Shown: one piece after another, positions 1 through 64,000 of the stretch | How the letters are laid out: each line of letters starts with the position of its first letter | How positions within the stretch are numbered: the first letter of the stretch is position 1 | Source of the DNA: Gemmobacter caeruleus | Lineage (GTDB): Bacteria; Pseudomonadota; Alphaproteobacteria; Rhodobacterales; Rhodobacteraceae | Direction of reading: 5' to 3' | DNA length: 64,000 nt | Assembly (NCBI RefSeq): GCF_008271655.1 | Contig: NZ_VKKX01000001.1 | Span: 1-64,000 of the forward strand | The notes under the pieces: model-generated | What the model was told of the DNA's origin: nothing | The model's input: the letters and a program-made list of their open reading frames with translations, nothing else | Database searches by the model: none | Position numbers and translations under genes: made by a program

Positions 1-87
1 CAATGGCTCTGGACTTACAACAACGACCGCCCGAACATGGGCATCGGCGGCATCACACCCGCACAGAAATTGAAAATGGCCGCGTGA
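1..87 (+). CDS. IS3-family transposase OrfB, C-terminal fragment
   Basis: Only the last 28 residues are visible, ending at a TGA at 85-87. They contain YNNDRPNMGIGG followed by TPAQKL, which is the conserved C-terminal signature of DDE (rve) transposases of the IS3 family: the tyrosine-asparagine-asparagine-aspartate-arginine-proline block follows the catalytic glutamate helix. The catalytic residues lie upstream of the window, so activity cannot be judged. The enzyme would act on the element's own ends. Confidence 0.75.
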   Translation, partial: QWLWTYNNDRPNMGIGGITPAQKLKMAA

Positions 88-128
88 ATTCTACGGATGC
101 ACCCCGTTAAAAATGGGGGGATTACCCA
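1..128 (+). mobile_element. Right end of an IS3-family insertion sequence
   Basis: The window opens inside the element. A transposase tail ends at 87 and is followed by about 40 bases typical of an IS3-type terminus, ending in a C-run/A-run/G-run stretch (ccccgttaaaaatgggggg at 102-120). The exact outer end is uncertain by several bases, between about 120 and 129, because the other end is outside the window and no target duplication can be paired. It sits in the 3' part of a sugar-binding protein gene. Confidence 0.6.
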
Positions 129-219
129 GGCGCCGGTGCAGGGGGTTTACACGCTGGACAGCCCGCTGATCACCGCCGAGAACGCGGCGGAATACTACTT
201 CCCCGACAGCCCCTATTGA
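124..219 (+). pseudogene. Sugar ABC substrate-binding protein, 3' remnant cut by the IS element
   Basis: About 30 codons are open up to a TGA at 217-219, reading VYTLDSPLITAENAAEYY near the end. This resembles the last residues of periplasmic sugar-binding proteins of the Peripla_BP_4 class, where a conserved L-[IV]-T-x-[ED]-N-x-x-[DE]-Y-Y precedes the terminus. The rest of the gene must lie beyond the insertion sequence, outside the window. The frame meets the IS terminus directly, as expected for an insertion near the 3' end. The family assignment rests on a short stretch. Confidence 0.5.
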
Positions 220-236
220 TCCAGCCGATTGATAAC

Positions 237-268
237 GCGAGGCGCGGAAGAAACTTCGCGCGCCTCGC
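237..268 (+). terminator. Stem-loop after the sugar-binding remnant
   Basis: Perfect 10-bp arms gcgaggcgcg (237-246) and cgcgcctcgc (259-268) enclose a 12-base loop, 18 bases after the stop of the remnant. No T-run follows, so it is a weak intrinsic terminator or an mRNA-stabilising hairpin. The rest of the stretch from 220 to 500 shows no gene I can support. Confidence 0.5.
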
Positions 269-500
269 AATTCGAGGGGCATTCGGGGCAGGTCAGAGGC
301 AAATACCAGATGGCGCCGACGGTTCCCGGGGGTGAGGGGCCGCATCTTCGGGTCGGTGTTCCGTCAGAATGGCCCTTCCACGACCCAGTCCCAAACCGGC
401 CCGCGACTGCGCTGTGACGATGACCGCCCGCGCGATCCTGCCTCGCCTCTGGTTGAAGGGGAGTGGCGCGGCAGTCGATCGACATCCGGGCGGGCGGATT

Positions 501-1195
501 TCAATTCTTGACGACCAGCCGCGCCCGTGATCCGGCCCAGATCCGCAGCCCTGCCGCCGTCAGGACAAGAGCGCCGACCATGATGCCGCTCCAGCCGCCA
601 GCGGACCACAGCGGCCCGGCCAGAAACGATCCCAGTGCCCCGCCCATGAAGTTGAACACGACGAAAGCGGTGTTGAGCCTGCTGCGCTCGGTGTCCGACA
701 AGGACACCAGCCGCGTCTGCCCGAGGATCAGGTTCACCATGACCGCGATATCCAGCACGATCACCGCAACAACCAGGCCGATGATCGAGGACTGCGCGAA
801 CCAGGCACCGATCAGCGACAGGGCAAGCAGACCAAGCGCCGCGCCGGTGGCCGGAACAGACCATCCCTTGTCATGCATGATGCCCGCGCGGCGGCTGGCG
901 ATTGCACCGGCAAGACCCGCCAGCCCCATCAGGCCGATCTGGGATGTCGTATAGTGGAACGGATCTGCGCTGAGCAGAAAGGTCAGCGCCGTCCAGAACA
1001 TCGAAAAGACCGCAAAGCTCGCCCCGGTGATCAGCAGCGTGACGAGGGCGGCTGGATGTCGTGCAACCGAGGTGAAGACCGACCCGAGCAGGCGGGCATA
1101 GGGGACCGGCTGTCGCGACGGGAGTTTCGGTATCGTGAGGCCAAGCACGATTGACAGGCCAAAGGCGATGGTGGCGCCCAGAAGATAGACTTGCA
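501..1195 (-). pseudogene. MFS drug/metabolite exporter, 5'-truncated (C-terminal half only)
   Basis: The minus-strand frame ends at 501 and is recognisable as the C-terminal six-helix bundle of a DHA1-type major facilitator. It has a linker, then several hydrophobic helices, with conserved ERSRLNTAFVVFNFMGGALG and a final LWSAGGWSG turn. Homology stops near 1190-1195. Upstream codons (to 1475) are antisense to a LysR remnant and look like noise. A full exporter would be about 390 residues and only about 230 remain, so no transport is expected. The neighbour on the other strand is truncated at the same point. Confidence 0.7.
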
Positions 1196-1199
1196 GCTT

Positions 1200-1403
1200 A
1201 GGGACTATTGTCTGAGCGGTCTTGGCCTCGCCTGCCTTCAGGAAAGCTATTTTCAGGACGGGTTCGCGTCCGGCCAAATCGAGCCGGTGCTGACAGACTG
1301 GTGTGCGTCTTTTACCGGGCATTACCTCTATTATCCCAGCAGGCGACAGCCGACCGCCGCGTTCAGGTTGATCCTTGATGCCCTGCGCGCGGCTGTCGAT
1401 TGA
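1200..1403 (+). pseudogene. LysR-family regulator, 5'-truncated (C-terminal fragment)
   Basis: The last 65 or so residues of a LysR effector-binding domain are present, from about LSGLGLACLQESYF to HYLYYPSRRQPTAAF, ending with TGA at 1401-1403. The pattern G-L-G-x-A-C-L-x-E and Y-Y-P-S-R-R-Q is typical of the C-terminus of LysR proteins that neighbour MFS genes. The DNA-binding domain is missing. The fragment begins where the divergent MFS gene also ends, which implies one deletion across their shared promoter. Confidence 0.7.
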
Positions 1404-1492
1404 GGCTGGCGCGCAGGGGTGATTGCGGCGCTTCGGGGCCGCGCGACCCGTCATCGGGCGATTTGGCACCTTCAAACGGGGTCAGACGACGA

Positions 1493-1510
1493 CCCGGGGT
1501 CAGACCCGGG
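1493..1510 (-). terminator. Possible terminator downstream of the ectoine operon
   Basis: Two self-complementary CCCGGG hexamers at 1493-1498 and 1505-1510 can pair around a 6-base loop, 12 bases past the doeB stop codon. There is no obvious T-run. It lies between the end of the ectoine operon and the LysR remnant. Confidence 0.35.
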
Positions 1511-1521
1511 CCGCCCCCCCC

Positions 1522-2529
1522 TCAGCCGTCGATTTCCTCGGCGATCACGGCGACGCAATCGCCCGGTTTCACCAGACCGGGGAAATGCCGCGCGGTGAAC
1601 AGGCCGGCGCGGCGGCTGCGCAATTCGGTCGGCGGCAGGCCGGTGCGGCCGGTCGGGTAGATCATCGCGACGACCTGGCCCTTTTCCACCCGGTCGCCCA
1701 GATCGGCCAGAAAGCGGATCAGCCCCGCCTCCTCGGCGAAGGTGAAGCAATCGCCGTCGGGCATGTCGAGCCATTGCGTCGGCGCGGCGGTCGCCTCGCC
1801 TTGCAGGATGCCGGCGGCGATCAGCAGATTGCGGCAACCGCGTATCGCGATCTCTGCCGTGCGCGCGCTGGCCGTGCCGCCCCCGCCCAGTTCGGTCGTC
1901 ACAAAGACGCGGCCCATCTCCTCGGCGGCGGTGTCATACATGCCGACGGCGTCGATCTCCAGCATCTGCACGCTGTAGGGGGCGCCAAAGGCCCGCACCA
2001 GGCGAAAGGCCTCGGCCTGCTGGGCCTTGTCGGGCAGGATATGCGCGGCGCAGAACGGCAGGAAATCCAGCGTCTTGCCGCCCGAATGGAAATCCAGCAC
2101 CACATCGGCCATGGGCAGCAGCACGCGCTGGAAATAATCGGCGATCTTTTCGGTCACCGTGCCGTCGGGCCGCCCCGGAAAGCTGCGGTTGAGATTGCCG
2201 CGGTCGATGGGTGAGGTGCGGGTGCCCGCCGCGAAGGCGGGCTGGTTCATCGCCGGCAGGATGATGACCCGGCCCCGGATCTCGTCGGGGCGCAGGCTGC
2301 GGGCCAGATCGAAAAGCGCGATCGGCCCCTCATATTCATCGCCGTGATTGGCGCCGGTCAGCAGGGCCGTGGGGCCCTTGCCGTTCTTCACCACCGTCAC
2401 CGGGATCATGACCGACCCCCAGGCCGCGTCATCGCGGCTGTAGGGCAGGCGCAGAAAGCCGTGCTGCACGCCATCGGCATCGAAATCCACCGTGGCCGAG
2501 ACGGGCGAGGGTCGCAGGGGGCTGGTCAT
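1522..2529 (-). CDS. doeB: N-alpha-acetyl-L-2,4-diaminobutyrate deacetylase DoeB
   Basis: Family knowledge: a zinc-dependent M14/AspA-AstE-like deacetylase that removes acetate from the product of ectoine ring opening and gives L-2,4-diaminobutyrate in the cytoplasm. Seen in the 335-residue protein: metal-site motif GANHGDEYEGP (His62, Glu65) and DFHSGG with His148, which together give the expected His-x2-Glu plus His ligands. The length matches the family. The ATG lies 4 bases after the doeA stop, so the two are translationally coupled. It is the last gene of the minus-strand ectoine operon. Confidence 0.88.
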   Translation of the reverse strand: MTSPLRPSPVSATVDFDADGVQHGFLRLPYSRDDAAWGSVMIPVTVVKNGKGPTALLTGANHGDEYEGPIALFDLARSLRPDEIRGRVIILPAMNQPAFAAGTRTSPIDRGNLNRSFPGRPDGTVTEKIADYFQRVLLPMADVVLDFHSGGKTLDFLPFCAAHILPDKAQQAEAFRLVRAFGAPYSVQMLEIDAVGMYDTAAEEMGRVFVTTELGGGGTASARTAEIAIRGCRNLLIAAGILQGEATAAPTQWLDMPDGDCFTFAEEAGLIRFLADLGDRVEKGQVVAMIYPTGRTGLPPTELRSRRAGLFTARHFPGLVKPGDCVAVIAEEIDG

Positions 2530-2533
2530 CCGT

Positions 2534-3715
2534 TCAGTCCTTCACGAACAGCTTGCGCGGGACGTTGGACAGGCATTCGACCCCGGTCTCGGTGATCAGA
2601 ATGGATTCCGTCAGCTCGAACCCCATATCCTCCAGCCAGAGGCCGGTCATGAAATGAAAGGTCATGCCGGGTTGCAGCACCGTGCGGTCGCCCGGGCGCA
2701 GCGACATGGTGCGCTCGCCCCAATCCGGCGGATAGCTGACCCCGATCGGATAGCCGGTGCGATTGTCCTTGATGATGCCATGCCTGGCCAGCACGTCAAA
2801 GAAACCGCGCGCGATATCCTCGCAGGTATTGCCCGGGCGGGCGGCGGCCAGCCCGGCCTCCATCCCCTCCAGCGTGGCCTGTTCGGCATCGAGAAAGGCC
2901 TGCGTCGGCTTGCCCAGAAACACCGTGCGCGACAGCGGCAGGTGATAGCGGTGATAACAGCCGGCGATTTCAAAGAAGGTGCCCATGCCGGGCTGCATCG
3001 GTTTGTCATCCCAGGTCAGGTGCGGCGCGCTGGCATCGCGCCCCGAGGGCAGCAGCGGCACGATTGCCGGGTAATCGCCGCCGAAATCGGCCTCGCCGCG
3101 AATGCCGGCATCATAGATCTCGGCCACCAGATCGCATTTGCGCATGCCGACCTCGATCTTGTCAAAGATGCGGGCATGCATCTTTTCGACGATGCGCCCG
3201 GCCTTGCGCATATAGTCGATCTCTTGCGCCGACTTGACCGCGCGCTGCCAGTTCACCAGCGCGGTGCTATCGACAAAGCGGGCATTGGGCAGATGGCGCG
3301 TCAGCGCGGCAAAGGCCGCGGCCGAGAAATAGTAATTGTCCATCTCGACGCCGATGCGCAGGCTGCCCCAGCCCCGGTCGGTCAGGATGCCCGAAAGGTA
3401 ATCCATCGGGTGCCGCTCGGTCGATTGCACATAATGGTCGGGGTAGCCGATGATGTTCTCGTCGCGCAGATAGGCGGTCAGTTTCGCGCCATTGGCATCC
3501 TGGCCGCGGCCATACCAGATCGGTTCGCCCGCGGGCGGCACGATCACGCATTGATGCACATAGAACGACCAGCCGTCATAGCCGGTCAGCCAGTTCATGT
3601 TGGACGGGTCGGTGACGATCAGCAGATCGACGCCCTTCGCCTCCATCGCGCGCCGGGTCTTTTCCAGACGGGCCGCGAATTCGGCGCGGGTAAAGCGCAG
3701 TTCAACATCGGGCAT
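2534..3715 (-). CDS. doeA: Ectoine hydrolase DoeA
   Basis: Family knowledge: DoeA, an M24 creatinase/prolidase-fold enzyme, opens the ectoine ring to N-acetyl-diaminobutyrate. Seen: 393 residues with a creatinase-type N-domain (VTDPSNMNWLTGYDGWSFY near residues 35-53) and an M24 fold (MRKAGRIVEKMH, FFEIAGCYHRYHLPLSRTVF, then ELTESILIT near the end). The gene lies between eutC and doeB, as in Rhodobacterales clusters. The gap to eutC is 42 bases, so expression from the long operon is expected. Confidence 0.9.
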   Translation of the reverse strand: MPDVELRFTRAEFAARLEKTRRAMEAKGVDLLIVTDPSNMNWLTGYDGWSFYVHQCVIVPPAGEPIWYGRGQDANGAKLTAYLRDENIIGYPDHYVQSTERHPMDYLSGILTDRGWGSLRIGVEMDNYYFSAAAFAALTRHLPNARFVDSTALVNWQRAVKSAQEIDYMRKAGRIVEKMHARIFDKIEVGMRKCDLVAEIYDAGIRGEADFGGDYPAIVPLLPSGRDASAPHLTWDDKPMQPGMGTFFEIAGCYHRYHLPLSRTVFLGKPTQAFLDAEQATLEGMEAGLAAARPGNTCEDIARGFFDVLARHGIIKDNRTGYPIGVSYPPDWGERTMSLRPGDRTVLQPGMTFHFMTGLWLEDMGFELTESILITETGVECLSNVPRKLFVKD

Positions 3716-3757
3716 GGGTCGGTCCTCCTTCGGGCGCTGCGGCCCGGATGTTTGTTC

Positions 3758-4741
3758 CTAGACGGTAAAGCGCCGGCCGGCGCCGGCGGCGCGGGCGCGG
3801 CTGACGGCCAGCGCGGCAATCGCGGTATCCTGAATGCCGGTGCCGGTCAGATCGGCCAGCGTGATCTGGCTGGCCGCAACCCGGCCCGGGGCCAGCCCGG
3901 CGACGATCTGACCCAGCTCGGCAAAGGGCTGGTCCGGCGCGACGGTGCCGGCGGCAATGGCATGGTGCAATTCGCCCAGCACCCGGGTCTGTGACAGCCG
4001 GTCGGCGACATAGGTCGCACGCGCGAGCAGGGCAGGGGCGATTTCGTTCTTGTGTTCGGCATCGGAACCCATGGCGGTGATGTGCTGGCCCGGGGCCGCC
4101 GCGTGCAGGATGGGCGCGGTGGCCGGGGTCGTGGTCACGATGATATCGGCGTCTCCGGTCGCCTCGTCCACTGTTGCGCAGGGCCGGGCAGTCAGCCCGC
4201 GCGCCGCCAGCCGGTCGCAAAGCGCCGCCGCCCGGGCCGGATCGCGCGCCCAGATGCGCAAGGTCCGCAGGGGGCGCACCAGCGACAGCGCCACCGCCTG
4301 CATCTCGGCCTGCATGCCCGCGCCCAGGATGGCGGCGGTGGCGACGTCGGTGCGGCTCAGATATCGCGCGGCGACGGCCCCGGCGGCGGCGGTGCGCACA
4401 TCGGTCAGATAGCCGTTATCCAGCAGCAACGCCTGCACCAGCCCCGTGCGCGCCGACAGCACGACCATCATCCCGTTGGTCGAGGGCAGGCCAAGGGCGG
4501 CATTGCCAAAGAAGCCGGGGCTGATCTTGATCGCGAACTGGTCGATCCCGGGCACATAGGCCGTCTTCACATCGACCTCGCCGCGATGTTCGGGAATGTC
4601 CAGCCGCAGGATCGGCGGCATGGCCACCGGCTCGGTCGCAAGGGCGCGGAAACCCGCCTCGATACAGTCCACCGCCGCCAGATCTAGCGGCACCAGCGCG
4701 CGCAGGTCGGCTTCGGTCAGGATGGTTACCGGGTCTCTCAT
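3758..4741 (-). CDS. eutC: Hydroxyectoine utilisation protein EutC, cyclodeaminase family
   Basis: A member of the ornithine cyclodeaminase/mu-crystallin family. EutA, EutB and EutC are held to convert 5-hydroxyectoine to ectoine before DoeA acts. Seen in 327 residues: a Rossmann motif AAILGAGMQAEMQ near residue 140, preceded by NGYLTDVRTAAAGAVAA, both typical of the family. The ATG at 4739-4741 overlaps the stop of eutB by 4 bases (ATGA), which supports both the start choice and coupling. The individual chemistry of EutC is less certain than its place in the pathway. Confidence 0.85.
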   Translation of the reverse strand: MRDPVTILTEADLRALVPLDLAAVDCIEAGFRALATEPVAMPPILRLDIPEHRGEVDVKTAYVPGIDQFAIKISPGFFGNAALGLPSTNGMMVVLSARTGLVQALLLDNGYLTDVRTAAAGAVAARYLSRTDVATAAILGAGMQAEMQAVALSLVRPLRTLRIWARDPARAAALCDRLAARGLTARPCATVDEATGDADIIVTTTPATAPILHAAAPGQHITAMGSDAEHKNEIAPALLARATYVADRLSQTRVLGELHHAIAAGTVAPDQPFAELGQIVAGLAPGRVAASQITLADLTGTGIQDTAIAALAVSRARAAGAGRRFTV

Positions 4742-5703
4742 GCGGGCTGTCCTTGCAGGATGCGGGCAAAGGTTTCGGGCGCGACATTGGCGCCCGACAG
4801 GATGCAGACCGTGGCCGGACCGGGGCGCAGCCGGCCCGCCAGGATCGCCGCGATACCCACGGCGGCCGCGCCCTCGACCGCGTCGCCGGTCACGGCATGG
4901 ATATGGCGCATCGCGGCGGCGATTTCGGGCTCTGCGACCAGGATCACCTCGTCCAGCAGGGCGCGACACATCGCAAAGGTCACCCGGTTGTCCAGCCCGA
5001 TGCCGCCGCCCAGCGAATCCGCCAGCGTGGGCATCTCCTCCACCGTGACGGGGTGGCCGGCGGCCAGGCTTGCGGCCATCGCGGCGCCGCGCTCCATCGT
5101 CACCCCGATCAGCCGGGTTGCGGGGCTGCGCGCGCGGATCGCGGCGGCCACCCCGGCGGCAAGCCCCCCGCCCGAAAGCGGGATCAGCACCGCGGACGGG
5201 GCCGGGCATTGCGCGAGGATCTCCAGCCCCAGCGTGCCCTGTCCGGCGACGACGGCGGGGTGGTCAAAGGGCGGCACCTCGGTCAGCCCTTCCTCGCGGA
5301 CGGCGCGGGCGACCTCGATCATCGCCTCGTCCTGGCTCTGGCCGGTGATGCGCAGCTCGGCCCCCAGATCGCGCACCGCCTGCACCTTGTTTGCCGGCAC
5401 CAGATGCGACAGGCAGACGACCGCGCGCGCGCCCGCCGCCCGGGCCGCATACGCCAGCGCCCGCCCGTGATTGCCGGTCGAGGCCGTGACCACCCCGCGC
5501 CGGAGCTGATCGGGGGGCAGCGACAGGATGGCATTCGTCGCCCCGCGCAGCTTGAAGGCGCCGGTTTCCTGCCGGTATTCCTGCTTGAGCAGCACCCCCG
5601 GCAGGCGCGGATCGGCCCGCATCGGCGTCAGCCGGACCCGGCCGCGCAGACGCGCCTCGGCCGCGCGGATGTCGTCGGGGGTGACGGGCAGCGGCGCGCT
5701 CAT
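4738..5703 (-). CDS. eutB: Hydroxyectoine utilisation dehydratase EutB (threonine dehydratase-like)
   Basis: A fold-type II PLP enzyme of 321 residues. The PLP lysine is in ETGAFKLRGATNA near residue 50, followed by ASTGNHGRALA and the phosphate-binding loop SGGGLAAG near 168. This matches serine/threonine dehydratases. In hydroxyectoine degradation EutB is thought to remove the hydroxyl group as water. I chose the start at 5701-5703 because its ATG overlaps the eutA TGA; a longer upstream extension of the frame is antisense noise over eutA. Confidence 0.87.
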   Translation of the reverse strand: MSAPLPVTPDDIRAAEARLRGRVRLTPMRADPRLPGVLLKQEYRQETGAFKLRGATNAILSLPPDQLRRGVVTASTGNHGRALAYAARAAGARAVVCLSHLVPANKVQAVRDLGAELRITGQSQDEAMIEVARAVREEGLTEVPPFDHPAVVAGQGTLGLEILAQCPAPSAVLIPLSGGGLAAGVAAAIRARSPATRLIGVTMERGAAMAASLAAGHPVTVEEMPTLADSLGGGIGLDNRVTFAMCRALLDEVILVAEPEIAAAMRHIHAVTGDAVEGAAAVGIAAILAGRLRPGPATVCILSGANVAPETFARILQGQPA

Positions 5704-6464
5704 GCCGGCAGGCCCAGCGTCATCAGATGCCCGGGCGCCAGCGCGCCCTCCAACCCGCAGATTCGCGCCACGTTCCAGGCGGCGGCATAGTTCGACGACA
5801 GCGCCGGCAGCCCGGCCGCCCCCTCGATCCGGTCGATCACCCCCGCCGCGCGCAGCGCCGTGCAAGAGATGAACAGCGCGTCCGAGGCAGGGTCGGCGGC
5901 CTCGGAGGCCAGCGTCACCAGATCGTCGGGGGCGATGCGCGCCATGTCGCGGTCATCGGTCATTTCAAGGCAGGTGAAACGGTCGATCGCAAGGCCCGCC
6001 GCCTCGAACATCGCGGCCATGGGGCGCGAGGTTTCGACCGTATAGGGCGTCAGCACCGAGATGCGCCGCGCGCCCAGCCGTGCCAGCCCGGTCAGCGCGG
6101 CCGAGACCGGCGTGACCACCGGGCAGCCCGGCTTGCCGCGCGCGACCTGCGCCCGCACCGCCGCATCGCCGATACAGACCGAGGCCGAGGTGCAGCCATA
6201 GATGATCGCGTCCAGCGGCTCGTCCGGCAGGATCAGCGCCGCGCCCTCGGCCAGATCGGTTTCCATCGCCCGCAGCGTGGCGGGCGTGACCGGATTGGCA
6301 AAGGGGATGCGGTTCACATAGATGCCGACCCCCGCCGGCGCCAGGATGCGGGCGTAATCCACCTCGGAACTGTGGTCGGTCGCCAGCGCGACCAGCCCCA
6401 CCCGATGCGCCACGGCGCGCGGATCAAGGCGCGGGCGCCGGGCAGAGATGCGGATATCGGTCAT
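5700..6464 (-). CDS. eutA: Hydroxyectoine utilisation protein EutA (Asp/Glu racemase superfamily)
   Basis: The 254-residue protein has the two-cysteine active-site layout of the Asp/Glu racemase and maleate isomerase superfamily: YGCTSASVCIG near residue 88 and LFISCTALRA near 207. EutA is thought to act on hydroxyectoine stereochemistry before EutB. Start and stop overlap ehuD and eutB by 4 bases each, giving a tightly coupled ehuD-eutA-eutB-eutC string. Confidence 0.85.
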   Translation of the reverse strand: MTDIRISARRPRLDPRAVAHRVGLVALATDHSSEVDYARILAPAGVGIYVNRIPFANPVTPATLRAMETDLAEGAALILPDEPLDAIIYGCTSASVCIGDAAVRAQVARGKPGCPVVTPVSAALTGLARLGARRISVLTPYTVETSRPMAAMFEAAGLAIDRFTCLEMTDDRDMARIAPDDLVTLASEAADPASDALFISCTALRAAGVIDRIEGAAGLPALSSNYAAAWNVARICGLEGALAPGHLMTLGLPA

Positions 6465-7120
6465 TTTGCCAACCTTCCGAAACGATGTTCCAGCCAGCGC
6501 AGGATCACCACCGAGACAAGGCTCATCGCCAGAAAGAACATGCCCACCATGGTCATCGGCTCGATATAGCGATAGCTCGAATTGGCGACGGATTTCGCCT
6601 GGTTCATCAGTTCCAGCACCGTGATGGCCGACAGCAGCGGCGTTTCCTTGAACATGGCGATCAGGTAATTCGCCAAGGCCGGGATCATCGGCGGCACGGC
6701 CTGCGGCACGATGACGTGGATCCAGGTCTGGCGCGGGGTCAGGTTGGTGGCGCGCGCGGCCTCCCACTGGTCGCGCGGCACGTTCTCGATGCCGGCGCGA
6801 TAGACCTCGGCGGTATAGGTCGCGTAATGCAGCCCCATGCCGATCACCCCGGCCGCCAGCGGCGGCAGCACGATGCCGATATCGGGCAGGACGTAAAAGA
6901 TGAAGTAAAGCTGCACCAGCAGCGGCGTGCCGCGGATGAATTCGATCACCAGCCCGACCGGCGCCGCGATCAGCCGGTTTTCCGACCGCCGCAGGATGGC
7001 AAAGGCCAGCCCCAGCCCCGCGGCGACCACCGCCGACAGCAGCGTGACCAGCAGCGTCAGCCGCAACCCTTGCAGCAGGGTGGGCATGATCTCGGCGACA
7101 AAGTTCCAGTCCCATTCCAT
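6461..7120 (-). CDS. ehuD: Ectoine/hydroxyectoine ABC transporter permease EhuD
   Basis: A HisM-type inner-membrane permease of 219 residues with about five membrane helices. The coupling (EAA-like) loop reads NVPRDQWEAARATNLTPRQT near residues 114-133, where it would dock the ATPase EhuA. It pairs with EhuC to form the membrane channel of a polar amino-acid-type importer. It lies 1 base from ehuC and overlaps eutA, so it is part of the same transcript. Confidence 0.87.
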   Translation of the reverse strand: MEWDWNFVAEIMPTLLQGLRLTLLVTLLSAVVAAGLGLAFAILRRSENRLIAAPVGLVIEFIRGTPLLVQLYFIFYVLPDIGIVLPPLAAGVIGMGLHYATYTAEVYRAGIENVPRDQWEAARATNLTPRQTWIHVIVPQAVPPMIPALANYLIAMFKETPLLSAITVLELMNQAKSVANSSYRYIEPMTMVGMFFLAMSLVSVVILRWLEHRFGRLAK

Positions 7121-7121
7121 C

Positions 7122-7778
7122 TCAGCGCACCCCGTCCAGCCCGCGCGTCATGCGACGTTCCAGCGACCGCATCCCGGCGGATATGAGCAGCGCCATCGCG
7201 AAATACAGGATCAGGATCATGGCAAAGGGGATCAGCGTGTTTCCGGTCTGGGCCCGCACGATCTGGGCCTGAAACGTCATGTCGGTCAATGAAATCAGCG
7301 ACACGACCGCTGTCGCCTTCAGCAACTCGATCGCGTTGTTGCCAAAGGTCGGCAACATCAGCGGCAGCGCCTGCGGCACGATCACATGGCGCATCCGCTG
7401 CGCCCCGGTGAGGTTGAGCGCCACCGTCGCCTCATACTGGTCGCGGGGCACCGACAGGATGGCGCCGCGCACCACCTCGGCGGCATAGGCCCCGACATTG
7501 AGCCCGAGCGCGAGGATCCCCGCCGCCAGAGGCGACAGGGTGATCCCCATGAAGGGCAAGACGAAATAGGCCCAGAACAGCTGCACATAGATCGAGGTGC
7601 CGCGAAAGAATTCGATATAGAGCGTAGACAGCCAGCGCACCGCCCGCCAGGGCGCGAGCCGGCCCATCCCGGCCAGAAACGCCGCGACAAGCGCAAGGGC
7701 AGAGCCATAGATCGTCAGTTGCGCCGTCACCAGCGCCCCCTGAAGGATCAGATTCAGATAACCGGACCAGTCGGCCAT
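7122..7778 (-). CDS. ehuC: Ectoine/hydroxyectoine ABC transporter permease EhuC
   Basis: The second HisM-type permease, 218 residues and five predicted helices, with the EAA-like loop SVPRDQYEATVALNLTGAQR followed by HVIVPQALP. It is paralogous to EhuD and forms the heterodimeric channel with it. The gap to ehuB is 66 bases. The ATG at 7776-7778 starts just before the first hydrophobic segment, which fits this family. Confidence 0.87.
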   Translation of the reverse strand: MADWSGYLNLILQGALVTAQLTIYGSALALVAAFLAGMGRLAPWRAVRWLSTLYIEFFRGTSIYVQLFWAYFVLPFMGITLSPLAAGILALGLNVGAYAAEVVRGAILSVPRDQYEATVALNLTGAQRMRHVIVPQALPLMLPTFGNNAIELLKATAVVSLISLTDMTFQAQIVRAQTGNTLIPFAMILILYFAMALLISAGMRSLERRMTRGLDGVR

Positions 7779-7844
7779 GACGGTAGGCTTTCCTTGGAAA
7801 AGACGGCCGGGCGGCGCAGCATCGGCACCGCCGCCCGGCAGGGA

Positions 7845-8663
7845 TCATTCACCGCAGAGCTTGGCGCGGCTGGTGGACATGGCGGCGGCGGCGGAAAAGC
7901 CGTAAGGCTCCACGATGGCGGCAAATTCGCCTGAGGCCTTCATCTTGGCCAGTTCCACGTCAAAGGCATCGCGCAGCGCCGTGTCTTCCTTGCGGAAGGC
8001 CGCGCCATCGCAATAGACCGGCGCGCCGACGACCGGGGCCACCATTTCCAGGTTGGGATCGGCGGCCTTGGCCATCAGATCCGAAATCGACAGGACCGGC
8101 AGCGAATAGACGTCGATCCGGCCATCCTGCAACATCTTCAGCCCCGATTGCCCATCGGGCACCACGATCACCCGGTCGCGCGGCACCCCGGCCTCAAGCG
8201 CCAGCTTTTCCTCGGTGCCGCCGCCGGGCGCGCCGATCCGGGCATCGGGATTGGCCGCGATATCGGCATAGGAGGCAAAGCCCTTGGGGTTGCCCTTGGG
8301 CAGCAGGAAAGCCTCGGCGTCGCACAGGACGGGTTCGGAATAGGCAACGGCGGCGCAGCGTTCGGGTTTCATGAACAGGCCGGCGGTGATGGCGTCATGG
8401 CGGCGGGCCTGAAGCCCCGGGATCATCGCGCCATATTCGCTGATCGAGGCGACGACCTCGGGCACGCCCAGGCGCTTGAACACTTCGCGCGCGACATCGG
8501 GGGCCGCGCCCGAAACGGTGCCATCGGCCGCCACGGCGGTAAAGGGCGGTTCGTTCGCAATGGCGATGCGGGCAAAGCCCTGCGCCTTGAGGTCATCCAG
8601 CGTCTCGGCCATGGCGCCCAGCGGGGCGGCCATCAGGGCCAGGGTCAGCAGCGTCTTCTTCAT
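7845..8663 (-). CDS. ehuB: Ectoine/hydroxyectoine-binding periplasmic protein EhuB
   Basis: A family-3 solute-binding protein of 272 residues. Residues 1-20 (MKKTLLTLALMAAPLGAMA) form a Sec signal peptide, then the mature protein starts near ETLDDLKAQG. Two cysteines in PERCAAVAYSEPVLCDAEAF and another pair near PVYC and AKLCGE could form disulfides. The start at 8661-8663 was chosen because the signal peptide follows it; the frame extends upstream over ehuA only as noise. It delivers ligand to EhuCD. Confidence 0.87.
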   Translation of the reverse strand: MKKTLLTLALMAAPLGAMAETLDDLKAQGFARIAIANEPPFTAVAADGTVSGAAPDVAREVFKRLGVPEVVASISEYGAMIPGLQARRHDAITAGLFMKPERCAAVAYSEPVLCDAEAFLLPKGNPKGFASYADIAANPDARIGAPGGGTEEKLALEAGVPRDRVIVVPDGQSGLKMLQDGRIDVYSLPVLSISDLMAKAADPNLEMVAPVVGAPVYCDGAAFRKEDTALRDAFDVELAKMKASGEFAAIVEPYGFSAAAAMSTSRAKLCGE

Positions 8664-8691
8664 GGGGTGGTCCTCTCTGTCGGGGGCGGGA

Positions 8692-9477
8692 TCAGACACG
8701 GTGCCCTGCGGCAATGATCTTGCGCAGGAAGGTTTGTGTGCGTTCGTGTTCTGGGTTGCGGAAAATCTGGTCGGGCGGGCCCTGTTCGACGATGCGCCCC
8801 TTGTCGAAGAACAGCACGCGGTCCGCGAATTCATGGGCAAAGCCCATCTCATGCGTGACCAGAAGCATGGTCATGTCGGTCTCGGCGGCCAGTCGCTTCA
8901 TCACCAGCAACACCTCCTCCACCAGTTCGGGGTCAAGCGCGCTTGTCACCTCGTCGAACAGCATGATCCGGGGTTGCAGCGCCAGCGCGCGGGCAATGGC
9001 GACGCGCTGCTTTTGCCCGCCGGACAGTTGGCTGGGCATGGCGCGGGCCTTGTCGGCCAGGCCCACCATTTCCAGCAGTTCCATCGCGCGGGCCTCGGCC
9101 CGGGCGCGCGGCTCGGCCTTGGTCAGCATCGGCGCGAGGGTGATGTTGTCCAGCACCGACTTGTGCGGGAACAGGTTGAAATGCTGGAACACCATGCCGA
9201 TGTGACGGCGCATGTGATGCAGATGCGCGGCATCGGCCGGCACTTCGCGCCCGTTCCTCTGCATGTGATAAAGCTGTTCGCCGCAGACCTCGATATGCCC
9301 GCCCGAGATGGTCTCAAGCGTCATGAGAATGCGCAGGATCGTGGTCTTGCCCGATCCCGAAGGGCCGATCAGCGCCAGTTTCTCGCCCGGCATGACATCG
9401 AAGGACAGCCCGTCCAGCACCCTGAGCGTGCCAAAGGATTTGTCCAGTTCCTTGATGCGGATGATCGGTGCGGTCAC
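8692..9477 (-). CDS. ehuA: Ectoine/hydroxyectoine ABC transporter ATPase EhuA
   Basis: A HisP-type ATPase with Walker A GPSGSGKT, signature LSGGQKQRVAIARAL and Walker B IMLFDEVTSALDPE. I place the start at the GTG at 9475-9477 (about 261 residues), because a GGGGAGA ribosome-binding site lies 5 bases upstream at 9483-9489 and the next residues (TAPIIRIKELDKSFG) begin the fold. An ATG-less extension to 9516 is open but would use an unusual codon and overlaps the presumed operator. First gene of the transport-catabolism operon downstream of enuR. Confidence 0.88.
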   Translation of the reverse strand: MTAPIIRIKELDKSFGTLRVLDGLSFDVMPGEKLALIGPSGSGKTTILRILMTLETISGGHIEVCGEQLYHMQRNGREVPADAAHLHHMRRHIGMVFQHFNLFPHKSVLDNITLAPMLTKAEPRARAEARAMELLEMVGLADKARAMPSQLSGGQKQRVAIARALALQPRIMLFDEVTSALDPELVEEVLLVMKRLAAETDMTMLLVTHEMGFAHEFADRVLFFDKGRIVEQGPPDQIFRNPEHERTQTFLRKIIAAGHRV

Positions 9478-9507
9478 GCCTGTCTCCCCGGCTGCTGCTG
9501 GGGGGAC

Positions 9508-9558
9508 AATTGTCACGACTGCAAATCATGTCAATTATTAAATAATATCATGACAATT
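9508..9558 (-). promoter_or_regulatory. Candidate EnuR operator between enuR and ehuA
   Basis: Three copies of one 10-mer lie in 51 bases of AT-rich sequence: aattgtcacg at 9508-9517, and on the other strand catgtcaatt at 9527-9536 and catgacaatt at 9549-9558. The last two are direct repeats 22 bases apart, the sort of arrangement MocR-type regulators bind. The AT-rich block at 9533-9550 could hold a promoter for ehuA. Assigning the repeats to EnuR is inference. Confidence 0.5.
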
Positions 9559-9587
9559 AAAGCCGCGATGCAGGACGATTTCGCGCG

Positions 9588-10973
9588 TCAGATGGAGGGC
9601 AGCAAGGGCTCCGGCCGTTCGGACAGCAGGTTGGCCAGGGTGGCAAGGCCGTGGCGCAACTCCTCGACGCGGGTCGAACCAAGCGCGAGGCGAATCGCCT
9701 CTTGCCGCCAGCGGTCCGAGGCGCGAAAGGCGCTGCCCGCCGCCACCGCGACACCCCGCTGCCGGGCCTGGGTCACGAACTGGTCTTCGGTCCAGCCCTC
9801 GGGCAGGGGCAGCCACAGATGCAGGCTGTTGCGATGGCAGGCCGGCATCGCCGACCCCAGCACCCCGGCGGCGATGTCGTGCCGCTCGGCCATGGCGCGG
9901 GCCTGCCAGGCCGCCAGATCGGCCACCGTTCCATCCAGAATCCATTGCGCCAGCAGGTCGGCCATCGCCGGCGTCGCCATCCAGTTCGCCACCAGATGCC
10001 GGTTGGACAATGCGGTGGCATGGCGTGCCGGGGCATGCAGATAGGCCATGCGCATCCCCGGCACGGTGATCTTGGTAAAGCCGCAGATATGCAGCACCCG
10101 CTCGGGCGCCAGCGCGGCAAAGGCGGGCGCCCGGTCGGGGATCATCACGTTCAGGATGTCATTCTCGATGATCGCCAGATCGTGCCGGCGGCAGACCTCG
10201 ACCAGCTCGGCCCGGCGGTCGGCGGGCATGATCATCGCCAGCGGATTGATGACATTGGGCTGAAGATACACCGCGCGGATCGCCCCCTTGCGCGCGGCAT
10301 CATGCAGGGCGGCGGGCAACATGCCCTGCGCATCCATGCCGATCCCCTCCAGATGCAGGCCCAGATAGGTGCAAAGCGGCATGAGAATATGATGGGTCAG
10401 CATCTCGGCCGCGATGCCCGCGCCGGGCGGGGCCACGCTCATCACCGCGGCGGTGATCGCGGGGGTGGCGCCATTGGTCAGGGTGATCCCGGCCTCCTCG
10501 GCCGGCACGCCCTGCCGGATCAGCCAGTCGGTCGCCACGGCGCGGTGATGCCGCATCACCATATTGGGCCGGAAGGACAGCGCCGAAGGCGCGGCAAGGT
10601 TTTCCGCCAGCCAGGCGAAGCCCGCGCGCATCCGGTCCAGATGCACGGCCTCGACCACGGGTTTGAGGATCGACAGGTCGATCATCTCGCCCGGCCGTTC
10701 CGGCAGATAGGGCTGCCGCGCCTCGGCGCCGGGGCCAAGCACGAAAGACCCGCGCCCCACCTCGCCGGCGATCAGGCCGCGGCGGATCAGTTCGTCATAG
10801 GCGCGGCTGACGGTCTGCACCGAAAGGCCCAGCTGATCGGCCAGCTTGCGATGCGGCATCAGCCGATGGCCCACCGGCAGATCGCCCGCCTCGATCGCGC
10901 GGGCGAATTGTTCGGCCAGCGACAGATAGGCGGGGCGGGTCAGGGCGGCGGGGTCGGGCATCCAGTTTGTCAT
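9588..10973 (-). CDS. enuR: MocR/GntR-family ectoine regulator EnuR
   Basis: 461 residues: a GntR winged helix in the first 75 (KLADQLGLSVQTVSRAYDELIRRG) fused to an aminotransferase-I-like domain. The PLP lysine is in HICGFTKITVPGMRMAYL. Known for EnuR: it represses the operon, and diaminobutyrate-type intermediates bind the PLP and relieve repression. It lies directly upstream of ehuA on the same strand and divergent from asnR. I chose the ATG at 10971-10973 since homology starts there; codons upstream run antisense through asnR. Confidence 0.88.
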   Translation of the reverse strand: MTNWMPDPAALTRPAYLSLAEQFARAIEAGDLPVGHRLMPHRKLADQLGLSVQTVSRAYDELIRRGLIAGEVGRGSFVLGPGAEARQPYLPERPGEMIDLSILKPVVEAVHLDRMRAGFAWLAENLAAPSALSFRPNMVMRHHRAVATDWLIRQGVPAEEAGITLTNGATPAITAAVMSVAPPGAGIAAEMLTHHILMPLCTYLGLHLEGIGMDAQGMLPAALHDAARKGAIRAVYLQPNVINPLAMIMPADRRAELVEVCRRHDLAIIENDILNVMIPDRAPAFAALAPERVLHICGFTKITVPGMRMAYLHAPARHATALSNRHLVANWMATPAMADLLAQWILDGTVADLAAWQARAMAERHDIAAGVLGSAMPACHRNSLHLWLPLPEGWTEDQFVTQARQRGVAVAAGSAFRASDRWRQEAIRLALGSTRVEELRHGLATLANLLSERPEPLLPSI

Positions 10974-11033
10974 GATTGAAAATCTGGTCAAAATCATATC
11001 AATCTGCAATCGAAGATTTGCGGAGCGACCCTG
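10974..11033. promoter_or_regulatory. Divergent enuR/asnR promoter region
   Basis: These 60 bases separate two oppositely directed regulator genes and are clearly AT-richer than the surroundings. An inverted pair gattga (10974-10979) and tcaatc (10999-11004) lies 19 bases apart and could bind AsnR or EnuR. A GGAG ribosome-binding site precedes asnR. Confidence 0.45.
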
Positions 11034-11510
11034 ATGAAACTCGACGCCATCGACCTGCGCATCCTGGAGGCGGTGCAGCGGGATGGACGGATCACCAAGC
11101 TGAAGCTGGCCGAAAGGGTGGGGCTGTCGCCCACGCCCTGCTGGCTCCGGCTGCGCAAGCTGGAACAGGCGGGCATCATCGCGAGCTGGCACGCGCGTCT
11201 GGCGCCGCGCCGCGTGGCGCCCTTTGCCACCGTGCTGGTGGAGGTCATCCTGGCCAATCACCGCCAGGCCGATTTCGACCGTTTCGAACGCGCCGTCGCC
11301 GCCATGGACGAGGTGGTGGCCTGCTGGTCGGTCGGGGGTGGGGTGGATTATTTCCTCAAGATCATGACCCGCGATATCGACGCCTATCAGCGGCTGGTCG
11401 ATGGCATGCTGGGGGCCGAGATCGGGATCGACCGTTATTTCACCTATATCGTCACCAAATCCGTGAAAGAGGATGAGTGCCTGCCCATGGCCCTGTTCGC
11501 CGGCGGGTAG
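11034..11510 (+). CDS. asnR: Lrp/AsnC-family regulator AsnR of ectoine catabolism
   Basis: 158 residues with the AsnC helix-turn-helix at the N-terminus (ILEAVQRDGRITKLKLAERV, then GLSPTPCWLRLRKLEQ) and a RAM/AsnC ligand-binding domain (VEVILANH, WSVGGGVDYFLKI). In ectoine clusters of Rhodobacterales an AsnC-type protein, AsnR, acts with EnuR as activator. Here it heads the divergent plus-strand operon asnR-ssd-atf, with 120 bases to the next gene. Confidence 0.8.
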   Translation: MKLDAIDLRILEAVQRDGRITKLKLAERVGLSPTPCWLRLRKLEQAGIIASWHARLAPRRVAPFATVLVEVILANHRQADFDRFERAVAAMDEVVACWSVGGGVDYFLKIMTRDIDAYQRLVDGMLGAEIGIDRYFTYIVTKSVKEDECLPMALFAGG

Positions 11511-11630
11511 AGAGTTTCTCTATTTTCCGGCCCCGCGGCGGGCGATCCGGTCCATGATCGCGGTCGGCTTTGGTCCCCTTTTCTGCCGATGCTGCGCCAG
11601 ACTGGCGCCAGACATTCAGGAGACCATCCG

Positions 11631-13124
11631 ATGAACGCCTGTTCCCCGCATCCCGTCCATCCGGCGCTGTCCGGTCTGAGCGACCGCGCGCTGTTGCGCA
11701 TGCTTGGCCATATCGACGGGCGCTGGACCGCGGCGCCGGATGCCGCCGATTTCGCGGTGACCGATCCGGCTTCGGGCGGGCTGGTTGCCCGGGTCGCGGC
11801 ACTTGGCCCCGCCGAGACCGACGCGGCCATCGCCGCCGCCACCGCCGCCTTTCCCGCCTGGCGCGACCGCCTGCCGCAAGAACGCGCCCGCATCCTGCGC
11901 CAATGGGCCGCGCTCATGCTGGCGGCGACCGAGGATCTGGCGCTGATCATGACGCTGGAACAGGGCAAGCCGCTGGCCGAAAGCCGGGGCGAGATCGCCT
12001 ATGCGGCCGAGTTTCTGGAGTGGTATGCCGCCGAGGCCATGCGCATGAATGCCGAGGGCGTGACCCCCCATCTGCGCGATGTGGAGATGATCGTCCGGCG
12101 CGAGGCGCTTGGCCCGGTGGGCATCGTCACGCCCTGGAACTTTCCCGCCGCGATGATCACCCGCAAGGTGGCGGCGGCGCTGGCGGCGGGCTGCACCTGC
12201 GTCGTGCATCCGGCGGCGCAGACCCCGCTTTCGGGCCTTGCGCTGGCGGAACTGGCCGAACGCGCCGGGCTGCCGGCTGGGGTGATGAATATCGTGCCGG
12301 GCGAGGCCGCGCCCATCGTCGGTCGCATGTGCGCCGATGACCGGCTGCGCGCCATGTCCTTTACCGGGTCTACCGGCATCGGTCGGCTGATCGCCACGCA
12401 ATGCGCCCCCACGATGAAACGTCTGGTGATGGAACTGGGCGGCCATGCCCCGCTGATCGTCTTTGCCGATGCCGATCTGGACCGGGCGGTGCAGATCGCG
12501 ATGGATGCGAAATTCGCGACCTCCGGGCAGGATTGCCTGGCGGCGAACCGCATCTATGTCGAACGCGCCATCCTGCCCGCCTTCACCGCGCGCCTGGCGG
12601 AACGGATCGCCGCGCTGCGGGTGGGGCCGGGGCTTGATCCCGCGACCCAGATCGGCCCGCTGATGCATGCCGGCGCGCTGGCCAAGGTGGCCGAACAGGT
12701 GCGCGATGCGGTGGCGCGCGGCGCGCAGGTGCTGACGGGCGGCAGGGTGCATCCCGATCTGCCGCTGGCCTATCTGCCGACGCTGTTGACCGGCGCGCCC
12801 GACGCCGCGCTGATCCACCACGAGGAAACCTTCGGGCCGGTCGCCTCGGTTCTGGCCTTTGACAGCGAGGCCGAGGTGATCGGTCGCGCCAATGCCACCG
12901 AATACGGGCTGGCGGCCTATGTCGTCACCCGCGACGGCGCGCGGGCGCTGCGGCTGGCGCGGGCGCTGGAATTCGGCATGGTCGCGGTGAACCGGGTCAA
13001 GATCACCGGCGGCCCCATCCCCTTTGGCGGCTGGAAACAGTCGGGCCTGGGGCGCGAAGGGTCGCGTCACGGGATGGAGGCCTTCACCGAACTGAAATAC
13101 CTTTGCATCGACACGGCCGCCTGA
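11631..13124 (+). CDS. doeC: NAD(P)-dependent semialdehyde dehydrogenase of ectoine catabolism (DoeC/Ssd)
   Basis: An aldehyde dehydrogenase of 497 residues. Seen: TPWNFPAAMITRKVAAAL in the cofactor fold, FTGSTGIGRL, the catalytic base region ELGGHAPLIVF and the nucleophile in TSGQDCLAANRIYV. In ectoine degradation the enzyme oxidises aspartate semialdehyde, made by the aminotransferase, to aspartate. The start has the ribosome-binding site AGGAGA 7 bases upstream. Gap of 19 bases to the aminotransferase gene, so the two are co-transcribed. Sequence alone cannot separate aspartate- from succinate-semialdehyde use. Confidence 0.8.
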   Translation: MNACSPHPVHPALSGLSDRALLRMLGHIDGRWTAAPDAADFAVTDPASGGLVARVAALGPAETDAAIAAATAAFPAWRDRLPQERARILRQWAALMLAATEDLALIMTLEQGKPLAESRGEIAYAAEFLEWYAAEAMRMNAEGVTPHLRDVEMIVRREALGPVGIVTPWNFPAAMITRKVAAALAAGCTCVVHPAAQTPLSGLALAELAERAGLPAGVMNIVPGEAAPIVGRMCADDRLRAMSFTGSTGIGRLIATQCAPTMKRLVMELGGHAPLIVFADADLDRAVQIAMDAKFATSGQDCLAANRIYVERAILPAFTARLAERIAALRVGPGLDPATQIGPLMHAGALAKVAEQVRDAVARGAQVLTGGRVHPDLPLAYLPTLLTGAPDAALIHHEETFGPVASVLAFDSEAEVIGRANATEYGLAAYVVTRDGARALRLARALEFGMVAVNRVKITGGPIPFGGWKQSGLGREGSRHGMEAFTELKYLCIDTAA

Positions 13125-13143
13125 GCGCGGGAAAGGAACCATC

Positions 13144-14517
13144 ATGCTGGATCGCGACAACGACCTGAACGCCTGGGATCGGGATCACTTCTTTCACCCC
13201 TCGACCCATATGGGCGGCCATGCCCGGGGCGAGACACCGCGCCGGGTGATCGCCGGGGGCGAGGGCTGCTTCATCACCGATACCGCCGGCAAGCGCAGCC
13301 TTGACGCCTTTGCCGGGCTTTACTGCGTGAATGTGGGCTATGGCCGGACCGAGATCGCCGAGGCCATCGCCGAACAGGCGCGCGAACTGGCCTATTACCA
13401 CGCCTATGTCGGCCACGGCACCGAGGCCAGCATCACGCTCGCCCGCATGATCATCGAACGCGCGCCCGCGCATATGAGCCGGGTCTATTTCGGCCTGTCC
13501 GGGTCGGATGCGAACGAGACCAACATCAAGCTGATCTGGTATTACAACAACATCCTCGGCCGGCCCGAGAAAAAGAAGATCATCTCGCGCTGGCGTGGCT
13601 ATCACGGCTCGGGCGTGATGACCGGGTCGCTGACGGGGCTGTCGCTGTTCCATGCGCATTTCGATCTGCCGCGCGCACCGATCCTGCATACCGAGGCGCC
13701 CTATTACTATCGCCGCGAAGATCGCTCGATGACCGAGGAGCAGTTCAGCGCCCATTGCGCGGCCCGGCTGGAGGAGCTGATCCTGGCCGAAGGACCTGAT
13801 ACCGTCGCCGCCTTCATCGGCGAGCCGATCCTTGGCACCGGCGGCATCGTGCCGCCGCCCAGGGGCTATTGGGCGGCCATTCAGGCGGTGCTGAAGAAAT
13901 ACGACATCTTGCTGGTGGCCGATGAGGTGGTGACCGGCTTTGGTCGGCTGGGCACCATGTTCGGCTCGGTCCATTACGGGATGGAGCCGGACCTGATCAC
14001 CATCGCCAAGGGCCTGACCTCGGCCTATGCGCCGCTGTCGGGGTCGATCGTGTCGGATCGCATGTGGCAGGTGCTGGTGCAGGGATCGGATCAGTTCGGC
14101 CCGATCGGCCATGGCTGGACCTATTCCGCCCATCCGATCTGCGCGGCGGCAGGGGTCGCGAACCTGCGGCTGATCGACGAAATGGGGCTGGTGGCGAATG
14201 CGGGCACGGTGGGCGCGCATTTCCGCAAGGGCCTGGCCGATGCCCTGGGCGGCCACGCCCATGTCGGCGAGGTGCGCGGCGACGGGCTGATGGCGGCGGT
14301 GGAGTTTGTCGAGGATCGCGACGACCGCCGCTTCTTTGACCCGGCGCGCAAGGTTGGCCCCGCCATCGCGGCGGCGCTGCTGGAACGCGGCGTGATCGGC
14401 CGCGCCATGCCGCAGGGCGATATCCTGGGCTTTGCCCCGCCGCTCTGCATGACGGTGGCCGAGGCCGATACCGTGGTCGCGGCCGCGGCCGATGCGGTGA
14501 AATCCGTGCTGGGCTGA
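13144..14517 (+). CDS. doeD: Diaminobutyrate aminotransferase of ectoine catabolism (DoeD/Atf)
   Basis: A class-III PLP aminotransferase of 457 residues. Seen: VYFGLSGSDANETNIKL, the PLP aspartate in VADEVVTGFGRLG, and the Schiff-base lysine in ITIAKGLTSAYAPLSG. It removes an amino group from L-2,4-diaminobutyrate to give aspartate semialdehyde, the substrate of the dehydrogenase just upstream. Last gene of the asnR operon; a strong hairpin follows. Confidence 0.82.
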   Translation: MLDRDNDLNAWDRDHFFHPSTHMGGHARGETPRRVIAGGEGCFITDTAGKRSLDAFAGLYCVNVGYGRTEIAEAIAEQARELAYYHAYVGHGTEASITLARMIIERAPAHMSRVYFGLSGSDANETNIKLIWYYNNILGRPEKKKIISRWRGYHGSGVMTGSLTGLSLFHAHFDLPRAPILHTEAPYYYRREDRSMTEEQFSAHCAARLEELILAEGPDTVAAFIGEPILGTGGIVPPPRGYWAAIQAVLKKYDILLVADEVVTGFGRLGTMFGSVHYGMEPDLITIAKGLTSAYAPLSGSIVSDRMWQVLVQGSDQFGPIGHGWTYSAHPICAAAGVANLRLIDEMGLVANAGTVGAHFRKGLADALGGHAHVGEVRGDGLMAAVEFVEDRDDRRFFDPARKVGPAIAAALLERGVIGRAMPQGDILGFAPPLCMTVAEADTVVAAAADAVKSVLG

Positions 14518-14536
14518 ACTGCGCCCCCCCCGCCTT

Positions 14537-14571
14537 GCCCCCTGCCTTGCCCGCGTGGCGGGGCAGGGGGC
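14537..14571. terminator. Bidirectional terminator between doeD and the ureohydrolase gene
   Basis: Arms gccccctgcc (14537-14546) and ggcagggggc (14562-14571) form a 10-bp perfect GC stem with a 15-base loop. It lies between two convergent genes that end at 14517 and 14575, so it can serve both. Confidence 0.6.
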
Positions 14572-14574
14572 CTG

Positions 14575-15564
14575 TTACCCCGCGGCGCCCGCCCGTTCCC
14601 GCCGCGCGTCAAACACGAAGCCCAGAAAGTTCAGCAGGATCTGCGCGGCCAGGATCGCGGTCGCGCCGGTCGGGTCGTAATCCGGCGCCACCTCGACCAG
14701 GTCGATGCCGACGACCTCGTGCCGGCGGGCCAGGGCCTGCAACATCTCCAGCACCTCGTAATAGAGAAAGCCGCCATGGCTGGGCGTGCCGGTGCCCGGC
14801 GCGATGGAGGGGCAGAAGCCGTCGATATCCAGCGTGACATAGACCCGCGCCCCGGCGGGAATGCGCGCGATCACCGCCTCGGCGCCCAGGGCACGCATCT
14901 GCCGCACCGACAGAATGTCGGATCCCATGCGGCGGGCATCGTCATAGCCCTCTTTCGCGGTGGAGGAGACATTGCGGATCCCGACCTGGGTCAGCCCGGT
15001 GACATAGGGCTTTTCCGCCGCGCGCCGCATCGGGTTGCCATGGCCATAGCGCACGCCATGGCGTTCATCGACGAAATCCAGATGGGCGTCGATTTGCAGG
15101 ATGTGAATATTGCCCTGACCTTCAAAGGCGTCGATGCAGGGAATATTGACCGAATGATCGCCGCCGATCACCACCGGCAAGGCCCCGGCTCGCAGGATCG
15201 CGGCGACGCCTTCGCGGATATTGGCGTGGCTTTTGGCGGTGTCGGTATGCACGATATCGGCATCGCCCAGATCGACCATCCGCACATCGGCGCCCAGATA
15301 GGTGCGGTCGTCCTCGTGGTCATAGGCGCCGGCATGGCCAAAGCTGAACAGGGTCGAGGCCTCGCGGACCGCCCGCGGCCCGAACCGCGCCCCGGCGCGG
15401 AACTGGGTGCCAAAGTCGAAAGGGGCGCCCAGCACGGCGATATCGGCCTCGATCCGCGACCAGTCGGCGACATAGGGGCGCTTGCCAAAGGTGGGAATGC
15501 CGACAAAGGGCAGGTTCAGGCGGCCGCTGGCATAGCCATGCGCGGGGGGCGGGGCGTCGGTCAT
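14575..15564 (-). CDS. Agmatinase/ureohydrolase-family enzyme
   Basis: 329 residues of the arginase/agmatinase superfamily with the binuclear manganese motifs GGDHSVNIP, QIDAHLDF and LDIDGFCPSIAPGTGTP in order. The enzyme should release urea from a guanidino compound such as agmatine, guanidinobutyrate or guanidinopropionate; the exact substrate cannot be read off. The start at 15562-15564 was preferred to an upstream in-frame extension because family homology begins soon after. Divergent from a LysR gene, which probably controls it. Confidence 0.78.
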   Translation of the reverse strand: MTDAPPPAHGYASGRLNLPFVGIPTFGKRPYVADWSRIEADIAVLGAPFDFGTQFRAGARFGPRAVREASTLFSFGHAGAYDHEDDRTYLGADVRMVDLGDADIVHTDTAKSHANIREGVAAILRAGALPVVIGGDHSVNIPCIDAFEGQGNIHILQIDAHLDFVDERHGVRYGHGNPMRRAAEKPYVTGLTQVGIRNVSSTAKEGYDDARRMGSDILSVRQMRALGAEAVIARIPAGARVYVTLDIDGFCPSIAPGTGTPSHGGFLYYEVLEMLQALARRHEVVGIDLVEVAPDYDPTGATAILAAQILLNFLGFVFDARRERAGAAG

Positions 15565-15646
15565 CGGGGCTTCCTTGCGCCAAAGGGGGTGGCGGCCAGG
15601 ATAGCGCGGCCCGGGCATTGTTGAACTTCATGCTGTCAATGCTATC

Positions 15647-16549
15647 ATGAATAACCCTCATGCAAGCGGGGCCATCTTGCGCAATATCCCGACCGATCTC
15701 TTGCGCAGCTTTGTCAGCGCGATCGACACCGGCAGCTTTACCCGCGCGGCGGGGGCGGTCGGGCGCACGCAATCGGCGGTCAGCCTGCAAATCCGCCGGC
15801 TGGAACAGATGCTGGGCGCGCGCCTGTTCCTGCGCGATGCGCATCGCCTGACCCTGACCGCCGAGGGCGCGACCGTCGCGCAATATGCCCGGCGCATGCT
15901 GGCCCTGAATGACGAGGTGCTGGCCCTGCTGCACAGCCCCGGCCTGTCGGGCCGGGTGCGGCTGGGCGTGCCCTATGAATATGCCGCCGCGCTGCTGCCG
16001 GTGGTCCTGGGCCGTTTCGCGCAATCGCATCCCAATGTGACACTGGAGGTGACCAGCGACCTGACGCGCAACCTGCTGCGGCGGTATCGCGAGGGCGCCT
16101 TTGATCTGGTTCTGGCGCTGCATGACCCCGACAGCCCCGGCGGGCGGGTGATTGTGACAGAGCCGCTCTTGTGGTTCGCGGGGGCGGACCATGACCGTTG
16201 GCAGCAGCGGCCCCTGCCTCTGGTGCTGGCGCCGCCGCCTTGTGTCTATCGCGGCCGCATTCTGGCGGCGCTGACCGCGCAAGGCGTGCCGCTGCGCGTG
16301 GCCTATCTCAGTTCCAGCCACGAGGCGGTGCTGGCGGCGGTGCGGGCCGGGCTGGGGATCAGCGCCATGGCGCAAAGCACCATCCCCGCCGATGCGCGCC
16401 TTCTGCCCCCGGGCGCGGGGCTGCCCCCGCTGGGCAGGCTGGACCTGCGGCTGCATGGCGCGACCGGCCGCGCCCCGCAAGAGGCGGTCAGCCACCTTGC
16501 CGATTACATCGCGCAAAGCTTTCTTGCGCCGCCCAATCGGGCCTCGTGA
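15647..16549 (+). CDS. LysR-family regulator next to the ureohydrolase gene
   Basis: 300 residues with an N-terminal winged helix (LLRSFVSAIDTGSFTRAAGA, RTQSAVSLQIRRLEQ) and a C-terminal effector-binding domain. The 82-base gap to the divergent ureohydrolase gene is the usual place for a LysR operator, so control of that gene and of itself is inferred. It is followed by the aldehyde dehydrogenase pseudogene on the same strand after 136 bases. Confidence 0.8.
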   Translation: MNNPHASGAILRNIPTDLLRSFVSAIDTGSFTRAAGAVGRTQSAVSLQIRRLEQMLGARLFLRDAHRLTLTAEGATVAQYARRMLALNDEVLALLHSPGLSGRVRLGVPYEYAAALLPVVLGRFAQSHPNVTLEVTSDLTRNLLRRYREGAFDLVLALHDPDSPGGRVIVTEPLLWFAGADHDRWQQRPLPLVLAPPPCVYRGRILAALTAQGVPLRVAYLSSSHEAVLAAVRAGLGISAMAQSTIPADARLLPPGAGLPPLGRLDLRLHGATGRAPQEAVSHLADYIAQSFLAPPNRAS

Positions 16550-16685
16550 CGCAGGCCGCTGATTTGAAACCATAATTTTGGCACAGCAGCCGCAATCTAT
16601 GGCGCCACAGCCGGAGACGGCCCGTCCCGGCCGGACCTACCCTGTGCCCTGCACCGGCGGGAGGCCGGCACTGCGGGAGGAAATC

Positions 16686-18089
16686 ATGGATTACAGGATG
16701 CTCATCAACGGGGCGCTGGTCGCAGGGGACCGGATGCTCGACGTCATCAACCCGGCGACGGAAGAGGTTTTCGCGCGCGTGCCCCATGCGACCGAGGCGC
16801 AGCTGGATGAGGCAGTTGCCGCCGCCACCGCCGCGCAAAAGGCCTGGGCGAAAACCGGCATGGCCTAGCGCCGCGCCAAGATCGAGGAACTGGCCGCCGC
16901 CATCGGCGCCAATGCCGCCGATCTGGCCCGCACCATCACGCTGGAACAGGGCAAGCCGCTGCCCGAAGCCACCGGCGAGGTGGAATGGAGCCAGGGCTAT
17001 CTTCTGCACACCGCCTCGCTGGAACTGCCCGACCGGGTGATCCAGGATGACGCGCAATTCCGCATCGAAACCCGGCACAAGCCGCTGGGCGTGGTCGGCG
17101 CCATCGTCGCCTGGAACTTTCCGCTGCTGCTGGCCTGCTGGAAGATCGGGCCGGCGCTGATGGCGGGGAACGCGATCATCCTGAAACCCGCGCCGACGAC
17201 GCCGGTCACCGCGCTGAAACTGGGCGAGATCTGCGCCCGGGTGTTTCCGGCGGGTCTGGTCAATATCCTGACCGACAACAACGACCTTGGCCCGAAGATG
17301 ACCACCCATCCGGGCATCGCCAAGATCGGCTTTACCGGATCGTCGCAGACCGGCAAGCGCATCATGGCCAGCGCCGCCGACACGATGAAGCGCGTGACGC
17401 TGGAAATGGGCGGCAATGACCCGACCATCGTGCTGCCCGATGTGGATGTGCGCGCGACCGCCGAAAAGGTCTATGGCGGCGCCTTCTTCAACGCGGGTCA
17501 GGTCTGTCTGGCGATCAAGCGCGCCTATGTGCATGACGCGATCTATGACGAATTCTGCGACGCGCTGGCCGATATCGCCAAGGCCGCCGTGGTGGATGAC
17601 GGCATGAAGCAGGGCACCACCGTCGGCCCGATCCAGAACAAGGCGCAGTTTGAAAAGGTGAAGGGCTATCTTGAGGATGCCCGCACCAGCGGCCGCATCA
17701 TCGCGGGCGGCGAATTGCGCGGCGGCAAGGGCTATTTCATCGCGCCGACCATCGTGCGCGACGTGACCGACGGCCAGCGCATCGTGGATGAGGAACAGTT
17801 CGGCCCGATCCTGCCGGTGATCCGCTTCGACGATGTGAATGACGTGATCGCGCGGGCCAGTGCCTCGGAATACGGGTTGGGCGGGTCGGTCCATTCCGCC
17901 GATCTGGACAAGGCGACCGAGATCGCGGGCCAGATCGATTCCGGCACGATCTGGGTGAACCAGCAGCTCAATATCGGGCCGCATATCCCGATGGCGGGCT
18001 TCAAGGGGTCGGGTCTCGGGGTGGAACAGTCGGTCGAGGGGCTGGCCGAATACACCCAGATGCAGGTCATCAACGTCGCCCGCGGCTGA
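16686..18089 (+). pseudogene. Aldehyde dehydrogenase interrupted by an in-frame amber codon
   Basis: Apart from one codon this is a complete aldehyde dehydrogenase frame of 467 codons. It starts at an ATG with a strong GGGAGGAAAT ribosome-binding site, then LINGALV and NPATEE near the N-terminus, AIVAWNFPLLLACWK, FTGSSQTGKRIMA, LEMGGNDPTIV and the nucleophile in NAGQVCLAIKRA. At codon 61 a TAG (16866-16868) interrupts the sequence between KTGMA and RRAKIEELAA. Family members have Gln or Glu there, so CAG to TAG is the simplest history. Placed beside an amine dehydrogenase cluster it would have oxidised the resulting aldehyde, such as phenylacetaldehyde (inference). Confidence 0.85.
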
Positions 18090-18106
18090 GCCGCGCCGCA
18101 GCGCAT

Positions 18107-18139
18107 GCCGGCCCCTGTCGCCCTGCGGCGGGGGCCGGC
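18107..18139 (+). terminator. Hairpin between the aldehyde dehydrogenase and CoA-ligase genes
   Basis: Perfect 9-bp arms gccggcccc (18107-18115) and ggggccggc (18131-18139) around a 15-base loop in the 70-base gap. No T-run follows, so it may attenuate or process rather than fully stop transcription. Confidence 0.4.
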
Positions 18140-18159
18140 CCTGCCATGGAGTTCTGAAC

Positions 18160-19862
<1,703 letters not shown>

Positions 19863-19875
<13 letters not shown>

Positions 19876-20231
19876 TCGTCCAGATGGCAGGCAATGCAGC
19901 GGCGGGTTGGCCCGGAAGGCCGGCCCGCCGCGCTTTCGTCAAGGTGGCAGCTCTGGCACAGGTCATGGAATTGCGTCTCCAGCAGCGGGGCGACCCGGTG
20001 ATCGGTGACATGGCAGGTCATGCAGGGCGGGCCGATGGTGCGGTCGGCAAATTCGTGGTGGCAGGCGGCGCAGGGTTTGCCGAAATGCGACGAATGGCTG
20101 AAGGTCATCGGCAGCACCCGAAGGCCGCCGCCGAAACGCGCGGCACGGTCGGGCAGGGGCTGGCCCAGCGGCAGGCCGGCCACCACCAGCACGACCCCGG
20201 CCAGAAACAGCGCGGCCAACGCCCACTTCAC
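19863..20231 (-). CDS. Small tetraheme c-type cytochrome with N-terminal anchor
   Basis: 122 residues. Residues 3-20 are one hydrophobic segment (anchor or uncleaved signal); four heme motifs follow: CAACH (54-58), CMTCH (70-74), CQSCH (92-96) and CIACH (112-116). Nearby histidines (HSSH, HHEF) can be distal ligands, as in cytochrome c3/c7 folds. The GTG start at 20229-20231 overlaps the stop of the membrane cytochrome gene (GTGA). It probably takes part in periplasmic electron transfer from the amine dehydrogenase together with the b-type membrane protein (inference from gene order). Confidence 0.75.
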
Positions 20232-20824
20232 AGCGCCACCTCGCGGATCAGGACGAACAGCGCGACGGTTGCCCCGCCCGCCATCAGATAGGCCGGAACC
20301 GCCGCGACCTGCGGCCGCAGCCGCCCGAAGGCACAGATCAGCGCCAGTGCGACAAGCCCCGCCCCCTGCCACCCATGCGGCAGGTAGAACCCCGACAGCA
20401 GCACATGCAGCAGCGCCGCCGCCAGACAGGCCAGCGCCAGATGACGGTGCAGCTTGCGGAAATGGCGATAGGACGGGTGCAGGCGCAGCCGGTCGGGCAT
20501 GCGGGCCAGAATGCTCAGCCCCGCCAGCAGCAGGACTGCCGCCAGACCCAGCCACATGTGCAAGGGGCCGCCGGGCAAAAGGTAGAACCGCGCCGCCGCA
20601 TCGCCCGCCAGAAACCAGAAGGCGTGCAGCAGGGTCACCCCCAGCACCCAGTAACCCAGCCGCTCATGCGGGCGGGGCGGGCCGCGCGGGGCGGGGATCA
20701 TCTGGAAGATCAGCCCCGCCAGCGCGACAAAGCCGATTGCATTGCCGAAATCCCAGAACGCCCCGCCCGCGCGCCAGGGGTCGGCCAGGGCCGCGACCGC
20801 AAGGATCAGCCCCGCCAGCAGCAT
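20228..20824 (-). CDS. Four- to five-helix membrane b-type cytochrome
   Basis: 198 mostly hydrophobic residues with helices near 2-15, 28-44, 57-74, 89-107 and 126-147. Histidines lie inside or at the edge of helices (His67, His89, His128, His140), an arrangement that suits bis-His heme b binding as in cytochrome b561 or ferric reductase-like domains. It lies between a monoheme cytochrome c and the tetraheme cytochrome, so it may connect periplasmic electrons to the membrane quinone pool. I do not recognise a named family with certainty. Confidence 0.6.
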   Translation of the reverse strand: MLLAGLILAVAALADPWRAGGAFWDFGNAIGFVALAGLIFQMIPAPRGPPRPHERLGYWVLGVTLLHAFWFLAGDAAARFYLLPGGPLHMWLGLAAVLLLAGLSILARMPDRLRLHPSYRHFRKLHRHLALACLAAALLHVLLSGFYLPHGWQGAGLVALALICAFGRLRPQVAAVPAYLMAGGATVALFVLIREVAL

Positions 20825-20828
20825 CGGG

Positions 20829-21269
20829 TCAGGGCCAGGGATATTCCGCGATCTCGATGCCCGCGCGGCGCAATTCCTCCACCACCACGCGGCGATAGCG
20901 GACCACATCGCCGATCGGTGCCGCGCGGCGGCGCGTGACCTCGGCCTCGGTGAAATGGCCGCTGCCATCCGACCATTGATCGAGGATATAGTTCATCACC
21001 TCGGCGATCTGCGCGTCGGTCATGTTATTGGCCACCACGCCCGGCACATGCATCACATAATCGCGCCCGGATTCGATACTGACGATAGGGCCGACCGAAT
21101 TGGGGAAGCCGGGGATCCCGCCTTCCACCGTGCCCAGACCCTGCATCCCGTGACAGCCCGAACAATGCAGCACATAATTCGCGCGCGGCGAGGTGGCGGT
21201 GTTCATCGCATGGCCCGGCACCGCCGAAACCGCCAGGGCCACAAGCGCGGGCAGCAGGGTCTGTTTCAT
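20829..21269 (-). CDS. Periplasmic monoheme cytochrome c
   Basis: 146 residues with a Sec signal peptide (1-21, ending VPGHA) and one heme site CSGCH at 36-40. The fold continues with VVANNMTDAQIAEVMNYIL, a typical C-terminal class-I helix. A likely electron carrier for the amine dehydrogenase. It is 4 bases upstream of the b-type gene and 6 bases downstream of the broken cytochrome gene. Confidence 0.75.
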   Translation of the reverse strand: MKQTLLPALVALAVSAVPGHAMNTATSPRANYVLHCSGCHGMQGLGTVEGGIPGFPNSVGPIVSIESGRDYVMHVPGVVANNMTDAQIAEVMNYILDQWSDGSGHFTEAEVTRRRAAPIGDVVRYRRVVVEELRRAGIEIAEYPWP

Positions 21270-21275
21270 CGTTGC

Positions 21276-21678
21276 TCACTCCTCGGTCGGGCGCATGGCC
21301 TTCAGGTCGTTCTGGGTGGTGGTGCTGGCCCGCATCGCGGCGATCTGGTCGGGGGTGACCGATTGCGCGCTCTGCCCCAGATCGGCCAGAACCCAGCTGG
21401 TGATCGCGGCCAGTTCCTCGTCCGTGGTGCCGGCGACCGGCACCATGACCAGACCCATGTAGCGCGTGCCCTGCACGGTCAGCGGCTTGGCCATGCCCTT
21501 GGTCACGATGCCGCTGATATAGGTCGGCGCCTGATCGCCAAGCGCCTGCCAGAAGCCCGGCCGGTTCAGCGGCGGCGCAATGCGCCTCGAACAATGCGGC
21601 GCCGTCAGTGCCGGCCCCCTCTGCGAGGGCCGGGCCGGACAACAGGCCCGCAAGGGCGATGAAGACAGTCTTGCGCAT
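21276..21678 (-). pseudogene. Class-I cytochrome c with deleted heme site and frameshift
   Basis: The start (ATG at 21676-21678, overlapping the aauA stop as TGATG) opens a signal peptide MRKTVFIALAGLLSGPALA and GAALFEAHCA. The sequence then changes frame near 21575-21583: the continuation PPLNRPGFWQALGDQAPTY, down to the stop at 21276, is in another frame. In this family CAACH plus about ten residues ahead of PPLN is expected between the two parts. The heme-binding CxxCH is therefore gone along with the frame. The A. faecalis aau cluster has a small monoheme cytochrome at this position. Confidence 0.8.
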
Positions 21679-22205
21679 CAATCGGCCATGCCCACGACGA
21701 TCGACACGGTGCAGTGATAGCCCTTGTCGGTATTGGCGGTGCACCAGTTGATGTCGTTGTAGAGACCCATCTGATAGCCGGGACGTTCGCCCTTGTTGTT
21801 GTTGCAGAAGGTGGCGGTCGGCACGAAGGGCTTGCCGCAGCAGTCGTTGTAGCTGATCAGGTAATCCTTGCCGTCCTCGGGGTTGGAACAGGTGCCGACC
21901 CAGGACACCGCCGAAACGGTGCTGCCCGGCGGGCAGGAGGTGAGCGAACCGCCGGATTCCTCGCACAGGAAACCGTCGATGGCACATTGCCGCCAGTAGC
22001 TGCACGGATCCGAGGCGCCCCCCTCGGTCGAGGCAAAGGCGCGGCGGTCAAAGGGCAGTACCGGCACCGAGACGGCGGCGCCCAGCAGGGCAAGGCCGGT
22101 CCGGGCCAGAAAGGACCGCCGGCCGTTGCGGCGGGCAGAGGAACGGATATTCGCCTCGGTCGCGCCGTCGAGGCGCTTGAGGAAGCTGTCGATGAAGCGG
22201 GTCAT
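21678..22205 (-). CDS. aauA: TTQ amine dehydrogenase small subunit (AauA/MauA family)
   Basis: 175 residues with a long twin-arginine signal (NGRRSFLARTG near 28-37). The tryptophans that become tryptophan tryptophylquinone are Trp102 (SAVSWVGTC) and Trp154 (NDINWCTAN), and the catalytic aspartate is Asp121 in SYNDCCGK. Wording around these sites (DGKDYLISY, ERPGY) is closer to aromatic amine than to methylamine dehydrogenase. Ten cysteines remain where the family has twelve or more; residues 83 (Glu) and 132 (Thr) replace the partners of one known disulfide. The periplasmic enzyme oxidises primary amines to aldehydes. Confidence 0.85.
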   Translation of the reverse strand: MTRFIDSFLKRLDGATEANIRSSARRNGRRSFLARTGLALLGAAVSVPVLPFDRRAFASTEGGASDPCSYWRQCAIDGFLCEESGGSLTSCPPGSTVSAVSWVGTCSNPEDGKDYLISYNDCCGKPFVPTATFCNNNKGERPGYQMGLYNDINWCTANTDKGYHCTVSIVVGMAD

Positions 22206-22235
22206 GATCGGTTTCCTTCTTGATGTCACGATCGG

Positions 22236-22826
22236 TCAGTTGATCATCCCGGCCACAGCGGCCTGATAGGACGGGATGCCGGTTTCAGAGGCGGTGAACA
22301 GGCTTTCCAGCTGTTCACGGCTGTTCACGAGGCCCTTGGCGGCCACCTTGCCCTCTTTGTCGAGCAGGACGGCGAAGGGCAGTTTGGAGACCTTGAAGCT
22401 CATTCCCAGTTCCGAGGACAGGACATAGGGAAAGGCCTCCAGGTTCTCGGTCTCGATCAGGCGGCGGTGCAATTGCTCGCGCCCGTCAGAGGCCATGATC
22501 ACATCCAGCCAGCCCTGTTCGTCGGCCCGGATGGATTTGAGCGCGGGCAGCAGCGCCTTGCAGATCGGGCAGCTGGTGGAGAGGAAGAACACCAGCTGCG
22601 CCCGCCCCTCCGCTTGGCCAAGGGTGAGGCCCGGCCCGTTCAGGTTGGGCAGCGCCAGCGGCGGCACCTTGTCGCCCAGGCCCGGCCCCGCATCCGATAC
22701 CATCGCGCCCACCGGCGAGACGCGCTCGAACAGGATGCCGATCTGACGGGCCAGGGCAAAGATCACCGCAAGCTGGATCAGCACCACGACCCAGAGCAGG
22801 ATGTTGGAAAAGATCAGAAGGGTCAT
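22236..22826 (-). CDS. aauD: AauD/MauD thioredoxin-like maturation protein
   Basis: 196 residues: an N-terminal membrane anchor (residues 3-25) and a periplasmic thioredoxin fold with active site STSCPICK (Cys86, Cys89). MauD-type proteins help form or isomerise the many disulfides of the small subunit before TTQ synthesis. The gene lies between aauE and aauA as in the known aau and mau clusters. The start at 22824-22826 puts the hydrophobic anchor first and leaves 1 base to the aauE stop. Confidence 0.83.
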   Translation of the reverse strand: MTLLIFSNILLWVVVLIQLAVIFALARQIGILFERVSPVGAMVSDAGPGLGDKVPPLALPNLNGPGLTLGQAEGRAQLVFFLSTSCPICKALLPALKSIRADEQGWLDVIMASDGREQLHRRLIETENLEAFPYVLSSELGMSFKVSKLPFAVLLDKEGKVAAKGLVNSREQLESLFTASETGIPSYQAAVAGMIN

Positions 22827-22827
22827 G

Positions 22828-23358
22828 TCAAAGGTCTCCCTGCCGGATATGGGGCAGATGCGAGGCGAGGCGCTCGATGATGGTGTAGATGGCGACCAGG
22901 ACCAGCGCGCCGGCGATGGCCACCGCCGCCCCCGCGCCGGGCAGGGCCGCGGCGGGCAGCAGCGCCACGCCCAGCGACAGCGCGGCCAGCACCGCGTTGC
23001 GCCCCAGCGTGAAGCCCGACACCAGCTGCGGCAGGCCGCCACAGCCACAGTCGATGCGGCTGCGGCCCTGCATCAGCGCCGTGGCCATCAGCAGGCCGTA
23101 GCCCGCGAACAGCCCCGCCGCCAGCAACCCGCCCCAGGGCCGGGTGCCCGGCACCAGCAGCATCAGCACCGTCGCGCCCTCGGCCAGGATCAGGCCCCGG
23201 ACGATCGGCGCGGCCCAGGCCTCGGGCACCAGCCCGTAACCCTGGGCAAAGCCCACCGTCTCCAGAAACGCCTCGACCTTGTGCCAGACGGCCCGTGCCA
23301 GCACGATCACCAGAAAGCTGGTGATCGTCACCGAGGCGAGTGCGGCCAGCGCGCCCAT
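22828..23358 (-). CDS. aauE: AauE/MauE membrane maturation protein
   Basis: 176 residues, four to five hydrophobic helices of the MauE/DoxX type, with a cysteine pair in RIDCGCGG (Cys104, Cys106) on a loop. Family members work with MauD to move electrons for disulfide formation in the small subunit. One base separates it from both neighbours aauB and aauD, so all are co-transcribed. Confidence 0.83.
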   Translation of the reverse strand: MGALAALASVTITSFLVIVLARAVWHKVEAFLETVGFAQGYGLVPEAWAAPIVRGLILAEGATVLMLLVPGTRPWGGLLAAGLFAGYGLLMATALMQGRSRIDCGCGGLPQLVSGFTLGRNAVLAALSLGVALLPAAALPGAGAAVAIAGALVLVAIYTIIERLASHLPHIRQGDL

Positions 23359-23359
23359 C

Positions 23360-24496
23360 TCAGTAATCGGTCGCGATCATGGTGGCGAAGGCGGCCAGAC
23401 CTTCGCGCGCGGCGCCTTCGGTCAGGCTGACGCTGTCGCCCAGCGTCACGTCATAGCGATGCACGCCGCCCATGTGATCGACGCCCACCAGTTGCGGCAC
23501 CTTGCCCATGCTCACCGCGATGTTGGATTCGCCATGCGCCGCGCTGCGGCCGACCAGCTTTTCGCTTTCGGTGTTGATCGCCCAGATCTCCTCGGCCGGG
23601 CGCTTGTGCGACCCGTCCGCGGCGGCCGAATGCATCAGCACGAACAGCGTATGCGAGGCCGCGTGATAGGCCATCAGGTTATAGCCCCCCGGTGCCCAGC
23701 CATCGACGGCAAAACCGATGGTCTTTGACAGCACCGGTGCTGCGCCGCTGTCATCGACCATCAGCAGCTTGCCATCATAGGTGACATAGGTCAGCAGCCC
23801 GTCCACCCGCACCGCATTGCCAAAGATCGGCGTGCTGGCGGCGTCAAAGATCTTGTCCGATTTCGCGGGTTCCGACACGGTGCCATCGGCGGCGACGGTG
23901 TATTTCACCAGGCTGCCATCGCCGCAGATCGTGGTGAAGGCCAGACCCTCGGTCGCGGGATAGGCGGTCCAGCAGCCGGGCGTCGGCACCTCGACCAGAT
24001 CCTTGCCGGCGGTCAGATCGACCACATTGACCGAGGTCGCGGGCGTGGCGTTCTGGACGAACAGATATTTGCCATCGGCCGACAGGTTCAGCGCGCCGCG
24101 CTGGCTCAGCGTTTCAGCCATCTTGTCCGACACCACGATCTCGCGCTTTACCGCCAGGGTCGCGGGGTCGAATTCCTCGATCACGGCCTCGATCGGGCCG
24201 CGGGTAAAGCGCTTCATGTAGACCGATCCGGTGAACAGCGACGGGGCGCCGGGCGACATCAGCATCTGGCTGAACGTGCCCATGCCCATATTGCCCTCCA
24301 GCGAAAGGTCATCGGCATTCAGCACCGAGATCTGGCTGGGGCCGGAAATGCCCATATCCATCAGAAAGATATGGTTCCCTTCCGAGATGCGCTCCTCGAC
24401 GACAAGGGTTTCCGGCTGGATCCCGGCTTCCTGTGCAAGCGCCTGAGCGCCCGAGGCGGCCAGGACCGAAAGTGAAAGGATGAGATGGTTTCTCAT
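23360..24496 (-). CDS. aauB: TTQ amine dehydrogenase large subunit (AauB)
   Basis: 378 residues: signal peptide 1-22, then a seven-bladed beta-propeller (blade motifs such as NHIFLMDMG, GALNLSADGKYLFVQNATP, YHAASHTLFVLMH). It matches the large subunit of aromatic amine or methylamine dehydrogenase, which scaffolds the small subunit in the periplasm. The large subunit is first in the operon, as in the A. faecalis aau order B-E-D-A. I used the ATG at 24494-24496, two codons after a TTG. Confidence 0.83.
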   Translation of the reverse strand: MRNHLILSLSVLAASGAQALAQEAGIQPETLVVEERISEGNHIFLMDMGISGPSQISVLNADDLSLEGNMGMGTFSQMLMSPGAPSLFTGSVYMKRFTRGPIEAVIEEFDPATLAVKREIVVSDKMAETLSQRGALNLSADGKYLFVQNATPATSVNVVDLTAGKDLVEVPTPGCWTAYPATEGLAFTTICGDGSLVKYTVAADGTVSEPAKSDKIFDAASTPIFGNAVRVDGLLTYVTYDGKLLMVDDSGAAPVLSKTIGFAVDGWAPGGYNLMAYHAASHTLFVLMHSAAADGSHKRPAEEIWAINTESEKLVGRSAAHGESNIAVSMGKVPQLVGVDHMGGVHRYDVTLGDSVSLTEGAAREGLAAFATMIATDY

Positions 24497-24782
24497 TGGC
24501 AACCTGCTGAACTGAGTTGACGTTTGATGCAGAGCGGTGCGGCCGCCCCAAGGGGGGCCGCGTCAGGGCGGGCGTCGGTGACGGGTCAGATATCCGCGCG
24601 GGTCGATGGGCATCGCGATGCCGGGCCGGGGCATTCCGGCCGTTCCTCCGCGACTCGCGGCGCTGATTGTCCTCGACCGCCTCCCCTCGGTCTTGGACCA
24701 TCAAGAGACCATGATGTCGCAGCCCGGTCTTGGACGCCCGCGCCAGAAGCCTTGCGACTTGCGCCAAAAAATGCCTGTCAGA
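24497..24782 (-). promoter_or_regulatory. Upstream region of the amine dehydrogenase operon
   Basis: These 286 bases between the FeaR-like gene and aauB hold no gene I can support and must contain the aau promoter. An AraC/FeaR activator site is expected here, but I could not pick out a convincing repeated operator by eye. Confidence 0.4.
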
Positions 24783-25697
24783 TCAATGCTCACGCCGCGC
24801 TTGCAGGCATTGGTCGTAATATCCGCCGGGCGACATGTCATAGATCTGGCGGAAGCTGCGGTTGAAATGCGACAGGTCGCTGAACCCGGCGCGATAGGCC
24901 AGATCCGAGATGGCGGGCCGCAGGTTCAGCCCCGCCGCCCGGTGCAGATGTCCCAGCACCAGTTTCATGCGCCGTTCGCACAGCACGCGGGTAAAGGTGG
25001 TGCCATTGTCGCGGAAATCGCGCTGCAACTGGCGGCGCGACATATGCACCAGCCCGGCCAGCCGCTCGATCGTGAAATCGCTTTCCGAAACGTGGCGGTC
25101 GATCGTGTCGCAGATATGGCGGAACCGGCCATGCCGGTCGCGAAAGCCCGCGGCATCGCCGGCGCGATCCTCGGCGCGGAACATCATCGCGATGAAATCG
25201 AACAGGTAATCGGCATGGGCCTCATCGGGGCCGCCGGCGTCGATCAGCGCCTCCAGGCTGGGGCGCAGCGGATGGGCGCGCGCCACGCGCCGCCCGGTGG
25301 CCGGATCGCGCGCCACGCCCTCAAGACACAGGCTGCGCGGCAGATGCACCGACAGGAACGAGGCGCTGTTGCCATTGAAGGTCAGTTCGGCGGGCAGGGT
25401 CGAATCCATCAGCAGGCTGTCGCCGGGCGTGAGCAGCGCCTCGCGGCCATTATGGGCGATCTGCATCTCGCCGGTCTTCTGCATCAGCAGGAACATGTAT
25501 TCGTGATCGTCACGCCGGATGCCGGCGCGCAGGCGCTCGATCTGGTCGATCTCGCATTCCATCTCGGCGATATCGACGCCATGGCGACGACGCAGCCGGA
25601 AAGTTCCGACATTCTTGCGCGAATTCTTCAGTGGCTTGCTGTAATAATGCCCGCAATTGGACAGGATGCAGCTGTTCCACTCTTCAAATCACATCAT
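24783..25697 (-). pseudogene. FeaR-like AraC-family activator with a stop at codon 3
   Basis: The full-length frame of 304 codons matches the FeaR length (about 300). It has a strong AGGGGAG site 8-9 bases ahead of ATG ATG, directly followed by TGA (25689-25691), then FEEWNSCILSNCGHYYS, typical of the N-terminus of this family. The C-terminal AraC domain is intact (ISDLAYRAGFSDLSHFNRSF). CGA to TGA is the simplest cause. Reinitiation at ATG 25560-25562 would give 259 residues without the first 45. FeaR-type proteins activate amine oxidation genes, here probably aau. Confidence 0.8.
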
Positions 25698-25993
25698 GCC
25701 TTTTACTCCCCTAAAAGGCGACATGCAGCGATTTGCCGGCGTTCCGGGCGGCCTTGCGACCGCCGGAGATCTGCCGCGCCCTCCCTCCCCGAAGGGGCGG
25801 CGGTCCGCGTGATACTGCGTCACGGCGGCGAATCGCTCAAGGGGGCATATAGCATGACAGGCGGCGCGTCCGGGGGCGCGAAATCCCCGGCACAGTTTCA
25901 GGCGCGGGCGGAAGCTGAGTGGGGCGATGGATGAATCTGTCAGATATGACCTATAATCTGCGCTTATACGCCATATATGGTATGATAGTGAAA
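25698..25993. other. Gap between the FeaR-like gene and hipA
   Basis: No gene is supported. The end nearest hipA is AT-rich and holds the palindrome ccatatatgg (25971-25980) followed by tatgatag, close in wording to the repeats upstream of hipB at the other end of the module. Confidence 0.4.
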
Positions 25994-27235
25994 TTACATC
26001 GCCAGCGCCTTCTCCATCTCCTGATGGGCAAAGGCCGGTTCCAGCTGGTCCAGATCGCCCTCGCGCAGCCCGTGGCGCCGCATCAGCCCCGGCCAGAGAT
26101 CGCGGATCCGGCGCGCCATGACACCCGCGCGGTGCAGCGCGTCGCCTTGCCTCAGGCCAAAGAACACGGCCGCCTCGATCGCCATGTCGATGGACGCCGC
26201 AAAGGGCGCGCCCTCCAGAATGGCGGTCTTGAGCTGGCGGTGCCGCTCGGGCTGCGGGTTCACGTCGAACAGGGGCGAAAGGCTCCATTGTCCGGCGCCG
26301 GCATAGATGAAACCGTGGTTCTTCAGATGGTCGTCGGTATTGGTGACCAGCACGGTAAAGACGATCCGCATCCACAATTCAACCAGATCGGCGCAGGGGT
26401 CGTCGCTGTGCTGGCGGATGAACTGGGCGATTTCGGTATAGGCGCCCTGTTCGGTGCCGCGGCGCTCCAATGCGGTGCGGGCCGAGATATAGGGGATGCG
26501 CGCCGGCCCGTCGCGGTCAAAGCGGCGGATCAGCGCGATAGGGCTGTCGGTGGTTTCCAGCACGAGCCGGGCCTCGGGCGCATTCAGCCCCACGGCCCGC
26601 GCCAGATGCAGCGTCGCGACCTCGATCCGCTCCACCGGGCTTGCATCGGTGGCAGAGGAAAATTTCGCGATCCAGAGCTGGCCATCGTCCAGCACATTGG
26701 CCTTGGGCCGCGCCCCGCCAATCGAACCGCCGGCACCCGCCATCTGCCGCAGGGCCGCGTTGGAAACCTCGCCGCGCCGTTCGATCCTGGCCGCAATGCC
26801 GCGCAGAGTTTCAAGGTCGATCAGCCGCGGGATCGGGTCGGCGCTGCCGGTAATCACCTGACCCTGCCCGTCGCAAAACCGCAAGGCGCCCTGGCGGGTC
26901 GCGTCATCGGTCAGGGTCAGCATGTCGAATTCGCTCAGCCCGGCGCCGTGCAGCCGCTCCATCAGCATACGGCCCCAGGCATCGGGTGCTGCGTCCTGAA
27001 ACGGCCCGGTCAGGCTGTCGCGCGGATCGCCGCTGCGCCCTGACGAGGCAAAGAACGGCGCAAGGCCCAAAGGCAGATCCGGCGCCAGCGCAAAGGCCCT
27101 GCCATCGGCGATCCAGTCGGGGCCATAGCTGAATTCGGAATGCTGGCGCCCGCGATCCCGGCCAAAGCGCAGCTTTCCGACATGCACCAGCCCCTCGCCC
27201 AGATGGACCTCGGCCTCTTGTTTCGTCGCGGCCAT
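25994..27235 (-). CDS. hipA: HipA-type serine/threonine kinase toxin
   Basis: 413 residues of the HipA/YjjJ kinase family: a HipA N-domain (LHVGKLRFGRD, PFFASSGRSGDPRD), a Gly-rich loop SIGGARPKANV, the lysine in LWIAKFSS, and the catalytic loop TNTDDHLKNHGFIY followed by LSPLFDVNP, the metal-binding Asp. Relatives phosphorylate a tRNA synthetase and slow growth. The start overlaps the antitoxin stop (TGATG), so the pair is coupled. All visible kinase motifs are intact. Confidence 0.85.
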   Translation of the reverse strand: MAATKQEAEVHLGEGLVHVGKLRFGRDRGRQHSEFSYGPDWIADGRAFALAPDLPLGLAPFFASSGRSGDPRDSLTGPFQDAAPDAWGRMLMERLHGAGLSEFDMLTLTDDATRQGALRFCDGQGQVITGSADPIPRLIDLETLRGIAARIERRGEVSNAALRQMAGAGGSIGGARPKANVLDDGQLWIAKFSSATDASPVERIEVATLHLARAVGLNAPEARLVLETTDSPIALIRRFDRDGPARIPYISARTALERRGTEQGAYTEIAQFIRQHSDDPCADLVELWMRIVFTVLVTNTDDHLKNHGFIYAGAGQWSLSPLFDVNPQPERHRQLKTAILEGAPFAASIDMAIEAAVFFGLRQGDALHRAGVMARRIRDLWPGLMRRHGLREGDLDQLEPAFAHQEMEKALAM

Positions 27236-27597
27236 CAGAAGCTGACCCCCTTGCGGGATGACCCCGGGGCAGGGGGGGCATCGCCCGGCGCGGCACTGGC
27301 CGGCTTGAACCGCCGCCCGCGCTTGGGCAGGGCGTCAAGCGCGCGCGACAGGCCGACGGGGTCGGTTTCCGGCGCCATCAGATCGGCCAGACGTTCCGGG
27401 CTGCCAAGGGCCGCCAGCACGGCGGCAAGATTGCCGATCCCGACCCCGGCATCGCCCTTTTCCAGCCGGATCAGCGTGCGCTCCGACACATCCGCCCGCG
27501 TGGCGAGTTCGGCAATGGAAAAGCGCCGCGCCAGCCGGGCCAGACGCAGGTTCTGGCCAAGATCGCTGAGGGAACGCAGCGCCTTGAGGTTGGACAT
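27235..27597 (-). CDS. hipB: HipB-type helix-turn-helix antitoxin
   Basis: 120 residues from the ATG at 27595-27597, which has GAGG upstream. An Xre/HipB helix-turn-helix is clear (LGQNLRLARLARRFSIAELA, then ADVSERTLIRLEKGD). The C-terminal 40 residues are basic and proline-rich (GRRFKPASAAPGDAPPAPG), longer than in E. coli HipB, and may contact HipA. It should repress its own promoter and neutralise HipA. An alternative ATG at 27613-27615 is possible but would place the start inside the repeat region. Confidence 0.8.
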   Translation of the reverse strand: MSNLKALRSLSDLGQNLRLARLARRFSIAELATRADVSERTLIRLEKGDAGVGIGNLAAVLAALGSPERLADLMAPETDPVGLSRALDALPKRGRRFKPASAAPGDAPPAPGSSRKGVSF

Positions 27598-27605
27598 GAT
27601 CGCCT

Positions 27606-27646
27606 CATATGGCATGGATACCCCATATATATGCCTGATATGGCAT
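27606..27646 (-). promoter_or_regulatory. Direct repeats upstream of hipB, likely operator
   Basis: Two copies of atatggcat (in catatggcat 27606-27615 and gatatggcat 27637-27646) flank an AT-rich core with catatatatg. Spacing is 31 bases, about three helical turns. Such repeats directly ahead of a hipB gene are the expected place for autoregulation. Confidence 0.5.
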
Positions 27647-27690
27647 CATCTTGCAATCCATTCACCGCCATTCCGTGCAGGGCGGTCTGG

Positions 27691-28665
27691 TCACGCAGGC
27701 GTCAGACCGGCATCGAGCAGGGTCTGGATGTGGCGCGGGCCGACCGGGCGGATGCCCAGCGGGTTGAGCGCCTTGATCGAATAGTAACCGCGCGTGATGT
27801 GATCCATGTTCACCGTCTCGCGCACCCCCGGCAGGTTCAGGATCCGCGCCATATAGGCCGAGAGGCGCGGGTAATCCGCGATCTGGCGCAGGTTGGTCTT
27901 GAACAGCCCGTGATAGGCCGCGTCAAAGCGGATCAGGGTGACGAAGGTGCGGATATCGGTCTCGGTCAGGCGGTCGCCGAACAGATAGTCGCCGCTCAGC
28001 CGCGCCTCCAGCAGGTCGAGCGTTTCGAACACGCCCGCCACGGCCTCGTCATAGGCGGCCTGCGTGCTGGCGAAGCCCGCCTTGTAGACGCCATTGTTCA
28101 GCCGGTCATAGATCACCGGGTTCAGCGCCTCGATCTCCCCGGCCAGATCGGCGGGGTAAAGCCGCAGATCCGAGGGCAGCAGATGGTCAAAGGCGGTGTC
28201 GAACATGCGCAGGATGTCGGCGCTTTCGTTGCTGACCATGACGCCCTGCTGCATGTCCCACAGCACCGGCACCGTGGCCCGGCCGGTGAAATGCGGGTCG
28301 GCGCGGGTATAGATCTGGTGCATGAATTCGGCCCCGAACAGCGGATCCGCATCCGCGCCGGGGTAACCGCCAAAGCGCCAGCCCTGATCGGTCAGCACCG
28401 GGTTGACCACCGTCACCGGGATCATCGCCTCCAGCCCCTTGAGCTTGCGCGCGATCAGCGTGCGCGAGGCCCAGGGGCAGATCAGCGCGACATAAAGCCG
28501 GTAGCGCCCGGGTTCTGCCGCGAAGCCGCCCGTCCCGGTCGGGCCGGGGCGGCCATCGGGGGTGATCCAGTTGCGAAAGCTGGACACCTGCCGCACGAAC
28601 CGGCCCTGTTCATCGGCCTTCTGCACCGGCTGCCAGTTTTCCACCCATTTTCCGTCCACAAGCAT
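27691..28665 (-). CDS. yqjG: Glutathionyl-hydroquinone reductase (YqjG/PcpF type)
   Basis: 324 residues of the Xi-class glutathione transferases: N-terminal thioredoxin fold with active cysteine in ALICPWASRT, VVNPVLTDQGW, then a helical domain with ESADILRMF and the conserved NNGVYKAGFASTQAAY and DIRTFVTLIRFD. These enzymes reduce glutathionyl-hydroquinones back to free hydroquinone. Start at 28663-28665 with AAGGAGT 7 bases upstream. Last gene of a four-gene operon with a dioxygenase, a DoxX protein and a reductase. Confidence 0.88.
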   Translation of the reverse strand: MLVDGKWVENWQPVQKADEQGRFVRQVSSFRNWITPDGRPGPTGTGGFAAEPGRYRLYVALICPWASRTLIARKLKGLEAMIPVTVVNPVLTDQGWRFGGYPGADADPLFGAEFMHQIYTRADPHFTGRATVPVLWDMQQGVMVSNESADILRMFDTAFDHLLPSDLRLYPADLAGEIEALNPVIYDRLNNGVYKAGFASTQAAYDEAVAGVFETLDLLEARLSGDYLFGDRLTETDIRTFVTLIRFDAAYHGLFKTNLRQIADYPRLSAYMARILNLPGVRETVNMDHITRGYYSIKALNPLGIRPVGPRHIQTLLDAGLTPA

Positions 28666-28676
28666 GCGCGCACTCC

Positions 28677-29507
28677 TTACCGGGCGTGAAACACGAAGGA
28701 CCGCATCGAGATCGAGCCGAGGTCGATCGCATCGGTCATGTAGGTCAGATTGTCCCCGCCATCCGAGGCGCCCGCAATGGTCAGCGCGGGCAGATAGTGA
28801 TCGACCGAGGGATGCGCCATTTGCAGCAGCGACCCCAGCTTGGCCCGATTGGCAAGCGTCGCGAAATCGCGGTCGGTCAGGCGGTCGGCGAACAGGCTGT
28901 CGAATTCCTGCGCGAAATCCAGCGGCCGGCTGTTCGGCCCCCATTGCACCGCGCGCAGATTATGCACCACATTGCCCGACCCCAGGATCAGCACGCCGCG
29001 ATCGCGCAGCTGCGCCAGCTCGCGCCCGATTTCCAGCTGGTAGTCCAGCCCCTTGGACATGTCGATGGAGATCTGGAATACCGGCACATCGGCATCGGGA
29101 TAGAGGAATTTCAGCACCGTCCAGGCGCCGTGATCCAGGCCCCAGGTGTCGTCCTCCTCTGCGTGATGGCTGGCCAGCAGGCTGACCACCTCGCGCGCCA
29201 GTGCCGGGTCGCCGGGGGCGGGATAGCGTTGCTGGAACAGCGCCTCGGGAAAGCCGTAGAAATCATGGATGGTCTTCGGCATGGCCGAGACATCGACCAG
29301 CGTCGTGCCCCGCGTCATCCAATGCGCCGAAACGACAAGGATCGCGCGGGGGCGCGGCAGGTCGCGGCCCAGTTCGGTCCAGGCGCGGCTGTATTTCGTA
29401 TCCTCGATGGCGTTCATCGGGCTGCCATGGCCCAGAAAGACCAGCGGCATCCGGTCACTGGGGGCCAGCCCGTCGCGCAACGAGGCAAGGGTCCGGGTCG
29501 TGTTCAT
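28677..29507 (-). CDS. DODA-type extradiol dioxygenase (YgiD/LigB family)
   Basis: 276 residues of class III (LigB-type) ring-cleaving dioxygenases: VFLGHGSPMNA, SAHWMTRGTTL, and the later LILGSGNVVHNLRAV, with MAHPSVDHYLP near the end, giving the conserved metal-binding histidines. Family knowledge points to catechol-like substrates such as DOPA, but the bacterial members mostly lack a proven substrate. Position in an operon with hydroquinone reductase suggests quinone or catechol clearance. Confidence 0.83.
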   Translation of the reverse strand: MNTTRTLASLRDGLAPSDRMPLVFLGHGSPMNAIEDTKYSRAWTELGRDLPRPRAILVVSAHWMTRGTTLVDVSAMPKTIHDFYGFPEALFQQRYPAPGDPALAREVVSLLASHHAEEDDTWGLDHGAWTVLKFLYPDADVPVFQISIDMSKGLDYQLEIGRELAQLRDRGVLILGSGNVVHNLRAVQWGPNSRPLDFAQEFDSLFADRLTDRDFATLANRAKLGSLLQMAHPSVDHYLPALTIAGASDGGDNLTYMTDAIDLGSISMRSFVFHAR

Positions 29508-29567
29508 CGTCGCATCTCCTGTCGCCGGAAGGGAAGGGGAGGGCGCCGCGCGGGCGCCCGCCGATGG

Positions 29568-29984
29568 TCAGGCAAACTGGCCCAGCAGCCGGTCAAGGAC
29601 GGGCAGGCGCAGCGCCAGGGCGCCCCGGCCCAGCAGGGCGATCACCCCCTGAACCATCGCCCAGAACAGAGGGAATTCCCAGCCGCCGCCTGCGCCGGAA
29701 AAAAGCCAGCCATTGCCGGAATGCACCCAGACCGCGCCCAGCAGCACCGGGATCAGCGCCACCGCCACCAGCCGGGTCGCCACGCCGAGGATCAGCGCCG
29801 CCCCGCCCACCAGCTCGGCCAGGATGGTCAGATAGGCCAGCCCGCCCGGCAGGCCGAGGCTTTCGAAATAGCCCACGGTGCCGGCGACGGTAAACACATT
29901 CACCTTCAGCAGCCCATGCGCCAGAAACAGAACCCCGCTGGAAACCCGAAGCAGCGCGGCGGCGATATTGACATTGCGATCCAT
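29568..29984 (-). CDS. DoxX-family membrane protein
   Basis: 138 residues, four hydrophobic helices, with the DoxX signature RVSSGVLFLAHGLLKV at the N-terminus and LAELVGGAALILGVATR in the middle. In E. coli the DoxX gene yqjF is next to yqjG, and the same pairing is seen here, two genes apart. Role probably in membrane redox or thiol stress (inference). Confidence 0.8.
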   Translation of the reverse strand: MDRNVNIAAALLRVSSGVLFLAHGLLKVNVFTVAGTVGYFESLGLPGGLAYLTILAELVGGAALILGVATRLVAVALIPVLLGAVWVHSGNGWLFSGAGGGWEFPLFWAMVQGVIALLGRGALALRLPVLDRLLGQFA

Positions 29985-29996
29985 TTTCCTGTCCTT

Positions 29997-30572
29997 TCAG
30001 GCGATTTGCCATTGCGGCGCGATGGCGGTGCCAAGGCCCAGCACATAGCCGAACTGGATGTTCAGAAAGCCCAGCGGCTCCAGATACCGCGCGTTCTTCA
30101 GCGGGCCGGCATCGACCGGCACCAGACCGATATCGCGGGCAAGTTGGCTCACCCGGTCCCGCGCCGCCGCATCGTCCGAGGCGACGAAGGTCTGGAGCGG
30201 CTGGCCGTTGACGGCAAGGCCCGTGCCGTAATGCTGCGCGAAGATGGTGTTGAACGCCTTCACGACCGAGGCGCCGGGCAAAAGCCGGGCGATTTCCTCG
30301 GCGGCAGAGCTGTCATGCCCGACGACAAGGCCCGAGAAATCGGCATTGATCGGGTTCGACAGGTCGATGACCAGCTTGCCGGCGAAATCGGCCACCTTGG
30401 CCACATCCGCCGCCGCGCCATAGGGCGTGGCGAGGATCACCACATCCGCCCCGGCCACGGCCGCCTTCAGATCGGCGTCGCGGCCATGGGCCACCGCCGC
30501 ATGCCCGGCCTTCGCCAGCGCCCCGGCAAGCCCGGAGCCGATATTTCCATTCCCGATGACCGCGATATTCAT
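29997..30572 (-). CDS. NAD(P)-dependent reductase, F420-reductase-like (NADP_Rossmann)
   Basis: 191 residues starting with the dinucleotide-binding motif NIAVIGNGNIGSGLAGALAKAGH, then VVILATPYGA and DLSNPINADFSG, as in the coenzyme F420-dependent NADP reductase-like family. Such proteins in bacteria without F420 act as NAD(P)-binding reductases of unknown substrate. It is first in the operon, divergent from a LysR gene. Confidence 0.78.
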   Translation of the reverse strand: MNIAVIGNGNIGSGLAGALAKAGHAAVAHGRDADLKAAVAGADVVILATPYGAAADVAKVADFAGKLVIDLSNPINADFSGLVVGHDSSAAEEIARLLPGASVVKAFNTIFAQHYGTGLAVNGQPLQTFVASDDAAARDRVSQLARDIGLVPVDAGPLKNARYLEPLGFLNIQFGYVLGLGTAIAPQWQIA

Positions 30573-30698
30573 CTGCTTTTCCTTTCTGCCGCCCCCTTCG
30601 GGCGCCGTGTTTCGATGACCGATATTTACGGCTTGGCAATCATGAACAAAATGGCGATGTTATGGATTGACTATCACCTATATGTTCCGAATGATCCG

Positions 30699-31595
30699 AT
30701 GGACACGCTTGACCAACTCCGCGCCTTTGTCGCCGTGGCGCAGGCCGGTTCCTTTACCGCCGGCGCCGATCAGATCGGCGTGTCGAACCGGCTAAGCTCG
30801 AAATATGTGGCCGAGCTGGAGGCCCGGCTGGGTGTGCGGCTGTTTCAGCGCACCACGCGCAAGGTTGGCCTGACACCGGCGGGCGAGGATTTGCTGGCCC
30901 GCGCCCCCGCCCTGCTGGAGGAGCTGGAGACCCTGCTGGCCGGCATCGCCGAAGGCTCGCGCGGGTTGACCGGCACGATCCGCATCGCGGCGCCGGTGAC
31001 CTTTGGCGAGATCTATGTCGGGCCGATGCTGGGGCGCTTCGCGGCACTGCATCCGGGGCTGACCTTCGATCTGCGGCTGGATGACGGCTATACCGATCTG
31101 GCGGCGACCGGCGTCGATCTGGCCTTTCGCATTGGCGCCACGGGGATGCAGTCGCTCCGGGTGCGCAAGCTGGGGGTGGTGCGGTCGGTGCTGGTGGCCA
31201 GCCCTGCCCATGTCGCCACCAATGGCACCCCCGACAGCCCCGAGGCGCTGGCGCGGCACGCCTGCATCCTGGACAGCAATCGCCAAATGCCGCGCCGCTG
31301 GGTCTTTCTGCAAGGCGGGGCCGAACATGTCGTGCATGTCGAGGGGCGGTTTCAGGTCAATTCGGGGCGCGCGGCGGGGGCACTGGCCGCCGCCGGGCTG
31401 GGCCTGGCCTATGTGCCGCGCTTTGCCATCGCCGAGGCGCTGCAAAATGGCGCCCTGATCCCGGTGATGACAGGCTATGAGGGCACCGCCACGACACTGA
31501 GCGCGGTTTACCTGGAAGGGCGCGCCCTGCCGCGCAAGGTGCGCGCGCTGATCGACTTTGCCCATGACGACATCCGCGCGGCGGGCATCCTGTAA
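30699..31595 (+). CDS. LysR-family regulator of the quinone-stress operon
   Basis: 298 residues with the winged helix LDQLRAFVAVAQAGSFTAGA and SNRLSSKYVAELEARLGVRL, then an effector domain (TIRIAAPVTFGEIYVGPMLG) of the PcaQ/DmlR-like subgroup. The start at 30699 gives the usual N-terminus MDTLDQL; the frame is open far upstream but only antisense to the neighbouring genes. The 126-base gap to the divergent reductase gene is AT-rich and probably holds the shared operator. Confidence 0.82.
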   Translation: MDTLDQLRAFVAVAQAGSFTAGADQIGVSNRLSSKYVAELEARLGVRLFQRTTRKVGLTPAGEDLLARAPALLEELETLLAGIAEGSRGLTGTIRIAAPVTFGEIYVGPMLGRFAALHPGLTFDLRLDDGYTDLAATGVDLAFRIGATGMQSLRVRKLGVVRSVLVASPAHVATNGTPDSPEALARHACILDSNRQMPRRWVFLQGGAEHVVHVEGRFQVNSGRAAGALAAAGLGLAYVPRFAIAEALQNGALIPVMTGYEGTATTLSAVYLEGRALPRKVRALIDFAHDDIRAAGIL

Positions 31596-31688
31596 CCGCC
31601 CGGATCGCACCGCGGCGGCGAAACGGCGGGGACAGGTCGCCGGGGAGCCGAGATCTGTCAGAGCCCGAGGCTTCTTGGATTCCGCAAC

Positions 31689-32630
31689 TCAGCGCCGCAG
31701 GATGACCTCGAACACCGCGCCCGGCCCGTCGCCGATACAGCGGGCCTCGCCGTCATGGGCGCGTGCGGCGTCGCTGGCAATCGACAGGCCAAGGCCGCAT
31801 CCGCCCGATTGATCGGGGTCGAGCCTGACGAAGCGGTTGAAGATGCGCTCGCGCTGGTCGGGTGGCACACCCGGACCATCATCGGCAAAGCGCAACGTCA
31901 CCGATTCCGGCTCGAAGGTCACCGATACATCAAGGCAGCCGCCTGCCCGCAAACCATATTTCGCGGCATTGTCGAGCAGGTTGACCACCATTTCCTCGAT
32001 CAGCACAGAGTCGCAATCGACCGGCCTGGGCGTTCCCGTCACCGAAAACCCCACCTCAATGTCGTGCGGCAACTGGGCTTCGGCAAAGGCGCGGACCCGC
32101 TCGCGGACCACCGCAAGCAGATCGGTCGGCTGGTTGAATTCCTTGAGGCTGCGGCCCCGCACCCGTTCCAGCGACAATAGCTGCGAGGTCAGCCGGCTGG
32201 TTGCCTGCGCGCTTTGCGCAAGGCCGGCAACGCGGGCGCGCAGTTCCGTCTCGTCCGGGGCGCTCATGGCGGCCTCGGCCTGGCTTTGCATCGCCGCGAC
32301 AGGGTTGCGCATCTGATGCGCGGCATCCGAGATGAACCCGTCGCGCAGGGCGAAGGCGCGGGCCAGACGCTCGAACAGCGAATTCGTCGTTTCCACCAGC
32401 GGGCGCAGTTCCGGAGGAACCCAGCGGCGGATCGGGCGCAGATCATCGGCGCTGCGCTGGCCGATCGCCTCGCGCAGATCAAGAAGCGGCTTCAGGCCCA
32501 ACTGGATCCCGAACCACAGGATCAGCGCGGCCGTGACCATCAGCGTGCCGAGAAGGATGATCGACTGGATCACCAGCTTGCGCGACAGCGGGTGCCGCTG
32601 GGTCACGGTCTGCCAGACCTCGACCGTCAC
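31689..32630 (-). pseudogene. TctE-like sensor histidine kinase, N-terminally truncated at the IS21 remnant
   Basis: Remaining 313 codons keep the second membrane helix (residues 22-42), HAMP-like linker, HisKA with His105 in SDAAHQMRNPVAAM, N-box NLLDNAAKYG and G-boxes DDGPGVP and GGCGLGL. The sensor domain and first helix are missing: the frame runs into IS21 sequence at about 32632, and the residues before (VTVEVWQTVTQRHPL) are normally in the middle of the protein. No response regulator gene adjoins it. Whether a GTG at 32628 gives a soluble-sensing fragment is unknown. Confidence 0.75.
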
Positions 32631-33030
32631 CCAGCCGACTCGACTTCGTCATCCTCGACGAGCTCGGCTATCTGCCCTTCGCGCAATCCGGCGGCCAGCT
32701 CCTGTTCCACCTGATCAGCCGCCTCTACGAGCGCACCTCGATCATCGTCACCACCAACCTCGCCTTCGGCGAATGGCCGTTCGCCATGGGCCTCGGACCA
32801 GTGGCGGCTCCATGGCTCACTCTTCGGCGACGCAAAGATGACCACCGCGCTCCTCGACCGCCTGACCCATCACTGCGAGATCGTTGAGACCGGCAACGAG
32901 TCCTGGCGCTTCAAAAACCGTGCCTGACCCCGATCTGGGCCTGACCCGCCTAGACTCTATGATCAGTTCCGCCGGCTCAGGCCCAGATCTCAACACCACA
33001 AGCGGGGTCAATTTTGTGCGCCGATTGACA
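32631..33030 (+). mobile_element. IS21-family remnant (3' istB and right inverted repeat)
   Basis: The block begins inside istB at the kinase junction and ends with a terminal repeat at 33001-33030 (core ggggtcaattttgtgcgccg then attgaca), typical of one group of IS21 elements. Before it, gatctgggcctga near 32931 reappears inverted at about 32978-32990. No istA and no left end are present, so the element cannot move. Confidence 0.7.
32634..32927 (+). pseudogene. istB helper ATPase, 3' fragment with internal disruption
   Basis: Frame one reads RLDFVILDELGYLPFAQSGG and [13 protein letters not shown], which is the Walker B and sensor region of IstB. After about 32781 a stretch of roughly 38 extra bases is met, and the normal continuation [20 protein letters not shown] to the TGA at 32925-32927 is in another frame. 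The gene is thus both 5'-truncated and internally damaged. Confidence 0.75.
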
Positions 33031-33435
33031 GTCACAGGCTCAAACTACCCATTTTGTTAACAACTTGCATTTCCTGCCATCTTTCCGTTGCAGTTTGGCG
33101 TCGTTTTTCGACCGTCCCAAAGCTCAGTCCAAGGGAGAGGCATTCACGGGCAAAAGCTGTGACGTACTGCAATTCAACTATGGTGATCGGCCTTGGCTGA
33201 TCAGCCCAGGACGCCCCACGCGACCTGGGCCGAGTGCCTTTAGGCGCGAGCCCAACACGAGGCCACGCAGAACCCAAGGAGGTCGAGCGGCAGCGATGAG
33301 CCGGACATGGATCGCAGCCCGGGCAAAGAAGGCCGGGGTCAAGGTCGATGCGCAGGCCCGGCAACCTGCGCAACCTTCAGGCCTCGGCGCATCGCATGGC
33401 GGTGCTGGCCGAACGTGGCCGGGTGACGCGCAGCT
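33031..33435. other. Unassigned debris between the IS21 remnant and cysA
   Basis: 405 bases without a gene I can support. Short frames exist on both strands (for example a minus-strand stretch with ITIVELQYVTAFARECLSLG, 33045-33190, and plus-strand codons ending at 33449 with [16 protein letters not shown]), but none is a family I recognise and none has a proper start. Base composition here is less GC-rich than its surroundings. Probably fragments left by successive insertions and deletions. Confidence 0.5.
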
Positions 33436-34155
33436 TCAGGCGGTGATGAAGCTGCGCACAAAGGGCGTGGCCGGGCGGGCGCGGATGTCTTGCGGCCGGC
33501 CGATCTGTTCGATCCGGCCCATCGACATCACCACCACCAGATCGGCCAGTTCCATCGCCTCTTCCTGATCATGGGTGACAAAGACCGTGGTCAGCCCGGT
33601 ATTGTCATGGATGTCGCGCAGGCCCTGCCGCAATTCCTTGCGCACCTTGGCATCCAGCGCGCCAAAGGGTTCGTCCAGCAGCAGCATCCGCGGCTCGATC
33701 GCCAGCGCGCGCGCCAGGGCCACGCGCTGTCGCTGGCCGCCGGACAGCTGGGCGGGATAACGCGCGCCGATATCGGGCAACTGGATCAGATCGAGCAGCC
33801 GCGCCACCCGGCGGCTGATCTCCGCCGGGTTCGGGCGGGTCGCGCGGGGGCGGGCCTTCAGCCCGTAGGCGATATTTTCCGACACCGTCATATGTCGGAA
33901 CAACGCATAGCTCTGGAACACAAAGCCCGCGCGGCGTTCCTGCACGCTCAGCCCGGTGGCGTCCTGCCCGTCGAACAGCACCCGGCCCGAACTGGGAAAT
34001 TCCAGCCCGCCCAGAATGCGCAGCAGCGTGGTCTTGCCCGAGCCCGAAGGCCCCAGCAGCGCCACCAGCGCCCCCGAGGGAACCGAGAGCGAGACCGGAT
34101 GCAGCGCCGCCGTGGCGCCAAACAGCCGGGAAATTTCGTCGATTTCGATATGCAT
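33436..34155 (-). CDS. cysA: Sulfate ABC transporter ATPase CysA, C-terminally shortened
   Basis: 239 residues holding a full nucleotide-binding domain: Walker [13 protein letters not shown], signature [15 protein letters not shown], Walker [16 protein letters not shown] and H-loop [10 protein letters not shown]. CysA proteins are normally about 340-360 residues with a C-terminal regulatory/TOBE domain; here the protein stops soon after [10 protein letters not shown]. The stop lies at the border of mobile-element debris. The ATPase could still drive CysTW. Start at 34153-34155 (MHIEIDEI), 10 bases after cysW. Confidence 0.8.
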
Positions 34156-34165
34156 GGGCGGCCTC

Positions 34166-35029
34166 TCAGGGACGGTGGGTTGCAGCAAGCTGGTCGGCAT
34201 GGCGCCGCTCCAGCCCGGCTTTCAGCAGCAGGGTGACAAGGGCCAGCAGCGCCAGCACGACCGCCAGGCTGAAGGCCGCGACCGAGAGATATTCCTGATA
34301 GAGCATCTCGATCGTGATCGGCATGGTGGCGGTCTGACCCCGGATCTTGCCCGAGACCACGGCGACCGCGCCGAATTCGCCCATGGCGCGGGCATTGCAC
34401 AGCAGCACGCCATACATCAGCGCCCAGCGGATATTCGGCAGCGTCACCGTGCGAAACACCCGCCAGCCCGAGGCCCCGAGCGTCAGCGCCGCCTCTTCCT
34501 CGCTGCGGCCCTGTTCGATCATCACGGGGATCAGTTCCCGCGCGACAAAGGGAAAGGTCACGAACAGCGTGGCCAGCACGATACCGGGCAGCGCAAAGAC
34601 CACCGGCGCGCCCTGTGCCACCAGCCAGCCGCCGACAAGGCTGTTGCTGCCGAACATCAGCACGATACACAGCCCCGCCACCACCGGACTGACCGAAAAG
34701 GGCAGGTCGATCAGCGTGATGAGCAGCGCCTTGCCGCGAAAATCGAACCGGGTGATGAACCAGGCCGCCGCGATGCCGAAAACGGCGTTCAACGGCACCG
34801 AGATGGCGGCGATGGTCAGGGTCAGCCGGATCGCCGCGCGGGCGTCCGGGTTGGCCAGGCTGCGCAGCGCGGCGCCCGCGCCATCGGCCAGGGCCTCGGC
34901 AAAGACCGCGACCAGCGGCGCCAGCACCAGCAGCGCAAGGCCCAACACGGCAATGCCGGTCAGCGCCCATTGCAGGGCCGGCGCCTCGGTCGTGGGGGAA
35001 CGGTGATGAAAGGCGGGAATGTCAGACAT
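34166..35029 (-). CDS. cysW: Sulfate ABC transporter permease CysW
   Basis: 287 residues, six membrane helices, with the coupling loop [16 protein letters not shown]-like segment [20 protein letters not shown] and [16 protein letters not shown], typical of CysW. It pairs with CysT to form the channel for sulfate or thiosulfate. Its start overlaps the end of cysT by 8 bases. Confidence 0.88.
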
Positions 35030-35861
35030 CTTGCAGGCTCCGGCGGCTCCAGATCTGGATGAGGTTGATCGACAGCAGCATGGCCAGGCTGATCACCAGC
35101 ATGGCGATGCCGATCGCGGCGGCGGCGTCATAGTTGAACTCCTCCAGCTGGATGACGATCAGCAGGGGCGCGATTTCGGTCAGGCGGGGGATGTTGCCGG
35201 CGATGAAGATGACCGACCCGTATTCGCCCACCCCCCGCGCCAGCGACAGCGCAAAGCCGGTCAGCGCGGCGGGGGTCAGGATCGGCAGGATCACTCGGCG
35301 CAGCGTGTGCAGCCGCGTGGCGCCAAGGCTGGCCGAGGCCTCCTCGATCTCGCGGTCGATCTCCTCGATCACCGGTTGCACGCTGCGCGCGACAAAGGGC
35401 AGGCCCACGAAGACAAGGGCGATGAAGATGCCCCATTGCGTATAGGCGATCTGCCAGCCCAGCCGCGCCGCCACTTGGCCAAAGGCGCCGTTCGGTGCGT
35501 AAAGCGCGGTCAGGGCGATGCCCGCCACCGCCGTCGGCAGCGCAAAGGGCAGGTCCACCGCCGCATCCAGCAGGCGCCGCCCGACAAAGCGGTAGCGCGC
35601 CAGAACCCAGGCCAGCACGAGGCCGAAGACCAGGTTGAACAGCGCCGCCGCCAGCGCCAGCCGGAACGATAGGAACAGCGCCGCCCAGACCCGCGGGCGG
35701 TTCACCGTTTCCCAGATACCGGCCGCGCCATAGCTGGCGCCCTTGGCCAGAAGGGCGCCGATGGGCAGCAGGACGACCAGCGACAGCAGAGTCAGCGTGA
35801 TGCCCATCGACAGGCCAAGGCCGGGCATGGCGGATCGGCGGATCAGGGGGCGGCCCATCAT
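35022..35861 (-). CDS. cysT: Sulfate ABC transporter permease CysT (CysU)
   Basis: 279 residues and six helices, with ALPTAVAGIALTALYAPNG, the coupling loop EEASASLGATRLHTLRRV and SLARGVGEYGSVIFIAGN. The order sbp-cysT-cysW-cysA is the usual one for sulfate uptake. The gap to the binding-protein gene is 6 bases. Confidence 0.88.
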   Translation of the reverse strand: MMGRPLIRRSAMPGLGLSMGITLTLLSLVVLLPIGALLAKGASYGAAGIWETVNRPRVWAALFLSFRLALAAALFNLVFGLVLAWVLARYRFVGRRLLDAAVDLPFALPTAVAGIALTALYAPNGAFGQVAARLGWQIAYTQWGIFIALVFVGLPFVARSVQPVIEEIDREIEEASASLGATRLHTLRRVILPILTPAALTGFALSLARGVGEYGSVIFIAGNIPRLTEIAPLLIVIQLEEFNYDAAAAIGIAMLVISLAMLLSINLIQIWSRRSLQDV

Positions 35862-35867
35862 CGCACC

Positions 35868-36995
35868 TTACTGCGGCACATAGATCTGGTCGAAGATGCC
35901 GCCATCGCCGAAATGTTCGGGCTGCACTTTGGACCAACCGCCGAAATGGGCGATATCCACCAGATCAAGCTTGGGAAAGCGCGCCACATCGGCCGGGTCG
36001 GCCCTGGACGTATCCCATGCGCGATAGAAATGCCGGAAGGCCAGCGCCTGCCCCTCGGGCGAATAGAGATAGTCGAGATAGGCTTCGGCCAGGGCCCGGC
36101 TTTGGTCATCGGGGATATTGGCCTCGACCAGCGCGACCGGCGGTTCGGTCAGGATGCTGACCGAGGGCACGACGATGTCGAACTGATCGGCGCCAAGTTC
36201 CTCTTGCGCGAGATAGGCCTCGTTTTCCCAGGCGAGCAGCACGTCACCGATGCCGCGCTGCGTGAAGGTGGTGGTGGCGCCGCGCGCGCCGGAATCCAGC
36301 ACGGGCACATTGTGGAACAGCTTGCCGACAAATGCCTTCGGATCCTGCCCGTTCCGTTCGGCCCAGGCCCAGGCGGCCAGATAGTTCCAGCGCGCGCCGC
36401 CGCTGGTCTTGGGGTTGGGGGTGATGACCTGCACGCCGTCAGCGACCAGATCGCCCCAATCCTTCAGGCCCTTGGGATTGCCCTTGCGCACCAGAAAGAC
36501 GATCGTGCTGGTATAGGGCGATGAATTGTGCGGCCGCGCCGATTGCCAATCCGCCGGCAGCTTGCCCGCCGCCGCGATCTTGTCGATGTCCGAGGCCAGC
36601 GCCAGCGTGACGACCTGCGCCTTGAGCCCGTCGATCACCGCGCGGGCCTGCGACCCCGATCCGCCATGGCTGGTTTCCAGGGTCGGGGCGGGGTGGCCCT
36701 GGGCCACCCACCAGTCGCTGAAGGCGGCGTTGACATCGCGATACAGCTCGCGCGTGGGGTCATAGCTGACATTCAGCAGGCTTTGCGCCTGCGCCGCTTG
36801 CGGCGCGCCAAGCGCCAGCAGCGCCAGCGCCAGCCCGCCAAGCGCGCCGCGCCACAGCCGGGGCAGCGGCCAGCCGGTCAGCCTTTCGCGCCCGGTTTCG
36901 ATGATGACGCGGCCATCGGTCAGCTCTGCGACCTTGACGCCCTGGGCGGTCTGCACGGCGGCGGCGGGGGTGGAAAGTCGGATCGTGGTCAGCAT
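35868..36995 (-). CDS. Sulfate-binding periplasmic protein (Sbp/CysP)
   Basis: 375 residues. The mature protein (from about residue 71) starts [18 protein letters not shown] and carries [14 protein letters not shown] and [17 protein letters not shown], sulfate-binding loops of the Sbp family. The signal sequence, an Ala/Leu-rich helix at about 50-69, is preceded by an odd 45-residue leader ([18 protein letters not shown], then [18 protein letters not shown]). Either translation begins later or the leader is a fused piece. First large gene of the sulfate operon. Confidence 0.85.
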
Positions 36996-37041
36996 GTCGT
37001 TTCCTTCAAGATCAGGGGAATTGAGGTCAGGGGGCGGGCGA

Positions 37042-37284
37042 TCAGCGCCGGCCCAAGGGCAGGACCGGCGCGATCCGCGCGGCCCAGAGATCGGGGTCGC
37101 GCCGGGCCAGCAATTCGATCGCGGCCTCGGCGGGGTGACGGGTGAACAGGGTCAGGGGCTGGCCCTTGATGCGATGCAGCGCGCCGGTCTGGCGATGCAC
37201 CAGCTGCACCGACCAGGTCCGATGATCGCCCTGCGCCGGATGCATCGTTCCGGCCTGTGCGGGCAAAGCGGCATATGCGGTCAT
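37042..37284 (-). CDS. Small hypothetical protein upstream of the sulfate operon
   Basis: 80 residues ([15 protein letters not shown] ... [12 protein letters not shown]), same strand as the sulfate transporter genes, 46 bases ahead of the binding protein, with a GGAGAT-type ribosome-binding site. I do not recognise a family. It is soluble and basic, with no membrane segment. Co-expression with sulfate uptake is inferred from position only. Confidence 0.45.
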
Positions 37285-37563
37285 CTTGCGATCTCCCTTG
37301 TGGCAGGCGGCGGGGTGCGGCCTTGTCCATAAATAACGACATTTCAGGTCGAGTATTGCAAGGGAATATTCACGTCAAATTTTGTCGTATATATGGAAAA
37401 TCCTTCTCCCGCTTGCCGGAGAAGTCACATAGAGCATTGTATAATAGTGATAAAATTCGCCTCCACCAGCCAGACAATATACACGATAAAAAATATAGAC
37501 ATTAATGGGAAATGGTGCATTCTGGTGCGGTGGCCCGGCGGACCGGGCGTGAAAGGGGGCAGG
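37285..37563. promoter_or_regulatory. Divergent promoter region of the sulfate operon and Lrp-type regulator
   Basis: 279 bases, strikingly AT-rich compared with the rest of the window. A perfect inverted repeat cttctcc (37403-37409) / ggagaag (37418-37424) lies near a tataat box at 37440-37445 reading toward the regulator gene. The regulator probably binds here to control both directions. Confidence 0.5.
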
Positions 37564-38040
37564 ATGACGGCCGAACTCGACCTGATCGACCGCAAGATCG
37601 TGGCAGAGCTGATGCGCGACGCGACGCTGCCGGTGGCGCGCATCGCAGACAGGGTGGGCCTGTCGCAAACCCCCTGCTGGAAGCGGATCCAGAAGCTCGA
37701 ATCTGCGGGCGTGCTGACCGGGCGGGTGGCGCTGGCCGATCCGCGCAAGCTGGGCTTCGGGCTGACCGTCTTTGTCGGGATCGAGGCCACCGACCATTCC
37801 GCCGAATGGCGCGAAACCTTTGACCGCGCCACCGCAGCCCTGCCCGAGATCATGGAGATCTACCGCATGGCGGGCAGCTTCGACTATCTGCTGCATGTCG
37901 CGGTGGCCGATATGGCGGCCTTTGACCGGCTGTATCGGCAGCTGACCGAAACCGTGCCGATCCGCAGCATGACCTCGCATTTCGCGATGGAGCGGCTGCG
38001 TTTCAGCACCGCCTATCCGGTGGCAACGGCGGCGCGGTGA
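37564..38040 (+). CDS. Lrp/AsnC-family regulator of the sulfate operon
   Basis: 158 residues: N-terminal helix-turn-helix (LIDRKIVAELMRDATLPVAR, GLSQTPCWKRIQKLE) and a RAM domain (LTVFVGIEATDHSAEW, MAGSFDYLLHVAVAD). The ATG at 37564 was chosen over an upstream in-frame codon at 37393, because the intervening residues look untranslated and a purine-rich site precedes it. Likely senses an amino acid such as cysteine (inference from its divergent position to sulfate uptake genes). Confidence 0.8.
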   Translation: MTAELDLIDRKIVAELMRDATLPVARIADRVGLSQTPCWKRIQKLESAGVLTGRVALADPRKLGFGLTVFVGIEATDHSAEWRETFDRATAALPEIMEIYRMAGSFDYLLHVAVADMAAFDRLYRQLTETVPIRSMTSHFAMERLRFSTAYPVATAAR

Positions 38041-38041
38041 A

Positions 38042-38057
38042 CCCTGCCGGGGCAGGG
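38042..38057. terminator. Short hairpin between convergent genes
   Basis: ccctgc and gcaggg pair around the loop cggg, directly after the regulator stop and 4 bases before the exporter stop. It could end transcription from both sides. Confidence 0.4.
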
Positions 38058-38060
38058 GGC

Positions 38061-38957
38061 TCAGCGCGCGGTCAGCCAGACCCCGACCAGCGTCGCCGCC
38101 AGCCCCGCGAACATCATCGGGGTCAGCGGCTCGGCGAACAGGGCCCAGGCCCAGACCATCGTGACCGGCGGGCTGAGATAGATCGCCGCGCTGACCTTGG
38201 CGGCGGGAAACATCCGCAGGCTGGTATAATAGACCGAATAGGCGCCGAAGGTCGCGATCAGCACCAGCCAGACCATGCCAAGGGCAAAGTTGCGCGTCAG
38301 CGGTGGCGCCAACCCGTCACCCGCCATCAGCGCGCAAAGCCCGAACAGCGCCGCGCCGGTCAGGCTCTGGATGCACAGGGCCTGATGCACCGGCAGATGC
38401 AGCACCTTGCGCCCCTTGTGCAGCACCGAGGCCAGGGCGAAGACCAGCATGGACCCGGCCGTGATCCCATAGGCCCAAAGCGGCGCCGCGCCCCAGGTCA
38501 GGCTGTCGAAGGACACGACCAGAACGCCGCTCACCGCGATGGCGGTGCCCAGCCATTGCCGGGGCGACAGCCGCTCGCCCAGCACGGGTTGCGCCAGGGC
38601 GGCAATGGCCAGCGGCAAAAGGTCAGAGATCAGCGCGACCAGCCCGGTCGGCACGCGCTGTTCGATCGCCAGCGCGAAACCGCCCAGATAGAGAAACACC
38701 GACATCACGCCGAACCCCATCTGGAACAGCACCGCGCGCCGGCCCGGCCTTGGCCCGAAGGCCAGCGCGAAGGGCAAGAGGATCAGCCCCGACAGCAGCG
38801 TGCGCCAGAACAGCAGCAGAACCACGCTTGCCTCCGCATTGGCAAAGCGGATGCCGATGAAGCCCGAACTCCAACCCAGGATCAGCAGCACCGCCATCAG
38901 CGGCCAAAGCAGCGGGTGGCGCGGCGGGGCAAGGGTGGTGGCGGGCAGGCTGGTCAT
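38061..38957 (-). CDS. EamA/DMT-family metabolite exporter
   Basis: 298 residues with ten hydrophobic helices in two EamA repeats (VLLILGWSSGFIGIRFANAE at the first helix; AKVSAAIYLSPPVTMVWAWA in the ninth). Such carriers export amino acids or other small metabolites. Start at 38955-38957 with GAGG six bases upstream; a longer start at 38987 is possible. Divergent from a LysR gene 158 bases away. Confidence 0.8.
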   Translation of the reverse strand: MTSLPATTLAPPRHPLLWPLMAVLLILGWSSGFIGIRFANAEASVVLLLFWRTLLSGLILLPFALAFGPRPGRRAVLFQMGFGVMSVFLYLGGFALAIEQRVPTGLVALISDLLPLAIAALAQPVLGERLSPRQWLGTAIAVSGVLVVSFDSLTWGAAPLWAYGITAGSMLVFALASVLHKGRKVLHLPVHQALCIQSLTGAALFGLCALMAGDGLAPPLTRNFALGMVWLVLIATFGAYSVYYTSLRMFPAAKVSAAIYLSPPVTMVWAWALFAEPLTPMMFAGLAATLVGVWLTAR

Positions 38958-39115
38958 CGGGGCCTCGATCTGATGCGCCTTCGTCATAGCGGGTGTCGCA
39001 ACCGCGCGCATATGACAAATTTCGATGGAACGATGAATTCATGGCGCCATGTGTAATGGGATATTGCCCCGTAAGGCTGCCGGGGGCATCCTGTAGGGCA
39101 ACAGGGGGTCAGACC

Positions 39116-40006
39116 ATGACAGATCTTTCCAGCCGCCGCCTTGATATCGACGCCCTGCGCGCCTTGCGGGCAATCCGCCAACAGGGCGGTGTGACCCGCG
39201 CCGCCGAGATGCTGGGTCTGACGCAATCGGCCGTCAGCCACAAGGTCAAGCGGCTGGAAACCAGCCTCGATTGCGATCTGCTGGCACTACGGCCGGGCGG
39301 GCCGCTGTTCACCGCGGCGGGCGACGATCTGCTGGACTATGCCGCGCGCATCCTTGATCTGCATGACGAGGCGCTGCTGAGCCTGACCAAGACCGATCTG
39401 TCCGGCCGCATCCAGCTCGGCCTGACCGAAGACACGACCTGTTCCGACCTGTCGCGCATTCTGGGCCGGTTTCACCGTCTGCATCCGCAGGTCGCCGTCC
39501 GCACCCGCGTCAGGATGAGCATCGAGTTGCGCGCGCTGCTGGAGCGGGGCGAGCTGGATGCCGCCATCCTTCAGGTCTTTGCCCATGAGGTGCGGCCGAC
39601 CGATGTCGCGCTGCTGCGCGAGGGCCTGCATTGGGTCAAGCTGGCGGGGCTGGCACTGCCCGAGCGCGGGCCGATCCCCTTTCTGTCCTTTGACGACGCC
39701 TGTTTCTATCGTCATTGGGCGATGGATGTCGGGCAGGATGACGGCGCCTTGCTGGAAACCGTGTTCGAATGCGCCAGCGCCGCCGGCATCGTGGCGGGCG
39801 TGCTGGCCGGGCTGGGCGTCGCGCTGCTGAGCGACCGCCACATCCGCCCCGATATGGAGGTGATCGACACGCGCCTGCCGCCACCGCCCGGTCTTGTCTA
39901 TGTCGTGCGCCGGGCCCGCCGCGCGCGCAATCCCGCGCTGGACTGCCTGGTTGCCGGCATCGTGGCCGAGGTCAGCCGCCAGGGCGGTCTGTCGCTGGTG
40001 GTCTGA
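39116..40006 (+). CDS. LysR-family regulator next to the EamA exporter
   Basis: 296 residues: winged helix (LRALRAIRQQGGVTRAAEML, LTQSAVSHKVKRLE) and an effector domain with SGRIQLGLTEDTTCSDLSRI. Start at 39116 behind an AGGGGG site. It probably controls the divergent exporter gene. Confidence 0.8.
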   Translation: MTDLSSRRLDIDALRALRAIRQQGGVTRAAEMLGLTQSAVSHKVKRLETSLDCDLLALRPGGPLFTAAGDDLLDYAARILDLHDEALLSLTKTDLSGRIQLGLTEDTTCSDLSRILGRFHRLHPQVAVRTRVRMSIELRALLERGELDAAILQVFAHEVRPTDVALLREGLHWVKLAGLALPERGPIPFLSFDDACFYRHWAMDVGQDDGALLETVFECASAAGIVAGVLAGLGVALLSDRHIRPDMEVIDTRLPPPPGLVYVVRRARRARNPALDCLVAGIVAEVSRQGGLSLVV

Positions 40007-40100
40007 GGCCGGATGCCGCAGGACCACGCGCGACGTGCCGTGGTGACAGTCGCGCCGCAGGGTGTAGGATCGGGCAGAATAGCCGCAGCAGGAGGCACGC

Positions 40101-40511
40101 ATGGAATACCGCGTTCACGCCCGTCGCATTGATGCCCATGGCAGCCTGGCCGTCGCCGGCGCGGCAGAGGTCACGCTGGACACCGACCTGGCCGGCCGCC
40201 CCGACGCCATGAACCCGGTGGAGCTGCTGCTTTCGGCGCTGGCGGCCTGCATGCTCAAGGGTATCGAGCGGGTGATGCCGATGCTGCATTTCCAGCTCGA
40301 CGGCGCCGAATTGCGGCTTGAGGCCCTGCGCCAGGACGCGCCACCCCGGTTGACCCTGATCCGTTACGAAATCGTGGTGGACAGCGCCGAAACCGACCAG
40401 CGCCTTGATCTTTTGCACCGCAACATCCTGAAATACGGCACGATCTCGAACACGCTCGCCGCCGCCGTGCCGCTGGAGGGCACCCTGCGCCGCGCGGCCG
40501 GCAGGGGCTGA
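40101..40511 (+). CDS. OsmC-family protein
   Basis: 136 residues of the OsmC/Ohr fold: MNPVELLLSALAACMLKGIE carries the single conserved cysteine near residue 51, and KYGTISNTLAAAVPLEG the typical C-terminal strand. Family members reduce organic peroxides, but this one shows only one of the two redox cysteines, as many OsmC-like proteins of unknown function do. AGGAGG-like site upstream. Convergent with acr3. Confidence 0.75.
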   Translation: MEYRVHARRIDAHGSLAVAGAAEVTLDTDLAGRPDAMNPVELLLSALAACMLKGIERVMPMLHFQLDGAELRLEALRQDAPPRLTLIRYEIVVDSAETDQRLDLLHRNILKYGTISNTLAAAVPLEGTLRRAAGRG

Positions 40512-40516
40512 GCCGG

Positions 40517-41530
40517 TCAGGCCGGGAATCTGTCGCGCGTCCGATTGGCAAAGGCCACCAGCGACAGCATGACCGGCACCTCGACCAGCACGCCCACCAC
40601 CGTCGCCAGCGCCGCCCCGGAATGGATGCCGAACAGCCCGATTGCCACCGCCACCGCCAGTTCAAAGAAATTGGAGGTGCCGATCAGCGCGCAGGGCGCC
40701 GCCACCCGATGCGGCAACCGCCAGAGCCAGGCCCAGCCATAGCCAAGCGCGAAGATGCCATAGGACTGGATCACGATAGGCACCGCGATCAGCCCGATCA
40801 GCAGCGGCTGGGCCAGGATCACCGGCCCCTGAAAGCCGAACAGCAACACCACCGTCAGCAAGAGACCGAGCACGGAAACCGGCTTGATCCGCGCGGTAAA
40901 GGTCTCGACCGGGATGCCCCGCGCGATCAATGCCCGCCGCGTCAGCGCCCCGGCGATCAGCGGAATCACGATATACAGGATCACCGACAGAATCAGCGTC
41001 GCCCAGGGCACGGACAATTCGGTGACACCCAGCAGCAACGCCACGATGGGCGCAAAGGCCACGACCATGATCAGGTCGTTCACCGAGACCTGCACCAGCG
41101 TATAATTGGGATCGCCGCGCGTCAGCTGCGACCAGACGAAGACCATCGCCGTGCAGGGTGCCGCACCCAGCAGGATCAGCCCGGCGATATAGGCCTGCGC
41201 CTGTTCCGGGTCGATCAGCCCGGCAAAGAGATGCCCGAGGAACAGCACCGCCAGCCCGGCCATGGTAAAGGGCTTGACCAGCCAGTTGATGACCAGCGTC
41301 ACCACCAGGCCACGGGGCCGGCGACCGACCTCTTTCAACGATGCCAGATCGACCGCGATCATCATCGGATAGACCATGGCCCAGATCAGCACCGCGACGA
41401 CAAGGTTGACCGACGCATATTCCATCCCGGCCAGCACGCGGAACAACCCCGGCACCGCCGCGCCAAGCGCCAGCCCCGCCAGGATGCAGATCGCGACCCA
41501 GAGCGTCAGCCAGCGTTCAAAGAGACCCAT
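40517..41530 (-). CDS. acr3: Arsenite efflux permease Acr3
   Basis: 337 residues with ten helices of the BART/Acr3 family. The essential cysteine is in [14 protein letters not shown], and the second conserved Acr3 block reads [18 protein letters not shown]. It exports arsenite (or antimonite) across the inner membrane. Start at 41528-41530 behind GGAAAGGAAAG. Unusually, no arsR, arsC or arsH gene lies next to it; upstream is a 370-base gap. Confidence 0.88.
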
Positions 41531-41882
41531 GCGCTTTCCTTTCCCGGGATGTTCGGTCGCGAAACTGCCCGAAAACGCCGCCGCGCACCACTGCCGCGTT
41601 TGCTCCTGCGCTTCGCCACGCTGGCATAAATACATTACATAAGACTGATTATCCGATATGTGCCGCATGCCGTGGCGCATTCTAACCGGGGTGAGGCCGA
41701 AGGCCTATCTCGCTGAACAGCAAGCAGAACTGACATGGCCTGAGGCTCGGCATGCGCCTTTGCCCCCCCCCGGACGGGTCGTCAGACCGATCACAGCGGG
41801 TCAGCCGATGGCAGGAAGTTTGATGCGGTTGTAACCGCCCATTGCGCCATCGCCAGACGACCGCCATCAGATTCCACTTTAT
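41531..41882. other. Gap between acr3 and marR
   Basis: No gene is supported. The acr3-proximal 100 bases are AT-rich (attacataag, gattatccgatatg) and should hold the acr3 promoter. Towards 41750-41860 the sequence is GC-rich and has only short frames without family resemblance. An arsR-type gene, expected here, is not present. Confidence 0.45.
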
Positions 41883-41901
41883 TAGTAACCCATGATTACT
41901 A
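41883..41901 (+). promoter_or_regulatory. Palindromic operator ahead of the MarR-EmrAB operon
   Basis: Perfect 6-bp arms tagtaa (41883-41888) and ttacta (41896-41901) with 7 bases between, lying directly before the regulator start. This is the size and position of a MarR-family operator for autorepression. Confidence 0.6.
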
Positions 41902-41904
41902 TAT

Positions 41905-42378
41905 ATGTCGCTTATGAGTTACCGAATCGAACGCCTTGCCATGTTGCTCAATGACGCCTCGCGCGCGATGCGCCGCCGGTTCGAGGCGCGCTCGACCGAA
42001 TGGGGGCTTTCGGCGACGCAATGGCGCCTGCTCGCCATCATCCTCAACGAGGGACCGCAGACCCAGGCCACCCTGGCCGAGCGGCTGGACGTGGAACCGA
42101 TGAGCGTGTCGCGCCTGATCGACCGGATGGAAAGCGGCGGCTGGGTGCGCCGCATCGTCCACCCCGAGGATCGCCGCGCCCGCATGGTGGAGCCGACGGA
42201 AAAGGCCGCCGCCGCCGCGCCCGAGGTCAAGGTGATCATCGAGCGGATCTATGACGAGGCCCTGCTGCATCTGACCGATGACGAGCGGCGCATCTTTCAT
42301 CACGCGCTGTTACGCGTGATCGACACCTTGAACAGCCCGGCCGAAGGTGCCGGACCCGAGACAGAGCCAAAGCCATGA
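41905..42378 (+). CDS. MarR-family transcriptional regulator
   Basis: 157 residues with the MarR winged helix: WGLSATQWRLLAIILNEG, TLAERLDVEPMSVSRLIDRM and a wing VHPEDRRARMVEPTEKA. It probably represses the efflux operon it heads and is released by drug-like ligands. Two start codons are possible (41905 or 41914); no ribosome-binding site is seen for either, so a leaderless message is possible. The stop overlaps emrA (ATGA). Confidence 0.82.
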   Translation: MSLMSYRIERLAMLLNDASRAMRRRFEARSTEWGLSATQWRLLAIILNEGPQTQATLAERLDVEPMSVSRLIDRMESGGWVRRIVHPEDRRARMVEPTEKAAAAAPEVKVIIERIYDEALLHLTDDERRIFHHALLRVIDTLNSPAEGAGPETEPKP

Positions 42379-43478
42379 GCGACATTCCCGAAGCCCCGCC
42401 CGCCACCGACAGCCGCTCCGCGACCCCGGCCGCGCCGCGCCGCACCAGCCCGCTGCGGCGGCTGGTCACCATGATCGGCCTCCCCGCGGTCGTGGCCCTT
42501 GGCGCGGGCTATTTCTGGCTGGCCGGCGCCGGCACCGAAACGACCGAGAACGCCAATCTCCACCTTGCCCATATCGCGGTGGCCCCCGGGATCGGTGGCC
42601 GGGTGACCCGGGTCGGGGTGAGCGAGCTTCAGCATGTCAGCAAGGGCGATCTGCTGTTTCAGGTGGACCCGGAGCCTTACAATCTGGCCGTCGCACAGGC
42701 CGAAGTGGCGCTGCGCGCCGCCCGGATGCAGGTCGATCAGCTGAAGGCGGGCTATCGTCAGGCCGCCGCGCAGGCCGCCGTCTCGGCCGAGAATGCCGAG
42801 TATCAGCAGCACGAGCTGGACCGCACCGAGGCCCTGTTGCGCAAGGGGGTCGCCACCCCGTCCGAGCTGGACGACATGCGCCACACCGCCCGTCAGGCCG
42901 AAGATCAGGCGACGGTCGCGCGGCTGGCCGTCTCTGCCGCGTTGACCGCGCTTGGCGGCGACCCGGAGGCCGAAACCGATGGTCATCCGGTCGTGCGGGC
43001 GGCGCTGGTCGATCTGGACCGCGCGCGCTACAACCTGTCGCAGACCACGGTGACCGCCCCGGCCGACGGGCTGATCTATCAGGCCGCGTCGTTCCGCGAA
43101 GGGGCGATGGTCACGGCGGGGCAATCGGTCTTTGCGCTGGTCGAATCCGACGAGGTCTGGGTCGAGGCGAATTTCAAGGAAACCCAGCTTTACGCCATGG
43201 CGCCCGACCAGAAGGCCGAGATCGAATTCGACGCCCAGCCCGGCCGCAGCTTTGCCGGCACGGTCGAGGCCATCGGCGCGGGCACGGGGGCCGAATTTTC
43301 GCTGCTGCCGGCGCAGAATGCCACCGGCAACTGGGTCAAGGTCACGCAGCGCGTGCCGGTGCGCATCCGGCTGGATCACCCCGACCAACTGGCGGGCCTG
43401 GCCACCGGCCTTTCCGCCAGCGTGACGGTCGAGACCGGCGCCCCCGGCCTGTTTGGCGCAGCCCGCGCCGCCGAGTAA
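42375..43478 (+). CDS. emrA: HlyD/EmrA-family membrane fusion protein
   Basis: 367 residues: cytoplasmic tail, one membrane helix (about 33-50), a biotinyl-lipoyl-like domain (VAPGIGGRVTRVGVSELQHV), a coiled-coil hairpin (residues about 105-195) and a beta-barrel (ADGLIYQAASFREGAMVTAG). It links the EmrB pump to the outer membrane channel. Coupled with marR by a 4-base overlap and 15 bases before emrB. Confidence 0.85.
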   Translation: MSDIPEAPPATDSRSATPAAPRRTSPLRRLVTMIGLPAVVALGAGYFWLAGAGTETTENANLHLAHIAVAPGIGGRVTRVGVSELQHVSKGDLLFQVDPEPYNLAVAQAEVALRAARMQVDQLKAGYRQAAAQAAVSAENAEYQQHELDRTEALLRKGVATPSELDDMRHTARQAEDQATVARLAVSAALTALGGDPEAETDGHPVVRAALVDLDRARYNLSQTTVTAPADGLIYQAASFREGAMVTAGQSVFALVESDEVWVEANFKETQLYAMAPDQKAEIEFDAQPGRSFAGTVEAIGAGTGAEFSLLPAQNATGNWVKVTQRVPVRIRLDHPDQLAGLATGLSASVTVETGAPGLFGAARAAE

Positions 43479-43493
43479 CGGATCGGACCGATC

Positions 43494-44990
43494 ATGACCG
43501 CCCTTGCCGCCGCGCAGCCCGAGGTGAAACATCGCGGGCTGATCACCCTGTCGATCATGCTGGCCACCATCATGCAGGTGCTGGACACGACGATCGCCAA
43601 TGTCGCCCTGCCCTCGATGACCGGCGATCTGGGCGCCTCGCAGGATACGATCACCTGGGTTCTGACCAGCTATATCGTCGCCTCGGCCATCGTGACGCCG
43701 ATGACCGGCTGGCTGGCCGACCGCTTTGGCAAGCGCGAGCTGTTTCTGGTGTCGATCATCGGCTTTGTCGCCACCTCCATGGCCTGCGGCATGGCCTGGA
43801 ACCTGACCTCGATGGTGGTGTTCCGGCTGTTGCAGGGCCTGTTCGGCGCCGCGATCGTGCCGCTGTCGCAGACCTTCCTGCTGGATATCAACCCGCGCGA
43901 AAAGGCCGGGCAGGCCATGGCGATGTGGGGCGCGGGTATCATGGTCGGCCCGATCATCGGCCCGACGCTGGGCGGCTGGCTGACCGAAAGCTACAACTGG
44001 CGATGGGTTTTCTTTATCAACCTGCCGGTCGGCATCATCGCCTTTCTCGGCTCGGCCGCCTTTCTGCCGCGCAGCCAGCAGCGCCCGCGCAGCTTTGATC
44101 TGATGGGTTTCGGCCTGTTGTCGCTGGGCATCGGCGCGATGCAACTGATGCTGGATCGCGGCGGCGAGGTGGACTGGTTCGCCTCTGGCGAGATCTGGAT
44201 CTATGCGGTGCTGACCTTTGCCGGGTTCTGGATGTTCGCCACGCATATCCGCCACACCGAACATCCCTTTCTGGACCCGCGCATCTTTGCCGACCGCAAC
44301 TTTGCCACCGGGCTGGTGTTCATCTTTGTGATCGGGGTGCTGCTGCTGTCATCGCTGGCGCTGCTGCCGCCCATGCTGTCGCGGATCCTCAGCTATCCGG
44401 TCATCACGACCGGGCTGGTCATGGCGCCGCGCGGGGTGGGGACCATGGTCTCGATGCTGGTCGTGGGGCGGCTGGTGCGCATCATCGACCCGCGCCTGCT
44501 CGTGGTGACGGGGCTGTTGCTGACCGCGCTGTCGCTGTGGGAGATGTCGGGCTTTTCGCCGCAGATGGATGCGGTGCCGATCATCCGGTCGGGCATCGTG
44601 CAGGGGCTGGGCCTCGGGCTGGTTTTCGTGCCGCTTTCGACAATCGCCTTTGCCACGCTGGAGCCGCGGTTCCGCGCCGATGCGACCAGCCTGTTCAGCC
44701 TGGTGCGCAATATCGGATCGTCCGTCGGGATTTCCATCGTCTCGGTGCTGCTGACGCGCAACATCCAGATCAATCACGCCGAACTTTCGGCCACCATCAC
44801 GCCCTGGAACCCGGTGCTGCGGCAGTTGAACCCGGCGGCGGCGACCGGCAATCCGGCCGCCCTGTCCGGCATCGACGGGATGATCAACGCGCAGGCGGCG
44901 ATGATCTCTTACCTCGATGATTTCTGGCTGATGATGTGGATCACCCTGGCCGCCATTCCGCTGGCGCTGGTCCTGCGCAAAGCGGATTGA
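43494..44990 (+). CDS. emrB: EmrB/QacA-family (DHA2) multidrug MFS pump
   Basis: 498 residues and 14 helices. Motif A is GWLADRFGKRELF, motif C-like segment MWGAGIMVGPIIGPTLGGWL, and LDTTIANVALPSM is the DHA2 D1 motif. It uses the proton gradient to expel hydrophobic drugs with EmrA. Last gene of the marR operon; it converges with an ABC ATPase gene, with 7 bases between. Confidence 0.87.
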   Translation: MTALAAAQPEVKHRGLITLSIMLATIMQVLDTTIANVALPSMTGDLGASQDTITWVLTSYIVASAIVTPMTGWLADRFGKRELFLVSIIGFVATSMACGMAWNLTSMVVFRLLQGLFGAAIVPLSQTFLLDINPREKAGQAMAMWGAGIMVGPIIGPTLGGWLTESYNWRWVFFINLPVGIIAFLGSAAFLPRSQQRPRSFDLMGFGLLSLGIGAMQLMLDRGGEVDWFASGEIWIYAVLTFAGFWMFATHIRHTEHPFLDPRIFADRNFATGLVFIFVIGVLLLSSLALLPPMLSRILSYPVITTGLVMAPRGVGTMVSMLVVGRLVRIIDPRLLVVTGLLLTALSLWEMSGFSPQMDAVPIIRSGIVQGLGLGLVFVPLSTIAFATLEPRFRADATSLFSLVRNIGSSVGISIVSVLLTRNIQINHAELSATITPWNPVLRQLNPAAATGNPAALSGIDGMINAQAAMISYLDDFWLMMWITLAAIPLALVLRKAD

Positions 44991-44997
44991 GGGGCGA

Positions 44998-46050
44998 TCA
45001 CCCCGCAACCAGCCGCAGGTCGCCGGGATGCCAGCTCAGCGTCACGCTGTCGCCCTTGCGAAACGGCGTGGCCGAAGGCGGCAGGATGGCAAAGACCTCG
45101 CCCGCCGGGGTGGCCAGCGTATACTGGATCGAATTGCCCAGATAGGCCGCATAGCTGACCTCGGCGGAAATGCCGCCCGGCGCCGCACCTGCCGAAAGCC
45201 GCACCTGATGCGGGCGCAAGACCAGCTTGGCCGGGCCTTTGGCACTGCTGGCCAGCGGCAGGTCATGGGTCTGATCGAGCAAGCGCACCCGTGTGGCGGC
45301 GCCGGCCTCCAGCACCTCGACATCCAGCAGGTTCGCGTCGCCGATGAAATCCGCGATAAAGGCCGAAGCCGGGCGTTCATACAGGTCGTGCGGCGTGCCT
45401 TCCTGCGCGATCTCGGCATTCTTCATCACGATGATCCGGTCGGAAACCGCCATGGCCTCTTCCTGATCGTGGGTCACATAGACCGCGGTCAGGCCAAGGC
45501 GCTGCTGGATCTGGCGGATTTCCTCGCGCACATGGCGGCGCAGCTTGGCGTCCAGGTTCGAGAGCGGCTCATCCAGCAGAAGAACCTCGGGTTCCAGCAC
45601 GATGGCCCGGGCCACCGCGACGCGCTGCTGCTGCCCGCCCGACAGTTCCGACGGCAGCCGCGCGCCAAAGCCCTTCAGCCCCACCATCTCCAGCCCGGCC
45701 TCGGCCCGCTGGGTCATTTCGGCCTTGGGCATGCGCTTGACGCTCAGGCCATAGGCCACGTTTTCCAGCACGTTCATATGCGGGAACAGCGCGTAGGACT
45801 GGAACACCATCGACACCCGCCGATAGGTCGCGGACAGATGCGTCACATCCTGCCCGCCGATCAGGATCCGCCCCTCGGAGGCGCTTTCCAGCCCGGCGAT
45901 CAGCCGCAGCGTCGTGGTCTTGCCGCAGCCCGACGGCCCCAGCAGCGTGCAAAGCGTGCCGGGCTGGATGTCCAGCGTCAGCGGCTTCAGCGCCGTCACC
46001 TCGCCATAGCGCTTGGTGACATTCTCGAAACGGACAGAGCCCTTGGTCAT
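44998..46050 (-). CDS. ABC transporter ATPase, FbpC/AfuC type
   Basis: 350 residues: Walker A GPSGCGKTTTLRLIAGLE, signature LSGGQQQRVAVARAI, Walker B VLLLDEPLSNLDAKL, followed by a C-terminal TOBE domain (LVLRPHQVRLS). Family includes ferric iron, spermidine and sugar-phosphate importers. I chose ATG 46048-46050 because AAAGG precedes it; an ATG at 46065 is also possible. Last gene of a binding protein-permease-ATPase operon. Confidence 0.83.
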   Translation of the reverse strand: MTKGSVRFENVTKRYGEVTALKPLTLDIQPGTLCTLLGPSGCGKTTTLRLIAGLESASEGRILIGGQDVTHLSATYRRVSMVFQSYALFPHMNVLENVAYGLSVKRMPKAEMTQRAEAGLEMVGLKGFGARLPSELSGGQQQRVAVARAIVLEPEVLLLDEPLSNLDAKLRRHVREEIRQIQQRLGLTAVYVTHDQEEAMAVSDRIIVMKNAEIAQEGTPHDLYERPASAFIADFIGDANLLDVEVLEAGAATRVRLLDQTHDLPLASSAKGPAKLVLRPHQVRLSAGAAPGGISAEVSYAAYLGNSIQYTLATPAGEVFAILPPSATPFRKGDSVTLSWHPGDLRLVAG

Positions 46051-46066
46051 CTCAGAACCTTTCATG

Positions 46067-48211
46067 TCATGCCGCCACGCGGTCGGACCGGCGCAGCCGG
46101 CGGCGGCCGATCACCGCCTGCAAGGCCAGGATGGCGGCCAGCATCGTGACGATCAGCACCGTCGAATAGGCGATGGCGATGCCGAATTCGTTGTTCTCCA
46201 CCCGGCCGACGATAAAGCTGGTGGCCATGTTGTGCCGGGCCGAGACCAGAAAGATCACGGCGGAAACCGAGGTGATCGCCCGCACGAAGCTATAGGTGAT
46301 GGCGGCCAGGATCGCCGGCCCCAGCAGCGGCAGGATCACCCGGCGCAGCGTGGTGAAACTGTTCGCACCCAGCATGATCGAGGCCTCGTCCAGCGATTTG
46401 TCGAGCTGGCTCATCGCCGCGATGCCGCCGCGCACGCCCACCGGCATGTTGCGGAAGACAAAGACCAGGATCAGGATGATCGCCGTTCCCGTCAGCTCGA
46501 TCGGGGGAAAATTGAAGGCCATGACATAGGCCACCCCGATCACCGTGCCCGGAATGGCAAAGCTGAGCATGGTGGAAAATTCAAACGCATCCTTGCCGGC
46601 GAATTTCTGCCGCACCAGCAGATAGGCCGTCGCCAGCCCCACCATCGCCGTCAGCGGCGCGGAAATCGCGGCGATGGTCAGCGTGGAAAAATAGCTGTCC
46701 CAGGCCGCGCCGGTAAAATGCAGCCCGTTGCGGAAGGTGATCGCGAAGGCCTGTTTGTAATGCGCCAGCGTGAAGCTGTGGTTATAGCCCCAGAGCTTCA
46801 CGAAACTGCCGAACACGATCAGCGCATAAAGCACCAGCGTAAACGCGGCCCAGGGCAGCGCGGTGGCATAGCAGGCCCATTTCAGGCCGGGATTCAGGCT
46901 TGCATGCTGGCCATTATCGGCCTTGCCGGTGACGGTGGCATAGCTTTTGCGCCCCAGCCAGCGGCGCTGCACCAGAAAGGCGCCCAGCGTCATCGCCAGC
47001 AGGATCATCGACAGGATCGCGGCCTTGGCCGGATCGGCGACGGTGCCCACGATGGCGAAATAGATCTCGGTGGACAGCACGTTGAAATTGCCGCCCAGCA
47101 CCAGCGGATTGCCGAAATCGGCAAGGCTTTCGATGAAGCCCAGCAGAAAGGCATTGGCCAGCCCCGGCCGCATCAGGGGCAGCGATACCCGGCGAAAGGT
47201 CTGCCAGCGGTCGGCGTCAAGCGTCTGGCTCGCCTCCTCCATCGAGGGGCTGATGCCCTCGACCACGCCGATCAGCACCAGAAAGGCAATCGGGGTGAAG
47301 GACAGCATCTGCGCCAGCCAGACCCCGCCAAAGCCATAGATCCAGCGGGTCTTTTCCATGCCAAAGGCCCAGTGCAGGAATTCGGTCATGGTGCCGGCGC
47401 GGCCAAACAGCAGGATCAGCGCAAGGCCGATCACGAAAGGCGGCGTGATGATCGGCAGGATGGTCAGCACCCGCAGCAGTTTCTTGGCGACGAAATCGGT
47501 GCGGGTAAAGATCAGCGCGAAGGCAAGGCCCAGCGTCGTGGTGCCCAGGCCGGTTGCCAGCGCCAGCGCCAGCGAATTGACCGCCGGCCCGCACCAGCCG
47601 CCCGCAAGGCAGGCCAGCGACCAGGTTTCGGCGGCAAAGAAGCGCGGCAGAAACTCCGACAGGCCGAACCCCGCGCCGCCCTTCAGCTCAAAGGCGCGGA
47701 TCAGCACAAAGGCCATCGGGTAGAAAACGAAGACACCGACCAGCGCGACGATCAGCCCGACCAGGCCGGTGACAAAGGCATCCCCCCTGCCCCGCCCGCG
47801 CGCCGAAATGCCGGTGGTGGTGATGAACAGCAGCGCCAGCGCGGTGACAAAGGCGCCCAGCCCCATGCCCGGCTGCGCGGCCGTGCCAAGCGCGGCAAGA
47901 CGCGGCCCGTCGCCCAGGATCAGGAGACCCTGCGCCACCAGCAACACCAGCCCGGCAACGCCGCAGATTACCCATGCCTTCGCCCGTGCCTGCGGATCGC
48001 GCAGCAGGAAACCCGCCGCCAGCGCGGCCAACAGCGCCAGCCCCGGCCCCGCCAGCCAGACGCGCCCCCCCAGCACGGCGACAAGGCCAGACGCCCCCGC
48101 CGGATCGCCCGGCCAGCCAAGCGACAGAACGCCCCCCGGCACCATATACCATGGCAGCAGGACAAAGCCGGCCACCCCCAACAGGCCCCAAAGCCGTGCG
48201 GTGCGCGTCAT
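46067..48211 (-). CDS. Large two-domain ABC permease, FbpB/AfuB type
   Basis: 714 residues with two binding-protein-dependent transport domains in one chain. The coupling loops are EEASQTLDADRWQTFRRVSL in the first half and DEASIMLGANSFTTLRRVIL in the second. About 170 extra N-terminal residues add some four helices. FbpB iron permeases are usually near 500-560 residues; AfuB-type permeases near 700, as I recall. The length therefore points to the AfuB group, whose best studied member carries sugar phosphates. Confidence 0.78.
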   Translation of the reverse strand: MTRTARLWGLLGVAGFVLLPWYMVPGGVLSLGWPGDPAGASGLVAVLGGRVWLAGPGLALLAALAAGFLLRDPQARAKAWVICGVAGLVLLVAQGLLILGDGPRLAALGTAAQPGMGLGAFVTALALLFITTTGISARGRGRGDAFVTGLVGLIVALVGVFVFYPMAFVLIRAFELKGGAGFGLSEFLPRFFAAETWSLACLAGGWCGPAVNSLALALATGLGTTTLGLAFALIFTRTDFVAKKLLRVLTILPIITPPFVIGLALILLFGRAGTMTEFLHWAFGMEKTRWIYGFGGVWLAQMLSFTPIAFLVLIGVVEGISPSMEEASQTLDADRWQTFRRVSLPLMRPGLANAFLLGFIESLADFGNPLVLGGNFNVLSTEIYFAIVGTVADPAKAAILSMILLAMTLGAFLVQRRWLGRKSYATVTGKADNGQHASLNPGLKWACYATALPWAAFTLVLYALIVFGSFVKLWGYNHSFTLAHYKQAFAITFRNGLHFTGAAWDSYFSTLTIAAISAPLTAMVGLATAYLLVRQKFAGKDAFEFSTMLSFAIPGTVIGVAYVMAFNFPPIELTGTAIILILVFVFRNMPVGVRGGIAAMSQLDKSLDEASIMLGANSFTTLRRVILPLLGPAILAAITYSFVRAITSVSAVIFLVSARHNMATSFIVGRVENNEFGIAIAYSTVLIVTMLAAILALQAVIGRRRLRRSDRVAA

Positions 48212-48266
48212 CGTGATCTTCCCTGAACGAAGATGGCCCGCGCTGTGACGGCGCGGGCCGGATGGG

Positions 48267-49298
48267 TCATTCCTCGATGGCGCCGCCGGCGCCCTTCACG
48301 TCCTTTTCCCACCGTGCCAGCAGACGCTCGCGGGTTTCCGACGCGCCATAGGTGGCAAAGTCATAGTCGATCAGCTTGATCGAGGCCATGTCGGGCGCCT
48401 CCGGGTCGGTGGCGGCACCGGGGTTCGAGGGGATGTTGTAGACGCCGACCTCAAGCCCGGGCGACTGCCCCTCGGCCGAAATGACATATTCCACCCATTT
48501 CTTCGCGGCCTCCAGATGCGGCGTGCCCTCGACAACCGACACCGCGCCCAGTTCATAGCCCGTGCCCTCGCAGGGGGCGACGATCTCCACCGGGAAGCCG
48601 TCCTTCTTCAGCTTCACCATGTCATGCATGAAGCCGATGCCGATCGTCGTCTCGCCCCGCGCGGTGGCCTTGCCGGGGGCGGAGCCCGATTTCGTATACT
48701 GGTTCACATTGGCGCCGATCTCGGCCAGCAGCTTGAAGGCCTCATCCTCGCCGAACAACTGCACCAGGGTCGCCAGTTCGGTATAGGCCGTGCCCGAGGA
48801 ATTGGGGTTCGCCACCTGGATCTCGCCCTTGTAGTCGGGCTTGGCCAGATCGCGCCAGCAGGCCGGGGCGGGCAGGTTCTTTTCGGCCAGAACCTCGGTA
48901 TTGTAGATAAAGCCCAGCAGGCCCACATGCACCCCGACCGCCTTGCCGCCGGTCATGTTGGTCATGTTCTGCGCCCACCCCAGCAGGCCCGAGACATCGA
49001 CGCCGGTCGCCTGGGTCAGCCCCTCATTCGCGGCGATGATATGCGGATCGCCCGTGCCGCCCCACCAGACATCCACCTTGGGATTGCCCTTTTCGGCGCG
49101 CAGCTGGGCCAGAACCTCGCCGGTTGATTTGCGCACGATGGCCACGTCGATGCCGGTCGCGGCCTCGAAATTCTGCGCCATCAGATCGCACCAGGTCTGT
49201 TCATTGGAACAGACCACGTTCAGATCCTCGGCCATGGCCGCCGAAGCCGACATGGCGGCAGACAGCGCCAGCGCGCTGATGAAAAGCTTGTTGGTCAT
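48267..49298 (-). CDS. Periplasmic substrate-binding protein, AfuA/FbpA type
   Basis: 343 residues: signal peptide 1-23 (ending ASAAMA), then DLNVVCSNEQTWCDLMAQNF, VDVWWGGTGDPHIIAANEG and VANPNSSGTAYTELATLVQL, typical of the SBP_bac_6-like AfuA/FbpA group. The tyrosine pair that binds iron in FbpA is not evident, so a non-iron ligand is plausible. Start at 49296-49298 with GGGAGGAAAA. First gene of the importer operon, divergent from a two-component system. Confidence 0.8.
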   Translation of the reverse strand: MTNKLFISALALSAAMSASAAMAEDLNVVCSNEQTWCDLMAQNFEAATGIDVAIVRKSTGEVLAQLRAEKGNPKVDVWWGGTGDPHIIAANEGLTQATGVDVSGLLGWAQNMTNMTGGKAVGVHVGLLGFIYNTEVLAEKNLPAPACWRDLAKPDYKGEIQVANPNSSGTAYTELATLVQLFGEDEAFKLLAEIGANVNQYTKSGSAPGKATARGETTIGIGFMHDMVKLKKDGFPVEIVAPCEGTGYELGAVSVVEGTPHLEAAKKWVEYVISAEGQSPGLEVGVYNIPSNPGAATDPEAPDMASIKLIDYDFATYGASETRERLLARWEKDVKGAGGAIEE

Positions 49299-49553
49299 GT
49301 TTTCCTCCCGTTGCCCCGGCCTGCCGCTTCCTCGGGCGGCGACCGGGCTGGGCAAAGCCTGCCATGCGGTTGCCCTTGCAAGCGACCCCCGGAACGGTGA
49401 ACAGCGCTGCATCACGCCGGGTTTTTGATGAACAATGTTACAAAAGCCCGGCAAACGGGTCACAAATGAAACCCGAAACCCCCTCCCCGCCCGTCGGGCC
49501 GCAGGGCATCATGGCCCCGCCGGGCGGGAGGGCGCGGCAAGGACGGAGGAGCC
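49299..49553. promoter_or_regulatory. Divergent promoter region, importer versus two-component system
   Basis: 255 bases with no gene. Both the importer operon and the response-regulator operon must start here. AT-rich stretch around 49424-49470. The response regulator probably binds here; no clear direct repeat was found by eye. Confidence 0.45.
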
Positions 49554-50282
49554 ATGTCCAGCGCGGCACCACATCAGGGGCCTGTCGTCGTCATCGTCGA
49601 TGACGATGCTGAATTGCGCGCCAGCGTCGCGGCGCTGCTGGCCGAGAACGGCTTTGCCCCGGTCGCGGTGCCCGACAGCGCGGGCTTCTTTGCCGCCGCC
49701 GCCGCCGGGCCGGTGGATCTGGCGCTGATCGACCTGCGACTGGCGGGGGAAAGCGGGCAGACGCTGGCCATCCGCATCCGCGAGACGATGGGCCTGCCCA
49801 TCGTCATGCTGACCGGGCGCGGCGACGAGACCGACAAGATCATCGGGCTGGAAACCGGCGCCGACGATTACATGATGAAGCCCTTCAACCCGCGCGAACT
49901 GGTGGCGCGGCTGCGCGCGGTGCTGCGCCGGTCGGGCCACCCTGCCCTTGCGACGCCCGACCGCAGCCAGAGCCGGATGCGCAGCTTTGGCGCCCTGCGG
50001 CTGGATCAGACCCGGCGCGAATTGCTGGGGCCGGACGGGGCCGAAATCCCGCTTACCAATGCGGAATATCGCCTGCTCGATTACTTTCTGCGCCACCCCG
50101 ACCGCATCATTCCCAGGTCAGACCTGCTGCGCGAACTGGGCAATGACCTGTCGCTCTATATGGATCGCACCATCGACGTGCTGATCCTGCGCCTGCGCCG
50201 CAAGATCGAACCCGTGCCCTCCAAGCCCGCGCATCTGCAAACCCGGCGCGGGCAGGGCTATATCTTCGTCACCGCGCCATGA
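49554..50282 (+). CDS. OmpR-family response regulator
   Basis: 242 residues: receiver domain with acidic pocket VIVDDDAELR, phosphoacceptor Asp in LALIDLRLAG near 61, Thr in VMLTGRGDE and Lys in MMKPFNPREL; then a winged helix (PLTNAEYRLLDYFLRHPDRI, MDRTIDVLILRLRRKIE). It should activate the divergent importer genes when phosphorylated by the following kinase. Its stop overlaps the kinase start (ATGA). GGAGGAGCC precedes its ATG. Confidence 0.87.
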   Translation: MSSAAPHQGPVVVIVDDDAELRASVAALLAENGFAPVAVPDSAGFFAAAAAGPVDLALIDLRLAGESGQTLAIRIRETMGLPIVMLTGRGDETDKIIGLETGADDYMMKPFNPRELVARLRAVLRRSGHPALATPDRSQSRMRSFGALRLDQTRRELLGPDGAEIPLTNAEYRLLDYFLRHPDRIIPRSDLLRELGNDLSLYMDRTIDVLILRLRRKIEPVPSKPAHLQTRRGQGYIFVTAP

Positions 50283-52735
50283 CGCGATGGCAACGCCCCA
50301 CGGTGCGCGCCCGGCTTTGGGGGGCGCTGGCCGCGCTGGCCGCCGCGACGCTGATCGTGGGGGCGACAAGCTGGGTCACGCTGCATCAGGCGACCGGGCG
50401 CCTGGACCGGCTGCATGACGAAACGCTGACCGCGGTAGACCAATCACTGACCCTGTCGCGCCGCGCCTCGGATCTGGCGACGGGGGCGCCGTGGCTTCTG
50501 ACGCTGCAAAGCCCGTTCCGCATCCGGCAAGAGGCCGAAACCGCGCGCGGTCTCATCGCGGGTATCGCCGGAAGCCTCGCCCCGGGGGAGGGCGCGCTGG
50601 CCGCGATGCTGCGCAGCATGGATGCGGCGGTGCTGGATCTGGCGGCGGCGGCGACGGCGCGCGCGGGCTTTACCGACCAGATCCTGCGGCTGAACGCGCG
50701 CACCGCCGGGATCGAACGGCAACTGGTCGCCCGCGCCGCGGTCGAACCCTTTGCGCAAGACTGGCTGACGCTGCAACGCATCACCCGCGCGCTTCTGGGC
50801 GCGGGGCGCGCGACCAATCTGGTCAGCGTCGGCGAATTTCACCGCGACTATTTCCGCCTGACCCACGGCATTGCCTTCAGCCCCGCCAGCCGCCCCTATC
50901 TGGACGAGATGCGCGCCCTCGCCGAAGGCCCCGAAGGGTTGTTCGAGCTGCGCCGCCGCGAACTTGGCCGCCAGATCGCCGCCGAGGCGGCACTGGCCCG
51001 CATCCGGCTGGGCGCCGAGGCGGTCAGCCGGCACGCGGCCGAGGTCACCGCCCGCACGCAGGCGCAGATCGCGGCGGAACGGGCGCGCACCCTGTCCGCC
51101 ATCGCCTTTGCCCGCGGGATCATCGTCATCGTGGGCTTTGGCAGCGCGGTGGTGGCCTTGGCGGCGGCGCTGTTCGTGTCGGGCTATGTCACCGCCAATC
51201 TGCGCGCCATTTCGGATGCGATGATGCGGCTTGCGGTCGGGGACCGTTCCTCGCGGCTGCCGCGCGGCGAACATGCGGGCGACGAGATCGGCAAGCTGTT
51301 CCACGCCTTCCGGGCCTTTCGCGCCAATACGCTGCGGCTCGACCGGTCCAACCGGCAACTGGCGCAGCGCAATGCCCTGTTTGAAAACCTGTTCGACGGC
51401 ATGTCGGACGGGCTGGCGATCCTGTCGGATGCCGGCGCGGTGGTGGCGCGCAATCGCCATCTGGCAACCGTGCTGGGCCTTTCGGACAGCGTGTTTGACG
51501 GCCGCCCCGACATGGCCGCGCTGTTGCCGGGCGCCGGCTGGCAGCGCATCGGCCCCGAGGGACTGACCGAGTTGCACCACAGCGATGGCCGGGTGGTCGA
51601 ACTGCGGCAAAGCCCGCTGGCCACCGGCGGCGCGGTGATGCTGCTGACCGATGTCTCGGCCCGCCGCGCGCTGGAGGACCGGCTGCAACAGGTGCAGCGG
51701 ACCGAGGCGCTTGGCAAGATCGCGGGAGAGGTGGCGCATGATTTCGGCAATATCCTGTCCACCATTTCCACCAGCCTGCATCTGCTGGAAACCGCGCCGC
51801 CGGACCGCGCAGGCGCGCTGCATCAGACGCTGGGCGCGGCGCTGGATCTGGGCACGGCGCTGACGCAGCGCCTGCTGGCCTTTGCCCGCCGCCTGCATCT
51901 GGAACCCGAGGTGGTGGATCTGAATGCGCTGGTCGAGGGGATGGAGGATCTGATCGCGCTGGCGCTGGAGGACCGCATCGCGCTGCACCTGCACCCCTCG
52001 GGCGGGCCGCTGGCGGTGCGGATCGACCCGGGCCAGATGGAAAGCGCGTTGCTGAACCTCTGTCTCAATGCCGCGCAGGCGATCGAGGGGGCGGGCGCCA
52101 TCACCGTCACGCTGACCCCCACCCCCGAGGGCCGCGCCGCAATCGAGGTCCGCGATACCGGACGCGGCATGACACCCGAGGTGCTGGCCATGGCGATGGA
52201 GCCGTTTTTCACTGCCCGCCCCGATGGCACCGGCACCGGGCTGGGGCTGGCCATGGTCTGCGGCTTCATCCGCCAGTCGGGCGGCGATATCGACATCCGC
52301 TCGGCCCCCGGACAGGGCACCACCGTCCGGCTGGTGCTGCCGCTGGCCACGGACGCCGCCCCTGCCCTGCCGCCCCTGGGCCGCGTGCTGCTGGTCGAAG
52401 ATGCGGCAGACGACGCCGCCCATGCCCGGCGACTGCTTGCCCAAGGCCGCCTGACCGAGACCGCCAGCCTGCCCGACGCCCTGCGCCTGATCGCCGACAG
52501 CCCGCCCTTCGATCTGGTGCTGACCGACCTGCATCTGAACGGCGCGGCCTCTGGCTGGTCCATCGCCGAGGCGGCGCTGCGCCGCGACGACCGCACCCGC
52601 GTGATCGTGACTTCGGGCCATCTGCCCGAGGCCGACCCGCTGGGCGCCCGCTTTCCCGGCCGGCTGTTTCGCCTGCCCAAACCGCTTGATGCCGCCGCAC
52701 TGGCCGCCTGCCTGCAAGGAACCCGATCCGCATGA
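50279..52735 (+). CDS. Hybrid sensor histidine kinase, PgtB/TorS-like
   Basis: 818 residues: helix 1 (about 13-33), a large alpha-helical periplasmic domain (to about 275), helix 2 (AFARGIIVIVGFGSAVVALA), HAMP, a PAS-like segment (QRNALFENLFDGMSDGLAIL), HisKA with His in IAGEVAHDFGNIL near 486, HATPase (NAAQAIEGAG, RDTGRGM) and a C-terminal receiver with LVLTDLHLNG. The layout recalls PgtB, which senses a periplasmic binding protein loaded with a phosphorylated sugar acid. The end overlaps the phosphatase start by 4 bases. Confidence 0.83.
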   Translation: MTRWQRPTVRARLWGALAALAAATLIVGATSWVTLHQATGRLDRLHDETLTAVDQSLTLSRRASDLATGAPWLLTLQSPFRIRQEAETARGLIAGIAGSLAPGEGALAAMLRSMDAAVLDLAAAATARAGFTDQILRLNARTAGIERQLVARAAVEPFAQDWLTLQRITRALLGAGRATNLVSVGEFHRDYFRLTHGIAFSPASRPYLDEMRALAEGPEGLFELRRRELGRQIAAEAALARIRLGAEAVSRHAAEVTARTQAQIAAERARTLSAIAFARGIIVIVGFGSAVVALAAALFVSGYVTANLRAISDAMMRLAVGDRSSRLPRGEHAGDEIGKLFHAFRAFRANTLRLDRSNRQLAQRNALFENLFDGMSDGLAILSDAGAVVARNRHLATVLGLSDSVFDGRPDMAALLPGAGWQRIGPEGLTELHHSDGRVVELRQSPLATGGAVMLLTDVSARRALEDRLQQVQRTEALGKIAGEVAHDFGNILSTISTSLHLLETAPPDRAGALHQTLGAALDLGTALTQRLLAFARRLHLEPEVVDLNALVEGMEDLIALALEDRIALHLHPSGGPLAVRIDPGQMESALLNLCLNAAQAIEGAGAITVTLTPTPEGRAAIEVRDTGRGMTPEVLAMAMEPFFTARPDGTGTGLGLAMVCGFIRQSGGDIDIRSAPGQGTTVRLVLPLATDAAPALPPLGRVLLVEDAADDAAHARRLLAQGRLTETASLPDALRLIADSPPFDLVLTDLHLNGAASGWSIAEAALRRDDRTRVIVTSGHLPEADPLGARFPGRLFRLPKPLDAAALAACLQGTRSA

Positions 52736-53370
52736 CCCCGATGCCCAAGGCCCTGATCTTTGATTGCGACGGCACGCTGGTGCTGACGGGCGATCTGCAT
52801 TTCGACGCTTTCACCGAGGCTTTCGCCCGGCAAGGTGCCGCGCTGGACCGTGGTTTTTACCATGCGCGCGGCGGGCTGGCGCGGCAGGGGCTGATTTCGG
52901 AATGGGTGGCAGAGACCGGCGCCGGGCTGGATGTCGCCCGCGCCGTGCAAGACAGTATCGACGCCGCCGCGCGGCTGGCGCGGGCCGGGCAATGCGCCCC
53001 CAATCCGCCGGTGGCGGCGCTGGCCCGGGCCTGGGGCGCGCGCCCCTCTGCCGTGGCCTCGAACGGTGAGGCGGTGGTGGTCGAGGCGATCCTGGGCGGC
53101 GCGGGCCTGCGCGATCTTTTCGACACGGTGGTCACGCTCTGTGACGTGCCGGCGCCAAAGCCCGATCCGGCGATGTTCCTGCTGGCCGCGGCGCGGCTTG
53201 GCACCGCACCGGCCGATTGCCTGGTGCTGGAGGACAGCGCGCAGGGGATGGAGGCCGCCCGCCGCGCGGGCATCCCCGCGCTGGATGTGCGTGAGGCCCC
53301 TGCCCTCGCGGCGGTGGCCGCGCTGACACAGCGCCTGGCGGCTGCCACCCCTGCCCTGCCGCGCCTCTAG
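52732..53370 (+). CDS. HAD-superfamily phosphatase (subfamily IA)
   Basis: 212 residues with motif I FDCDGTLV near residue 10, motif II AVASNGE, lysine in PAPKPDPAMF (motif III) and CLVLEDSAQGMEAARRAG (motif IV). Such enzymes dephosphorylate small phosphates, often sugar phosphates or phosphoglycolate. Translational coupling to the sensor kinase and linkage to an AfuABC-like importer suggest it works on the imported compound. Its end overlaps the convergent LuxR gene by 4 bases. Confidence 0.82.
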   Translation: MTPMPKALIFDCDGTLVLTGDLHFDAFTEAFARQGAALDRGFYHARGGLARQGLISEWVAETGAGLDVARAVQDSIDAAARLARAGQCAPNPPVAALARAWGARPSAVASNGEAVVVEAILGGAGLRDLFDTVVTLCDVPAPKPDPAMFLLAAARLGTAPADCLVLEDSAQGMEAARRAGIPALDVREAPALAAVAALTQRLAAATPALPRL

Positions 53371-54006
53371 CGAAAGATCGCGCCCAGTTCGGCCCGGCTG
53401 GAAATCCCCAGCTTGCCATAGATCGACTGCACCTGATTGCGGACCGTATGGGGCGATTTGCCCAGCCTTTCCGCGATACGGCCGGTGCAATCGCCCCCGG
53501 CCAGCAGTTGCGCGACCTGAAGCTCCTTGGGGGAAAGCAGATCGCGCGGGCCTTCGCGGCGCACCTCGACACAGCGGATGTCGATCCGTTCGCCGCGCAG
53601 CGCGGCCGGCGCGACCTCGATCACCAGACCCAGCTTGCGAATGCGATGCCGGCCCAGCCGGGTGAATCGCGACAGATAGCGCCTTGGCACCACACCGCCA
53701 TCCTGCCAATCGGGGAAAAAGCTGCGCAGCGTGTCGATCGACCGGGGCGAACGGGCCAGCACGGTGCCGCCCGGCTCCAGGTCCATGAACATCTCGTCAT
53801 AGGCCTTGCCGGCGTTGCAGCTCAGGTCGCAATGCTGCACCGCGCTGTCCAAAAGCGGCACGACGCGCGCAAACAGTGCGATTTCGGCGGCGTTCCAGGC
53901 CGGGGCGGCATCGCCCTTGCGATAAAGCGACAGGAACAGATGCGGCCGGTTCGGATCGGGCCGGCCGCATCGCGAAAGGGTCGCGTATAGACCCTTGCGC
54001 GTCGCG
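53367..54006 (-). pseudogene. LuxR-family regulator lacking its N-terminus and start codon
   Basis: A coherent reading frame continues upstream of the first possible start (GTG 53859-53861) through about 50 further family-like codons (DPATRKGLYATLSRCGRP, NRPHLFLSLYRKGD) to near 54006, with no ATG, GTG or TTG among them. The C-terminal LuxR helix-turn-helix is intact (LSPKELQVAQLLAGGDCTGR, SPHTVRNQVQSIYGKLG). Full-length relatives are about 330-360 residues; some 210 remain. The break is where the Hint gene ends. A GTG-started 164-residue remnant might still bind DNA. Confidence 0.65.
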
Positions 54007-54009
54007 GGG

Positions 54010-54885
54010 TCAAGGCGCGATGCCCCCCGCCGCCGGCAGGGTGTGGCGCGGGGGCGGCGGATCTTCGACCATCGGCTTGCGATTGCGTTGGTGCCGCTCC
54101 ACCAGTTTGCGGCCCTGCCGACCGGTAATCACCGTCCGGCAACACGCGCTCCGGTCGCGCGTCGCGGGCAGGTCGGGAAAGATCGCGAGGATCTCCGCGC
54201 GCTGTTCCGGCGATACCGAACGGATCGCCTCGGGTCCGGTGAACAGGCTTTCGGTCTCCGCCCCGTTGGAAAAGACGACCTCATGCTGATCGAACAGCAG
54301 ATGGGTATAGGTCACCTCGTCCAGATCGCCCGCGATCTCGATCCCCGGCAGGGCCAGAAGGTGCCGCGCCGGGCACAGCACCTCGGGCACGCCGAACATC
54401 CGCACCGCGATGCGCGAACGCAGCATGACCCGGTGCTGCGGCGAGACCAGCAGATCGGCGGCTGGCACCCCCTCGCCCAGCGTGCCGGCGCCGATCCGCA
54501 CCGGGCGCAACTTGTCCTGCCGGGCCAGCGTATCGCGGCACAGCCGGCGCGACCCGATCCAGCGGATTGCCTGAAGCCCGTTGTCGCGGGTCTGCACCAG
54601 ATCGCCCACGGCCAGATCCTGCACCGGCACATCGCCCGCGGGCGTCAGGATCAGCGTGCCCGGACCAGAGCAGATCACCTCGGTCACCATGCCATCCGTC
54701 GCCGCGACGCGCAGCGCCTCGCCATCGCCGGAATTCGTCTCGCCGGCGAACAGTCGATAGGTGCCGGGCGCGACATCGTGAAACGTCACCGTGACCTCCT
54801 GCACGGTGGTTCCGGCGGGCGCGTCCTCGGGCGCGACCTGCAAGCTGACCGGCGCCACCGATGCCACCGGCGCGCCTGCCGACAT
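54010..54885 (-). CDS. Hint (hedgehog/intein-like) domain protein
   Basis: 291 residues of the Hint2 type common in Rhodobacteraceae: an N-terminal extension, then CSGPGTLILTPAGDVPVQDL as the nucleophile cysteine block near residue 72, GLQAIRWIGSRRL, SPQHRVML and YTHLLFDQHEVVFSNGAETE with the expected histidines. Autoproteolysis is typical of the fold, but the role of these proteins is unknown. I chose the ATG at 54883-54885 behind GGAGG; codons further upstream lack such a site. Confidence 0.8.
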   Translation of the reverse strand: MSAGAPVASVAPVSLQVAPEDAPAGTTVQEVTVTFHDVAPGTYRLFAGETNSGDGEALRVAATDGMVTEVICSGPGTLILTPAGDVPVQDLAVGDLVQTRDNGLQAIRWIGSRRLCRDTLARQDKLRPVRIGAGTLGEGVPAADLLVSPQHRVMLRSRIAVRMFGVPEVLCPARHLLALPGIEIAGDLDEVTYTHLLFDQHEVVFSNGAETESLFTGPEAIRSVSPEQRAEILAIFPDLPATRDRSACCRTVITGRQGRKLVERHQRNRKPMVEDPPPPRHTLPAAGGIAP

Positions 54886-55391
54886 GATGCCTGCCTCCTG
54901 CCTTGGCCTGCGCGCAATCGCGACGTGGCACCGCCGATGCGACGACGCAGGCCTGTTTGCCTCATGATTTTCGTTGTTGCGCCGCATCTCTCACCGGGGC
55001 GGGATGCGGTTCCTGCGATTCAACTAAGGGCAAGCCGGGCGGCCCGGACATAGGCCGAACGCATCATTCGGCACCAAAAACCGGGGCGCCACGATTCGGG
55101 CCGCCGCAGCCCGGCACGGAAGACTGGCTACAAGATATGGTGCGCCGCTTTACGGGAAATTTCATCTTTTTCACGACATATCAATGGGATGAACGAAATC
55201 TTGACGACCCGCCCTGCCCCGCCGCCGCGCGAATTGTAGAAATTTCTTGCAGCATGGCCCATCTTGGCGCATTCCTGTCGTAGCGCAGAAGGGCGAGAAT
55301 TGCGCCTTTTCGCGCTACGACAACAAGAACAAACTCGAAATGAGGGGCTGAGGGCGGAATAACCGCGCCAGCCGAAGACCATGAGGGCAGT
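54886..55391. promoter_or_regulatory. Region upstream of repA with a long inverted repeat
   Basis: 506 bases with no supported gene. At 55278-55320 two 18-base arms (tcgtagcgcagaagggcg and its near complement cgccttttcgcgctacga) match at 15 of 18 positions around a 7-base centre. It lies about 70 bases before repA. RepA/RepB autorepression sites and promoters of repABC operons lie in such positions. A possible -35 (ttgacg) is at 55201-55206. Confidence 0.5.
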
Positions 55392-56567
55392 ATGTCAGCA
55401 GAGCGCGTCTTTGCCGAGCTTCAATCGGATGCCTCCACGTTGCATGACTCGATCCGCATGCACCTGGAGCGCAATTTCGCGCCTGATGCGCGCAAGCATC
55501 TGCGTGGTTTTTCCTCGGCAGAGGCGGCCGAATTCCTCGGGCTGGCTCCGGGGCATCTGCGCAAGCTGCATGCCGAAGGCAAGATCCCCGATGTCGGGCT
55601 GGATGAACGCGGGCGCAAGGTCTATTCCGCCGAGGATCTGGCGCAGATCCGGCTGGCGCTTGCCCGCACCACGCGCGACCCTTCGCTGTATCTGCGGGGC
55701 CGCGTCGGCGACGAGCCTGTGCAGATTCTGTCTTGCGTGTCGTTCAAGGGCGGCTCTGCCAAGACGACCAGCGCGGCGTATCTGAGCCAGTGGTTCGCCT
55801 TGCACGGCTATCGCGTGCTGATCATCGACATGGACCCGCAGGCCTCGCTGTCATCCATGACCGGCCTGCGCCCGGAGATCGACTTTACCCATCAGGGCAC
55901 GATCTACGATGCGATCCGCTATGAAAACCCGCTGCCGATGGAAGAGGTGATCCGCAAGACCTATTTTCACGGCCTGGACATCGCGGCGGGCGGGCTGATC
56001 CTGTCGGAATACGAGACCGAGACACCCTATGCCCTGCGCCGCGGCGCCGAACCGCCGTTCTACCTGCGGCTGCGCGAGGCGATCCAGTCGGTTGAAGCGC
56101 AATATGATCTGGTCTTTATCGACTGCCCGCCGCAACTGGGCTTTCTCACGCTGTCCTCGCTGGTGGCCTCGTCCTCGATCCTGATCCCGGTGGTGCCGAA
56201 TTTCATCGACGTGGCCTCGCTTGCGCAGTTCCTGACCATGACGGCCTCGCTGCTGGATACGATCCGCGACGCGGGCATGACACTGGATTATGACTTTCTG
56301 CGCTACCTCGTGTCGCGTTTTGAACCCTCCGACGGGCCCCAGGCGCAGGTGGCGGGGCTGCTGCGGGCGAATTTCGGCAAGCGCGTGATGACAGAGGCGT
56401 TTCTGAAATCGACCGCCGTGTCGGATGCCGGCTTGACGCACCAGACCCTGTTCGAGGTCGGGCGCGGCAGCATGAACCGCAACACCTATGACCGCGCGAT
56501 GGAATCGGTGAATGCCGTCGCGCGCGAATTGGAGCAGGATATCCACAAGGCTTGGGGGAGGCTCTGA
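55392..56567 (+). CDS. repA: Plasmid partitioning ATPase RepA
   Basis: 391 residues: an N-terminal MerR-like DNA-binding part (GFSSAEAAEFLGLAPGHLRK), then a ParA domain with deviant Walker A SFKGGSAKTTSAAYLSQ, VLIIDMDPQASLSS and VFIDCPPQLGFLTLSS. RepA segregates the replicon and represses the operon. The gene lies 1 base upstream of repB. Length agrees with repABC RepA proteins (about 390-400). Confidence 0.92.
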   Translation: MSAERVFAELQSDASTLHDSIRMHLERNFAPDARKHLRGFSSAEAAEFLGLAPGHLRKLHAEGKIPDVGLDERGRKVYSAEDLAQIRLALARTTRDPSLYLRGRVGDEPVQILSCVSFKGGSAKTTSAAYLSQWFALHGYRVLIIDMDPQASLSSMTGLRPEIDFTHQGTIYDAIRYENPLPMEEVIRKTYFHGLDIAAGGLILSEYETETPYALRRGAEPPFYLRLREAIQSVEAQYDLVFIDCPPQLGFLTLSSLVASSSILIPVVPNFIDVASLAQFLTMTASLLDTIRDAGMTLDYDFLRYLVSRFEPSDGPQAQVAGLLRANFGKRVMTEAFLKSTAVSDAGLTHQTLFEVGRGSMNRNTYDRAMESVNAVARELEQDIHKAWGRL

Positions 56568-56568
56568 C

Positions 56569-57549
56569 ATGGCCCGCAAGAACATGTTCGAGGGGATCAC
56601 CCCGGCATCGCGCCCCGAAACGCCCGCGGCCGAGGCACCACCCCGCCCCGCCACCCCGCGCATGCCCGAGGTGTTTCAAAGCGCAGGCCCGATTGCCGCG
56701 ATTCGCAACGATCTGCGCAGCCTCGGCAGCCGTTCGGTGCAGGAAATCGACCCCGAGCTGATCGAGGATACCGGCCTCAAGGACCGGCTGGGCGATCTGG
56801 ACGAGGATATTGCCGACCTGCGCGCCAGCATTGCCGGCCATGGCCAACAGGTGCCGATCCTGCTGCGCCCGCACCCGGCGCTGAGCGGGCGCTATCAGGT
56901 TGTCTATGGCCGCCGCCGGCTGGCCGCCATTCGCGGGCTGGGCATTCCGGTCAAGGCGCTGATCCGCACGCTTTCCGACGAAGAGGCGGTGCTGGCGCAG
57001 GGCCAGGAAAACAACCTGCGCAAGGATCCGTCCTTTGTCGAAAAGGCGCTGTTCGCCGGCGATCTGGAGGAGGCGGGCTATGACGCCCGCGTGGTGCAAG
57101 AGGCGCTGAACGTCAATCGCAGCCACACCTCGCATATGCGCAAGGTACGCGAGGCCTTCCCGCGCGAGGTGCTGGAACGGATCGGCGCGGCGCCCTCGAT
57201 CGGCTGGAAACGCTGGTATGAGTTGGCGCTGCGGCTGCTGGAACAGCAGATCGACCCGCGCGGCATCCATCCGGCGCCCTTTGTCGCCGGCACGACCTCG
57301 GACCAGCGTTTTGCGGCCTGGGTCGCGGCGCTGCCCGCCGCGCGCCCGGCCAGGCCCCCTGCCCCGGGCCTTGTGGTGCAAGACAGCGCCGGCGCCGATC
57401 TGGGCGAAGTGAGCTTGCAGAAAGGGCGCTTAAGCTTTCGCGCCACGGCCCGGAACGCGGCCTTTGCCGATTGGCTGCATGCCAATGCGGGCGCGGTCTT
57501 TGCCCGGCTGCATGACGAATTCACGGCCAGTTCCGGCACGCCGGACTGA
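56569..57549 (+). CDS. repB: Plasmid partitioning protein RepB
   Basis: 326 residues of the ParB family: PILLRPHPALSGRYQVVYGR and RRLAAIRGLGIPVKALIR, then EAVLAQGQENNLRKDPSFVE (ParB box II) and a helix-turn-helix around DARVVQEALNVNRSHTSHMR. It binds the centromere parS and partners RepA. The ATG at 56569 follows the repA stop by one base and has a GGGGGAGG site. Confidence 0.92.
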   Translation: MARKNMFEGITPASRPETPAAEAPPRPATPRMPEVFQSAGPIAAIRNDLRSLGSRSVQEIDPELIEDTGLKDRLGDLDEDIADLRASIAGHGQQVPILLRPHPALSGRYQVVYGRRRLAAIRGLGIPVKALIRTLSDEEAVLAQGQENNLRKDPSFVEKALFAGDLEEAGYDARVVQEALNVNRSHTSHMRKVREAFPREVLERIGAAPSIGWKRWYELALRLLEQQIDPRGIHPAPFVAGTTSDQRFAAWVAALPAARPARPPAPGLVVQDSAGADLGEVSLQKGRLSFRATARNAAFADWLHANAGAVFARLHDEFTASSGTPD

Positions 57550-57585
57550 CGGAATGCAACGATAACAACAGAGGAGCAGTGTCGG

Positions 57586-57670
57586 AAAAGGATAGGCCTC
57601 CCGAATGGAACCACCCGGAAGGCCCGCGCAAACCACAGGGCGCCAACCCTGAGAATGCTCATCTTCTAGC
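57586..57670 (-). ncRNA. Antisense ctRNA (incompatibility RNA) between repB and repC
   Basis: On the minus strand a promoter with -35 TTGCGT (57700-57705), a 17-base spacer and -10 TAGGTT (57677-57682) starts a short RNA near 57670. It has a hairpin cagggcgccaaccctg (57636-57651, plus-strand wording) and ends with a terminator stem (arms 57616-57624 and 57595-57603) followed by CCTTTT. This is the layout of repABC ctRNAs, which block repC translation and set copy number and incompatibility. Confidence 0.82.
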
Positions 57671-57825
57671 CAGAGCAACCTAGCGCAGGCCCGAATCACA
57701 CGCAACATCGCATCGCGGTGATCCGATGTCTTTTGTCCTTTTTCTGGGGATAACGGGCGCGTTTCTCGCTGCGATCCTGCAAGAATGCCCTTTCGGTGGC
57801 CCTGATCGTTCCGTGTGAACGCATC

Positions 57826-58914
57826 ATGCAACATGTCATGTCTTCGTCCGTGTCCCGGCGTGCCCAGCCCGCTGGCCGCCAAACCCGCACGCCCCCTGCC
57901 CCGCAAGACCCGCGCTGGCAATTGCTGGCTCTGGTCCGCACCTGCCGCGACAAGCTCGCCCTGCGCGACCGCGACATCACGGTATTGCGCGGCCTGTTGT
58001 CGCTGGTGCCGGCTGGCGCCACGCCGGTGCAACGGGTGGTCTTTGCCTCGAACCGCGTGCTGATCGAACGCTGCGACGGGATTGACGAACGCACCTTGCG
58101 GCGGCGCCTGGCGCAGCTACAGACCGCCGGCCTGCTGATCCGCAAGCCCAGCCCGAACGGCAAGCGTTATCAGATCCGCGATGCGGATACCGAGGCGCGG
58201 CTGACCTATGGCATCGACCTCACGCCGCTTTTTGCCCTGCAATCGCATCTTGAGGGGCTGGCGGCCCTTTGCGGCCAGGAGGCCCTGCAACGGCGCAGTC
58301 TGCGCGCCATGATCCGCGATCTGCTGTTCCGCCACCCTGATGCCGGCACCCCGGCAGAGCGTGAAGAAGCCCGCCTGTCGCTGCGCCGCGTGCTGAGCAT
58401 TGCGCGCCTGGAGGCCATCTTGCGGATGCTCGCGCCGGAAAGCCCCCCCACGCCAGCGCCCCAAATGACCGTCAGCGACAGTCAAAATGACCGGCACATT
58501 CAGAGGTCGGATAAAGAAGATCTTGAATCTGAACCTGCCGAGAAATGCCAAAAGCCGCAACCTGCGCCGGAAACCCAACCTGACGAAGACCTGACGGTTG
58601 AGGAATGTCTTGATCTGGCACCAACTGCCCGCGCTCTGGCCCCCGAACCGCTGCGTTCTTGGGATGGGATGATCGACCTCTCTGCCCGGCTTGCTCCGGC
58701 GATCGGTCTGTCACCGCAAATCATGCAATCTGCCCGCTCGGCCCTGGGGCCACATGGCTGCGCGCTGGCCGTTCTGGGATTGATCGAAGCCTTGGGGCGG
58801 ATTCGCAATCCACAGGCCTATTTGCAAGCGTTGATCCTGCGCGCCGGCAATCAGGGGCTGAATTCGGTGCGGATGTTCCGGTCGCTGGTCCGGCCGATGG
58901 CTGAGGCCGCGTGA
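57826..58914 (+). CDS. repC: Replication initiator RepC
   Basis: About 362 residues, counted from the ATG at 57826 (GTG 57796 and ATG 57838 are alternatives; no good ribosome-binding site distinguishes them). The N-terminal half is the conserved RepC domain: WQLLALVRTCRDKLALRDRD, RCDGIDERTLRRRLAQLQ, GLLIRKPSPNGKRYQIRD. A charged linker (residues about 215-265) joins a C-terminal domain (GLSPQIMQSARSALGPHGCA). RepC initiates replication, usually at an origin inside its own gene. Confidence 0.9.
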   Translation: MQHVMSSSVSRRAQPAGRQTRTPPAPQDPRWQLLALVRTCRDKLALRDRDITVLRGLLSLVPAGATPVQRVVFASNRVLIERCDGIDERTLRRRLAQLQTAGLLIRKPSPNGKRYQIRDADTEARLTYGIDLTPLFALQSHLEGLAALCGQEALQRRSLRAMIRDLLFRHPDAGTPAEREEARLSLRRVLSIARLEAILRMLAPESPPTPAPQMTVSDSQNDRHIQRSDKEDLESEPAEKCQKPQPAPETQPDEDLTVEECLDLAPTARALAPEPLRSWDGMIDLSARLAPAIGLSPQIMQSARSALGPHGCALAVLGLIEALGRIRNPQAYLQALILRAGNQGLNSVRMFRSLVRPMAEAA

Positions 58915-58915
58915 T

Positions 58916-58968
58916 GTATACCGGGGTAAACGTCCGGGATGGGTTTGCCGATGTTTACCGGGGTAAAC
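58916..58968 (+). repeat. Pair of parS-like near-palindromes after repC
   Basis: gtataccggggtaaac (58916-58931) and gtttaccggggtaaac (58953-58968) are near-identical 16-mers, 37 bases start to start, directly after the repC stop. The second has 7-bp perfect arms (gtttacc/ggtaaac) around gg. The known repABC centromere pattern is GTT, four bases, GC, four bases, AAC; here the centre is GG. They are good candidates for the RepB binding site. Confidence 0.6.
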
Positions 58969-59044
58969 ACGGCACAGGCGAGAGGACGAAAAGGGCAGGG
59001 GTCAGGCGACCCTCAACATCTGCACAGACGCGCAGGATCCGCGC

Positions 59045-59350
59045 TCAGGATGCCGCAGTCTGCGCCAGACCTTCGACGATGACCACATGCGCCACGGCCG
59101 CGCCGTCCCGGGCCTGGCGGGCGGCTTGATATTCGGGCGAGGCATAGCATGCCCGCGCAGCCTCAAGCGTCGGGAATTCAATCACCACATGCCGATCCAA
59201 TGCGGGCCCTTCGCAAACATCGGCCTCACCGCCCCGCGCCAGAAACCGGCCGCCAAAGCGCGCAAAGGCGGCGGGTGCAAGACTCTGATACCCGGCATAG
59301 GCGACGGGATCGGTGACGGTGACATGGGCAAGCCAATAGCCGGGCATCAC
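59045..59350 (-). CDS. DUF1330 family protein
   Basis: 101 residues, ferredoxin-like alpha/beta barrel fold of the DUF1330 family (YWLAHVTVTDPVAYAGYQSL, RHVVIEFPTLEAARACYASP, EYQAARQARDGAA). Function unknown; related folds are small monooxygenases or isomerases. Its start overlaps the GntR gene stop by 4 bases, so both form one transcript. Confidence 0.8.
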   Translation of the reverse strand: MMPGYWLAHVTVTDPVAYAGYQSLAPAAFARFGGRFLARGGEADVCEGPALDRHVVIEFPTLEAARACYASPEYQAARQARDGAAVAHVVIVEGLAQTAAS

Positions 59351-60030
59351 GGCTGTCCTTCAAGGCTGATACGCGCGATTTCAGCGGCATCTCGCAAATG
59401 GTCATTCACCGCGGCGGCCGCGGCTTCGGGGTCATGAGCGCAGATCGCCGCGCAAATCCGCTGCATATGCGCATGGCCCGAAACGCTGCGATCGCTGGTG
59501 GCAAGGGTAATGGCGCGCAAACGAGAGATACGGCCATTCAGGCGCTGCACGATTTCCCAGGCAATATCATGCCCTGCCGCGTCAAAGATCACCTGATAGA
59601 AGTGGGTCGTGGCGCCCAGCAGCCGGTCTGGCTGCCCGTTTTCGAAGGACAGTTTCAGGGCATCCAGCGCGGCCCGCAGGCGTTTCTTGGTGCCCTCATC
59701 GGCGCGGGTGGCACAGGCCGCCGCCGCTGCGGCCTCCAGCAGGCGGCGGATGTCGTAGATCTGGCGCGCGCGCGGCCAATCCAGCGTGGCAACCACCGGG
59801 CCGCTGCGGCCTTGCGTTTCGACCAGCCCCTCGGCCTCCAGATAGCGGATCGCCTCGCGCACGACTGATCGCGATACGCCCAACTGATCGCACAGGGTGC
59901 GTTCCACCAACCGGCTTCCGCCGGCAAACCGGCCCGAGATGATCGCCTGTCGCAACCTGTCCACCGCCAGTTCGCGGAGCTTGGTGGGCGAATGCGCAAT
60001 GCGCAGATCGGCGTCATGTGTCTGGTCCAT
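59347..60030 (-). CDS. GntR-family (FadR/FCD) regulator
   Basis: 227 residues: winged helix (RLVERTLCDQLGVSRSVVRE, IRYLEAEGLVETQGRSGPVV) and an all-helical FCD ligand domain (ARQIYDIRRLLEAAAAAA, with histidines near HFYQVIFDAAGH and SGHAHMQRI for a metal). ATG at 60028-60030 follows a well-placed start; upstream extension is antisense to the divergent operon. It likely represses that operon through the palindrome at 60082-60105 and responds to a pathway acid. Confidence 0.85.
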   Translation of the reverse strand: MDQTHDADLRIAHSPTKLRELAVDRLRQAIISGRFAGGSRLVERTLCDQLGVSRSVVREAIRYLEAEGLVETQGRSGPVVATLDWPRARQIYDIRRLLEAAAAAACATRADEGTKKRLRAALDALKLSFENGQPDRLLGATTHFYQVIFDAAGHDIAWEIVQRLNGRISRLRAITLATSDRSVSGHAHMQRICAAICAHDPEAAAAAVNDHLRDAAEIARISLEGQP

Positions 60031-60081
60031 GGCGGCACGATAGGCGCAGCGCTGCGCCAAATCAAGTTGTTCTTGACATGC

Positions 60082-60105
60082 TGTATGATGGTATACCAAC
60101 ATACA
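60082..60105. promoter_or_regulatory. Near-perfect palindromic GntR operator
   Basis: Outer arms tgtatg (60082-60087) and cataca (60100-60105) and the inner palindrome tggtatacca (60089-60098) combine to a 24-base dyad broken at two positions. A ttgaca -35 box at 60073-60078 overlaps its left side on the plus strand, so binding would block the divergent operon. Confidence 0.75.
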
Positions 60106-60126
60106 GACAGAAAGCAGGAGGCTCAG

Positions 60127-60729
60127 ATGGCGGCACAGATTCGCAAGACCTATCTCAATATCGAGACGACGCTGATCGAGGGCGGGCGGGCGGCGCCCAA
60201 GCCGCTGAAGCTGGTCTCGGCGGCGGTCGTGTTGCAAAACCCCTGGGCCGGGCGCGGGTTCGTCGAAGACCTGAAACCCGAAATCCACGCCATTGCGCCG
60301 GAAATCGGCGCGCTGCTGACCTCGATGATCCTTGAGGCCGCCGGCGGCGCCGGCAATGTGGAGGCCTATGGCAAGGCCGCCGTCGTGGGCCTTCATGGCG
60401 AGCTGGAACATGCCAATGCGCTGATCCACACGCTGCGCTTTGGCAATCATTACCGGCAGGCCCTTGGCGCCAAGACCTATCTGGCCTTCACCAATGTCCG
60501 CGGCCCGGCCAATACGCCGGTGATGATCCCGCTGATGGACAAGCATGACGAGGGCCGCCGCTCGCATTACCAGACGGCGCATTTCTCGATCCCGGATGCG
60601 CCGGGCGCGGACGAGATCCTTGTGGCGCTTGGCGCGGCGACGGGCGGGCGGCCGCATCACCGGATTGGCGACCGCTACCAAGACCTCAAGGATCTGGGCA
60701 ATGATGTCGCGAACCCTGCTTCTGTCTGA
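60127..60729 (+). CDS. AA_synth family protein (DUF1185)
   Basis: 200 residues matching the PF06684 amino acid synthesis family: IRKTYLNIETTLIEGGR at the start, AAVVLQNPWAGRGFVEDL, GKAAVVGLHGELEHANALIH and VRGPANTPVMIPLMDKHDE. The biochemical role of the family is not established. Ribosome-binding site AGGAGG. First gene of the divergent operon under the GntR repressor; the next gene overlaps it by 29 bases. Confidence 0.82.
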   Translation: MAAQIRKTYLNIETTLIEGGRAAPKPLKLVSAAVVLQNPWAGRGFVEDLKPEIHAIAPEIGALLTSMILEAAGGAGNVEAYGKAAVVGLHGELEHANALIHTLRFGNHYRQALGAKTYLAFTNVRGPANTPVMIPLMDKHDEGRRSHYQTAHFSIPDAPGADEILVALGAATGGRPHHRIGDRYQDLKDLGNDVANPASV

Positions 60730-61507
60730 TGGCGCATCGGTTCGTGTGATCGAGGCAGGGGCCGGGAATGCGACGGCGGCGCCCCTGCTGCTGATCCATG
60801 GCGTTGGCATGCGGGCCGAGGCCTGGGGGCCGCAGATCGCCGCCCTGGCCCGGGACTTTCGCGTGATCGCGGTGGACATGCCCGGCCATGGCGAAAGCGA
60901 CCCGTTGCCCGGCGATCCGCGCTTGCCCGATTATGTCGCCTGGGCGGCCCGGGTGATTGAGGCCCTGGGCCTTGGCGCCGTCTCGGTGGCGGGGCATTCG
61001 ATGGGGTCGCTGATCGCCGGCGGGCTGGCGGTGGAGCGTCCCGATCTGGTGACCCGCGCGGCGCTGCTCAATGGCGTTCACCGGCGCAGCGACGCGGCCC
61101 GCGCGGCCGTGCTGGCGCGCGCCGCCGAGATCGCGGCGGGGCAGGGGGGGATCGACGCCCCCCTGGCGCGCTGGTTCGATGCAGGCCAGGCCGACTTGCG
61201 CGCGCAGGTCGCGGGTTGGCTGCACGATGTCTCGCCCCGGGGCTATGCCGCGGCCTATCGCGCCTTTGCCGAAGGCGATGGCGTTTATGCCGACCGGCTG
61301 GGCGCGGTGCGGTGCCCGCTTCTGGTGCTGACCGGCGATGGCGACGCCAATTCGACGCCCGAAATGACCCGCGCCATGGCCGCCATGGCGCCGCAGGGCA
61401 GGGCGGTGGTGATCGAGGGCCATCGCCACATGGTGAACCTGACCGCCCCCGAGGCGGTGACCGCAGAATTGCAGCGCTGGCTGGAAACCGAGGAGAGATC
61501 GGCATGA
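60701..61507 (+). CDS. Alpha/beta hydrolase
   Basis: 268 residues (267 if the second ATG at 60704 is used). Oxyanion region LLLIHGVGMRAEAWGP, nucleophile elbow AGHSMGSLIAGG (Ser), acid in LTGDGDANSTP and histidine in EGHRHMVNL complete the triad. It should hydrolyse an ester, lactone, enol-lactone or C-C bond in the pathway. The start overlaps the AA_synth gene and the stop overlaps the flavin reductase gene by 4 bases. Confidence 0.83.
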   Translation: MMSRTLLLSDGASVRVIEAGAGNATAAPLLLIHGVGMRAEAWGPQIAALARDFRVIAVDMPGHGESDPLPGDPRLPDYVAWAARVIEALGLGAVSVAGHSMGSLIAGGLAVERPDLVTRAALLNGVHRRSDAARAAVLARAAEIAAGQGGIDAPLARWFDAGQADLRAQVAGWLHDVSPRGYAAAYRAFAEGDGVYADRLGAVRCPLLVLTGDGDANSTPEMTRAMAAMAPQGRAVVIEGHRHMVNLTAPEAVTAELQRWLETEERSA

Positions 61508-62427
61508 GCGACCCTATCGACCCGCGCGCCCTGCGCGATGCCTTTGGCTGCTTCATGACCGGCGTGACGGTGGTGACGGCACTGGATGAACAGGGCAAGC
61601 CCCTGGGCTTTACCGCCAATTCCTTTTCCTCGGTATCGCTTGACCCGCCGCTGTTGCTGGTGTCGATCGCCAACCGCTCGGCCAATCTGGAGCCGTTCTG
61701 CAAGGCCAAGGGCTTTGCCGTGAACATTCTGGCAGAGCGGCAAAAGGACGTGTCTGCCATTTTCGCCCGCCCGTCGGAGGACCGCTTCGCCAGCGTCTAT
61801 TGGCGGCACGGGCCGGTGGGCTCGCCCCTGATCGCCGAAGTCTCGGCCTGGTTCGATTGCACCATGGAACAGGCGATCCCGGCGGGGGATCACACGATCC
61901 TTCTGGGGCGGATCGGCGCGTTTGACGCCAATGCCCATCCGGGCCTTGGCTATTATCGCGGCGCCTATGTCACCCCGGCGGCCACCGCCACGCAACTGCC
62001 TGCCGGGCCGGATGTGGTGCTGTCGGCCATCATCCAGGCCGAGGGCCGTGTGCTGTTGGTCGATGACGGGCGGGGCGGGCTTTCGGTGCCGATGGCGCGG
62101 GTGGGCCGCGAAGGTGTGCAGGCGGCGTTGTCGGCGCTGTTTGAAAGCCTGAATATTCAGGCCGAGGCCGGATCGGTCTACGCCGTCTACGAGGATGCCA
62201 CACTGGGCACCCAGCATCTTGCCCTGCGCTGCCCCGCGCAGGCGGGCACGCCTGCCAAGGGCGCCTTTGTCGATCTTGCGCCGGAAGGCATGGCCGATGT
62301 CACCGACCCGGCGCTGCGCAGCATGTTGCAGCGGCTGGCCGAGGAAACCCGCATGGGCAATTACGGCACCTATTTCGGCACACATGAACAGGGACGCGTG
62401 CAACGCATCGCGGAAGGACAGAACTGA
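61504..62427 (+). CDS. Flavin reductase fused to a Nudix-like C-terminal domain
   Basis: 307 residues. Residues 1-165 are a HpaC-type flavin reductase (AFGCFMTGVTVVTAL, GFTANSFSSVSLDPPLLLVS, FAVNILAE, FDCTMEQAIPAGDHTILLGR). Residues about 180-290 read VVLSAIIQAEGRVLLVDDGR, LSVPMARVGREGVQAALSAL, a Nudix-like fold without a recognisable catalytic Nudix box. It would supply reduced FMN to the next gene's monooxygenase. Start behind GAGGAGA. Confidence 0.82.
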   Translation: MSDPIDPRALRDAFGCFMTGVTVVTALDEQGKPLGFTANSFSSVSLDPPLLLVSIANRSANLEPFCKAKGFAVNILAERQKDVSAIFARPSEDRFASVYWRHGPVGSPLIAEVSAWFDCTMEQAIPAGDHTILLGRIGAFDANAHPGLGYYRGAYVTPAATATQLPAGPDVVLSAIIQAEGRVLLVDDGRGGLSVPMARVGREGVQAALSALFESLNIQAEAGSVYAVYEDATLGTQHLALRCPAQAGTPAKGAFVDLAPEGMADVTDPALRSMLQRLAEETRMGNYGTYFGTHEQGRVQRIAEGQN

Positions 62428-63464
62428 TGAAATTCTCGCTTTTCATCCATATGGAACGGGTCTCGGCCGAAGACGACCAGAAGCGGCTGTATGACGAGAT
62501 GATCGAACTGTGCCGCATCGCCGATGAGGGTGGCATGCATGCCATCTGGACGGGCGAGCATCACGGCATGAACTTTACCATCGCGCCGAACCCGTTGCTC
62601 AATCTGGTGGATCTGGCGCGGCGCACCAAGAACGTGCGCCTGGGCACCGGCACGGTGATCGCGCCCTTCTGGCATCCGATCCGGCTGGCGGGCGAGGCGG
62701 CGATGGCCGATATCATCATGGATGGCCGGCTGGATCTGGGCATTGCGCGCGGGGCCTACAGCTTTGAATATGAACGCCTGCTGCCCGGGCTGGATGCCTG
62801 GGGCGCGGGCGGGCGGATGCGCGAGCTGGTGCCGGCGGTCAAGGCGCTCTGGGCGGGCGATTACGAACATGCCGGGGAATATTGGCAGTTTCCCAAGACC
62901 ACCGCGTCGCCCAAGCCGCTGCAAGCCGACGGCCCGCCGATCTGGGTCGCGGCGCGCGATCCCAACAGCCATGAATTTGCCGTGTCGCAGGGCTGCAATG
63001 TGCAGGTCACGCCGCTGCATCTGGGCGATGAGGAAGTGGTCAGCCTGATGGAGCGTTTCAACGCCGCCTGCGCCGCCAACCCGACCGTGCCGCGCCCGAA
63101 AATCATGGTGCTGCGCCATGCCTATGTGGCCGACAGCGAGGCCGATGCCCAGCTTGCCGCGCAGGAAATCAACAGGTTCTATTGCTATTTCGGCGCCTGG
63201 TTCAAGAACGAGCGCCCGATCTCGCAGGGTCTCATCCAGGAACTGACCGAGGCCGAGATCGCCGCGCATCCGTTCTATTCGGCCGAGGCCATGCGCAAGA
63301 ACCAGATCATCGGCGAGGCGCCGGAGGTCATCGAACGCATCAAGGGCTATGAGGCCCTGGGCTATGATGAGTTCAGTTTCTGGATCGACACCGGCATGAG
63401 CTTTGAGCGCAAGAAAGCCTCGCTGGAGCGGCTGATCCGCGACGTGATGCCCGCCTTCGCCTGA
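62427..63464 (+). CDS. LLM-class flavin-dependent monooxygenase
   Basis: 345 residues of the bacterial luciferase-like family: FSLFIHMERVSAEDDQKRLY, AIWTGEHHGMNFTIAPNP, TVIAPFWHPIRLAGEAAMAD, GRLDLGIARGAYSFEYER and WVAARDPNSHEFAVSQG. It uses FMNH2 and oxygen to oxidise a substrate, probably a ring or ketone carbon or a C-N bond. The start overlaps the flavin reductase stop (TGATG), so the two components are made together. Confidence 0.85.
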   Translation: MKFSLFIHMERVSAEDDQKRLYDEMIELCRIADEGGMHAIWTGEHHGMNFTIAPNPLLNLVDLARRTKNVRLGTGTVIAPFWHPIRLAGEAAMADIIMDGRLDLGIARGAYSFEYERLLPGLDAWGAGGRMRELVPAVKALWAGDYEHAGEYWQFPKTTASPKPLQADGPPIWVAARDPNSHEFAVSQGCNVQVTPLHLGDEEVVSLMERFNAACAANPTVPRPKIMVLRHAYVADSEADAQLAAQEINRFYCYFGAWFKNERPISQGLIQELTEAEIAAHPFYSAEAMRKNQIIGEAPEVIERIKGYEALGYDEFSFWIDTGMSFERKKASLERLIRDVMPAFA

Positions 63465-63477
63465 ACAGGAGCGCCCG

Positions 63478-64000
63478 ATGGATCGGTTTCAGCACTATAT
63501 CGACGGGGTTTTCGAGGATGGCGCGGCCAGCTTTGACAGCCTTGACCCGGCGACGGGCGCGCCTTGGGCGGTGATGCCCATGGCCAGCGCGGGCGATGTG
63601 GACCGGGCGGTGCTGGCGGCGCATCGGGCGTTCACCTCGGGCGCCTGGCCCGCGATGACCGCGACGGCGCGCGGCAAGCTTCTGCACAGGCTGGCCGATC
63701 TGGTGCAGGCGGCAGCCCCGCGTCTGGCGGCGCTGGAGACCCGCGACACCGGCAAGATCATCCGCGAAACATCGGCCCAGATTGCCTATGTGGCGGAATA
63801 TTACCGCTATTACGCGGGGTTGGCCGACAAGATCGAGGGCGCGCATCTGCCCATCGACAAGCCGGATATGGAGGTCTGGCTGCGGCGCGAACCCGTGGGC
63901 GTGGTGGCGGCGATCGTGCCGTGGAACAGCCAGCTGTTCCTGTCGGCGGTCAAGATCGGCCCGGCGCTGGCGGCGGGTTGCACCTTGGTCGTGAAGGCGT
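63478..64000 (+). CDS. Aldehyde dehydrogenase, N-terminal part (runs off the window)
   Basis: 174 codons are visible from the ATG at 63478 (AGGAGCG upstream). They show HYIDGVFEDG, SLDPATGAPWAVMPMA, RLAALETRDTGKIIRET and REPVGVVAAIVPWNSQLF, the N-terminal half of the cofactor domain. The catalytic Cys and Glu lie beyond the window. It likely oxidises the aldehyde made by the monooxygenase or hydrolase. Confidence 0.82.
   Translation, partial: MDRFQHYIDGVFEDGAASFDSLDPATGAPWAVMPMASAGDVDRAVLAAHRAFTSGAWPAMTATARGKLLHRLADLVQAAAPRLAALETRDTGKIIRETSAQIAYVAEYYRYYAGLADKIEGAHLPIDKPDMEVWLRREPVGVVAAIVPWNSQLFLSAVKIGPALAAGCTLVVKA

What the first reader, a model, noticed from the sequence alone, without database searches (positions are those of the whole stretch)
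16686..25697. Aromatic amine pathway in decay: three independent lesions in one functional unit
The genes at 16.7-25.7 kb make one sensible route: amine to aldehyde (AauBA), aldehyde to acid (aldehyde dehydrogenase), acid to acyl-CoA (ligase), with cytochromes as electron sink and a FeaR-like activator. Three members carry separate disabling changes (amber codon 61 in the dehydrogenase, heme-site loss in a cytochrome, stop at codon 3 in the activator), while the catalytic amine dehydrogenase and its maturation genes are intact. Loss of use of the whole pathway explains all three better than chance; read errors are the alternative.
Basis: partly seen in the sequence, partly recalled or inferred. 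Interest (0 to 1): 0.75.

Follow-up and report, generated by a model that had tools for sequence, protein, structure and literature searches.

The report
Recently broken aromatic-amine degradation gene cassette
A gene cassette for degrading aromatic amines carries three separate and apparently recent inactivating mutations in this Gemmobacter-like bacterium, while the closest relatives examined carry the same cassette whole: an ordinary but unusually clean example of a pathway being lost.

Summary
Against three colinear cassettes (Defluviimonas denitrificans, Gemmobacter lutimaris, G. caeni; 80-82% identical over 9.2 kb) the window copy shows three disabling changes: TAG at codon 61 of the aldehyde dehydrogenase, a 44-nt out-of-frame deletion that removes the only CXXCH of the first monohaem cytochrome, and TGA at codon 3 of the FeaR-like activator. 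The relatives' copies show no stop in 33 of 33 genes. A clean 44-nt deletion is not a read error. The other 8 of 11 genes are open, and the broken genes show no significant excess of amino-acid changes, so the loss looks recent. Phenylacetyl-CoA epoxygenase genes are present in this genome. Both cassette promoters carry a 21-bp-spaced TGGCRC repeat, conserved in 7 of 7 replicons with the activator, so activator loss probably silenced both arms; the order of events is inferred. The cassette sits in different surroundings in each carrier. Clustering of lesions against the rest of the window is only moderately significant (p = 0.035). This is a pseudogenising catabolic operon: a known kind, modest interest.

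The parts
16579..16605 (+). 21-bp-spaced direct repeat TGGCAC-N15-TGGCGC upstream of the ALDH gene (predicted activator site)
   Evidence: found at the same place in L009, L010, L011
16686..18089 (+). aldehyde dehydrogenase gene, broken: TAG at codon 61 (16866-16868)
18160..19875 (+). AMP-forming acyl-CoA ligase, open
19863..20231 (-). class III (c3-like) cytochrome with four CXXCH, open (start codon approximate)
20228..20830 (-). membrane protein with a sub-threshold Pfam match to ferric-reductase-like transmembrane component, open
20829..21269 (-). second monohaem cytochrome c (cyt2), open
21276..21678 (-). first monohaem cytochrome c (cyt1), broken: 44-nt out-of-frame deletion that removes the CXXCH; the shifted frame runs on to 21025, 217 aa
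21678..22205 (-). aauA-like small (TTQ) subunit of aromatic amine dehydrogenase, open
22236..22826 (-). mauD-like thiol-disulfide protein, open
22828..23358 (-). mauE-like membrane protein, open
23360..24496 (-). aauB-like large subunit of aromatic amine dehydrogenase, open
24740..24766 (-). 21-bp-spaced direct repeat TGGCGC-N15-TGGCGC upstream of aauB
   Evidence: found at the same place in L009, L010, L011
24783..25697 (-). FeaR-like AraC-family activator gene, broken: TGA at codon 3

Best explanation
This is a complete catabolic cassette for primary aromatic amines (amine to aldehyde by a TTQ amine dehydrogenase, aldehyde to acid by the ALDH, acid to acyl-CoA by the ligase, then probably into the phenylacetyl-CoA pathway) that has recently been inactivated in this lineage. 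Shown: three separate lesions, each absent from every relative examined; colinear copies without stops in three other genomes; the same direct repeat before both transcription units. Inferred: the FeaR-like activator binds that repeat and switches on both units, so that loss of the activator alone would silence the pathway, after which hits in the ALDH and the cytochrome cost nothing. The opposite order, an enzyme lost first, is possible. Loss of use of the whole pathway is the inferred cause.
For: Three lesions unique to this copy; no stop in 33 of 33 genes of three relatives' cassettes; CXXCH in 11 of 11 cyt1 relatives, a sense codon in 6 of 6 ALDH relatives, no stop in 7 of 7 activator relatives. 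The cytochrome lesion is a clean 44-nt gap. Best solved relatives of both dehydrogenase subunits are aromatic amine dehydrogenase. The regulator's best NCBIfam match is FeaR. The 21-bp-spaced repeat is found in 7 of 7 replicons that carry the FeaR-like regulator and in 0 of 6 examined loci where it was not found, p = 0.0006. PaaA-type subunit in 4 of 4 cassette carriers. The ALDH-ligase pair follows a quinohemoprotein amine dehydrogenase cluster in Leisingera.
Against: Eight of 11 genes are open. On the window branch the broken genes have 13 amino-acid to 38 silent unique codon changes, the intact genes 44 to 101 (p = 0.59), and the same broken genes in the three other lineages 40 to 198 (p = 0.16): no significant relaxation. 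Clustering against the rest of the window is p = 0.035. The repeat alone is not specific: 57 matches in the genome against 30 for the reversed control. The FeaR match is below its cut-off. No conspecific strain or reads were available. Substrate not tested.
Confidence: 0.85

Rival explanations
1. Sequencing or assembly error made the apparent stops and frameshift; the pathway works.
For: No reads were seen; the genome is a 55-contig draft.
Against: The cytochrome lesion is a clean 44-nt gap; both stops are single-codon changes in otherwise clean frames; the assembly is rated 99.99% complete, which speaks for quality but not for single bases.
Confidence: 0.04
2. Partial remodelling: the dehydrogenase is kept for nitrogen release from amines, the aldehyde being handled by other ALDHs, and only the carbon arm and the activator are lost.
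For: aauB, mauE, mauD and aauA are open; this genome has 23 ALDH matches, the cassette's own included; cyt2 is open and could carry electrons (inference).
Against: The activator is also broken and its predicted site lies before aauB; cyt1 follows the small subunit in 11 of 11 relatives examined; the next-best ALDH in this genome is 39% identical.
Confidence: 0.08
3. The lesions are unrelated chance hits in a replicon region that tolerates damage, not a sign of loss of this pathway.
For: Two probable remnants also lie outside the cassette (IS21 fragment near 32.6 kb, LuxR-type remnant near 53.4-54.0 kb); the outside scan is insensitive to small lesions and 11 of 51 outside segments were not checked against Pfam.
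Against: 3 of 11 against 2 of 51, p = 0.035; 0 of 33 in the relatives' cassettes.
Confidence: 0.1

Closest known systems
aau cluster of Alcaligenes faecalis (gene order recalled, no paper on it read here) and the annotated aau cluster on a Pseudomonas aeruginosa plasmid (LT969519.1)
   Same: aauB-mauE-mauD-aauA followed by monohaem cytochrome c genes (two in LT969519.1)
   Different: Here a ferric-reductase-like membrane protein and a c3-type cytochrome follow, and an ALDH-ligase arm is attached; three genes are broken
Colinear cassettes in Defluviimonas denitrificans DSM 18921, Gemmobacter lutimaris YJ-T1-11 and G. caeni DSM 21823 (L009-L011)
   Same: Same 11 genes, order and orientation, 80-82% DNA identity
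   Different: No stops, no deletion; different genomic flanks
E. coli FeaR with tynA and feaB (PMC4640556, passages seen)
   Same: An AraC-family activator switches on an amine-oxidising step and an aldehyde dehydrogenase that feed paa
   Different: The amine-oxidising enzyme is a copper amine oxidase; the regulator here scores below the FeaR cut-off
Quinohemoprotein amine dehydrogenase cluster on a Leisingera caerulea plasmid (L069)
   Same: Homologous regulator plus ALDH-ligase pair, with the same 21-bp-spaced repeat
   Different: The amine dehydrogenase is the quinohemoprotein kind, not the TTQ kind

Membership tests
Aromatic amine dehydrogenase (TTQ type, AauBA) | Both subunits closer to solved AADH than to methylamine dehydrogenase | tested here: met
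   best AADH E-values 2.8e-43 and 3.6e-43; best MADH 1.2e-35 and 4.3e-20
Aromatic amine dehydrogenase (TTQ type, AauBA) | The two TTQ tryptophans and the catalytic aspartate (which residues these are is recalled) | tested here: met
   alignment: W of SWVGTC, W of NWC and D of SYNDCC all match
Aromatic amine dehydrogenase (TTQ type, AauBA) | Activity on aromatic amines | not testable with these tools
   no assay
Methylamine dehydrogenase (mau) | Score over the NCBIfam equivalog cut-offs for both subunits | tested here: not met
   138.9 against 196.85 and 94.1 against 454.45 (the accessory MauD does pass its own cut-off, 189.3 against 188.6)
FeaR (NCBIfam equivalog) | Score over the cut-off | tested here: not met
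   151.5 against 199 for the part after the stop; hence 'FeaR-like'
MauG-dependent TTQ maturation | MauG over the family cut-off in the genome | tested here: not met
   0 of 4 cassette carriers over the cut-off; best match in this genome 165.9 against 443.85 bits
Pseudogene | Disabling change absent from all relatives examined | tested here: met
   for ALDH, cyt1 and the activator
Pseudogene | Relaxed protein-level selection | tested here: not met
   p = 0.59 and 0.16; fits recent loss (crude upper bound for the neutral part of the branch 0.07 to 0.19)

The most novel reading that the evidence does not exclude
A swappable amine-catabolism unit: one FeaR-like activator with a TGGCRC-N15-TGGCRC operator governs an ALDH-ligase arm that is joined either to TTQ or to quinohemoprotein amine dehydrogenases, and the 9.2-kb version moves as a discrete block between unrelated contexts. 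In this strain the activator was hit first, so the strain is a snapshot of regulator-first pathway loss with open catalytic genes still in place.
Probability: 0.35. Interest if true: 0.45.

Novelty: new member of a known kind. Interest (0 to 1): 0.33.

Why it matters
It is a clean case of a catabolic operon caught early in its loss, with stop-free sister cassettes for comparison. By comparison it also suggests an operator for FeaR-like regulators of amine dehydrogenase clusters, and it points to the first monohaem cytochrome as a constant partner of aromatic amine dehydrogenase. None of this overturns a known principle.

Tried and rejected
Empty site: the left flank (agmatinase, LysR) and a right-flank stretch were searched in 11 genus genomes, the own one included, and seven stretches were fetched. 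In the four relatives with strong matches to both flanks (G001, G005, G006, G009) the two lie on different contigs, and no fetched stretch holds both, so no empty site was shown. Closer copy on plasmids: none of 29 records covers 80% of the cassette in one place. Relaxed selection: tested, not significant. Suppressor tRNAs: not searched beyond the window, which has no tRNA gene. MauG: none over the cut-off in the four carriers. The membrane protein plus c3 cytochrome as a maturation system: not pursued, since neither is among the annotated genes of the Pseudomonas and Haematobacter clusters (those gene tables are incomplete). The repeat as a genome-wide marker: rejected, not specific. Literature: six searches, listings only, showed no held paper devoted to the aau cluster; (aauB with amine dehydrogenase) gave 0 papers. 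One paper was opened, passages only.

Dropped or faulty: only codons unique to one lineage were counted; the 32-codon N-terminal piece of cyt1 aligned too poorly and was left out. In one search my coordinates put mauD and cyt1 (all rows) and aauB (L010, L011) out of frame, so the stops printed there mean nothing; one search replaces them. In one search the gap-placement test failed for L010 and L011, which differ in length elsewhere; the CCGCC repeats were read by eye and are seen on both sides only in L011; the first script found no locus files by the names I used; the second repeated it.

Full report
What is there. The window is the start of contig C2 of a 3.99-Mb, 55-contig draft, of the genus that holds Gemmobacter caeni and G. 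lutimaris (matched by gene position). ParA-like (55401-56564), ParB/RepB-like (56566-57546) and RepC (57757-58911) genes lie on the same contig, so the replicon is probably a plasmid or chromid (inference). The unit of the finding has 11 genes: ALDH and acyl-CoA ligase on the + strand; FeaR-like activator, aauB, mauE, mauD, aauA, two monohaem cytochromes, a ferric-reductase-like membrane protein and a c3-type cytochrome on the - strand. Both dehydrogenase subunits match solved aromatic amine dehydrogenase better than methylamine dehydrogenase.

The lesions. Three genomes hold the same cassette colinearly, bounded at nearly the same points: L009 (Defluviimonas denitrificans), L010 (G. lutimaris) and L011 (G. 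caeni), 80-82% identical over about 9.2 kb. Against them the window copy shows the TAG at ALDH codon 61, the 44-nt gap in cyt1 that takes the CXXCH, and the TGA at activator codon 3. No stop was met in the matched part of 33 of 33 relatives' genes. In wider relatives, counts that include these three, ALDH position 61 is a sense codon in 6 of 6, the activator has no stop in 7 of 7, and cyt1 has CXXCH in 11 of 11. In L011 the missing stretch is flanked by CCGCC on both sides, in L009 and L010 on one side only (by eye), which would fit a slippage deletion if the ancestor resembled L011. The shifted frame of cyt1 runs on into cyt2 and ends at 21025, 217 aa, so it may also disturb cyt2 translation (inference).

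Consequences. From the first ATG/GTG/TTG after the ALDH stop, a product would lack the first 98 residues and the first 106 positions of the Pfam profile. After the activator stop the first start codon lies 42 codons on. The other eight genes are open (with mauD and cyt1 frames disregarded).

How recent. Pairwise dN/dS of the broken genes is close to that between the relatives; cyt1 is somewhat higher in one pair (0.38 window-L009 against 0.21 and 0.27 for L009 with L010 and L011). Codon changes unique to the window are 13 amino-acid to 38 silent in the broken genes and 44 to 101 in the others (p = 0.59); the same broken genes in the other three lineages give 40 to 198 (p = 0.16). A crude bound puts the neutral part of the branch at no more than 0.07 to 0.19, depending on assumptions. 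The loss is therefore young against the divergence from these relatives.

Regulation. A direct repeat TGGCRC-N15-TGGCRC lies 80 bp before the ALDH start and 243 bp before the aauB start. The same 21-bp spacing occurs at both places in L009, L010 and L011, before the ligase and aauB in L012, before ALDH in L013, before aauB and before ALDH on one Paracoccus plasmid where the two lie about 115-120 kb apart, and before ALDH in Leisingera. In the ten sources all 11 matches with that spacing lie at these promoters; four further matches have other spacings. Replicons with the FeaR-like gene have it in 7 of 7 cases; L014, L015, L016, L017, L065 and L067, where no such gene was hit, in 0 of 6 (p = 0.0006). 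Limits: the loci are not independent; the pattern was read from these promoters first; L017 is short and was searched for the regulator only (a short match, E 0.003); L067 has an annotated helix-turn-helix gene beside aauB that was not hit. The pattern has 57 matches in the whole genome against 30 for its reversed control, and 2 in the window with 0.34 expected, 5 of 100 shuffles reaching 2, so only its place and conservation speak for it. E. coli FeaR regulates an amine oxidase and activates a phenylacetaldehyde dehydrogenase gene (PMC4640556, passages), which fits one switch for both arms.

Pathway context. A PaaA-type subunit over the family cut-off is present in this genome and in all 4 cassette carriers, 8 of 12 genomes searched. 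In D. denitrificans (G020 by position) the paa matches lie 15-19 kb from aauB on the same contig. In Leisingera the ALDH-ligase pair follows a quinohemoprotein amine dehydrogenase cluster; in Haematobacter an oxepin-CoA hydrolase gene lies about 2.6 kb beyond the second cytochrome gene of the aau cluster, after hemC. This supports arylacetaldehyde and arylacetyl-CoA chemistry; the substrate is inferred.

Mobility. L010 and L011, from two species of one genus, share only the cassette (9.3 kb, 90%) in their 20-kb stretches. L009, L010 and L011 share no flank with the window apart from one 119-bp and one 40-bp weak match. No terminal repeat or transposase was recognised at the ends (by eye; no dedicated search). 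The block has moved, or its surroundings have been reshuffled; how is unknown.

Chance. In the window, 3 of 11 cassette genes against 2 of 51 other coding segments carry a recognised lesion (p = 0.035, or 0.016 with one). The outside scan would miss small lesions, and by its own score the activator lesion does not stand out (7.0 bits, below 16.0 and 9.0 bits for two outside segments judged unbroken). The contrast may therefore be overstated.

Verdict. What is added: the lesions are absent from every relative examined, look recent, and the activator was probably the switch for both arms. It is a new instance of a known thing.

Noticed in passing
window 55401-58911: ParA-like, ParB/RepB-like and RepC genes (repABC type) on the same contig as the cassette.
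   Followed up: partly
window 27712-31591: About 3.9 kb beside the cassette is 93-96% identical to a stretch of genome G001 (G. caeni by position), far above the cassette's own 82%: probably a recent exchange.
   Followed up: partly
window 32561-32887: Fragment of an IS21 IstB-like gene at the edge of a stretch of several hundred bases without coding signal.
   Followed up: no
window 53370-53957: LuxR-type regulator without a start codon in the first 89 codons of its frame, beside a Hint-domain gene: probable N-truncated remnant.
   Followed up: partly
window 25698-25719: Inverted repeat GCCTTTT...AAAAGGC with the likely ribosome-binding site in its loop, directly before the activator start; a similar hairpin in L009, L010, L011, not in L012, L013, L068, L069.
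   Followed up: partly
window 21681-22205: AauA has about 10 cysteines in the aligned part where A. faecalis AADH has about 14 (counted by eye); the three relatives look the same, so fewer disulfides seems a trait of this clade.
   Followed up: no
window 25994-27615: HipA-like and HTH (HipB-like) gene pair directly beside the cassette.
   Followed up: no
L066 11691-12684; L012-L014: A ferric-reductase-like (L066: hypothetical) protein and a c3-type cytochrome follow the two monohaem cytochromes in these alphaproteobacterial clusters but are not among the annotated genes of the Pseudomonas and Haematobacter clusters; role unknown.
   Followed up: partly
window 504-1478: Gene near the contig start whose weak MFS match covers only about half of the profile; not resolved whether it is whole.
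   Followed up: no
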